A DNA stretch of 37,066 nt, from the NCBI GenBank assembly GCA_021822605.1, contig JAKAQL010000018.1:1-37066 (forward strand), written 5' to 3'. Origin of the DNA: Actinomycetes bacterium. Its GTDB lineage: Bacteria > Actinomycetota > Acidimicrobiia > Acidimicrobiales > Acidimicrobiaceae. Below the pieces are notes generated by a model. That model made no database searches, had not been told where the DNA came from, and saw only the letters and a list, made by a program, of their open reading frames with translations. Made by a program: the position numbers and the translations under genes. Shown piece by piece: positions 1-37,066 of this stretch (its first letter is position 1; the number at the start of each line of letters is the position of its first letter).

Positions 1-28
1 GCCCATAACGGATCTGGCGTCTTGGCAC
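1..28 (-). CDS. Start of a divergent gene running off the left edge (partial)
   Basis: Only nine codons are visible. A GTG at 28-26 on the minus strand is preceded, six bases upstream, by a perfect GAGGAG (plus-strand CTCCTC at 35-40) and opens the frame MPRRQIRYG before the window ends. The strong ribosome site at ideal spacing is the only evidence. It would be divergent from the DUF6788 gene, with the inverted repeat at 59-84 between them. No family can be assigned from nine residues. Confidence 0.35.
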
Positions 29-58
29 GGTGATCTCCTCGATGATGATTGCTTGGCG

Positions 59-84
59 TTCTTGAAGCGTGTACACTTCAAGAA
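59..84. promoter_or_regulatory. Perfect 9-bp inverted repeat, candidate operator
   Basis: TTCTTGAAG (59-67) and CTTCAAGAA (76-84) are exact reverse complements separated by 8 bp. The repeat sits between two divergent start sites (minus at 28, plus at 99/102) and contains the alternative GTG start at 69, which argues against that start. A dimeric repressor site or a hairpin are both possible; no T-tract follows, so a terminator is unlikely. Confidence 0.45.
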
Positions 85-98
85 TAGCACACGAGGAG

Positions 99-443
99 AT
101 GATGACGGAGACATTTGCACGACAACAACAAGCGCAGGCACAGATCGCCGCTGAATTGGGTGAGATAGGTTTCGCTCTACCCGGCAGCCTGGTGTGGCGC
201 ACCACCGCGTGTGGTAGATCCGGTTGTCACTGTCAGGACGACCCACCGGTCTTGCACGGACCTTACCTCACCTGGACCCGGGCAGTAGCTGGCAAGACCG
301 TGACCCGTAAGATCAGTGAAGACCAGCAGGCCCGCTACCAGGCGTGGTTCGACAACGCTCGTAAACTCCATCGTCTTGTCAGTGAACTTGAGGCCCTGTC
401 TCTCGCGGCGTTCGACCTGCTCGAGGGGACCAATAAGCGCTGA
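99..443 (+). CDS. DUF6788 family protein
   Basis: The protein matches, from memory, the small DUF6788 family. It has an N-terminal helical segment, then the core LPGSLVWRTTACGRSGCHC, a HGPYLTWTR segment, a GKTVTRK segment and a helical C-terminus with WFDNARKLHRLVSELEAL. The CGxxxCxC cysteines suggest metal binding, which is inference. No biochemical function is known to me; family members are often seen near transposases. The start is placed at the ATG pair at 99/102 behind GAGGAG (93-98). A GTG at 69 is in frame but lies inside an inverted repeat and lacks a ribosome site. The gene ends only a few bases before the broken end of the beta-helix gene on the other strand, so it may belong to the DNA that truncated that gene. 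Confidence 0.8.
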   Translation: MMTETFARQQQAQAQIAAELGEIGFALPGSLVWRTTACGRSGCHCQDDPPVLHGPYLTWTRAVAGKTVTRKISEDQQARYQAWFDNARKLHRLVSELEALSLAAFDLLEGTNKR

Positions 444-451
444 CCATGTCC

Positions 452-1105
452 TCAAGAGGAGTGATAGCACCCTTCGCCCTTGCATGTGCTGAAAGCCCGG
501 CTAGTGGAGCCCTGTCCACCATCGCCGCCAGCACCGCCAGCACCGGCGTTGTTGTCTTTAATGGTGGAGTTCGTGATCGTCAGGGTGCTGCTCGCGTAGA
601 TTCCACCTCCGTTGTCTCCAGCGGGTGCGAGGCCATTCTCAATCGTAACGCTGACAAGATTTAGTGTCCCTGCTCCTTGCACCGTTAGCACTCGCGCTGT
701 CCCAGTGCCGTTCAGGATCGGCTTGACACTGGTTCCGGCGGGCTCTATGGTAATGTCGAAGGATTTGCCGGCAGAGCCGGTGTACGCCGTAAACCCTCCG
801 AGGTAGTCGCCAGAAGTGCTGGTCAGGGTACCAGATGTAACCAGGTCGATGGCGACGTCAGTAGTGGTGCTAGTTGCGACGGCGTCCAGAGCCCCCTGCA
901 AGCTACAAGGCGAACTCTCGGTGCACCCATTACCAGTTCCGTTGGCTGCGGCATACAGAGTGGTGATCGGGTTCGAGGATGAGGCAAGTTGAGATGTTGA
1001 GATCGCCAGACCCGAACCCAACCCTATCATCCCTATGGAAAACGCCGACACCGTAGCTAGTCGAAATAGACGAGTCTTCTTCGGAAAGAACCGTTGCCTT
1101 ACCAT
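452..1105 (-). pseudogene. Secreted right-handed beta-helix protein, C-terminally truncated
   Basis: The N-terminus is intact. It has a basic start, a hydrophobic signal segment (about residues 18-40), then a CSLQGALDAV-type segment and repeated TLTVxNSTI-like strands ending in a GGG/GAGG glycine-rich part, typical of surface parallel beta-helix proteins (POMP/PE_PGRS-like). Only about 217 residues remain, where such proteins usually have several hundred. After the GGAGGDGGQG stretch the frame runs through about 20 unrelated residues and stops at 452, next to the end of the DUF6788 gene. I read this as 3' truncation, with the junction near 500. The ATG at 1105 follows a GAGGGGG ribosome site; a GTG at 1108 overlaps it. 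The product may still be secreted but is probably non-functional. Confidence 0.6.
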
Positions 1106-1133
1106 CACAACCCCCTCTGTTGCACTTTTGTGG

Positions 1134-1155
1134 CAACTAGATGCCTATCTAGTTG
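1134..1155. promoter_or_regulatory. Perfect 9-bp inverted repeat upstream of the beta-helix gene
   Basis: CAACTAGAT (1134-1142) and ATCTAGTTG (1147-1155) are exact reverse complements around a 4-base centre. The repeat lies 26-47 bp upstream of the minus-strand start at 1105-1108, where a promoter-proximal operator is expected. Assignment as an operator is inference from position. Confidence 0.45.
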
Positions 1156-1212
1156 ACCGTCGAGTCAAATACTCGGGCCAACCCTACATCACAAAACAGG
1201 AACTGGCAACTC

Positions 1213-1288
1213 TGCCATGAGACAGTACTGCGATATGGCAAAAGTGCTAGATGACATAGGTGCTAGATGACATAGGTGCGATATGGCA
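1213..1288. repeat. Array of five 12-bp motifs at exact 16-bp period
   Basis: Read on the minus strand, the motif TGYCATMTMGCA occurs at plus-strand positions 1277-1288 (TGCCATATCGCA), 1261-1272 and 1245-1256 (both TGTCATCTAGCA), 1229-1240 (TGCCATATCGCA) and, diverged, 1213-1224 (TGTCTCATGGCA). Each is separated by exactly 4 bp. Regular arrays like this are seen as multiple protein-binding sites at the ends of IS21-like elements or as iterated operators. No transposase is intact nearby, so a leftover transposon end is my first guess and an operator array for the beta-helix gene the second. Confidence 0.6.
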
Positions 1289-1390
1289 TGGCGGATAGAA
1301 CTACTGAAAGGACTTGATCCCCCGTTTCTCGTAGACGAGTCGCTGCTCCTCTTCTGCGCTGCGAACCGTGCAGCGCTCTGCTACGCAAGA

Positions 1391-1421
1391 GATCCTTCAA
1401 CTGATCCTTCAAGAGATCCTT
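1391..1421. repeat. Short tandem repeat, 12-bp unit, about 2.6 copies
   Basis: GATCCTTCAACT, GATCCTTCAAGA and GATCCTT follow each other head to tail at 1391, 1403 and 1415. There is no coding context. Function unknown. Confidence 0.5.
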
Positions 1422-2271
1422 AGTGTGATAGTTTCAGCGCTTGGGTAGCTAGGTTCTAGGACGGCCCGAGGTCCGTATCCGTGTGGTGAAGCTTCTTTCA
1501 ACTTACGGAACTGCCGTGGGAGTCTGTGCCTCCAAATGGAGTGACCTGTCTTGACAGCATCTCTGCCAACAGTGATGCAACGCGACATTGTCTGAGAGGT
1601 GCCAAAGCACAGTGCGTCCAGCGACTCGGACCCGCCTACTACCAATCGAGGAGGTCAGACAAGATAGCTTAGGCGCTGACCTTTGGTACCTAGTTGGTGG
1701 GAGCTTGGCTGGGTGATCAGAGTGGAAAGGGGCCCTTTGTTCTCTGCTCCTATCCCGGTGACATCGATCCAGTGTCCTCTCGCGATGAGGTGAGGTGGTC
1801 ATGCGAGGGGGCGCTGTGACACTTGTGCAAGTCAGCGCTGTCGCATGACCAGGAGTTACTCCGCTCCTATCACCTAACGATGACCACCATCCTGTCCACA
1901 ATGTGGAGCCGCGCCCAGCAGCGCGCTTCGTTGCCACGACCCAAGGCGAGGGCTCGCAGGTGCACTTGTCCACACGTCTGGATCCGTCCGGTGGTTGTTC
2001 GCCAGTGCACTTGCGCCAGGATGGGAAGGTGCCGGATCGGTGGCGCTTGAGCAAACGACCTGATCGACTGCGAGGATCGCTCTGCCAGGCTGGTACAGCA
2101 CAGAGGAGTAATGTTCTGGCTTGGCGGATGAACGGAGGTTGCTGTACTCGGTTTACGGGGAACAGGAGGGTCCTGTCTGGGGATCAGGCATCTCTAGGTT
2201 TGCCTACCCTGCGGTAGCTAGCATGTCCATCAACCGAGTTGAGCCCAGTGCTCTCAAAAAGGAGGCCGATT
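1422..2271. other. Non-coding or decayed stretch
   Basis: About 850 bp without a convincing gene. Frames of 75-180 codons exist on both strands, but their translations are rich in Arg, Ser, Pro, Thr and Cys, show no family features and contradict each other. The patchwork character beside other broken elements suggests old mobile-element debris. I see no clear transposase motif. Confidence 0.5.
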
Positions 2272-2613
2272 ATGGACACCGTTGATCAAATGGCTGATAG
2301 TGGGACCAACCAGTCGAGGCTCGTTCGCATCCTTGGTTTCGTCCCACGGATTCTGGCATCAAAGCCCCACATCATCTTGCTCACACTCCTCGGGGTCTAC
2401 CTGGTGGTGTTGCCGTTGCTGTCGGTGCACGTCTCAGCCTTCGCTGAGCTGGTTGGAGGCAACTACACCAATGTGACGAGCGATCTTGGCGCCTGCATCG
2501 CGGCCGGCGGGACCATCCATCTCATCAAATCACACCGAGAGCACCGTAGTCAACTGGCCAAGCTCGAGAATCTGGTGACTGAGCTTCATCGCCGACTCGA
2601 TGAGAGGGGCTAA
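2272..2613 (+). CDS. Small membrane protein of unknown function
   Basis: A 113-residue protein with two predicted membrane segments: roughly residues 27-51 (HIILLTLLGVYLVVLPLLSV) and a weaker one near 67-84 around LGACIAAGGTIHLI. A charged, helical C-terminus (SQLAKLENLVTELHRRL) could form a coiled coil. The ATG at 2272 sits behind AAAAAGGAGG with ideal spacing, so this start is preferred over an upstream in-frame GTG at 2239. It lies 127 bp before the ferric-reductase-like gene on the same strand and might be expressed with it, but no family is recognised and the link is positional only. Confidence 0.65.
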   Translation: MDTVDQMADSGTNQSRLVRILGFVPRILASKPHIILLTLLGVYLVVLPLLSVHVSAFAELVGGNYTNVTSDLGACIAAGGTIHLIKSHREHRSQLAKLENLVTELHRRLDERG

Positions 2614-2740
2614 GAGCTTGGGTCTCAGCTTGACTTCAGTCGATACCAAGATTCGCACGGCAAGCTAGAGGGTACACATTAGATGATGGCCGTCATCTCG
2701 TGAGTGACTGGGTCCGTGCTGATTTGGCTAAAGGAGTTGT

Positions 2741-4102
2741 ATGAAAGTATCGGCCTCCGCGGGCGTTGTGTCCACATATGTGGCACGACCGGCGCCCTCG
2801 TCAGGCGAGACTGGCCTGTTGGTTGGGCTAGCGATCGCAGGTCTTGGTCTAGGTGTGGTGCTTGGGCTGCCCTTGGTTGACGGGACCGTCCACGAGATCA
2901 ACGCCCCAGGTGGTTGGACGCTGTTCCTTGGATCGGTAACCGGCCTGGTTGGCACCTACTTCGCGCTAGTGATGGTGTTCCTGGCCTCTCGGCTGCCCAT
3001 GCTCGAGCGGGCCCTAGGCAGAGGTGGGGTGATGGCTTGGCACAAGAACCTCTCGATACTGGCGATCTCCTTCATTCTCGCCCATGCGGTGCTCACCACC
3101 ATGGCCTATGCCGAGATAGCGAAGACCGGATTCACCCATGAGCTTGGTGTGCTGATCAACACCTACCCCGATATGATCACTGCGTTTATCGCGCTTGGGT
3201 TGATGTTGTTGATCGGGTTGGTGTCCTTGCCATGGCTGAGACAGCGACTCTCGCGAGAGAACTGGTGGCTCCTGCATCTCTTGATCTACGTCGCCCTCGT
3301 GCTCTCCTTCGCCCATGAGTTGGCTCTCGGTCCGAGCTTTGTCAACCATCCCATCGCACAGTGGGTGTGGGCGGTGGCGTGGATCGGAGCCGGAGGCGCC
3401 ATCCTCACCTATCGGATCTTCGTGCCGATGCTGCGATCGATGCGCCATGAGTTGCGGGTCGCGGCGGTCGAGCCCCAAGCAAATGGGGTGACCCGGATTC
3501 TGCTGACGGGTCAGTATCTGGAAGACCTGCGACTCCAGGGTGGCCAGTTCTTCGAGTGGCGATTTCTTACGCGTGGTCGATGGTGGCAAGCCCATCCATT
3601 TTCGGTGGTCGAGCGCCAAGAGGACACGTTACGGCTGATGGTGAAGCCAGTAGGGGACTTTTCGTCGAACCTTGCCAAACTCAAGGTAGGTGCTCGTGTC
3701 TGGTTTGAGGGTCCCTATGGCAACTTCACCGTGGGACAACGAGCCAGAGATCGGGCACTGCTCATCGCCGGTGGAATAGGGGTGACGGCCATCAGGGGTC
3801 TGCTCGAGGATCTGCCTCGCGAGAGTCGACCTGCGGTAGTCCTCCGCGTCACTGCCAAGACCGACGTGGTGTTGCTCGATGAACTTGAGCGACTGGCCAA
3901 TGAGCGCAACGGCAAGGTTTATATCTTGAGTGGCGACCGCACGGAGGTGGACCTGCGCACTATTGCTGGCAATATCAAGGACTATCGGAGTCGAGACATC
4001 TTTATCAGTGGATCTCCCGGTTTTGTAGAGGCCGTCCGGGATGTCTTTGTGCAGCTCGGGGTGAAGCGGCGTCAGCTGCACGCAGAGCCCTACTCGATCT
4101 AG
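2741..4102 (+). CDS. Ferric-reductase-like transmembrane flavocytochrome (FAD/NAD(P)-binding)
   Basis: This is a membrane flavocytochrome of the ferric reductase/NADPH oxidase superfamily. The N-terminal 235 residues hold about six membrane helices. H101/H115 and H179/H192 are spaced as the bis-histidine heme b ligands of this family. A ferredoxin-NADP reductase-like module follows, with the FAD motif HPFSVV (285-290) and the nucleotide-binding AGGIGVTAIRG (about 343-353). It should move electrons from cytoplasmic NAD(P)H through FAD and two hemes to the outside. The next two genes encode a covalent-FMN protein and its flavin transferase, so the natural acceptor is probably that FMN protein rather than free iron (inference). 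GGAG precedes the ATG at 2741. Length and domains are complete. Confidence 0.85.
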   Translation: MKVSASAGVVSTYVARPAPSSGETGLLVGLAIAGLGLGVVLGLPLVDGTVHEINAPGGWTLFLGSVTGLVGTYFALVMVFLASRLPMLERALGRGGVMAWHKNLSILAISFILAHAVLTTMAYAEIAKTGFTHELGVLINTYPDMITAFIALGLMLLIGLVSLPWLRQRLSRENWWLLHLLIYVALVLSFAHELALGPSFVNHPIAQWVWAVAWIGAGGAILTYRIFVPMLRSMRHELRVAAVEPQANGVTRILLTGQYLEDLRLQGGQFFEWRFLTRGRWWQAHPFSVVERQEDTLRLMVKPVGDFSSNLAKLKVGARVWFEGPYGNFTVGQRARDRALLIAGGIGVTAIRGLLEDLPRESRPAVVLRVTAKTDVVLLDELERLANERNGKVYILSGDRTEVDLRTIAGNIKDYRSRDIFISGSPGFVEAVRDVFVQLGVKRRQLHAEPYSI

Positions 4103-4157
4103 CAAATCGGAGGGATAGGTGGGTGACCAATGGCAAGAATGATGAGAGGAAGATCGC

Positions 4158-4613
4158 ATGCGTAGAGTACTGACGGTGCTCGGGGCAACGGTGGTGGGGC
4201 TCATTGGGGTTCTTGCGCTCCACCCTAGGGCCAAGACCCAGTTGAGCGTCGCCTCGGTTGATAAGGCTCATCGAAGCTCAAGGGCGAACAAGGCCAAGGC
4301 TGCGATACCGACCAATGCACCGCTCCCGGCGGGGCCAACGTCGGTAACCGGACCGCTGACGAACTACGGATTTGGCGACATTGCAGTGACGGTGGATGTG
4401 AAGGCACACAAGATTGTCGATATCTCAATCGCGAAGTTCCAGGCACTCGAGGCATACTCGATCGAGATCGAACAGGCCTCGGTCCCCTCTCTGCGTGCGG
4501 AGGCGCTCAAAGCCCAGGGACTCCCGATCGCCATCGTCTCGGGTGCGACCTATACGAGTCAAGGCTTTGCCTACTCGTTGCAGGGTGCATTGAACAAGTT
4601 GCGAGGTAAGTAG
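4158..4613 (+). CDS. Exported FMN-binding protein, covalently flavinylated
   Basis: A 151-residue protein with an N-terminal signal/anchor (residues 3-22), a basic Lys/Ala/Pro linker to about residue 60 and one FMN_bind domain. The flavinylation motif SGATYTSQGF lies at 128-137; T131 is the residue to which ApbE attaches FMN by a phosphoester in this family. It probably acts outside the membrane as a one-domain electron carrier reduced by the upstream flavocytochrome. The stop codon overlaps the GTG start of apbE by one base (TAGTG at 4611-4615), so the two are translationally coupled. The final electron acceptor is not shown by the sequence. Confidence 0.85.
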   Translation: MRRVLTVLGATVVGLIGVLALHPRAKTQLSVASVDKAHRSSRANKAKAAIPTNAPLPAGPTSVTGPLTNYGFGDIAVTVDVKAHKIVDISIAKFQALEAYSIEIEQASVPSLRAEALKAQGLPIAIVSGATYTSQGFAYSLQGALNKLRGK

Positions 4614-5398
4614 TGCTCGCTGAGATTGCGACCATGGGTACGGTCTTTACCCTCTCTGTCGCTGATCAGAATGGGGCGGAGACCGTGGATCACATCGAGG
4701 GTGGCTGGGAGTTACTTGTTGAGCGCGCGACCACCGAGCTTGCACGTATCGACGCTGTCTTTAGCACCTATCGGAGTGATAGTGAGGTGAGCCGCTGGCG
4801 TCGAGGTGAGCGCGGCGTGTGTAGCGATGATCTCGACGAGGTGATCAGCCTGTGCGAGACTGCGCGAGACCTTTCAGATGGTTACTTTGACCCATGGGCG
4901 GTTCCTGGAGGGTTTGACCCATCGGGGTTGGTGAAGGGTTGGGCAGCTGAGCGTGTCCTTGGGATGATGGTCACAGCAGGAGTCTCTGAAGCGGTGGTCA
5001 ACGGCGGCGGAGACATTGCGATCCATAGCGACACCCCGATCAACGTAGGCATCCGTCACCCTCACCACGCTGACCGGCTATGCGGAGTGGTTCAGACCAA
5101 TACCGCCGTGGCGACGTCGGGGCTCTATGAGCGCGGATGCCATGTCGTCAACCCCTTCGGCGGTGAACTCGGCGCGTTTGCGGCTACGGTCGTAGGGGCA
5201 CCACTCTACCTCGCTGATGCGCTCGCGACAGCGGTGATCGCCGGAGGCATGCGAGTTCTCGAACGAATCGGTCAGGAGGGTTCTTTCCGTGGTTTGCTGA
5301 TCACTCACGATGAGACGATGCATGCGCTGCCGGGAACGGTGCTCTCATTGGCAGACCTCCAGGGGTCGCAAGGACTTCCAGAGGGCTCTCTGAACTAG
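4613..5398 (+). CDS. apbE: FAD:protein FMN transferase (ApbE family)
   Basis: ApbE transfers FMN from FAD to a threonine of FMN_bind proteins. Family motifs are visible in order: MGTVFTLSV near the N-terminus (8-16), DPSGLVKGWAAERV (102-115), VVNGGGDIAI (128-137), TSGLYERGCHVVNP (168-181) and ADALATAVIAGG (201-212), whose Asp and Thr belong to the Mg site. The 261-residue length fits the shorter, cytoplasmic-looking ApbE forms; no signal peptide is obvious, though the family often acts outside the membrane. The substrate is almost certainly the FMN_bind protein encoded immediately upstream, with which it overlaps by one base. Its stop overlaps that of the convergent peroxidase gene in CTAG (5395-5398). 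Confidence 0.9.
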   Translation: MLAEIATMGTVFTLSVADQNGAETVDHIEGGWELLVERATTELARIDAVFSTYRSDSEVSRWRRGERGVCSDDLDEVISLCETARDLSDGYFDPWAVPGGFDPSGLVKGWAAERVLGMMVTAGVSEAVVNGGGDIAIHSDTPINVGIRHPHHADRLCGVVQTNTAVATSGLYERGCHVVNPFGGELGAFAATVVGAPLYLADALATAVIAGGMRVLERIGQEGSFRGLLITHDETMHALPGTVLSLADLQGSQGLPEGSLN

Positions 5399-6318
5399 GC
5401 GTCGCTGAGGAGTTCCAGAAGCTGCATCGATGGACAGAAGAAGAGGGTACCGGTGAGCGCGGTGGAGAAGTCGAGCAACCGGTCGTGGTTGCCGGGAGGA
5501 TCTCCTAGGAACATGTTGTTCAGCATCTGCTCGGTGATCCGGACGTCTTTTGCATAACCGATAAAGTAGGTGCCGTAGCTCTGGTCCTGAAGGCTGCCAA
5601 AAGGCATGTTGAGCCGATAGATCGCGAGCTCCTCGTCGTTGGTGTCGCGGATGTTGTTGAGTGCGACATGGGAGTTGACAGGCTTGATTGTGTCGTCGAG
5701 TTCAATATTTTCGAGTTTGCGACGCCCGACTGCTCGTTCCTGATCCTCGGTGGTGAGTGCTTCCCATGCTTTAAGATCGTGGAGATACTTCTGGACGATC
5801 ACATAACTGCCGCCGATGAAGTCTGGTTCCTCCTCCCTGATGATGGCTACCTCGGCCGCCTCGCTCTGATCGGGGTTCTCTGTCCCATCGACGAAACCGA
5901 GGAGATCGCGTTGGTCGAGATACTTAAAACCCTGTACCTCGTCAACGATCTCGGAGCCGGTCGGTAGTCGGTCCTTGATGAGACGAGCGAGCTCGAAGCA
6001 TAGGCCGAGCTCTTGGGATCGGATGTGGAAGAACAGATCTCCCGGCGTGGACGGCGCATGGTGGGTGGCACCATTGACTGGGATGAAGGGGTGGAGGTGT
6101 GCGGGTCGCTCGTTCGGCGAGAGCTGATCCCAAAGCAGTGAGCCGATGCCGATAACGCAGCTGAGTTGGTCCTCAGGATAGCGAAAACCCACTGCCTTGG
6201 TGAGGCCACTGACCTCTCCGAGGAGGGAGCGGATCTCGTTCGTTCGATCGGACGCAACAGTGGCGACCATGAAAATGGCGGCTCGAGTCAGCGGTGTTGC
6301 AATCTCTTGGGGCCTCAT
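5395..6318 (-). CDS. Dyp-type heme peroxidase (YfeX-like)
   Basis: A 307-residue dye-decolorizing peroxidase. Using the start at 6318, the GxxDG motif GFVDGTENP begins at about 141 with the distal Asp at 144. The proximal heme ligand is H217 in NSHVALNN, and the distal Arg is R235 in YRLNMPFG. It uses H2O2 to oxidise an unknown substrate in the cytoplasm; no signal peptide and no encapsulin-targeting tail are seen. The start at 6318 is chosen because AGGAGGT lies five bases upstream; an upstream GTG frame at 6366 has no such site. It is convergent with apbE and about 93 bp downstream of the DoxX-like gene, likely in one transcript. Confidence 0.88.
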   Translation of the reverse strand: MRPQEIATPLTRAAIFMVATVASDRTNEIRSLLGEVSGLTKAVGFRYPEDQLSCVIGIGSLLWDQLSPNERPAHLHPFIPVNGATHHAPSTPGDLFFHIRSQELGLCFELARLIKDRLPTGSEIVDEVQGFKYLDQRDLLGFVDGTENPDQSEAAEVAIIREEEPDFIGGSYVIVQKYLHDLKAWEALTTEDQERAVGRRKLENIELDDTIKPVNSHVALNNIRDTNDEELAIYRLNMPFGSLQDQSYGTYFIGYAKDVRITEQMLNNMFLGDPPGNHDRLLDFSTALTGTLFFCPSMQLLELLSDA

Positions 6319-6411
6319 GTTACCTCCTGCTAGACGGATGCGGGCGGCCACCATCGAGCGCCTCACATGTTGTGACTACCACCCCGGTGGGTACTGCTTC
6401 GGTGGATTGGG

Positions 6412-6786
6412 CTAGCTGACGATCTCGAGGAGGAGCCCCCCAAGGATCGCCGCATTCTTGTAGAACTGGATGCTTTGATTCTTCCGCGCCGCCTCGTCTT
6501 CTTCACGCCAAAAGGGGTGGCCTACGATGGTTGTCGCGGTGATGGAGGTTGCGAGCCCGAGCGCTGCAAGCTTGGGCTTGATGCCAAGCGCGAGTGCAAC
6601 ACCACCTGCTACCATGACACCACCGTTCAAACGCACGAGCTCCTGGCTTGCCGGCAGGCCTGAGCGCTCAAGGGCTTTGTGTCGCATGCCTGGTTCACGA
6701 GCTGCCCCTAGACCCCCGTAGATCAATGGAGAGGCGACCATTGCTCGCCCAAGTTGGCGGCAAAGCTTTCTTGTTGCTTGGCTCAT
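6412..6786 (-). CDS. DoxX family membrane protein
   Basis: A 124-residue protein with the DoxX layout. It has an N-terminal helix with SPLIYGGLGAAREP, a second helix around VRLNGGVMVAGGVALALGIKPKLAAL, a third ATSITATTIVGHPFW followed by a charged loop, and the end helix KNAAILGGLLLEIVS, which carries the characteristic Lys-Asn-x-x-x-x-Gly-Gly. DoxX proteins are small four-helix membrane proteins linked to redox or thiol stress in actinobacteria (MSMEG/Rv0096-type work is on relatives, not this protein). The peroxidase gene follows on the same strand, so joint expression in oxidant defence is plausible. An AAGAAGAGA stretch upstream of the ATG serves as a ribosome site. Confidence 0.8.
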   Translation of the reverse strand: MSQATRKLCRQLGRAMVASPLIYGGLGAAREPGMRHKALERSGLPASQELVRLNGGVMVAGGVALALGIKPKLAALGLATSITATTIVGHPFWREEDEAARKNQSIQFYKNAAILGGLLLEIVS

Positions 6787-7488
6787 GGTGATCTCTTCTT
6801 TCTGTGTGGTCGCGTGAAAATGTAGTTCTAGCCAAGTCTAGCGGGGGTAGTCCACCATTGAGGGATGGGAGGAGGACGATAAAGGGCTAGTGGCCGATTG
6901 AAGGAACCCTTATGGGTCGGTTCAGGGGTGCGATCAACGGTTAGGCGTGGATCCTGCGATGCCCCTCCGCCACCTCGTCACGGCGTTACCACGATCAGCG
7001 CCAACAGTTGAAGGGAATACAGTGAGTACGGATGTCGGCGAGTGGGGTGAGTTGAGTGCGATGGGTGGCTCCAATTCCAGTCGGATGTTTTACTGAACGT
7101 CGTTCATTTAACAATTAGGCAAGAGGTTTCCATCTCGTCGATGCTGGCCAACCTGGGCTGCGAAGGTGGATTCTTGTTAGTCATCGTCTGGATATCTCTC
7201 CTGATGTCGTTCATCGGTGGAGCGCGCAGCCCATGGGTGGCTGACAGGAAAAATGCGCACCGTCTCTGCGCCTGAGCGGAAGCAATGGCGGTTTCACCGA
7301 CGCCACAACGGCAACGCTCTTTCATGTTTCGCATACTCAGGTGGTCTGCTACCATCGGTGAGCTGGTCTGTTACGATTGGTTGATGGATATTCGTGCGTC
7401 TAGCTGGCTTCGTCTCGCGTCGCGACGCTCTCATCGCGAAGGATCGGCCATGGGCGATCATGGGGGGTTGATCGGAGCAGAACCGGGG

Positions 7489-7539
7489 TGCCAAACTGTA
7501 ATTTTTGCCAAACTTCCACTTTTGCCAAACTGTAATATT
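7489..7539 (+). repeat. Three direct repeats, exact 17-bp period
   Basis: TGCCAAACT occurs at 7489, 7506 and 7523. The full units are TGCCAAACTGTAATTTT, TGCCAAACTTCCACTTT and TGCCAAACTGTAATATT, so units 1 and 3 are nearly identical. Such phased copies could be iterated transcription-factor sites or the end of a decayed insertion sequence. There is no gene within the array. Confidence 0.6.
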
Positions 7540-7604
7540 GTGCTACTGAAATAATCTGTTCAAGTAGTACCGTGTTTGAGCAAATGATTTTATTTAGGAA
7601 ATAC

Positions 7605-7665
7605 TAGCTGAGTTGAGTGAGATTTGTACTAATGTCTGGTACAAATAGAGTAGTCGTCTCAGCTA
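7605..7665. promoter_or_regulatory. Nested, nearly coaxial inverted repeats upstream of an orphan regulator
   Basis: The outer arms TAGCTGAG (7605-7612) and CTCAGCTA (7658-7665) and the inner arms ATTTGTAC (7622-7629) and GTACAAAT (7639-7646) are all perfect and share a centre within 1 bp (7635 versus 7634). The 61-bp unit could form an extended hairpin in DNA or RNA, or present two dimer half-site pairs. It ends 121 bp before the start of the response-regulator-like gene. No T-tract follows. Autoregulation is a guess. Confidence 0.5.
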
Positions 7666-7786
7666 ATGCTAAGTATTCTCACAGGGTCGTGATGGGCTGG
7701 TTGTTCACGGTGGTCGGCATCTCGCCGATGGCTGAATCTGGGTTGGCGATCTGAGTGGGTGGCTTGAGATACTCAAGGAGGAGACC

Positions 7787-8626
7787 ATGGGGGTGACAAA
7801 AGTACTGCTGATTGAGGAGGATGATCTCATCGCTCGGGGTATGACCGCGGTCCTCAATGACCTTGGTTGGGACCTTCCGATACGGGTTGGCAGGGTCAAC
7901 GAGGTGTCACGCTCGACCCTGGAGCGGACTCCCGTGGTGCTCGTTGGTTTGACACCGCAGAATACCGATTCGATCCCACCACTCATCAAGGAGTGTTGTC
8001 ATGTGGTTGTCTATTCGAGCTCGGTCGGCTCTCGCCACGTTGGTGATGCGATCGGTGCCGGTGTTCTGGGCTACCTAGAGCGCAACCCATTTGATCCCGA
8101 GGAGCTCTCTCGCCAGCTCCAATTGACCCTCCAGGGCACGCGACATGTGTCGCGAGGGTTGGCAAACCGGCTCTTGGATGACATGGGACAGCGACCGCTA
8201 CCCCAATCCCAGGAACTTGATGATGTCGCTGTTGGGTACCTGCGGAGGCGTGGTGAACAAGCATATCTTGGTGTCGACGGCGCGCATCGCTGGGAGGAGA
8301 TCGGGCTCATCCAGCACATCTGGAGTACCTGGGCCAGGAGGGCACAAGCCTACCGTCTTGATCTGACCGAGCGCCAGGTGGCGATCCTGGCGGCCCTCGA
8401 CCGAGGGCTGAGCGTCGGTGAGATTGCCGAGACGCTCTTTGTCTCGGTGGCAACGGTTCGAGCTGACCAGGATCGGGTGAAGGAGCGCGTTGCTGAGATC
8501 ATCGGCACTGAGCTCAGGCGAGATACAGCCTGTCGCAGGGCGTGGCACCTTATGCATGGCATGTGGCACACTGAGCATGAGGCACCGGAGGGGAGCGAAC
8601 CCGCGCATCGGCGCGTCGCACCATAG
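7787..8626 (+). CDS. Orphan LuxR-type regulator with a degenerate receiver domain
   Basis: The first 115 residues follow the fold order of a response-regulator receiver: acidic EEDD at 10-13, then hydrophobic strands. The phosphoacceptor position in TPVVLVGLTP is Gly54 instead of Asp, and the usual Lys is Glu98 in GYLERN, so conventional phosphorylation is unlikely. A roughly 75-residue linker leads to a LuxR/GerE helix-turn-helix at about 193-238 (LTERQVAILAALDRGLSVGE). No histidine kinase is adjacent. It probably binds DNA in response to something other than phosphorylation, or constitutively. AAGGAGGAG sits six bases before the ATG. The tail after residue 245 is unrelated to known domains. 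Confidence 0.75.
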   Translation: MGVTKVLLIEEDDLIARGMTAVLNDLGWDLPIRVGRVNEVSRSTLERTPVVLVGLTPQNTDSIPPLIKECCHVVVYSSSVGSRHVGDAIGAGVLGYLERNPFDPEELSRQLQLTLQGTRHVSRGLANRLLDDMGQRPLPQSQELDDVAVGYLRRRGEQAYLGVDGAHRWEEIGLIQHIWSTWARRAQAYRLDLTERQVAILAALDRGLSVGEIAETLFVSVATVRADQDRVKERVAEIIGTELRRDTACRRAWHLMHGMWHTEHEAPEGSEPAHRRVAP

Positions 8627-9002
8627 CGCTGGTCTAATCAACCTCTGTGACGATTGCCCGTCGATGGATCATCGGTCGGTAGGACACCGGGAGTGGGCGT
8701 CGCGTGGCTGCGGCGTGGTGGCCTCAAGTGGCTAGGGATGTCTGAGGTTTGCCAGCGGGCGATGTGAGGCAGTGTGAGCAAGGCCATCAGAGGGTTCTCA
8801 TTGCAGGGCACCCACGGACTCTTAGCTCCCTCATGGATGACGTTGGGCACCCAAGGACGAAGTGGACCCTTGGCCCCGATCGCCCTTTGTTGAAGCGTCG
8901 GCGACTCCATCGAGGTCTCGGGGTGCACTACACGATGACGAGCGTCGATTATCCGTGCCGAGAGGGATCCGGAACGTATGATCGATCACGCGCGGGAGTG
9001 GA
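8627..9002. other. Intergenic region, no gene seen
   Basis: About 375 bp between convergent genes. Two overlapping inverted repeats are visible: TTGGG/CCCAA at 8843-8854 with a 2-base loop, and CCAAGG/CCTTGG at 8851-8873. They could help stop transcription from either side, but neither is followed by a clear T-run. Confidence 0.4.
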
Positions 9003-9656
9003 CTACTCCTCCTCCTCCTCCTCCTCCTCGGGGTGTGACGGTTCGCTCGCAGCGGCTGGAGATGGTGTTTTGTGCTTGGTGGTGCGGGTGAAGGTGAACC
9101 AAACGAGTGCGCCGACGGCTAGTCCGAGGATCACCTTACCGACGATTCCGAGTTCAAAGACGAACCAGCGCCATGCGTAAGCTGGGTGATGGATGAAGAG
9201 CTGAGGGAAGCCGAGAAATTTGGGCGCGTAGACGACCTTGCCGATGACGTCCTTCATGCGCAGAGGTGGAACGAAAACGTCCGGTCGGCTCGCGGGGTTC
9301 TCTCCTTTGGTGACGAGGTCCCCATTGGGCTTGATGGCGATGAGCTGGTGAGCCCAGATGAGTCCGTTGGCATGGAATTCGATCACCTCTCCGACGTGAT
9401 AAGAGGGTTCGTGCTCCACAAAGATCATGGATCCCGGTGGGATAGTGGGCCACATCGAGGGAGTGTAGACGTAGCTATGGTTGGTGAAGGAAAGAAGAAG
9501 GGCGCCTCCGGCAATGAGTGCCGCGAGAATAGCGATCCCAAGAGCCTTTGCGACTCGTGTCATGGCTGATCGTGAACCGTCTGGGGCGTTCGAACTACTC
9601 TGAGACGCGGGCATATCTTCTGCCCCGGCTGGGGTGGAGGCCTGCGTAAGATCCAT
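9003..9656 (-). CDS. Signal peptidase I, SipW/Sec11-like (S26B)
   Basis: A membrane protease of the archaeal/ER-like branch of signal peptidase I. The catalytic serine is S67 in TPSMWPTIPPGSM, and the general base position is H103 in LIWAHQLIAI (a Ser-His pair instead of Ser-Lys). The TKGENPASRPD segment (116-126) matches the conserved box after it. Membrane helices lie at about 36-56 and 166-190, followed by a Pro/Ala/Glu tail ending in eight glutamates. Members of this type often process TasA/camelysin-like proteins, and a gene for such a protein lies directly upstream in the same orientation. The ATG at 9656 has GGAGGGAG seven bases before it. Confidence 0.85.
   Translation of the reverse strand: MDLTQASTPAGAEDMPASQSSSNAPDGSRSAMTRVAKALGIAILAALIAGGALLLSFTNHSYVYTPSMWPTIPPGSMIFVEHEPSYHVGEVIEFHANGLIWAHQLIAIKPNGDLVTKGENPASRPDVFVPPLRMKDVIGKVVYAPKFLGFPQLFIHHPAYAWRWFVFELGIVGKVILGLAVGALVWFTFTRTTKHKTPSPAAASEPSHPEEEEEEEE
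9006..9029 (-). repeat. (GAG)8 trinucleotide run at the signal peptidase C-terminus
   Basis: Eight perfect GAG codons stand directly before the TAG stop, giving a polyglutamate end. Length changes by slippage would alter the tail without shifting the frame. Confidence 0.85.
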
Positions 9657-9716
9657 AATATGCTCCCTCCTCGTTCAAGTGTATCGGTTGACTCTAACAA
9701 ACAAAGAATACGCGGA

Positions 9717-9753
9717 GTGCCCCGCTATGGCGAATTGCCATGGGGCGGGGCAC
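9717..9753 (-). terminator. Strong hairpin between the TasA-like gene and the signal peptidase gene
   Basis: GTGCCCCGC (9717-9725) pairs with GCGGGGCAC (9745-9753), and ATGGC (9727-9731) with GCCAT (9737-9741) around a GAATT loop. On the minus strand the stem is followed, after about six bases, by a T-rich stretch (TATTCTTTGTTTGTT), as in an imperfect intrinsic terminator. It probably lets the abundant structural protein be made in excess of the downstream protease by partial termination. Confidence 0.65.
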
Positions 9754-9794
9754 GAACCGCATCTAGTGAGTGGAACTAGTTGTTGGCTGTGTTG

Positions 9795-10493
9795 CTAATT
9801 GGCTGTCAACGTTGGCTGGTTGGCACTACTTGCTGGTTCAGCTGTGATCGTGTAGTTGATGGTAACTGACGCACCATTCCAATCGTTCGCTCCCCAGCCG
9901 GGCCCTGTGTTCGTGGTTGATGATGGGACCAGCGCTACTTGAAGGTTTCCACCAGCGAGTGCATATCCGGAACCAAGTGGTGGTAGGGGAGTGGTTCCCG
10001 TGAGCGGGAACGAAACCGGCGTACCCGAGGAGAGAGCCGTCGTGTCCGCGAGGGTTAACTCTACGTTGTCAACAGGCGAGCTTGACGTTGTTGACGTTGT
10101 GCCTGGAGTGAACTGAGTGATCTGAAAGTCAAGCTGTCGAAGGGCGGCCCAGTTTGGAATCCCACCACTCACACCAATACCGTTCACACCCGTAATTGTT
10201 AACGTGAGGTTTTCAGGCACGTTACCGGTATTTTTTACCTCAAATGGCTTCGCATTGGTCCAATCATAGCCAGAAGTGTCTCCGTAGGTGCCTTCCGGTA
10301 ATAATCCAGTGGCGGTTAGTTGATCGCCCGCTAAAATTGACTCGCTCACTTTTGCACCCGTGGCAGAGAGACTGCCAGTTTCGGTCGCGCTGAACTGAGT
10401 GTGCACCGGCGACGCTGCAAAGAGCATCGCGGTGGTGCCACCGGCAACGGCAAGCGCGCTCAGCTTGGCGACAATATGATCCCGATATCCCAT
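9795..10493 (-). CDS. TasA/camelysin-like secreted protein (SipW-type signal)
   Basis: The N-terminus has the signature of SipW-processed proteins: basic start, a hydrophobic segment LSALAVAGGTTAMLFAASPV, then QFSATETGSLSATGA. The mature part is a Ser/Thr/Gly-rich beta domain with FEVKNTGNVPENLTLTITGV and a C-terminal VTINYTITAEP strand, as in TasA-like fibre or coat proteins. The ATG at 10493 is seven bases behind GAGGAGG; another ATG at 10499 lies too close to that site. A SipW-like peptidase gene follows after a terminator-like hairpin. A role in surface fibres or biofilm matrix is inferred from the family. A second, anchored relative is encoded at 24153-25070. Confidence 0.75.
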   Translation of the reverse strand: MGYRDHIVAKLSALAVAGGTTAMLFAASPVHTQFSATETGSLSATGAKVSESILAGDQLTATGLLPEGTYGDTSGYDWTNAKPFEVKNTGNVPENLTLTITGVNGIGVSGGIPNWAALRQLDFQITQFTPGTTSTTSSSPVDNVELTLADTTALSSGTPVSFPLTGTTPLPPLGSGYALAGGNLQVALVPSSTTNTGPGWGANDWNGASVTINYTITAEPASSANQPTLTAN

Positions 10494-10499
10494 GTCCAT

Positions 10500-10796
10500 T
10501 CCTCCTCTTTAGGTTTCATGGGTACCGGTTTCGCCACTCGCTCTTCCTGGACTGAGGCGACCAACGTACGTCCAGGGATCATTGCGTTACCCAACTGTCA
10601 AGCTAGGGACGAGGGGCCTTCCAGACCCTATCAGATCGACTATTTGTACTTCAGTTGCGTAGTTGGGCGTCGGTGTTGGAGACATCGAGCGCAGCGTTCG
10701 CTAGGGCTCCTCTGGTATCTCAGTCTTCAATTTTGAGCCAAGTTTTCAAGTGGCCATTTTGAGTTTCGCATGTTCGAGATAGTTGCCGACATCGTT
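10500..10796. other. Intergenic region with iterated TTTTGAG/TTTTCAAG motifs
   Basis: The part next to 10493 should contain the promoter of the TasA-like gene. At 10729-10763 the motif AATTTTGAG, a related GTTTTCAAG and ATTTTGAG follow each other at roughly 12-14 bp spacing. Their appearance, next to broken mobile DNA, resembles the multiple terminal repeats of IS21-like elements. No gene is seen. Confidence 0.45.
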
Positions 10797-11156
10797 TTAA
10801 ATGGTGCAGAGCGCCCGTTGTAACCCGATAGCAGCAGGTTGTTCATCAGCCACAAGAAGGGGTGGTAGAACGCGGTGGCCTAGCTTGGTGTAGGTGATGG
10901 CAAAGCGGATTCCCTCTGGCGTAAGCGTATAGCTGTTGGTATGGGGAATCCTTGTCATGAGACCCTTAACGCGCAGCTTACGCAGATCATAGGTCATTTG
11001 GGTGGCATTACAGGGACCACCAAGCAGCTGGGACACCGATGCACAAAGGCTCTTGTTGCTGAAGCCGATGACGGTATTGAGTGCCACGTGAGAGCGCACC
11101 GGCCAGGACCATGACGCGTTTATCTCCGAAGCGTATCTGGAGTGATCCAACCCAGA
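10797..11156 (-). pseudogene. C-terminal fragment of a large winged-helix protein of unknown function
   Basis: The reading frame contains GFSNKSLCASVSQLLGG, then QMTYDLRKLRVKGLMTRIPH and TNSYTLTPEGIRFAITYTK. From memory this is the conserved end of a roughly 400-500-residue actinobacterial protein family, in which a winged-helix-like YDLRRLRxxGLIxRIPHT motif closes the protein. Only about 100 of these residues remain. The 5' part is replaced by the IS3 fragment that begins near 11157. Upstream residues in the same frame do not resemble the family. Not expected to be functional. Confidence 0.55.
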
Positions 11157-11453
11157 TGAACCACCCAGAATGTGAGAGGACCGACCATAATAGATACGGG
11201 AGGGAAGCTCATGTTGAGCAAAAGACATACGCCAGAACAAGTCATCACCAAAATTGCTGAGGGTGACCAGATGTTGAACGAAGGTAACACACTCGCAGAG
11301 GTTGCTCGCAGTTTCGGCATCACTCGGACCACCTGGTACCGGTGCCAAGAGTACCTACGGCGGGATGAAGGCCAACGATGCCAAACGCCTCAAAGAGCTC
11401 AAAGCCGAAGAACCGAAGGCTCGTGTGTCGTCAATGCGAAAGGAGGTGAAGAC
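11157..11453 (+). mobile_element. IS3-family element fragment: left end plus frameshifted orfA
   Basis: From the ATG at 11211 (AGGGAAG upstream) the frame MLSKRHTPEQVITKIAEGDQ matches the helix-turn-helix OrfA of IS3-family elements. After WYRCQ, near 11352, the match continues in the next frame as YGGMKANDAKRLKELKAEE, so a frameshift has broken the gene. The family signal ends at about 11453, where the putative intron starts. TGAACCACCC at 11157 resembles the left end of IS407-type elements (inference). OrfB, with the catalytic DDE domain, is absent. The element is dead and itself interrupts the remnant gene to its left. Confidence 0.65.
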
Positions 11454-11990
11454 GTGCGAACGTCGTCACCAACAGAGCAATGCTGTAGAGAGGATGGAGG
11501 AAGGAGCAGATATTGTGCTCCCTGACCCTCTGTGTGTCAACTCTGCGAGGGAGGGGCACCAAACCACTTCCAAGAGGCATCCGTTACGAGCGGGGGGTCA
11601 GAAGCGTTGCAAGAAAAGGCAGGGGAACCCCTCATCAGGTATGCATTATTCCAGTTGAGCGAAAGCGAACCCACCGATGACGCGTCGAAAGGTTCAACAA
11701 TGATATCAGAACCGGGGGCGGAGCCTTTCCCTGGGATCAGCCTGGCGAGATTGTCTCGCTCTTGGCTAGGCGGTGTCCGGCGTAGAGGGGGCAAGAACGT
11801 AGTGGGGGCTTTTGTATGCAAACACGTGAACCAGTCGTAGCGTGGTCCCTCTCATGGTAGAGGGAACCCGAGTACACCGAAGTTCAGAAAACCGAAGGTA
11901 CGAGTACCGGATGCGCTGCACTGGTGGCAAGCGGACAATGAAGAACGGCACCGTCGTCGTACGTGCATGCCTTCCCTGGTGTTCGCGCGC
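11454..11990 (+). ncRNA. Probable 5' portion of a group II intron (no RT gene)
   Basis: GTGCGAA at 11454 fits the GUGYG 5' end of group II introns. Downstream are GNRA-type elements (TTGAGCGAAAGCGAAC near 11654 and GCGTCGAAAGG near 11682) in a GGTATGCATT context. These are followed by strong hairpins: AGCC..GCGAGA-TTG-TCTCGC..GGCT at 11739-11767, and TCCCTCT-CATGGT-AGAGGGA at 11846-11865. The order and style resemble intron domain I and following domains as I remember them. No reverse transcriptase frame and no domain V are recognised before the phosphoribulokinase gene, so the intron is truncated. The right limit is approximate. It sits inside the IS3 orfA fragment. Confidence 0.45.
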
Positions 11991-12195
11991 TACCGGCCAG
12001 CCCTTAGGCTGCGATGGATAACCACTGCGCGTCAAGGGAAATCGCTGTAATAACGTTGCTCTGTTCGAGGTCTCTGAGACGACGCACCCGCCCTGAGTCT
12101 CCACAGGCAAGGGAACGGGGTGGACTTCGTCCAAGCGATGCCCAGTCTGTGCGCCAGATGTGAATGGGGAGCCACGTCTTGGTCAAGTGCGGTGC

Positions 12196-12243
12196 ATGAA
12201 TCACATGTACTGCCGATGAATCACCTGCGCTAGGTATGAATCA
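12196..12243. repeat. Three ATGAATCAY repeats at exact 20-bp period
   Basis: ATGAATCAC at 12196 and 12216 and ATGAATCAT at 12236 are spaced 20 bp apart. The last copy overlaps the final codons of the phosphoribulokinase gene (stop at 12230-12232). This may be the terminal-repeat array of a lost insertion sequence that landed at the 3' end of the gene, possibly supplying the present last codons. Confidence 0.55.
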
Positions 12244-13156
12244 TATGGTGTAACAGGATCAGCTGCGCCACCGCCAAGGGCGCTGATCGCTCGGTGGGGC
12301 TGATCACGCCGAGGCTCTCGGGGATCTCCCCGTCGAGACCGATCTTCTCCCATAGCTTCTCCTCGACCAGCCTGCTGGCGGCCACCGGGGCGTGCCCATG
12401 GACGTGGAGTGCATCCACCGGTTTGCCGTCCTGGTCGCGGATCAGTTTGATGTGGGCGGCCTCTCGGGTGGCTGGTGTCAGGATATCGTGGATGTCTGGG
12501 TGTGGCACCGTCGGTCGCAACAGGATCGTCGCGCTGATCTCCTTTCGACCCTCGACTGGCGCGAAGGAGATGACGATGTCCGCGTGCGCCCGCTGGGGTC
12601 GGATGAACTTCTCCGATTCGGGTTCTCGTTTGTCGAGGTCGGCGAGCACCTGTTCTTCGGTATAGCCGCGCTTGGCGACGTCGCGCTGGATCTTCCACTC
12701 GCGTCGCACCGGTTCAGGTGGATCGAGGTAGGCGGTGACGTCAAAGGTAGCTCTTGACAGGCGCGACCAGAGTGGGAACAGTCCTTCCACAATCACGATC
12801 TCGCGTGGAGTGAAGAGCTCGGGTCGACCGAGACTACCGTCGGCGTGGTGATACTTGGGTTTCAAGATGGGTTGCCCGAGAGTCAGGAGCTGTAAGTGCT
12901 GCTCCATAATGTCGAGGTAGTTGCACTCTGGGTTGAGAGGAGTGAAGGGGAGGCTCTTGCGCTCCGTCCGATCGTAGCGATGGTAGTCGTCGGTACAGAA
13001 CGAGGAGATGCGATGCTCGCCGATGGCCTGGACCAGCCCCTTGGTCAGTGTCGTCTTACCGGAGGCCGAGTCCCCTGCGATGGCGAGCATAGCCACTCGT
13101 TCGGGGTGGGGTTGGGTGGCGAGGAGTTTCTGGATAGCTGCGATACGATGGGGCAT
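12230..13156 (-). CDS. prk: Phosphoribulokinase
   Basis: Prk uses ATP to convert ribulose 5-phosphate to ribulose 1,5-bisphosphate, the RuBisCO substrate. The P-loop GDSASGKTT is at 28-36. FCTDDYHRYDR, the NPECNYLDIMEQHL segment, IVIVEGLFPLWS, YLDPPEPVRREWKIQRD and a KRGYT segment are all family hallmarks. The length of 308 residues is usual for bacterial enzymes. It follows the transketolase-GlpX fusion gene by 54 bp on the same strand, so the two are probably co-transcribed. AAGGAAGGG stands before the ATG. The last few residues may have been altered by the repeat array that overlaps the stop codon. Confidence 0.93.
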   Translation of the reverse strand: MPHRIAAIQKLLATQPHPERVAMLAIAGDSASGKTTLTKGLVQAIGEHRISSFCTDDYHRYDRTERKSLPFTPLNPECNYLDIMEQHLQLLTLGQPILKPKYHHADGSLGRPELFTPREIVIVEGLFPLWSRLSRATFDVTAYLDPPEPVRREWKIQRDVAKRGYTEEQVLADLDKREPESEKFIRPQRAHADIVISFAPVEGRKEISATILLRPTVPHPDIHDILTPATREAAHIKLIRDQDGKPVDALHVHGHAPVAASRLVEEKLWEKIGLDGEIPESLGVISPTERSAPLAVAQLILLHHMIHT

Positions 13157-13210
13157 ATGCCCTTCCTTTCTTCGTTGACCTCTCGATGATCCCGGTGGCA
13201 GTAGGCTTGT

Positions 13211-16087
13211 CTAGGGAACGAGGCGACGGACGATGCCGTAGCGCCCCTCCTGGATCCAGAGACTCTCAAGCTCAGTGAGGTCTCCGACCACCTTGGGTGG
13301 GGCGAGCGGATAGGCCCCTGTTACCGATGTTGCGACCACGACAGAACCAGCGTGAGCGAGGTCACTCGCCTCGAATTGCATGGTGTCATACTCTGGGTAC
13401 ACGGCCTTGACCATGGCGGCTTCTGCTTCACTTTGGGGCGCAAATCGGCTCTGCATCTGCCCCGAGAGGGCGAGGGTCGCCGCAGCAGAGATCACTCCCT
13501 CGGGGGTGCCCCCGATACCCCACAACATCACCGACCCTGAATCACCGCGCAACACCCGCAGGCTCGCCATCACGTCACCATCGGGTATCTCAATGACGGG
13601 TACACCGTGACCCCGCAGGTTAGCGATCATCGTCTCGTGGCGCGGTTTAGCCAAGATGACGACGGTAGTCTCACCGATCCCGAGTCCAAGACGGCTTGCG
13701 ACATTCTTGACATTTTCAAGCAGCGGACGCGAGATATCGACGACGCCAGCCGCTCGCTCTCCGACGATGAGCTTTTCTAGGTAGTAGCCGGGCAGCGGGG
13801 TAAATCCTCCCCCGGGGGCTGCTGCAATGACCGAGATTGCACCCTCTCGACCGGTGGCGGCGAAGTTGGTTCCCTCCAGCGGGTCGATAGCGAGGTCGAT
13901 GTCGATGGTGCCGGTGCCCAGGCACTCTCCGACATAGAGCATTGGCGCGTCATCCTTCTCACCCTCACCCACAATCACCCTTGCAGAGACGGGAAGCCGT
14001 TCGAGCTCTTCGCGCATGGCGGCCACGGCAGCTGCATCAGCACGGTTCTTGTCTCCGAGGCCAGTCTCGCTGAGCGCAGCCGAGGCTGCAGCCTCGGTCG
14101 CTCGGAGGAGATCCGAGACGAGATGGGAGGGATGCCCTAGGCGATAGGAGTCGACGACGAGATCAAGGGCAGCATCAGCAACCTCAGCCGGAGTAAAGCC
14201 GAAGTGGGCAGCTACCTCGGCCATGGGTGCTGAGGTGCCAAAGTTCGTCACGTTGTAGAGTCGATCGCCTGGGCTCAAGAACTCATGCCAGCCGGTGCCG
14301 ACGCTCGCTTCAAGGACCAGCCGCGGGGTGCCGGCTGGTGCAAACCTATCCCGATCACGTGGGTCGAGCGCCAAGAAGCGCTCCCGCCAGGGTACGGAGA
14401 TGACCCGGGCGTCGACGTCGTCCTCAGCTTTGAGGATCTTGGCCGCCTCGATAGCAAGCGCCACCTCTGAGCCAGAGGCGACCAGCACCACCTCAGGGGA
14501 GGTGTGAGGGTCATTATGGACGATACGAGCTCCGTTGGTCATGAGCCAGTCCACAGCTTCGGCAGTCGGGAGCTGTGGTAGCGGTTGTCGAGTAAGGGCG
14601 AGAATCGTTGGTCGACTGCGCTCGGCGAGGGCGAGTTCCCAACTCGCAAAGGTCTCAAAGGCATCAGCTGGGCGCAGCACCGTGGTGTTGGGGATGATGC
14701 GGAGCGCCTCAAGTTGTTCGATTGGCTGGTGGGTTGGGCCATCCTCGCCAACGGCAAAGGAGTCGTGCGAGAAGAGGTAGATAACACCGAGCCCCATAAG
14801 CGCACTGAGGCGCAACGAGGGACGGAGATAGTCGGAGAAGACGAGAAAGGTGGAGACATAGGGGGTAAACCCGTACAGGGCGAGACCGTTGGCGACCGCG
14901 GCCATCGCGTGTTCACGGATCCCAAAGTGGATCGCTGAACCCGAGAAGTCGTCCGGGGTGATCGCTTGGAGACCGACGTTGAGCCCGGTTGACTCACCGA
15001 GGTCAGCCGACCCTCCGATCAATCCTGGCGCTGGGTCAGGACCGGTCGCGAGTGACTTGAGAAACAGCGCTGACGCCGCCCTGGTGGCTAGTGGCGTCGT
15101 TGGTAGAGGTGGGGTCTGACGCGACTGGGTGCCAGTGACGCTCATCCAGGCTTTGTGTTCTTGGCGCCAGGTAGTAGCAACAGCTTGCTTGTCTGCGACG
15201 ATGCCCGCCACATAGGTGCGAACATCATCGGGAACCAAGAAGGTCTCCTGGGTGGGCCAGTCATAGGCGGCCTTCGTGGCGGCGAGCTCTTCGGCGCCGA
15301 GCGGTGCGCCATGGGCCTTGGAGGTTCCCTCCTTCGCCGGTGCACCCCTGCCGATGATGGTTGGGGCGATGATCAGGCTTGGACGCGTTTGATCGGCCAT
15401 CGCCTCTCGATAGACCCGTTCGATCTCATCGAGGTCCTCAGTGTCCTTGATCGTGAGAACTTGCCAGCCATAGCTTTCAAAGCGAGCGATTGGATCGTCG
15501 GTGCAGGACTGCTGTCTGGGACCATCGATAGTGATGTCATTGGAGTCATAACCCACAATGAGATGACCCAGGCGGAGCATCCCAGCGAGTGATGCAGCCT
15601 CATGACTGAGACCCTCCATCAGATCTCCATCGGAGGCGAGCACGAAGGTGTAGTGGTCGATAGGGGATCCATCCGTCCCGAGCCGTAGTTTCGCCTCGCC
15701 AATAGCGATGCCTACCGCGGTCGCGAGCCCCTGCCCTAGCGGACCAGTGGTGGTCTCCACACCCGGCGTATGCCCGTATTCGGGATGACCGGGGGTCTTT
15801 GACCCGATTTGGCGGAAGCGACGTAGCTCCTCGAGGGATAGATCGTAGCCAAAGAGATGGAGCAACGAGTAGAGGAGCGCGGAGCCATGGCCGGCGGAGA
15901 GGATGAAGCGATCCCGATTCGGCCAGCTTGGGTCCTCGGGGTCAAAGTTCATCAGCCGTGCGAAGAGCGTGTAGGCAACGGGTGCGAGACCAAGAGGTAG
16001 TCCTGGGTGGCCGGAGTTTGCCGCCTCGACTTGGTCGATGGAGAGCATCCGCACGGTCGTGACACAACGCTCGTCGATTGGATTCAT
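13211..16087 (-). CDS. Transketolase fused to GlpX-type fructose/sedoheptulose bisphosphatase
   Basis: One uninterrupted 958-residue frame. Residues 1 to about 648 are a full transketolase: NSGHPG with H27, thiamine-binding ASDGDLMEG (151-159) and its following DSNDITIDG, HFGIREHAM with the catalytic Glu at 392, and the C-terminal GTGW..F domain. From about residue 654 (HLVSDLLRATEAAASAA) a complete class II FBPase/GlpX follows: GLGDKNRADAAAV (676-688), GEGEKDDAPML (707-717), DPLEGTN (735-741) and LWGIGGTPEGV (855-865). There is no linker beyond a few residues and no internal ribosome site at the join (near 14130). The bisphosphatase makes fructose 6-phosphate or sedoheptulose 7-phosphate, direct substrates or products of transketolase, so fusion may aid channelling or fixed stoichiometry. 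AAAGGAG lies eight bases before the ATG. Confidence 0.93.
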   Translation of the reverse strand: MNPIDERCVTTVRMLSIDQVEAANSGHPGLPLGLAPVAYTLFARLMNFDPEDPSWPNRDRFILSAGHGSALLYSLLHLFGYDLSLEELRRFRQIGSKTPGHPEYGHTPGVETTTGPLGQGLATAVGIAIGEAKLRLGTDGSPIDHYTFVLASDGDLMEGLSHEAASLAGMLRLGHLIVGYDSNDITIDGPRQQSCTDDPIARFESYGWQVLTIKDTEDLDEIERVYREAMADQTRPSLIIAPTIIGRGAPAKEGTSKAHGAPLGAEELAATKAAYDWPTQETFLVPDDVRTYVAGIVADKQAVATTWRQEHKAWMSVTGTQSRQTPPLPTTPLATRAASALFLKSLATGPDPAPGLIGGSADLGESTGLNVGLQAITPDDFSGSAIHFGIREHAMAAVANGLALYGFTPYVSTFLVFSDYLRPSLRLSALMGLGVIYLFSHDSFAVGEDGPTHQPIEQLEALRIIPNTTVLRPADAFETFASWELALAERSRPTILALTRQPLPQLPTAEAVDWLMTNGARIVHNDPHTSPEVVLVASGSEVALAIEAAKILKAEDDVDARVISVPWRERFLALDPRDRDRFAPAGTPRLVLEASVGTGWHEFLSPGDRLYNVTNFGTSAPMAEVAAHFGFTPAEVADAALDLVVDSYRLGHPSHLVSDLLRATEAAASAALSETGLGDKNRADAAAVAAMREELERLPVSARVIVGEGEKDDAPMLYVGECLGTGTIDIDLAIDPLEGTNFAATGREGAISVIAAAPGGGFTPLPGYYLEKLIVGERAAGVVDISRPLLENVKNVASRLGLGIGETTVVILAKPRHETMIANLRGHGVPVIEIPDGDVMASLRVLRGDSGSVMLWGIGGTPEGVISAAATLALSGQMQSRFAPQSEAEAAMVKAVYPEYDTMQFEASDLAHAGSVVVATSVTGAYPLAPPKVVGDLTELESLWIQEGRYGIVRRLVP

Positions 16088-16845
16088 GATTTGGCTCCTT
16101 TGAAGGGGTTGAAGGGGTGTTGATGCAGTCGATTATTCATAGGAGTTCTGCTGCATCTTTCCTGTTCGAGGGTCCTTGCCAACACAGAGTGCTGATCCAG
16201 GCGGAACGGTCCAAGGGGCGAGTCGACGACCTGATCGTGAGAGAGGAAGGGTCCTGTGTCGATGGGGGGAACACGTTGGCAGTGTGAGCACAGGTCGGAC
16301 CGGTCGGGCGTCTTGTGCCCGGTAATGATTTGCAACAGGGTGTGCGGCCTTGCAAACAGCCGGGATCTCTCGTCAGGGTGAGGGCGTGGTATGCAACGTG
16401 TGAACCCCTCCGGGCTGTCAGCGAGGTGGTGACGATACTTCGCTGATTGAGATCTCGCTGATTCGGATCTCGCTGATCGTGGCCTCGCAGATTCGAGTGG
16501 GTAGGCGTGGGGAAAATTGAGGACGTTCCCGAGCATCGGCGGGTGGACAGGTGATGAGGTATCATCTCGTTCTGCACCTCCCCTTGGTCGCTGAGCGTTC
16601 ATGACAACCTAGTTGGTGACTTGGCGGATCTTCTCCCCAGCATGGGTGAGAACGAGGGTGAGTCGACGGGCCAATGCCGCTCCGTCGGTGGTGAACTTCC
16701 CTTAACGATGTCCGGTAGGTCTACTCGATAGGTTGCGGCGAGAGCTCAGTCAGGAACTCTCGCACTAGAGCCCGTGCCGCTTATGTTGGGTCAATATTTT
16801 TGTGAGCTGTCCGGCAGCTGACCTCTGGCCAATACAGGGTTGGCC
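16088..16845. other. 758-bp region upstream of the transketolase-GlpX gene
   Basis: Probably contains the promoter for tkt-glpX and prk. It holds four 15-bp tandem repeats (16437-16496) and, at 16609-16701 on the minus strand, a 30-codon stretch with normal-looking composition (FTTDGAALARRLTLVLTHAG and on) bounded by stops with no start codon, perhaps a gene remnant. A 172-codon minus frame from 16602 overlaps the tkt start but has unnatural composition and is rejected. Confidence 0.5.
16437..16496. repeat. Four imperfect tandem repeats of 15 bp
   Basis: Units ACTTCGCTGATTGAG, ATCTCGCTGATTCGG, ATCTCGCTGATCGTG and GCCTCGCAGATTCGA follow without gaps, 350-410 bp upstream of the transketolase-GlpX start. 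They could be repeated regulator sites or slippage products. Confidence 0.6.
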
Positions 16846-18012
16846 CTATGCAACTGGGCCGATGGGGACTAAGAGCCGTACCAGGGTTCCCTCGCCAAGC
16901 GTCGAGAAGAGTTCGAGACGCCCTCCGATTATCCGAGCTCGTTCTCTCATCCCGCCGAGGCCAAAGCCGTTTGAGTGCGCGGCGGTGTTGAAGCCATCTC
17001 CGCGATCTCGTATGACGACGACCAAATCACCTCCGATTGAGGCGAGTCGCAGCTCGCAGGTGGTTACCCCGGAGTGTTTCCATGCGTTGTTGATCGCCTC
17101 CTGCATAATGCGGAGCACGGCTAGCGCACGTGCAGGTGCGAGTGCGGGGTCGGCATCATCGGTTCGATCCTCCACGACCACCTCGAAGTCGGGATAGGAG
17201 TTGGCGAGGGTCTCGATCGCCTCAGCGAATCCAAACTCGTCAAGTGCCTGTCGCGGCGTGTCTTGGATCAACCGTCGCATCGCCTGGGTGCTCGCCTTGA
17301 GTAGATCGGAGGCTACACAGACATCGCGTGCCTCGTGTTCGTCGAGAGCAGGTGAGGCCTTGACCGCCTCAAGTCGATAGTAGGCGGCGTGTACCTGTTG
17401 AAGGACCCCGTCGTGGAGCTCGAGCTGGAGACGGCGGCGCTCCGCCTCTTGGGCCTCGATGAGCTGCTGTGCGAAGCCCTCGAGGGCACGCTCGTGAGCT
17501 CCTAGCTTTGCAACGAGGAGCGTGTGCTCGAATGCTCCGGCGAGAAAGCTCGCAACGGTGGTAAGCACCTGTTGTTGCTGGAGAAGGTCGACATCCTTGT
17601 GCTGCCAGTGGACGTTGAGCACTCCGACGACGTTCCCGGTCGCGTGAACCATCGGCACCGAGATGAGCACCTGGAAGAGCTCCCCTTGGAGCTCAGGGAG
17701 GTAGCGATAACGGTGATCGGTCCACTTATCGGGAACGACCGCGACTTGACCGGTTTGGGCTACCCAACCAGCGATGCCATCTCCGAGTCCGAGCCATACC
17801 TGGTGACGGTAGGAGTCAAAGGGTGGGGTTGCGCCGACGAGTTCAAGACGCATGAGTTCTGGATCCACGAGGTGGACGAAGCAGACGTTTGCACCGACCG
17901 CATCGACCACGAGGGCTGCAGTCTGGGCCGCCAGCTGATCGAGGTCCAAGGTCTCGGCAAGCACCTGGGCGAGTTTTCGATAGAGGTTGAGTTCCTCGGG
18001 GTCGGTATTCAT
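16846..18012 (-). CDS. GAF-domain sensor histidine kinase (NarL/DegS type)
   Basis: A soluble 388-residue kinase. An N-terminal GAF sensor (about 12-165) is followed by a HisKA_3 dimerisation helix with the phosphorylated H200 in RLQLELHDGVLQQ. The HATPase domain has its N box QEAINNAWKHSG (304-315), DRGDGFN and GFGLGGMRERA. No membrane helices are present, so it senses a cytoplasmic signal, perhaps a small molecule or redox state bound by the GAF domain. Its ATG overlaps the stop of the response regulator (ATGA at 18009-18012), so the pair is translationally coupled. Its location between CBB genes suggests control of carbon fixation, but no target site is proven. Confidence 0.9.
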   Translation of the reverse strand: MNTDPEELNLYRKLAQVLAETLDLDQLAAQTAALVVDAVGANVCFVHLVDPELMRLELVGATPPFDSYRHQVWLGLGDGIAGWVAQTGQVAVVPDKWTDHRYRYLPELQGELFQVLISVPMVHATGNVVGVLNVHWQHKDVDLLQQQQVLTTVASFLAGAFEHTLLVAKLGAHERALEGFAQQLIEAQEAERRRLQLELHDGVLQQVHAAYYRLEAVKASPALDEHEARDVCVASDLLKASTQAMRRLIQDTPRQALDEFGFAEAIETLANSYPDFEVVVEDRTDDADPALAPARALAVLRIMQEAINNAWKHSGVTTCELRLASIGGDLVVVIRDRGDGFNTAAHSNGFGLGGMRERARIIGGRLELFSTLGEGTLVRLLVPIGPVA

Positions 18013-18665
18013 CGGAAGGTCACATCCCGTAGGGCAACGGCTACCGCCTCGGCTCTTGACTTCACCTTCAGTTTACGATAGATCGACGAGAGGTGACTCT
18101 TGACCGTCTCCTCCCCGAGGAAGAGACTCTGGGCGATGGACTTTGTTGCCATGCCCTTCACGATGAGTTCGAGAATCTCACTCTCTCGATGGGTGAGTCC
18201 GAGATGGGCACCTGGCCAGAACTCGCCGAGTTGGAGGCGTGCCGCTAGCAGTGCGACGCGGCCGGCGATGGAAGGGTCGATCGTGACCTCGCCGTCGACG
18301 ACTCTGCGCAGAAGTCCAACCAACTCAGCTCCGGTAGCCTGCTTGAGAAGATAGCCCCGAGCGCCAGCGCGAAGGGCTCGAAACAGATACGCCTCGTCGT
18401 CGTAGGCGGTATAGAAGACGACCGCTACGTCTATCCCCCGAGTGGTGATCTGCTCAAGCAGCTCAAACCCTGAGCTTGTCTTCAGCCTCGCATCGGTGAG
18501 CACGATGTCGGGTAACGGGGAGGTGGTGAGTAGCTCGATCGCTTCGTCGACGGTCTTCACGGCGGAGGCGACCTCTACCTCGTCGACGTGGGTCCGTAGC
18601 ATCGCACGAACTCCGTCGATGATCACCTCATGGTCGTCGACCAGCATCAGCTGAATGGCTCTCAT
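18009..18665 (-). CDS. NarL/LuxR-family response regulator
   Basis: From the ATG at 18665 the receiver domain begins MRAIQLMLVDDHEV, with D10/D11, phosphoacceptor D58 in DIVLTDARL, T86 in FYTAYDD and K108 in GYLLKQA: all key residues are present. A LuxR helix-turn-helix occupies about 150-205 (LTHRESEILELIVKGMATKS). It is the partner of the kinase encoded immediately downstream, overlapping by four bases. A GTG start at 18707 would add 14 residues without homology. The chosen start overlaps the stop of a 65-codon upstream frame (ATGA at 18662-18665), which suggests coupled translation. Confidence 0.9.
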   Translation of the reverse strand: MRAIQLMLVDDHEVIIDGVRAMLRTHVDEVEVASAVKTVDEAIELLTTSPLPDIVLTDARLKTSSGFELLEQITTRGIDVAVVFYTAYDDEAYLFRALRAGARGYLLKQATGAELVGLLRRVVDGEVTIDPSIAGRVALLAARLQLGEFWPGAHLGLTHRESEILELIVKGMATKSIAQSLFLGEETVKSHLSSIYRKLKVKSRAEAVAVALRDVTFR

Positions 18666-18859
18666 GAGGGGTGTTCCCCCCTCCACAGCCGTGCCTGCGG
18701 CTGGCACCTCGCGGTCATCGTCGTGGATGTGAGATCAACTCTGTGCTCGTCGGCGGGTGAGCACAGATGAGTGGCGAGGCAGGGCCGATCGAATGCCTCC
18801 TTGGGGTAACTGGTAGGCCGATCGTCTCGCTGAAGGGTGATTCCGGTCGTGATCTTCAT
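18662..18859 (-). CDS. Possible 65-aa leader protein coupled to the response regulator
   Basis: The frame starts MKITTGITLQRDDRP behind TTGGAG at six-base spacing and ends ...RLWRGEHPS, its TGA overlapping the regulator's ATG in ATGA. The same overlap style joins regulator and kinase, so three consecutive coupled genes are plausible. The protein is hydrophilic with three cysteines and several histidines, no membrane segment and no family I recognise. It could be a real small protein or a leader that sets regulator translation. An upstream GTG-type extension to 18961 has poor composition. Coding is not proven. Confidence 0.4.
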   Translation of the reverse strand: MKITTGITLQRDDRPTSYPKEAFDRPCLATHLCSPADEHRVDLTSTTMTARCQPQARLWRGEHPS

Positions 18860-19041
18860 GGCGTTCTCCAACTCTGTGCAACGCTGGCCAAAGCCTAGAC
18901 GCTTGCCCCGGTCACTCGACGCCGTTGCACCTGACGTGAGTGCGCCGGGCCGCTGTCTCATGACCTTCGCCTTGTAGGGTTCGCTTCAGGCGTTGACCAG
19001 GTGATACGGGGCCAGTGCTCGACGGCTATCGGGTGGCAGCG

Positions 19042-20043
19042 CTAGACGCTGATGAGGTGCCGGGGCCGGAGGACGGAGGCGGTGGTGGTGATGCGAGTCA
19101 TCAGGCTTGTCTGGGTTTGCTGGCGATCCTGGCCGGAACTCGCCCAGACCTTCATCGGAGTATCTTGGAGTGCTCGTCCGAAGGAGAAGGTGATCGGCCA
19201 TGGTAACGCCTCGATCTCGTTCATCGCGGCCAGGTTGGCGGTTGCCGCTTCGTCGGACTGCCCGCCGGAGAGGAGCGCAATCCCTGCGACTGAGGCCGGC
19301 ACGACGTCGCGATAGCACTCGACTGAGGCCTCTGCGATCGCCTTTGGACTGGCTGTGGGCCCATTCGTGCCCGGGGTGATCATCGATGGCTTGAGGACCA
19401 TCCCCGAGAGCGTCACGTCAAAGGACCTGAGCTGGTCAAAAACGGCAGCAAGGACTGTCTTGGCAACTCGGCTGGTCATCGCAAGGTCATGGTCACCCTC
19501 CATGAGGATCTCGGGTTCGACGATCGGGACGATGCCTGACTCCTGACAGAGCTTGGCGTAGCGAGCCAGGGCGTGCGTGTTGGCCTGGATGCAGACTGCG
19601 CTGGGTTTACCACGGTCGATCTGGAGCACTGCACGCCATTTAGCAAAGCGAGCCCCCTTCGCGTAGTAGTCGATCAGACGGGGGCCGAGGTTGTCGAGCC
19701 CTTCGGTCACCAGTTCCCCGTCTGCTCCAGCCAGAGGCTTTGCGCCGGTATCAACCTTAATTCCCGGCAGCATGCCGAGATCGGCCAGGAAGTCTGGGAA
19801 GGAGAGGCCGGTAGTGGTCGTCTGATTGAAGGTTTCGTCATAGAGAATGACACCAGAGACGTACTCTCCGAGTCCCGGTGAACTGAAGAGGGTTTCACGC
19901 CAATCACGACGTGTGAGCGCGGTCGATTCAAGTCGATTGACGGCAAAGCGTTTGGTAAGCGTGGGGCTACTCTCATCAGCTGCGAGAATCCCTTTCGGGT
20001 ACGCCACCATCGCAGCCGCGTTTTCGATCAGTTCCTTTGACAT
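19042..20043 (-). CDS. Fructose-bisphosphate aldolase, class I
   Basis: Class I (Schiff-base) aldolase of the eukaryote-like type, 333 residues. GILAADES (18-25) is the family's N-terminal signature, GARFAKWRAVL (130-140) the phosphate/substrate segment, IVPIVEPEIL (171-180) an active-site strand, and K218 in SGMVLKPSMITPG the Schiff-base lysine. LLSGGQSDEAAT follows. In the CBB cycle it joins dihydroxyacetone phosphate with glyceraldehyde 3-phosphate or erythrose 4-phosphate, making the substrates for the GlpX domain encoded nearby. GGGGAGG lies four bases before the ATG. The cbbR-like gene ends 24 bp upstream on the same strand, so both are probably in one transcript. Confidence 0.93.
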   Translation of the reverse strand: MSKELIENAAAMVAYPKGILAADESSPTLTKRFAVNRLESTALTRRDWRETLFSSPGLGEYVSGVILYDETFNQTTTTGLSFPDFLADLGMLPGIKVDTGAKPLAGADGELVTEGLDNLGPRLIDYYAKGARFAKWRAVLQIDRGKPSAVCIQANTHALARYAKLCQESGIVPIVEPEILMEGDHDLAMTSRVAKTVLAAVFDQLRSFDVTLSGMVLKPSMITPGTNGPTASPKAIAEASVECYRDVVPASVAGIALLSGGQSDEAATANLAAMNEIEALPWPITFSFGRALQDTPMKVWASSGQDRQQTQTSLMTRITTTASVLRPRHLISV

Positions 20044-20067
20044 CGGTCCTCCCCACGTGTGTTGGCC

Positions 20068-21021
20068 TCAACCTAGGCGCCTGGGTCCTTCAACCTTCTC
20101 ACCCAAAACGTGGGGCTCTGGGGTGAACTCTACCTCACCCATGGATCCCAAGTAGTTGACGAAGTGCTTGATGCCCTCAGCGAGGACCTCCCCGGTGCGA
20201 ACGACTAGGCACCACGAACGACGCTGAGGCAGGGGCTCGACGGTAAGGGAGACGAGTTCACCATCTGCTAACTCCTTAGCGACCGACTCGGTTGAGATGA
20301 TTGCGACGCCGAGACCGAGCTCCACGAGTCGCTTCATTGCGAGGTTCGACCCAACCGAGAGGGTTGGTGGACTGATCGCGAGTTCACCGAGAAGCTCCTC
20401 AGCAGATGCTCGTGTTCCAGAACCAGGTTCACGAACAAGCCAGGTGTGCTCTCCGATCTGTTGCGAAGTGGGTGAGAGCGAACCGTCGAACCACTCGGTG
20501 GCCCGGCGCTCGTTGGCGATGAGGGCGAGTTCGTGCCCTCTGGTGGCGATCACTCGCACAAACTCACTTTGGGTCGGTCTCCCCGAGATGACCAGGTCGA
20601 CCCGATGGTCTCCGAGGAGCTCGAAGAGGGTCGTCTTGTTGGCGACCTCTAGGTTGATGGTCGCGTGTGGCACCAGCTCGAGATAACCCTGGAGCCAACG
20701 GGGGAGCAGCTCCTCTCCCACGGTGGCGACGGCCCCGATTCGCAGTGTCGGTGCGTCGGGTTGGCTGGCCTCACGACTGCGCACCAGCGCCTCCTCCATG
20801 GCGCCGAGCAGGGTGGAGGCGTAGCCGGCGAGCACCGTGCCTGCTGGGGTGAGGGCAAGTCCACGCCCAACTCGCACTGTCAGTTCTGTGCCCACCTCGC
20901 GCGACAGCGCCGCCAAGGTGGATGACACGGCGGCGGAACTGACAAAGAGGCGTCGGCTCGCTCCAACAACGGATCCAGTGTCGGCCACTGCGAGGAGGGT
21001 TTTGAGCTGTGTGTTGGTCAT
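20068..21021 (-). CDS. cbbR: LysR-type regulator, CbbR-like
   Basis: A LysR-family activator with an N-terminal winged helix (LKTLLAVADTGSVVGASRRL and VSSAAVSSTLAALSREVG) and a periplasmic-binding-like effector domain from about residue 90 (LRIGAVATVGEELLPRWLQG). It is divergent from cbbLSX with a 125-bp gap, the standard cbbR arrangement, which is the main reason for the name. Effectors of CbbR in other bacteria are metabolites such as RuBP or NADPH; nothing here shows which applies. Five possible starts (ATG at 21033, 21030, 21027 and 21021, CTG between) lie in a row; the last fits the family N-terminus best. No clear ribosome site. Confidence 0.85.
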   Translation of the reverse strand: MTNTQLKTLLAVADTGSVVGASRRLFVSSAAVSSTLAALSREVGTELTVRVGRGLALTPAGTVLAGYASTLLGAMEEALVRSREASQPDAPTLRIGAVATVGEELLPRWLQGYLELVPHATINLEVANKTTLFELLGDHRVDLVISGRPTQSEFVRVIATRGHELALIANERRATEWFDGSLSPTSQQIGEHTWLVREPGSGTRASAEELLGELAISPPTLSVGSNLAMKRLVELGLGVAIISTESVAKELADGELVSLTVEPLPQRRSWCLVVRTGEVLAEGIKHFVNYLGSMGEVEFTPEPHVLGEKVEGPRRLG

Positions 21022-21033
21022 CAGCATCATCAT

Positions 21034-21065
21034 AGTTAATGTTTGGGTTAACTATTCGCGGTTAA
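21034..21065. promoter_or_regulatory. CbbR operator candidate in the cbbR-cbbL gap
   Basis: AGTTAA (21034-21039) and TTAACT (21048-21053) form a perfect palindrome with an 8-bp spacer, and a third TTAA lies at 21062-21065 within GGTTAATT. LysR proteins bind such T-rich/A-rich dyads (T-N11-A type) between divergent genes. The site abuts the cbbR start, consistent with autorepression and activation of cbbL. Confidence 0.6.
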
Positions 21066-21113
21066 TTCCAAGGTATTGAATGAACTATCGTTTGGATGAC
21101 ATCGCTACTGTGA

Positions 21114-22595
<1,482 letters not shown>

Positions 22596-22616
22596 CACAG
22601 GAAAGAGGAGAGTTCC

Positions 22617-23033
22617 ATGCATCTCACCCAAGGTCAATTTTCATTTCTACCACCGCTGACTGACGAACAGATCAGCGCCCAGATCCGTTGGGCTCTCGAT
22701 CACGATTGGGCAGTCGGCGTCGAGTTTACCGATGATCCGCATCCTCGGAATACCTACTGGGATATGTGGGGGATGCCAATGTTTGACCTCCGCGATCCAG
22801 CAGCCATTCTCTATGAGATCAACGAATGTCGCCGGGCCTATCCGACCCGCTATATTCGCGTGACCGCCTTCGACTCGACGAGAGGGTGGGAGGCACCTCG
22901 GATGTCCTATCTAGTGAATCGACCGGAGGAGGAGCCCGGATTCTCAATTGTTCGCCAGGAGGGTGAGGGGCGACACATCACCTATACCACCCACAGTTAC
23001 GCGACCGAACAGCCGCCAGGGGAACGCTATTGA
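22617..23033 (+). CDS. cbbS: RuBisCO small subunit, red type
   Basis: A 138-residue small subunit with the expected [20 protein letters not shown] opening, the [18 protein letters not shown] block and the [10 protein letters not shown] strand. After about residue 105 it continues with [20 protein letters not shown] and an aromatic tail, the C-terminal hairpin extension typical of red-type small subunits, which builds the solvent channel of the L8S8 complex. AAAGAGGAG precedes the ATG. It lies 21 bp behind cbbL. Confidence 0.96.
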
Positions 23034-23105
23034 GCACCACGATCGATACCGGTCGTTCGAGGCAGGAGCTTGTCTGTTATGGGTGATCGAGAGGGAGCCG
23101 GAACC

Positions 23106-24008
23106 ATGCCCGATGGTGTGGATCTTGGAGCGCTCTTTCTGGAGACCAAGATCCAGGAGACTCTTGACGAACTCGATGCCGAGTTAGTTGGTCTACGACC
23201 GGTCAAAACTCGAATTCGTGAGATCGCTGCATTGCTCCTTGTCGATCGCGCGAGAGCTCAACTCGATCTCGCTGGAGGCAATCCCAGTCTGCATATGAGC
23301 TTCACCGGCAATCCGGGAACCGGCAAAACGACGGTGGCGATGCGCATGGCCGAACTTCTTGCCAAGCTTGGCTACGTTCGCCAAGGCCAGCTCGTCGCGG
23401 TTACCCGCGATGACCTGGTCGGCCAGTACATTGGACACACTGCTCCAAAGACCAAGGAGGTTCTCAAGCGAGCGATGGGAGGTGTGCTCTTCATCGATGA
23501 AGCGTACTACCTGTTCAAGCCAGAGAACGAGCGAGATTATGGTGCCGAGTCCATTGAGATACTCCTGCAGGTGATGGAGAACCAGCGTAACGATTTGGTG
23601 GTGATTTTGGCGGGGTATAAGGATCGAATGGACACCTTCTTCGCCTCGAATCCCGGTATGTCGTCACGGATCGCCCATCACATCGACTTTCCCGATTACT
23701 CCCTTGATGAGCTGGTAGCGATTGGCAAGCTTATGCTTGCAGCCCAGCAGTATCGACTCTCTGACGAAGCCGAGGAGGTGTTTCGGCGATACCTCGAACT
23801 CCGGATGACACAACCCAACTTTGCCAACGCAAGGAGTGTGCGCAACGCGCTCGATCGCACTCGTCTGCGCCAGGCCAATCGGCTCTTCGAACGACGCAGC
23901 GCGCGGGTGACCCGTGTGGATCTCATGACGATTGAGCCACCTGATATCCTGGCGAGCCGGGTCTTTGAAGCCGATTCGCAAGGGAACGACCGGGAACAGG
24001 GTGGCTGA
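23106..24008 (+). CDS. cbbX: CbbX, AAA+ red-type RuBisCO activase
   Basis: CbbX removes inhibitory sugar phosphates from red-type RuBisCO by pulling on the large-subunit C-terminus. Visible are the N-terminal [20 protein letters not shown] segment, the Walker A loop [10 protein letters not shown], the pore-loop region [18 protein letters not shown], Walker [12 protein letters not shown], the sensor region [11 protein letters not shown] and the C-terminal [20 protein letters not shown] with the arginine sensor. The ATG at 23106 has GAGGGAG eight bases upstream. In-frame alternatives are ATG 23079 and TTG 23070; the difference is a short unstructured N-terminus. It begins about 70 bp after cbbS in the same operon. 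Confidence 0.95.
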
Positions 24009-24152
24009 GGCTCCTCTGTCGCCCTCACGCATGCTTGCTAGTGTGTAGTCGCGGCCGGTTCGGTTGGACAGGAGAGGTAGAACACAGCTCTTCCGGTTCT
24101 TTGCCTCTGTGAGGAACCATGACGACTCACACGCTACGGCGAGGAGGTGGAG

Positions 24153-25070
24153 TTAGCGGGTCGGTGAGGGTGGCTGACGGCGTCGATTGACCTCGAGGAC
24201 GCTGATACCAGCGATGCCTAGCCCGAGCAAGCCGCCACCGAAGACCACCTCCCAGCCACCGTTGAGCGGCGTTGTGGGTGGACCGGTGATGAGTCGGAGC
24301 GGTATGGGTGCCGTTTTCTGGGACTTGCTGACGGGCGCAGTGACCGGATGAGTCGAAGACGTGCGAGAGGTTGGAGAAGGGATGACCGCTGGAAGTGTTG
24401 TCGATGGTGTCACAATGCGGGGTGTCACAATGCGGGGTGTCACAGTGCGGGGCGTGGTGATGGGTGGAGGCGCAGCTGTTGGTGCGCTCTGGCTGGCTAC
24501 GATCTGATAGTTGATCGTCGCCGACTTGCCGTTCCACGCGTTGCCAAAACCCTCTCCATTGGCGAGCTCGACCGCAATGGGTATCGATACCTGTTGGTTT
24601 GGGGCGACACCGGTCGCTATGGGCAGCGTGATTCGTTCAAGCGACGCCGGAGTCAGTGGGGAAGACGGGTCAAGGCTGTTGGGTGCGGAGGGATCGAGAT
24701 GATAGGTGATTGTCCCCTTGGACGTAGTCACCAGGAATGCGAGTTGCCCAAGGTCGCTAGGGCTGGCAAGCGTATCGGCGACGCCGGTGAACTGGAGATC
24801 GAAGTCCTCTGCGGAGGTGCCGGTGTTGGTCAATATGAACGAAATCGAGTTGGTCGGTACTCCAGGGAGTAGGTTCGTCGCGTCCAGCGTTCCGTTGGTG
24901 AGACCGACACCGACGGATGCACTCACAAACGCACTCGCCGGAGTCGGAAGGGCGTTGCCACCAAAGAGGGCGAAGGTCGCGATCGAGGCCGAGGCACCAA
25001 CGGCGATTACGGTCCAGCCCATCCTTGTGAACCGTGGCCATGTTCTCATCTGCCTATCCGTGTTATCCAA
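24153..25070 (-). CDS. TasA/SipW-substrate-like surface protein with C-terminal membrane anchor
   Basis: After a basic N-terminus and a hydrophobic segment (WTVIAVGASASIATFALFGG), the mature part starts FVSASVGVGLTNGT and continues with beta strands NSISFILTNTGTSAEDFDLQ and SATINYQIVASQ. This is the same layout as the secreted protein at 9795-10493. It adds a Pro/Thr/Ser-rich stalk with three TPRxV repeats (about 210-225) and, at the end, GLLGLGIAGISVLEVNRRRQ, a membrane helix with a basic stop-transfer tail; no LPxTG is present. Probably a membrane- or wall-held subunit or anchor for the secreted one (inference). The start is TTG 25070 (AAAGGG upstream) or ATG 25049. Convergent with cbbX. 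Confidence 0.7.
   Translation of the reverse strand: MDNTDRQMRTWPRFTRMGWTVIAVGASASIATFALFGGNALPTPASAFVSASVGVGLTNGTLDATNLLPGVPTNSISFILTNTGTSAEDFDLQFTGVADTLASPSDLGQLAFLVTTSKGTITYHLDPSAPNSLDPSSPLTPASLERITLPIATGVAPNQQVSIPIAVELANGEGFGNAWNGKSATINYQIVASQSAPTAAPPPITTPRTVTPRIVTPRIVTPSTTLPAVIPSPTSRTSSTHPVTAPVSKSQKTAPIPLRLITGPPTTPLNGGWEVVFGGGLLGLGIAGISVLEVNRRRQPPSPTR
24406..24450 (-). repeat. Three 15-bp tandem repeats encoding a TPRxV stalk
   Basis: GGTGTCACAATGCGG occurs at 24406 and 24421 and, with one change (CAGTG), at 24436. They encode the repeated TPRIV/TPRTV units of the anchored TasA-like protein. Copy number can vary without changing the frame. Confidence 0.85.
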
Positions 25071-25722
25071 CGTTATGCCCTTTGATGACGGGTGCTTTCA
25101 ATCCGGGGCACCCAAGTAGAAGTCTACGAAGGCAAGTTTACGAAGGCCCCAACGACGATTGAACCTCACCGATAGATTCGGCCTGCTGATCGGCAACATT
25201 TAGCAGAATAACTATTATTGCAGTTCTTCCACACCTTGAGAGCGCCGACGGACGCTGCGTTGGTTCCTACGCTAAGTGGCGGAGGTCGCGGATCATCTGT
25301 GCCGGTGTGCTTGAGCGGACTGGTCCTAAGCCGGTAGTCGATGAGTGCTGGCGATCCAAGACCACCCAACCCTTGTCGTGGGTGATCGTCCCAAGTTGCT
25401 TGGATCCAAGAAGCCAGGACCAAGGGCTGTATCCATGATCGCGCCGGTGGCTGATCGAAGGGCTGATCGGGAGGAAGCTGGTGGCACCGGTCGTAGATTC
25501 GCCAGTGCTATCGGTGCAACATCATGGTCCAAGACCGTCGTCTAGCCCGGGGGACCGTGAATGATCACGAATGAGTATCGGCTTGCTGCATGACGGCGCG
25601 AGTCCCTCACTCGAGAGACGAGGTTGTCGGCGAGCCTAGCCCCAGAGGGAGACGGGCGCGCGCGGAATCCGAGTCCAGGCTAGTTTGAAGGCGTGGACCC
25701 TCTATCGCGAAGCGGAGAACCG
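25071..25722. other. Intergenic region between divergent genes
   Basis: About 650 bp between the starts of the anchored TasA-like protein and the Asp-box lipoprotein. No convincing gene: the short frames are on conflicting strands and have unnatural composition. GGATCCAAG-type repeats around 25350-25410 and an AATAA-CTA-TTATT palindrome near 25206-25218, in a locally AT-rich patch, are the only structure seen. Promoters for both genes must lie here. Confidence 0.45.
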
Positions 25723-27522
25723 ATGCGCTCGGCATCTTGGCCATGGTCGATTCGCGGAAAGGTAGCTCTGATCGTGGCGACGATGATCCTGGCTGGCTGT
25801 GGATCAGTCAACTCGGCTACCGCCGCGACGACTCCGCCCAGAGCGACCGGGGCCGATATCGCCATCCCACTGGAGATCTTGCAGAGCTCGATCACCTCTT
25901 CGGGGTCGGTGTATCTCTCGTCTGCGTCGAGTGATGGAGGTAACCCGGTTCTTCTGCGCTACCAAGGGGGAAAGTTTGCTCGACTCGCGCGCCTCCCCGC
26001 CTCAGTCGATCTCATCGACTTTCTCAACCGCCATGATGGCATCGTGGCCGCCGAGTCAAGCGGTGAGCTCTACGCCGTCACCGATAATGGCCACCGCTTT
26101 CGCTCGCTCCACAACTTCTCGCGCCAGGGTGGTGTGGTGGGATTGGGTTTCGCGACACAGAGCCATGGTTATGTGGTGCTCGGTACACCGACAGCAACCG
26201 TCGTCGATGAGACCACGGATGGTGGACATACCTGGCATGTGATCGAGACGCTCCCTGTCCCTTACCCGAACCGGGCTATCTTTGACCTTGGCCGTAGCTC
26301 CTCTTCTCTTCTGGTCGAGAATGGTGGAGGAGGACCGCCAGCCTACTTTGTCCGTAAGGAAGGAGCCTCCAGCTTCCAGAGGGAGGAACGGGGTCTGGCG
26401 GTTCCTCGGTCGCCCACCGGCGGTCTTGAACCCAGTAGCCTGCAAGTCGTCGGTCAAAGTACGATCATTGGGTTCCAACCAAACCCTGGCGCCAATTTCG
26501 CCCCGACGCCCCCGCTTCTCGCCACTACACCCGTGCCAAGCTTTGTGAAGCGACAGCCGGCCTGGTTTGGAGCTGAGCGGGTTGCGTTCGACAACTTTCG
26601 GAGACTCTCAGGGGGCGCGGCCACCGCGGTGTCCGAGAGGGGGATCTATCAATTTAGCGTGAAGAGTGGGTGGAGACGGTCCTATCCCAAGGTGATGCCA
26701 AGCGCGATCTTCAATGCCCAAGGTAGTCTCGGTGTAGTCGGCGCGAACCGAGAGGGTCAACGCGTGGTGATGGTGGGCGCGACGAGGTGGAGTTCTCCGA
26801 CACTCCAGAGGTTACTGGAATCTCCGGGTGCGCAGGTCATCGGGATGACAACAAAGAGGAGTGCACTTCTAGTTGCTGTACCTACATCTGATGGCTCCCT
26901 GCAACTCTTTGCTCTCGACCGAGTAGGTGATGAGCGAAGCATCCCGTTTCCCGTGCCTGCTGCGTCGGCGATAGCGGACGGTGCCGGACTGGCTATCGAT
27001 GCGAGCTCGAAGGCAGGTCTTGGTCCCACCTATCTCTCGTCGATCGCCACCAGCGCGCGTGGGACCGAACTTCATCTCGACTCCACGATTCCACTGGCTA
27101 CCTACCCCCTCTCTGCGCAGAGCCTGTGGATTGGCTCGACAGGACCAGTGGGAGTCCAGGCAGATGCTGGTTCACCACACTCAGCCGATTATCTTGCCTA
27201 CAGTGGCAACGGGGGGCTGAGCTGGACGAATGTCAGCGTTGGCGCGAATGATATCGATGCGATCGATTATGCCACGCCTGGGATCGTTTGGGCTACGCTC
27301 AGTCCTTACGCCACGCCTTCGTATTCATTTCTCGTTCGGGTGAGCCGTGCGACGGGCTCGACGGAGCGCGTACCGATCCCATCCTTTTTCCACCAGGGCT
27401 TCGTTGCGGTCTTTATCTCTTCGACGGCTGGTTGGCTTCAGTCGACTAGCTGTGACTCTGGCTGTAGTGCATTCGTTGAGACCACCGATGGAGGCGTTCA
27501 CTGGCATCTTGTGTCTCCCTAA
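25723..27522 (+). CDS. Secreted lipoprotein with Asp-box (BNR) propeller repeats
   Basis: A 599-residue lipoprotein. The signal peptide VALIVATMILAGC ends in a lipobox with C26, and a Ser/Thr/Ala-rich linker follows. The rest is predicted beta-propeller. Three Asp-boxes are visible: ETTDGGHTWHV, YSGNGGLSWTN and, at the very end, ETTDGGVHWHL. Such repeats occur in sialidases, Ycf48-like assembly factors and many surface proteins, so no enzyme activity can be claimed; catalytic sialidase residues are not evident. The start at ATG 25723 has AAGCGGAG five bases upstream; a GTG at 25693 would only lengthen the n-region. It stands alone, with no operon partner. Confidence 0.75.
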   Translation: MRSASWPWSIRGKVALIVATMILAGCGSVNSATAATTPPRATGADIAIPLEILQSSITSSGSVYLSSASSDGGNPVLLRYQGGKFARLARLPASVDLIDFLNRHDGIVAAESSGELYAVTDNGHRFRSLHNFSRQGGVVGLGFATQSHGYVVLGTPTATVVDETTDGGHTWHVIETLPVPYPNRAIFDLGRSSSSLLVENGGGGPPAYFVRKEGASSFQREERGLAVPRSPTGGLEPSSLQVVGQSTIIGFQPNPGANFAPTPPLLATTPVPSFVKRQPAWFGAERVAFDNFRRLSGGAATAVSERGIYQFSVKSGWRRSYPKVMPSAIFNAQGSLGVVGANREGQRVVMVGATRWSSPTLQRLLESPGAQVIGMTTKRSALLVAVPTSDGSLQLFALDRVGDERSIPFPVPAASAIADGAGLAIDASSKAGLGPTYLSSIATSARGTELHLDSTIPLATYPLSAQSLWIGSTGPVGVQADAGSPHSADYLAYSGNGGLSWTNVSVGANDIDAIDYATPGIVWATLSPYATPSYSFLVRVSRATGSTERVPIPSFFHQGFVAVFISSTAGWLQSTSCDSGCSAFVETTDGGVHWHLVSP

Positions 27523-27966
27523 CATCGTGGATCTTCTGGTTGGAAGGTCCTTCCGCTGGGTTCGGTCGTTCGCTGAACGGCTCGACGAGTGATTCCTCGG
27601 TCGAAAGAGATGAGGGATTGGGCTCCGATCCGGTGCATGGCGGTGGTTCCTTGGAGAGGCCGTGCTCGCTTCGTTCTTGGTCGTCAACGTCATCTTCCGA
27701 ACCAGCACATTGGCGGGGCGGTTCTTGTCTCCTTGGCGTGTTGCTCGACCACGGCTGGGCTGCGATTCGCCCATTCATCAGACCCGCGCTCCTGGGTCGT
27801 CGAGGCAACCCACTTGGGCTCGACCGGTCGAAGGTGCGCGACGGCGCCGCGACGGGGCAAGGTCGGTTCTACGTTGTGAGATACCCGGATCGAGGTCTAC
27901 CACCACGTTGACTGCTCGCCACCGTCGGTAGTTCAGTCAAGGTGTGCTGCCCACGAGGGAAATCCA
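27523..27966. other. Intergenic region with a palindrome after the lipoprotein gene
   Basis: GGAAGG-T-CCTTCC (27542-27554) is a perfect inverted repeat 20 bp after the stop and might contribute to transcript ending, but it has almost no loop and no T-run. The remaining 400 bp has only conflicting short frames. No gene seen. Confidence 0.45.
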
Positions 27967-28818
27967 ATGTCGACAGTCACACTTCGTCGCAGGGCGAAGC
28001 AGCCCGAAGCTAACCTCGTGGGCATGACACATAACCCCCTTGGTCCTCGTAATCCCGTCAACCAAAACACGACTCACAATCTCTTCCCTGAGCAGGAGGC
28101 ATTTTTGGAGACTCTTGAGAAGACACCGCCGAATGCGCTCACCGCCTGTGCACTCTGGCGAGCCCACGAGCTCGTAGCTCACTTGACGGCGGGAGCCGTT
28201 GAGATCTCCTTGAATCTCGAGGCTGCTCTCAATAGTCTTCCGATCCCAGCGACCAGATCCTTTCTGGAGCGTGAGGCGCCGTACCGGGAGATGGCAGATC
28301 AGCGGTTGCGTAACGAGTTGCTCGCCTCGTTGGAGCGTGTCTCTCGGGCTCTTCATGCCGTTCTTGTGAAGGATCCTGATGCAGTGGTGCCTTGGAGCGG
28401 TCGATCGATGGTGGTCGCTACTTTTGTCAACCATCTGCGTAGCGAACTGGCGTTACATCGATGGGATCTGCAGGGTGATGACGAGACAGGTAATGTTCTT
28501 CTCTCGCAACCGGAGCTCACCGCACACGCGGTCACGGTACTCGGGAAGCTACTCGTTGATCAGACTGCTGAGTGGACAGGAGCGGTTGGCCCGCTCATCG
28601 TTGGAACGCCAGATGCACCGAGCGTTGTGGTTAGCCAGGATAGTAACGGCCGTCAGATGCTCTTTGGGGACGACAACCTCGATCCGACGATTGTGGCCGA
28701 CGCTGGGGCAAGGTTACTGCTTCTGTGGGGAAGAATGCCCAACGATCCTCGACGCGTGAGTGCTCCAGGCGATCCAAGTCCACTAGCCGAACTCAGAGCA
28801 CTTCTGTCGGGATATTGA
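27967..28818 (+). CDS. Mycothiol-dependent maleylpyruvate isomerase family protein
   Basis: The protein has the DinB-like fold order of the MDMPI_N family. It carries NALTACALWRAHELVAHLTA with the conserved His of the metal site, a second helical part with NHLRSELALHRWDLQG supplying another His, and a C-terminal beta domain (VVVSQDSNGRQMLFGDDN, LLLLWGRMP). Members use mycothiol as a cofactor, fitting an actinobacterium. The real substrate is unknown, since most family members are not maleylpyruvate isomerases. GAGGGA stands before the ATG. Residues 1-35 are not conserved and ATG 28024 is an alternative start. No pathway partners are adjacent. Confidence 0.75.
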   Translation: MSTVTLRRRAKQPEANLVGMTHNPLGPRNPVNQNTTHNLFPEQEAFLETLEKTPPNALTACALWRAHELVAHLTAGAVEISLNLEAALNSLPIPATRSFLEREAPYREMADQRLRNELLASLERVSRALHAVLVKDPDAVVPWSGRSMVVATFVNHLRSELALHRWDLQGDDETGNVLLSQPELTAHAVTVLGKLLVDQTAEWTGAVGPLIVGTPDAPSVVVSQDSNGRQMLFGDDNLDPTIVADAGARLLLLWGRMPNDPRRVSAPGDPSPLAELRALLSGY

Positions 28819-29430
28819 TCGGCGCGCGTCGTTGCTGTACCTGGCACTTGTTTGGGTCTACCTGTGGTGCACGCTTGCATCGGAGTTCTGGCCATACAGT
28901 TCTCGGCAGATGGCACCAGTGCAGGAACGGGGTCAGTTGTGGGGTATGGCTCTGGATTGCGTGAACGTCCCGGAGGGATGCGGCACTCCGGGAAGAAGCC
29001 AAAGCCAAGCAGGGCAAGTGTTCGGCTACGTGTGGTGAGGAACCACCCTGGGGAGGGCTACGAGTCAAGAACCGCAAGGTCTAGCGGCGACTCCGTGGAG
29101 ACATCGTGGGGCGACGAGCAATCGCAGGCCAAGGACAGGTCTGGAAGGGTACATTCGAGGACAAGGTCGCCCAAGCCGCCCGCTGGGAACCCATCACACT
29201 CCATCGGACTCGTGATATCCCACCGGGAACACGACGCCAAGGACCGGGCTGTTGGTCCCAATGAACCATTGGTGGTCGATCGGAGCTATGTCAGTACTCG
29301 TGCAAGCGTGACGTTGGCCATCATGGTGCCAAGGATGACTATGCAGCACCCGAGACCGAGAGCCGCCGATGCTCCATGGCGCTATTCTTCACCCGGCGTC
29401 CTGTCAACTCTTCAGCTCGATCATCGAAAC
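28819..29430. other. Non-coding stretch with remnant-like frames
   Basis: About 610 bp. One plus-strand piece around 28974-29078 reads RRDAALREEAKAKQGKCSAT and on, with natural composition and two cysteines, but it is bounded by stops and lacks a start. Other frames look random. This could be debris of a decayed gene; I cannot name it. Confidence 0.4.
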
Positions 29431-29448
29431 CTTCGGGGCACCCCGAAG
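29431..29448. promoter_or_regulatory. Perfect palindrome before the ArsR-type gene, likely operator
   Basis: CTTCGGGG (29431-29438) and CCCCGAAG (29441-29448) flank a 2-base centre, 24 bp upstream of the GTG start of the ArsR-type regulator. Position and dyad symmetry fit an autoregulatory operator for a dimeric winged-helix repressor. Confidence 0.55.
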
Positions 29449-29471
29449 TATCGTGAGAATAGAGTGGATGG

Positions 29472-30221
29472 GTGACGACCAACACAGCAGCGTTTGGCGA
29501 CAGTGACATAGCGATTGTGGCTGCCTTGATGGGGGAACCTGCTCGTGCGGCAGTGCTCATGGCGCTGCTCGATGGGAGAGCGCTGGCCGCGAGCACACTA
29601 GCTGCAGAGGCTGGCGTCAGCGCCTCCACAATCTCAGCCCACTTGGCTCGGCTCGTCGACGGGGGGTTGATCAACGTAGAGAACTCGGGGCGCTATCGCT
29701 ACTTCCGTATCTCTCGCAGCGAGGTTGCGCAAGCGCTTGAGGCGCTTGCCCGTCTTGCCCCCAGTCGTCCGATCCGTTCCTTGCGTCAGGATACGCATGC
29801 GAAGGCGATTCGCGAGGCTCGAACCTGCTACGACCACCTTGCTGGACGCCTAGGTGTGGCGCTCTTGGAGTCGCTTGTTCGTGACGGAGTTCTTGTGGCC
29901 CACGAGAGCAAGTTGACCGAGGAGCCGGACCCCATCGTGGGAGCGGGACGATCCTTAGACTACCTTCTCACCGATGAGGGTCGCTCACGCCTGCTTGACC
30001 TCGGAGTCCAACTCGTTGCTCCCCCGAGGCGCCCGCTAACCCGGTACTGTCTTGACTGGAGTGAACAGCGTCCACACCTCGCCGGCGCACTGGGAAATGC
30101 ACTGTTCCTGCGTCTTGCCGATCTTGGATGGATCATTCGTGGCGAGCGCCGGGTCGTGAAGGTGACCCCATCTGGCAGGTCTCATTTGGCGCAGGAGTTT
30201 GGTATCGTCATCGGCGAGTGA
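29472..30221 (+). CDS. ArsR-family winged-helix regulator with C-terminal extension
   Basis: Residues about 18-85 form an ArsR winged helix (GEPARAAVLMALLDGRALAA, then AEAGVSASTISAHLARLVDG and the wing NSGRYRYFRIS). The protein is 249 residues, twice the usual ArsR size. The extra part carries two related cysteine segments, ARTCYDHLAGRLG (C119) and RYCLDWSEQRPHLAGALG (C193), as in a known long ArsR subgroup. These might sense metal, thiol or oxidant (inference). It starts at GTG 29472 just after a perfect palindrome, probably its own operator. No transporter or metal gene is adjacent, so the regulon is unknown. Confidence 0.85.
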   Translation: MTTNTAAFGDSDIAIVAALMGEPARAAVLMALLDGRALAASTLAAEAGVSASTISAHLARLVDGGLINVENSGRYRYFRISRSEVAQALEALARLAPSRPIRSLRQDTHAKAIREARTCYDHLAGRLGVALLESLVRDGVLVAHESKLTEEPDPIVGAGRSLDYLLTDEGRSRLLDLGVQLVAPPRRPLTRYCLDWSEQRPHLAGALGNALFLRLADLGWIIRGERRVVKVTPSGRSHLAQEFGIVIGE

Positions 30222-30493
30222 GATGGCCGGCCTTGGCGGCGAGACGCCAGTGTTGGAGCCCAGAGGTAGGCAAGGTAGGAGGATTGGTCCGATGGGGTGG
30301 CGATCGCTATGCATATGATAATCGGGTTCCGAGCCAGTGGTTATGCATGGAGGCAACCACTGTTGCTGCGCTCGCCATGGGCGGCATCAGGAGTCGATCA
30401 TACACATGCAGGGCACTTGGCTCGTCGGGACGAAGGATCGATAGTGTGGAGGACTTGACAACCAAATCTCGACAGAGCAAGCATGGACACCGG
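30222..30493. other. Intergenic region, no gene seen
   Basis: Gap between the ArsR-type gene and the promoter of the next lipoprotein. No frame has family features and no strong hairpin or repeat was noticed. Confidence 0.4.
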
Positions 30494-30522
30494 TTCACAA
30501 GTTATACTGCGTGGGGTATATT
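30494..30522 (+). promoter_or_regulatory. Sigma-70-type promoter for the lipoprotein gene
   Basis: TTCACA (30494-30499) and TATATT (30517-30522) are 17 bp apart, near consensus, in an otherwise GC-rich setting. Transcription would start near 30529, about 22 bases before the GTG at 30551. Confidence 0.6.
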
Positions 30523-30550
30523 GTCGACGTAGTGTGTTGATTGGGGAGTA

Positions 30551-31333
30551 GTGCATTCTCATACGTTGCGGTCTCGCTCCGCTTGGGTGTTGCTCGGCCT
30601 GTTGCCGGTCTTGCTTAGCGCTTGTGGCGTCGAACACGCCGAATCTACAAAGCCCGCCGCTTCGCCTACAGCGAGGACGTCAAAGGCGAAGGGTGCCAGC
30701 ACACGTGTTGGTCAAGGAGTTTCTCTGCTCGATCGTGCTGGGGCCGCGGTGGGAAAAGAGCCAGTTCATATGGATATCGCCATTACGGATTCTCTCGGCA
30801 ACATAGATTCGGTGATGACCATGGCTGCTGATCCTTTGAATCAGGAGTTCGAGGGTACCACGCAATCGACGATGAGTGGTCTCAGTGGTGCAGACGCGGT
30901 GACAGTGGTGGGCAAGTTCATCGCTATCGGTAGTCGTTACTGGGCTGAATCTACGCCACCTGGTGGCGGATGGCACGAGGGGACTTCCCATCCCGGTGAT
31001 CCTTTCCCTCTCGGTGAGCTGCTCCCCTATTTGATCAACGTGCATGGGATACCGGGTAAGTTTATCCGAGGCCACACCACCGTGGGGGTGAGTGCCACTC
31101 TGGATAGCCATGGGGTTCGACTGATGGAACAGTACGCAGCTACGAGGTCCATCAGCCCGGCTCAACAGATCATCAACTCTATCGTCTTCAACGTCTGGAC
31201 GGATCCAGATCATCGCCCGCGAGAAATCCAACTTACAGAGCATTGCGTGCAAGAGGGCCACCCGTATCAGGTTTATGAGACGATCTTGTACTATGACTGG
31301 GGTGTCGGCGTGCATGTCGCCAACCCGACTTGA
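30551..31333 (+). CDS. Lipoprotein of unknown function (LppX/LprG-like size)
   Basis: A 260-residue protein with the lipobox LLSAC (C25), an Ala/Ser/Thr/Lys linker to about residue 60 and a soluble domain with VHMDIAITDSLGNIDSVMTM and an AVTVVGKFIAIGSRYWAEST strand pattern. The general plan, a lipoprotein with strands describing sample-wide mean change, is reminiscent of the mycobacterial LppX/LprAFG fold, but I do not recognise it firmly. It starts at GTG 30551; GGGGAG is only two bases away, so translation may be weak. A good promoter lies upstream. It is convergent with the next lipoprotein gene. Confidence 0.7.
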   Translation: MHSHTLRSRSAWVLLGLLPVLLSACGVEHAESTKPAASPTARTSKAKGASTRVGQGVSLLDRAGAAVGKEPVHMDIAITDSLGNIDSVMTMAADPLNQEFEGTTQSTMSGLSGADAVTVVGKFIAIGSRYWAESTPPGGGWHEGTSHPGDPFPLGELLPYLINVHGIPGKFIRGHTTVGVSATLDSHGVRLMEQYAATRSISPAQQIINSIVFNVWTDPDHRPREIQLTEHCVQEGHPYQVYETILYYDWGVGVHVANPT

Positions 31334-31516
31334 TGATGGTGCGCGACAGTGGCCGCGGTGCAAAACGATGAACTTGTCGAGAGGCGAGTCGCAGACCACC
31401 GCCCTCTCCGTAGTCGATTCGGTTGTGCCGAGAATGTGGTGCGGTAGTCCATTACTGCCATCCAAGAGAGTGTCACTGGATCCCACGGTACTAACCCGCG
31501 GGTCTTTGCTCAGGGC

Positions 31517-31530
31517 GCCTCTGGAGAGGC
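31517..31530 (-). terminator. Hairpin after the minus-strand lipoprotein gene
   Basis: GCCTCT (31517-31522) and AGAGGC (31525-31530) form a perfect stem with a 2-base loop, 14 bp past the stop of the minus-strand lipoprotein gene. A second, bulged stem, GAGAGGCG/CGCCCTCTC, lies at 31379-31408. No T-run follows either, so the terminator role is tentative. Confidence 0.35.
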
Positions 31531-31543
31531 ACGATGATCGCCG

Positions 31544-32116
31544 CTAGTTTGGTTTGGTGACGGTCACGATCAAGGAGTTCTTCGTTCCGCCGCTTCCTGA
31601 TGATCCAAGGATCGCAATGTTCCAGTTGGTTGATGCCCAGTTTTGGACGGTTCCGCCACTATACGTTTCGCTTGATTTGTCGGCGTAGTTGGCGGCACGC
31701 AGTTCTTTCGCATAGGCAGATAGTTCAGCTTGAAAATTGCCTGCAAAGGAGTACGTCAGCTCGTAGTGCTCACTTCCGGAGACGCTCGTGGCAATGCTGC
31801 CAACCAATTTGATGTGTGGTGGCAACGGGATGTGGGAAGGAAAACCTGAGGGTAGGCTCGATGTAGCGCCGACAACCTCACTGCCTTTGGATGTCTTGAA
31901 TGTCACCTTGGATCCGCTTGAGTTTGAACTGACTTTTACGGTACCGTTCGGGGTCGCTACCGAGACCCCCGGCGAGGAGCCGCACGCGCTCATCAGGAGG
32001 GACGTGATGCCTAAAAAACTGACTGCGACAACTAGATGTTTGGATCGATGGTGCCGGTTTCGTACACGCCCATCGGTCTTTGAGATCCCTAGCCTGTCGG
32101 TGATCATCGATTCCAT
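31544..32116 (-). CDS. Small lipoprotein of unknown function
   Basis: A 190-residue protein with a long basic N-region, hydrophobic LVVAVSFLGITSLLM and lipobox MSAC (C45). The soluble part has a Ser/Thr/Val-rich strand region (NGTVKVSSNSSGSKVTFKTS), a PSGFPSHIPLPPHIKLVGS motif and a C-terminal alpha/beta region with YSFAGNFQAELSAYAKELRA. The FPxxIPxP motif followed by a small domain occurs in many uncharacterised lipoproteins of Gram-positive bacteria. The start is ATG 32116 or ATG 32107, both near AAGGAG. Function unknown. Confidence 0.75.
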   Translation of the reverse strand: MESMITDRLGISKTDGRVRNRHHRSKHLVVAVSFLGITSLLMSACGSSPGVSVATPNGTVKVSSNSSGSKVTFKTSKGSEVVGATSSLPSGFPSHIPLPPHIKLVGSIATSVSGSEHYELTYSFAGNFQAELSAYAKELRAANYADKSSETYSGGTVQNWASTNWNIAILGSSGSGGTKNSLIVTVTKPN

Positions 32117-32314
32117 GCTCCTTATGCTGTCGGCGTACCTTTTAAAGACCAGCTACCCCTTGGTGACATGCAGGCCTGTGCGCCTGCGTCTCCAAGGAGG
32201 TTGAGCGTGGCCAACTCGGGCGCGGTAGCGCCGTGATATCGTGATATGTCCACTGAGACGTCCACGTTATGGTGGACCACCACGGCGCGTCTGCGGCGGC
32301 ACTCTGATTCTTGC

Positions 32315-32785
32315 CTATTCGGGTTCGTTGGATGCGACAAATGCTGGCCTAATCTGAAAAAGTAGGTACCAGAGGACAACCACCTCTAAGAGGGACCATA
32401 TGTTGCCTAAGCCGGTCAGTACCACCACGACGACGACCATCACAACCTGGACTAGGGAAGCATAAAACAGCAGTTGCCACCCACGGCGACGGTGCTCACG
32501 TAGCCCGGGAACGGCGACTAGGTACCACACGCCGTAGACGGCGGTGAGTGCCGCGGCAAGGTACAACGTGGAGGTGAAGCTTGCATCGCCAAAGAACCCC
32601 GCATATCCAAAGTCATTTGCGAGCGTTACGAAACCCAGAGCGTCGAAGAGATAAAGCACCCCGACAATCGCGACAATTAACCAAGCCCAGCGGGCTAACC
32701 ATGCGACAAACTCTGTTGGCAAGTGCGGCAAGTCGGATGAGAGGTCGACAAACTTCGATTCGATTTTGTCTGTAAGCGAGTTCAC
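32315..32785 (-). CDS. Four-helix membrane protein of unknown function
   Basis: From GTG 32785 the protein begins MNSLTDKIESKFVDLSSDLP and has four membrane helices: WAWLIVAIVGVLYLFDALGF, TLYLAAALTAVYGVWYLVAV, WQLLFYASLVQVVMVVVVVV and SLLEVVVLWYLLFQI. I recognise no family beyond a general small DUF-type membrane protein. The start at 32785 is favoured because a TATAAT box (32797-32792) stands just seven bases upstream, which would give a leaderless mRNA. A longer frame from ATG 32857 adds 24 residues with poor composition and would include that box. Confidence 0.65.
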   Translation of the reverse strand: MNSLTDKIESKFVDLSSDLPHLPTEFVAWLARWAWLIVAIVGVLYLFDALGFVTLANDFGYAGFFGDASFTSTLYLAAALTAVYGVWYLVAVPGLREHRRRGWQLLFYASLVQVVMVVVVVVLTGLGNIWSLLEVVVLWYLLFQIRPAFVASNEPE

Positions 32786-32791
32786 GTCTCG

Positions 32792-32797
32792 ATTATA
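32792..32797 (-). promoter_or_regulatory. TATAAT box directly before a GTG start (leaderless transcript?)
   Basis: A perfect -10 hexamer ends seven bases before GTG 32785, so transcription would begin at or within a base or two of the start codon. Only a weak -35 (CTGGCA, 15-bp spacing) is seen. Confidence 0.45.
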
Positions 32798-32973
32798 GAC
32801 ACCAATATAGGGTGCCAGGGCTTCCACGTTGCAACATAAATGCCCGCCCACCGACATCTCTTGTTTTGTGCGATAGGAGATGCTGTTGGAGTGATCCTTA
32901 AGTCTCGTCGTAGGTGTGGGTGTCTAGAGCAGGTGTCTGACTGTGGCCTTAACGAAGGAAAGGATGCCAGCTC

Positions 32974-33476
32974 ATGGGGTCTCCCTACGACATGTATTGT
33001 GGTCTTGAGGTAGGCAAGTTCTCGCACCGGGCCGTAGCGATCGGGGCAGATGGGTAGAGCTCACTGATGGAGAGTTCCCCTGGGAGGAAGTGAAGTTACG
33101 GGGACTCTTTAGTTGGCTGGCGAGCCAGGGTCGCGTCCTGGTCGTCGTTGAGCAACCCAACACGATGGGAGCTCTGTCGGTTGCACTAGCTTACCTTACT
33201 ACCTTGGAAAAGATGTTGCCTACTTGCCGGGTCTCGCTCTGCGCAGAGCCACTGACCTCTATCCTGGCAACGCAAAGACCGATGCCCGTGATGCCTTCAT
33301 CATCGCAGACACCGCTCGCTCGATGCCCCATACCTTAGGAGCCATCGAGAAGGAGAGCGAGGTGCCGTTCAGCGCTCGAAGTACTCGCTGGCTTCGACGA
33401 GGATCTCACGCATGAGTGCACCAGGATAATCAACCGGCTTCGGAACCTCCTGTTGGGAGTTTCCCCTTCAAGCTAA
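32974..33476 (+). pseudogene. IS110-family transposase, decayed N-terminal half
   Basis: Pieces of a DEDD transposase are readable in three frames: MYCGLEVGKFSHRAVAIGADG, then VELTDGEFPWEEV with LVVVEQPNTMGALSVALAY, then DVAYLPGLALRRATDLYPGN with AKTDARDAFIIADTARSMPH, then GFDEDLTHECTRIINRLRNL. Frame changes lie near 33053, about 33215 and about 33385. The acidic residues of the RuvC-like domain (D/E in GLEVGK and VVVEQP, KTDARDA) are recognisable. The C-terminal transposase_20 domain with its serine is missing. The element cannot move by itself. A short frame right after it (KLTDEQFVRLLDALAS, ending 33519) may be further debris. Confidence 0.8.
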
Positions 33477-33524
33477 CGGATGAGCAGTTTGTGCGTCTGC
33501 TGGATGCGCTGGCCTCGTAGCTCG

Positions 33525-34742
33525 CTACTGCGTAGCCGCTCGTTGCTCAAGCAAGTGGCTTCCGGCCAGGACAGCCACGGCGGCCAGTCCGCAGGTGGTC
33601 GCCGCCAAGAGCCAACCCGCGCTGTAGCTGAAGTGATCGATACACAGACCGATAATGGTTGGACCCAGCATCCCACCGAGTCGACCCCCTAACTGGGTCA
33701 TACCCGTGGCCCTGGCCGGAGTCGCGCGATGTTTGTCGATCACCGCGAAGTTAAAGAGTCCGTTCCACCCCCATCCGACACCAAGCGCGACGACTGCCCC
33801 GACCACGAGGAGTAGGGCAACACCCAGGTGCTGTCCGATGGCGAGACTGACATAGCCGATGGCTCCAATCAGCATCATGATGGCGATCACCGAGAAGTGG
33901 GACGAACCGCGGCGATCGGCGAGAAAACCGCTGGTGATTCGTACCACTACGGTCGCGGCGCCGGCGAGCGCGGCGATGAGGCCGGCGATGCTCTTCGAGA
34001 TGCCAACATGGACCGTACCTGAGACCAGGAAGGCAGCCATACCCGATGCACTAAAGACCCCGAGCCCGATGCCGGAGGCGAGCAAGGTGATCGGCAGTTT
34101 GTCGATGGCTGGCAGCGCTCTCGCGGCGTGGCCTGTCGCCTTGGAGCGTGGCTGTGAGGGTTTTGGGACCAAGATGGCGGTGACGATAGAGAGCATGGCG
34201 GCGAGCCCAAACGCCCAACGCCAACCGAGGGTAAGTGCGAGCGCGGGAACAGCGAGGCCGCCGAGCAGGGAGGCGAAGGGGACCGCTGCCTGTTTGATGC
34301 CAAAGGTAGCACCCTGCCTGCCGGGCTTACCCCTCCTTGCTAGAAAGAGGTTGGAGGCAGTGGCAGTGGCAGCACTGACCATGCCGCAGGGGAAGAGCAA
34401 GAGGGCCAGCAACCACCAGGAGGAGGAGAGCAGCGCAATGCTAGCGAGAAGGACGCTCCCGATCATAGGGGTGAGCTTGAGGACTCGTACCCCTCCCATG
34501 CGTTCGGCCACCCGGCCGGAGGGCACTGCCCAGAGAGCGGCACCCAGATAGTAACTGGTGACCGCGAGGCCGAGTTCGGCCGTCGTCACGGAAAAGGATT
34601 GACGGATCTCGACCGCGAGTGCCCCGACGAGGAACGCGGGGATCGATGCCATGCTGGTCGCGAGGACTGCGACGACGAGGTCCTTGTTCAGCAGACTGCT
34701 TTGAAAAAGTGGCGTCTGCGCCGCGCCCTCAGGGTCGCTCAC
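33525..34742 (-). CDS. MFS transporter
   Basis: A 405-residue major facilitator protein with 12 predicted helices. The loop 2-3 motif GRVAERMGGVRVLK (MFS motif A) follows the second helix, and a matching GFLADRRGSSHF sits in the second half. Helix 5 region FGIKQAAVPFASLLGGLAVP resembles the motif C-like packing of exporters. The substrate is unknown. The start codon overlaps the stop of the DUF962 gene by four bases (ATGA at 34739-34742), so it is translated by coupling from that gene. Its 3' end abuts the IS110 remnant but appears complete. Confidence 0.88.
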   Translation of the reverse strand: MSDPEGAAQTPLFQSSLLNKDLVVAVLATSMASIPAFLVGALAVEIRQSFSVTTAELGLAVTSYYLGAALWAVPSGRVAERMGGVRVLKLTPMIGSVLLASIALLSSSWWLLALLLFPCGMVSAATATASNLFLARRGKPGRQGATFGIKQAAVPFASLLGGLAVPALALTLGWRWAFGLAAMLSIVTAILVPKPSQPRSKATGHAARALPAIDKLPITLLASGIGLGVFSASGMAAFLVSGTVHVGISKSIAGLIAALAGAATVVVRITSGFLADRRGSSHFSVIAIMMLIGAIGYVSLAIGQHLGVALLLVVGAVVALGVGWGWNGLFNFAVIDKHRATPARATGMTQLGGRLGGMLGPTIIGLCIDHFSYSAGWLLAATTCGLAAVAVLAGSHLLEQRAATQ

Positions 34743-35056
34743 TCTTCAGAGATGGTTGCACTCTGGGCACGTGCGAGGTGAGGACCGAGACGCCCGGTCA
34801 TCGCAAGCGCGAGCATCCGGTAGTCCGCCAACAGCGATGCAAGGGGGTGCGTAAAGGTTTCAGGTCGATTGCGTTCGATGAAGAAATGGGCAAACCAGGC
34901 TGGAACGTAGCCGGCGAGGGGCACACCGAGAAGATCGCGCGGGCGTCGTGCTCGTGCAAGAACGAGGATTGCAAGCGTCGAACCAAAATAGTGGAGCACT
35001 CGCGTCGCGCGACGCGAGTGAGCTCGCAAATACCGCAACCAGAACTCGTCGGTCAT
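34739..35056 (-). CDS. DUF962 (Mpo1-like) membrane protein
   Basis: A 105-residue protein with the DUF962/YGL010w signature. It has an N-terminal YLRAHSRRATRVLHYFGS with its conserved His, a hydrophobic helix STLAILVLARARRP, GVPLAGYVPAWFAHFFIERN and the closing RPETFTHPLASLLADYRML. Yeast Mpo1 of this family is an iron-dependent dioxygenase in fatty-acid alpha-oxidation; the conserved histidines here (in LHYFG, AHFF and THP) agree, but activity is inferred. It overlaps the MFS gene by four bases. Confidence 0.75.
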   Translation of the reverse strand: MTDEFWLRYLRAHSRRATRVLHYFGSTLAILVLARARRPRDLLGVPLAGYVPAWFAHFFIERNRPETFTHPLASLLADYRMLALAMTGRLGPHLARAQSATISEE

Positions 35057-35153
35057 GGCTCTACTCTAGTGGCGACAAGAGAGTATCTCAAAGTGGCGAC
35101 CGGGAGACCGGCGTGTTGTGGAGTATCGACACTGATGTCTTGCGTCGGAGACA

Positions 35154-36458
35154 TCACTGGTGTTCGGAGTGCTCGGAGGGGATCACCGCTGGCTCGACCA
35201 GGCGTAGCGAATCGCTGACGGTATCGAGCTCTTCGAGTTCACCCTCCCTGCCTTCGACACCGTGGTCAAGAAAGCGCCTTGCTGAAGGCAAAACGCGACG
35301 ATCGAGCGAGCCGACGCCGTCGTTGTAGGCCTTCACGGCGGAGGAAAGACCGCCACCCATTCTGGCCAGGTGATCTCGGAAGGTGCTGAGGCGCTGATAG
35401 AGATCGCGGCCAATCGCGGCGATCTGTGCAGCGTTCTGTTCGAGTGCCTCTGATCGCCAGCCGAAGGCGACGGCCTTGAGTAGGGGAAGTAGTGTTGTCG
35501 GCGAGGCGATGATCACCGATTGTGTGAACGCCTCCTCGAGGAGGGATGGTTGGGCGGCGAGTGCCTCGCTGAGGAAGGCTTCACCTGGGAGGAAGAGGAC
35601 GACAAAGTCGAGGCTGTTATGGAGGCGCTCTCCGTAACGACGAGAGGCGAGATCGTGAACCATCACCTGAAGTTGATGAGCATGTGCAGCACGCAGCGTG
35701 AGGCGTTCCTCGTCGGTTTCAGCCTCTGTCATTCGAAGAAAGGCATCGAGAGGCGCCTTCGCATCGACGGCAATACACCGGTTCCCTGGTAGATGTATGA
35801 CCACATCCGGTCGACTACGCCCTGTGTCGTCACTGAGCGTTGGTTGCTCCTCAAAGTCGCAGTACCGGGTCATGCCAGCGAGTTCGATGACTCGACGAAG
35901 CTGCACCTCACCCCACCCACCTCGTACCGTCGGTTGGCGCAGCGCCTTGACCAGACTGTCGGTCTGGGCTCTGAGTTGTGGGAGATGGATGGTCATGAGG
36001 TCCTCGAGCGACTTGCCAAGCGCCCCAAACTGTTCGCGTCGGTTGTCCTGGAGATCGCGCAGCTCGGTGTTGAGCCGTTTGAGTTCCTCGTCGACCGGTT
36101 GGACGAGGTGTTCAAAGGAGGTTTTTGCAGTGGCGGAGAAGGTCTTTTCCGCTCGGGTCGCGAGTTCGTCGGTGTAGCTCTGCATGGCAGTCGAGACCTT
36201 CGCTTCGAGGAGGCTGTGGACGTACTCGATCGATCGGTCAAGCTCCTCCTTGGCGAGGGCAGTTGCTCCGAGTCGCTCTTCGAGCCTTGCTATCGTCTGT
36301 CGTGCCTCGCCGAGTTCTGAGGTCTTTGCGGACACCTCCGCACGCAGACCGCGACACTCATCGAGGAGAAGTGAACGATCACCCTGTCCTCGGTGGCCCA
36401 TGAGATAGCCAAGAAGTACCCCAACCACGATCGCTAAGAGCACCGCTACATAGACCAT
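35154..36458 (-). CDS. rmuC: DNA recombination protein RmuC
   Basis: A 434-residue RmuC. It has an N-terminal membrane anchor (VYVAVLLAIVVGVLLGYLMG), a long coiled coil to about residue 180 and the RmuC nuclease-like domain with VRGGWGEVQLRRVIELAGM, RPDVVIHLPGNRCIAVDAKAPLDAFLR, LDFVVLFLPGEAFLSEAL and ASPTTLLPLLKAVAFGWR. The D..E.K-like layout (RPDV, AVDAKAP) matches the PD-(D/E)XK fold. RmuC limits inversions and short-repeat recombination in E. coli. The ATG at 36458 is placed behind AAGGAGG; a longer frame to 36551 has no support. Confidence 0.92.
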   Translation of the reverse strand: MVYVAVLLAIVVGVLLGYLMGHRGQGDRSLLLDECRGLRAEVSAKTSELGEARQTIARLEERLGATALAKEELDRSIEYVHSLLEAKVSTAMQSYTDELATRAEKTFSATAKTSFEHLVQPVDEELKRLNTELRDLQDNRREQFGALGKSLEDLMTIHLPQLRAQTDSLVKALRQPTVRGGWGEVQLRRVIELAGMTRYCDFEEQPTLSDDTGRSRPDVVIHLPGNRCIAVDAKAPLDAFLRMTEAETDEERLTLRAAHAHQLQVMVHDLASRRYGERLHNSLDFVVLFLPGEAFLSEALAAQPSLLEEAFTQSVIIASPTTLLPLLKAVAFGWRSEALEQNAAQIAAIGRDLYQRLSTFRDHLARMGGGLSSAVKAYNDGVGSLDRRVLPSARRFLDHGVEGREGELEELDTVSDSLRLVEPAVIPSEHSEHQ

Positions 36459-36541
36459 GCTAACCTCCTTGCTCTGTAGTGTATGACCAGAGGGTGACAA
36501 GGCGACGCTCACGAGAGTGAAAGGAGCGCACGGACAGTCAG

Positions 36542-37066
36542 GTGGGAGCACGGAGCAGCCAGGCAGAGGATGGGTGTAGCAAGACTATTTTTCGGACCGT
36601 TCTTGTCTCCATCATGTGCATCGGCCTCCTCCTTCCTGGTACACGCCCCACGAGCAAACTGGTCGACGATCGGGCGGCTGTAGCATCGGCGCCGATACAT
36701 TTCGAGGTGGTACTGAGGCCACGAGATCAGACTCAGCTGATGGCTGATGCCTGGCGTCGCTCAGAACGGCCCGGGGGACAGTACCTCACTCCCGCGCAGT
36801 TTGGCCGGCTTTATGCCCAGACACCTGCCAACCAAGACCAGGTTAGTGACTACTTCCAGGATTATGGATTGACGACTGGGTCGCTTTGGCCTGGAGGGTT
36901 GGTGATGCCGGTCGAGGGGACGGTGGCTGACGCATCGGCCGCCCTTGGGGTCTCTTTTGATCAGGTGCATCTCTCAGGAGGAAGGGACGTCGTTGTCGCT
37001 GACGCCTACCCCAAACTGCCCCAGCTGATTGGAGAGCTTGTGGTGGGAGTCACAGGTCTTAGATCG
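36542..37066 (+). CDS. Sedolisin (kumamolisin-like acid protease), N-terminal part, runs off the window
   Basis: The frame is open from 36521 to the window end without a stop. From GTG 36542 it has a basic n-region, the signal helix TVLVSIMCIGLLLPG and then a Pro-kumamolisin activation domain: HFEVVLRPRDQTQLMADAW, GGQYLTPAQFGRLYAQTP, QVSDYFQDYGLTTGSLWPGG, VMPVEGTVADASAALGVSFD and the closing YPKLPQLIGELVVGVTGLRS. In S53 peptidases this pro-domain is followed by the Ser-Glu-Asp catalytic domain, which lies beyond the edge. Sedolisins act at low pH outside the cell, fitting an acidophile. ATG 36614 is another possible start. Divergent from rmuC. Confidence 0.8.
   Translation, partial: MGARSSQAEDGCSKTIFRTVLVSIMCIGLLLPGTRPTSKLVDDRAAVASAPIHFEVVLRPRDQTQLMADAWRRSERPGGQYLTPAQFGRLYAQTPANQDQVSDYFQDYGLTTGSLWPGGLVMPVEGTVADASAALGVSFDQVHLSGGRDVVVADAYPKLPQLIGELVVGVTGLRS

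Follow-up and report, generated by a model that had tools for sequence, protein, structure and literature searches.

A Transketolase-GlpX Fusion Gene in the Calvin-Cycle Cluster of Acidimicrobiaceae Probably Encodes a Bifunctional Enzyme

Results

The Fused Gene and Its Two Parts

Analysis of a contig from an actinobacterium of the family Acidimicrobiaceae (JAKAQL010000018.1; its 37,066 nucleotides are called the window) revealed a Calvin-cycle (CBB) gene cluster in which transketolase (TKT) and a GlpX-type bisphosphatase are encoded by one gene (Table 1). The 958-codon frame contains no internal stop (ORF reading, window 13211-16087), and an RBS-like AAAGGAG lies 7 nt 5' of its ATG. A stop-free run of this length has a chance probability of about 1e-12 at the base composition of the window (single-base model). 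As no in-frame ATG, GTG or TTG was found at codons 622-688 of the window gene, an internal GlpX start was rejected here. An earlier note on this DNA had described a single frame holding all TKT motifs and all GlpX motifs, with neither stop nor internal start at the junction; domains, codon scan and orthologues agree with that description, and the junction estimate given there (14100-14160) was about right, the Pfam inter-domain linker being 14123-14191.

Table 1. Genes and features of the fusion locus and its Calvin-cycle cluster in the window.
Feature	Position	Strand	Basis and remarks
tkt-glpX fusion gene	13211..16087	minus	958 aa, one open frame, ATG start; ORF, Pfam, orthologues, RBS
Transketolase part, residues 5-632	14192..16075	minus	ThDP-binding, pyrimidine-binding and C-terminal domains; Pfam and residue alignment
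Junction/linker between Pfam domains, residues 633-655	14123..14191	minus	Pfam, AlphaFold2 model, codon scan
GlpX-type class II fructose/sedoheptulose bisphosphatase part, residues 656-955	13223..14122	minus	Pfam and catalytic residues
Phosphoribulokinase (PRK)	12230..13156	minus	54 nt downstream of fusion stop; conserved neighbour in relatives
GAF histidine kinase (HK)	16846..18012	minus	Domain match; often retained in cluster of relatives
LuxR-type response regulator (RR)	18009..18707	minus	Domain match; often retained in cluster of relatives
Class I fructose-bisphosphate aldolase	19042..20043	minus	Domain match; source of FBP and presumably of SBP
LysR regulator, CbbR-like	20068..21033	minus	138.5 bits to CbbR model, under its 450 cut-off
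RuBisCO large subunit (CbbL)	21147..22595	plus	
RuBisCO small subunit (CbbS)	22617..23033	plus	
CbbX RuBisCO activase	23070..24008	plus	517.9 bits vs cut-off 459.25

The transketolase part comprises Transketolase_N (residues 5-317), Transket_pyr (333-504) and Transketolase_C_1 (521-632), all far over their Pfam cut-offs, and TIGR00232 is matched narrowly over its own (687 vs 682.25 bits). All 16 positions that we take to be the ThDP and substrate positions of E. coli TktA are identical in the window, and 15 of them are invariant across 18 fused genes; the exception, I187, is I in 17 genes and V in one.

The GlpX part matches FBPase_glpX (PF03320) over the full domain length (residues 656-955; profile 3-302 of 307, 299.7 bits) and misses the equivalog cut-off of TIGR00330 (249.9 vs 259.3 bits). 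On its sequence it is a divergent GlpX, for which TIGR00330 gives no exact functional equivalence. The catalytic residues listed in PMC5892879 (E. coli numbering Asp33, Glu57, Asp85, Glu88, Thr90, Tyr119, Lys164, Arg166, Asp188, and Glu213) are all kept (10/10) in the window and in 18/18 fused genes; class II FBPases are described there as 222 tetramers. CBB context and family analogy suggest that SBP may be hydrolyzed besides FBP.

The two parts are joined by a linker of 18-33 residues (18 genes) that is weakly conserved in sequence. In an AlphaFold2 monomer model this region begins with a helix, followed by a short break of low confidence (648-653) and by the first GlpX helix. The model contains two confident domains (mean pLDDT 81.6), has a pTM of 0.63 and does not fix the mutual arrangement of TKT and GlpX. 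A Foldseek search with this model returned transketolases only, among the best 50 of 1017 matches. Across residues 633-675 dN/dS was 0.045-0.111 in eight pairs, similar to the flanking domains; purifying selection acts on the junction.

Occurrence Within and Outside the Family

Of the 42 species-level Acidimicrobiaceae genomes, 28, spread over six genera, have a frame that continues through the junction without the stop or frameshift that the earlier note had named as evidence against a fusion, and one of the fused relatives is a genome in a single 2,158,157-bp contig. The fusion is a long-retained family trait of these acid-loving actinobacteria and not peculiar to the window genome.

Sampling beyond the family, which took in its order, class and phylum as well as Chloroflexota, Pseudomonadota and plasmids, turned up no fusion. 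When genome contigs were searched with the full-length profile, all 80 loci among the matches listed aligned through the transketolase part, and these loci therefore say little about fusions elsewhere. Some transketolase matches extending past residue 655 outside the family (e.g., G251 to 703 and G059 to 700) read through stops and were discarded, and near 16 such long-running matches no GlpX match was found (0/16, roughly 6 kb examined each). Locus L110, joined at first sight, was rejected as a fusion because its GlpX and TKT matches are separate, and plasmid matches H1-H5 because separate genes are annotated. A literature search by title and abstract, with most subscription journals outside its scope, found no published description of a TKT-GlpX fusion, in line with the earlier note, whose author knew of no described enzyme of such architecture.

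Calvin-Cycle Context

PRK, aldolase, the CbbR-like regulator and CbbLSX bear out the CBB context proposed earlier. Linkage of the fusion to RuBisCO and PRK is direct in the window; in the relatives it appears as neighbouring genes and co-occurrence. Stand-alone copies of tkt and glpX (46% and 42% identity, respectively) are also present elsewhere in the host genome, a 120-contig assembly, and the fusion is therefore the Calvin-cycle copy. In the GlpX tree (93 rows), fused and split sequences share a clade that excludes the stand-alone GlpX (SH-aLRT 96).

Of the 32 family genomes in which the two genes are fused, split or of undetermined state, 27 have a CbbL relative, against none of the remaining 10 family genomes. 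Among the 28 fused genomes, a CbbL match was lacking in five (G006, G712, G019, G023, and G721), of which four are 65-88% complete and G019 96%. In G012, PRK alone was found beside the fusion, with CbbL about 41 kb off. The 2015 genome paper on Ferrimicrobium acidiphilum reported RuBisCO genes, with CO2 fixation not detected (PMC4417700).

Origin of the Fusion and the Split Species

A distant actinobacterium (G589) carries unfused tkt-glpX-prk in which the TKT stop and GlpX start overlap by 4 nt (ATGA), with HK/RR, aldolase and a CbbR-like match nearby; CbbL was not found in the stretch examined. These overlapping genes are a plausible precursor-like state of the fusion. Within the family, tkt and glpX are adjacent separate genes in three genomes (G714, G717, and G718), which speaks against a strict need for the covalent link.

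Phylogenies placed 26 fused and three split TKTs in one clade (65 rows, quick method; SH-aLRT 99), and 27 fused and three split GlpX likewise (93 rows; SH-aLRT 96). With fused and split genes together in one clade in both trees, a single fusion is preferred and an independent fusion in each genus disfavoured.

The separate genes of the three split species most likely result from secondary fission. This history is not proved; in its favour are the four-protein tree (ultrafast bootstrap 97 and 100) and a cbbX-S-L arrangement that the split species share with G009. The four-protein tree comprised 21 family genes and two outgroups; it did not include the genes of the window or several incomplete loci, and G021 entered without PRK, and G010 and G012 without HK and RR. 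In the GlpX tree the split species lie beside, not within, the fused g4 species, a placement with which the TKT and four-protein trees disagree; the GlpX tree has long branches and drew a warning of long-branch attraction from the software. An AU test on the four-protein tree did not reject monophyly of the fused g4 species (p 0.104).

The GlpX tree and the AU test leave room for histories without fission.

In six fused pairs GlpX changed at about the rate of TKT (GlpX/TKT dN ratio 0.6-1.3), but in the three split species its rate was 4-5 times higher. This difference hints that the fused state constrains GlpX.

Discussion

Domain content and conservation of catalytic residues uphold the earlier proposal of consecutive CBB steps on one chain. 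The GlpX products fructose 6-phosphate (F6P) and sedoheptulose 7-phosphate (S7P) are ligands of transketolase, which is itself a dimer. Judged from sequence, the gene probably encodes one bifunctional Calvin-cycle enzyme, fused once in the CBB cluster of the family, in which GlpX feeds transketolase; most likely the two enzymes are held together for co-location and stoichiometry. The C-terminal GlpX would take the 1-phosphate off FBP and, by family analogy, SBP, and the resulting F6P and S7P would be ketose donors to the N-terminal transketolase, which would move two carbons onto glyceraldehyde 3-phosphate and thereby yield Xu5P together with E4P when F6P is the donor, or with R5P when it is S7P. 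The sequence would lead from FBP through F6P to E4P and Xu5P, then by aldolase to SBP, and finally from S7P to R5P and Xu5P. Since both F6P and S7P would be made by GlpX and used by transketolase, the enzyme would act twice per turn, on either side of the clustered aldolase. The fusion would set a 1:1 enzyme ratio and place an irreversible phosphatase beside a reversible transferase, and the likely assembly would be a GlpX 222 tetramer bearing two transketolase dimers. The origin would be one fusion, probably from overlapping tkt-glpX as in G589, most likely followed by a later split in one sublineage.

Co-location may nevertheless bring little. A near-neutral fusion, in which stop loss in overlapping tkt-glpX left two independent domains with little or no gain beyond operon co-expression, has a substantial, if less than even, chance of being correct: the ATGA overlap of the precursor-like G589, the variable linker and the probable secondary split in three species all fit it, whereas retention in 28 of 42 family genomes and six genera, and a GlpX dN close to that of TKT while fused but 4-5 times higher in the split species, speak against it. 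Substrate channelling in a dedicated regeneration complex, by which F6P and S7P would reach the transketolase site without bulk mixing, is unlikely; consecutive steps share one chain and the symmetries of tetramer and dimer are compatible, but the linker is short and variable and split species exist. Equally doubtful is a defined regeneration complex of two transketolase dimers on a GlpX tetramer, in which F6P and S7P would go directly from phosphatase to transferase, two passes plus the clustered aldolase would do most of the carbon shuffling, and loss of the link in one sublineage would have freed GlpX to change fast. That internal initiation or proteolysis frees GlpX, one gene giving two products, is very improbable: potential in-frame starts (ATG, GTG or TTG) do occur close to the junction in several relatives, but these sites are not conserved, the window has no such codon at 622-688 and L073 and L075 none at 620-690. 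An assembly or sequencing artefact has practically no chance, being excluded by the orthologues with an open junction, the single-contig genome among them, and opposed by selection across the junction.

The putative bifunctional enzyme has counterparts among known systems. The Tal-Pgi (transaldolase/phosphoglucose isomerase) fusion, said to occur in many bacteria, likewise is a covalent natural fusion of two sugar-phosphate enzymes accompanied by a single-function paralogue in the genome (PMC4062416). It differs in joining a transaldolase to an isomerase of the pentose phosphate pathway, without a bisphosphatase. The FBP aldolase/phosphatase (FBPA/P) performs both its reactions with a single catalytic fold, whereas TKT-GlpX consists of two complete unrelated enzymes end to end. 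FBPA/P combines FBPase activity and a neighbouring reaction on one polypeptide, as TKT-GlpX would, and renders gluconeogenesis one-way (PMC3267732). In bacterial CBB operons, FBPase, aldolase and transketolase genes often adjoin those of RuBisCO and PRK; such transketolases and FBPases catalyze the same reactions in the same pathway but are two proteins, and the top-ranked FBPase domain in the ranking of that paper is PF00316 (class I), not GlpX (PMC7895386). Plasmids of Bacillus methanolicus and Rhodococcus resemble the fusion in that tkt and glpX fall within one joined match, and differ in that separate genes are annotated and the match additionally covers fba or fgd.

In the window TKT and GlpX lie on one chain, with aldolase in the same cluster, and the fusion offers a component at hand for engineering carbon fixation. 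Three states, overlapping, fused and separate again, occur side by side among the family and its relatives, and the value of enzyme fusion can therefore be tested with natural sequences.

A single frame for transketolase and GlpX

The earlier note had described one 958-codon frame with a transketolase (TKT) and a GlpX part and without an internal start at their junction, which was confirmed by the Pfam domains (see table) and by the absence of any in-frame start codon from codons 622–688. The initiating ATG is preceded by AAAGGAG. The TKT part narrowly exceeded the NCBIfam transketolase cut-off, and the GlpX part scored slightly below the equivalog threshold of TIGR00330 (249.9 vs 259.3 bits) and therefore represents a divergent GlpX. 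When 58 matching solved sequences were inspected, the first part corresponded to transketolases and weaker relatives and the sequence from about residue 655 onward to GlpX/FBP-SBPases; none of the 58 spanned both parts.

Features of the fused gene and of its product
Feature	Position	Strand	Basis
tkt-glpX fusion gene, 958 aa	13211-16087	minus	single open frame, ATG start
Three transketolase domains	residues 5-632	minus	Pfam
FBPase_glpX domain	residues 656-955	minus	Pfam
Junction between TKT and GlpX domains	window 14123-14191	minus	Pfam domain limits

The fusion is real and family-wide. A frame across the junction was found in 28 of 42 genomes of the Acidimicrobiaceae (genera g1, n = 7; g3, n = 5; g4, n = 9; g5, n = 1; g7, n = 2; g8, n = 4), some of these frames being terminated by contig edges. 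The genome of one carrier, G012, consists of one contig of 2,158,157 bp, and in G021 the frame runs into a stop 13 nt before the contig end. Full-length alignment was possible for 18 complete fusion genes, drawn from 17 genomes, and two further complete genes occur in G715 and G719. In three g4 genomes (G714, G717, and G718) tkt and glpX are separate neighbours, and G016, whose contig stops within the TKT part, was counted neither as fused nor as split. The fusion was not seen in the remaining ten genomes (nine of g6, one of g2); in eight of these the transketolase match stops at about residue 640, in agreement with the frame length, while the contig of G723 stops short of the junction and G724 had no match at the cut-off. 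Two fusion genes were present in G002 (L061 and L062), the L061 copy having neither phosphoribulokinase (PRK) nor another cluster gene alongside.

Conservation and predicted structure

Residues were mapped using Escherichia coli K-12 TktA and GlpX as references. Of 16 ThDP and substrate positions of TKT described in the literature, 15 were invariant in the fused genes, and I187 was replaced by V in one of 18. The ten GlpX residues listed as catalytic in PMC5892879 were identical in all 18 fused genes, the three separate glpX genes and G589, a distant actinobacterium; the stand-alone GlpX of the window's genome deviates at one of them (Lys164 to Arg). Elsewhere in GlpX, Lys29 was changed to Arg in 3/18 and Glu59 to V or A in 3/18 fused genes, and Asp61 was invariant.

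The linker comprises 18–33 residues among the fusion genes. Comparing the window with six relatives by a counting method, dN/dS was 0.075–0.111 for junction residues 633–675, 0.076–0.130 for TKT and 0.030–0.056 for GlpX (one value undefined), and two other close pairs gave 0.045 and 0.054 for the junction; as dS exceeded 1 in several pairs, their ratios are rough. An AlphaFold2 model from the 18-sequence alignment reached a mean pLDDT of 81.6 and a pTM of 0.63, with a break (pLDDT <50) at 648–653 between helix 633–649 and the first GlpX helix (655–672); its placing of the domains relative to each other is tentative. The modelled TKT part resembles solved transketolases, and the 50 listed of the 1017 Foldseek matches to the model were all transketolases.

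Gene neighbourhood

In the window, PRK begins 54 nt after the fusion. Upstream lie a histidine kinase and response regulator (HK/RR), a class I aldolase and a CbbR-like LysR regulator, beyond which CbbL, CbbS, and CbbX are divergently oriented. TKT-GlpX-PRK and the regulator pair are common to many relatives, often with aldolase and RuBisCO given enough contig; in L065 (G010) and L066 (G012) PRK alone adjoins the fusion within about 19 kb, the CbbL of G012 being some 41 kb distant. CbbL relatives were detected in 27 of the 42 genomes of the family. Every one of these 27 belongs to the 32 comprising fused and split genomes and G016, and none to the ten without a seen fusion. Five fused genomes (G006, G712, G019, G023, and G721) gave no CbbL match.

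Three of these belong to g8 (G019, G023, and G721; L073, L075, and L271) and had no CbbL match at E 1e-20; PRK was seen in L073 and L075, and G019 is 96% complete. The family genomes with the fusion have two classes of RuBisCO large subunit, with 74–99% and 59–60% identity to the window's CbbL. Elsewhere in the window's genome, TKT (46% identity) and GlpX (42%) are each also encoded by a stand-alone gene. A short open frame in the same genome (L004, G000:C39:3119-3637), 35% identical to the N-terminal transketolase domain, perhaps encodes a split-type transketolase. The window further contains a ferric-reductase-like protein, ApbE and a DyP peroxidase (2741–6366) and, at the opposite end, an RmuC-family protein (35154–36551).

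Search outside the family

With the full-length query, the matches listed contained no both-domain match outside the family in 296 class, 347 order and 396 phylum genomes, nor any in 66 genomes from the class to which G589 belongs; the matches listed likewise contained none outside the family in the 19 genomes from which loci had been retrieved, and none in 301 genomes around an Anaerolineae genome (Chloroflexota) and 297 around a Paracoccus genome (Pseudomonadota), the samples overlapping, partly including family members and being subject to E-value cut-offs, and a full-length query could overlook a fusion scoring as two pieces. GlpX was nearby in none of 16 long-running transketolase matches outside the family. 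Among 72,556 plasmids, five records had at least 80% query coverage, all annotated as separate genes. In L222 (G398) a stand-alone GlpX match lies within a 1033-codon open frame, which gave no transketolase match.

Proposed origin and probable loss of the fusion

In the TKT tree, fused and split TKTs formed one clade (SH-aLRT 99); its neighbours were the unfused TKTs of the family, followed by TKTs from the CBB clusters of other actinobacteria. A Mycobacteriaceae genome (L088), G361 (L213), and G474 (L214) have PRK after TKT and lack an intervening GlpX; in M. intermedium (L089) neither GlpX nor PRK matched after TKT in the stretch examined. G589, which belongs to a different family of the phylum, carries tkt, glpX, and prk consecutively and unfused (L215, about 7839–11398); its tkt end, ...CGATGA, contains the glpX ATG (4-nt ATGA overlap). 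HK, RR, aldolase and a partial CbbR-like match lie nearby, and CbbL was not found in the stretch examined. In the GlpX tree, the G589 sequence diverged basally, on a long branch, where fused and stand-alone GlpX part. Plausibly, then, the fusion arose from overlapping tkt and glpX genes when the stop was lost or the frame shifted slightly. The HK/RR pair, class I aldolase, CbbLS, and TKT of the family also occur in the mycobacterial-type CBB clusters L089 and L213, which suggests an actinobacterial CBB cluster type.

In the split species the halves are divided by a single in-frame TAG (G714) or by TGA and TAA (G718), or glpX lies in a different frame (G717); candidate GTG or ATG starts directly follow the tkt stop. 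These species were nested in fused g4 next to G009 in the TKT tree and in the TKT+PRK+HK+RR tree, the latter with ultrafast bootstrap values of 97 and 100 on the two branches that nest them; past the regulator pair, they and G009 all carry cbbX-S-L in the same orientation. However, the GlpX tree placed them beside fused g4, and an AU test did not reject fused g4 as a single clade (p = 0.104), which argues against fission. From these comparisons, the split is probably a reversal of the fusion.

Because saturation of synonymous sites affected several pairs, dN alone was compared. Among the split species (L263, L264, and L265 from G717, G714, and G718), dN was 4–5 times as high for GlpX (0.250–0.279) as for TKT (0.047–0.063); PRK, the control, was slow (0.039–0.048). 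Six fused pairs (G009/G015, G015/G719, G015/G715, G719/G715, G024/G014, and G019/G023) gave similar values for GlpX (0.023–0.233) and TKT (0.035–0.314; ratio 0.6–1.3), and the single fused-split pair, G009/G714, gave 0.461 vs 0.299. GlpX may be constrained by being fused; alternatively, its fast change after the split may reflect that another GlpX took over.

Proposed function

By established CBB chemistry, GlpX-type FBP/SBPases yield F6P and S7P, both of which transketolase uses as donors; the fused enzyme, if bifunctional as predicted, would therefore act both before and after the aldolase step. Transketolase is a dimer. As class II FBPases form 222 tetramers according to PMC5892879, four fusion chains could form one closed complex. 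On a modest reading of the predicted activities, the benefit would be co-location and a fixed enzyme ratio; on a bold one, channelling between the two parts.

FBPase, aldolase, and transketolase genes are adjacent in CBB clusters according to PMC7895386, in which "fusion" and "fused" do not occur. The main text of PMC3035218 (A. ferrooxidans ICP(T)) contains no mention of transketolase, fusion or Calvin. For Ferrimicrobium acidiphilum, PMC4417700 reports RuBisCO and eleven further CBB enzymes, with CO2 fixation undetected. No paper listed by the literature search describes a TKT-GlpX fusion, in line with the earlier note's view, and this CBB enzyme architecture, predicted to be bifunctional, is apparently undescribed. 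Comparable known fusions are Tal-Pgi (PMC4062416) and FBP aldolase/phosphatase (PMC3267732). The fusion belongs with the known natural fusions of neighbouring sugar-phosphate enzymes; a precursor state is plausible for it, and a later reversal probable.
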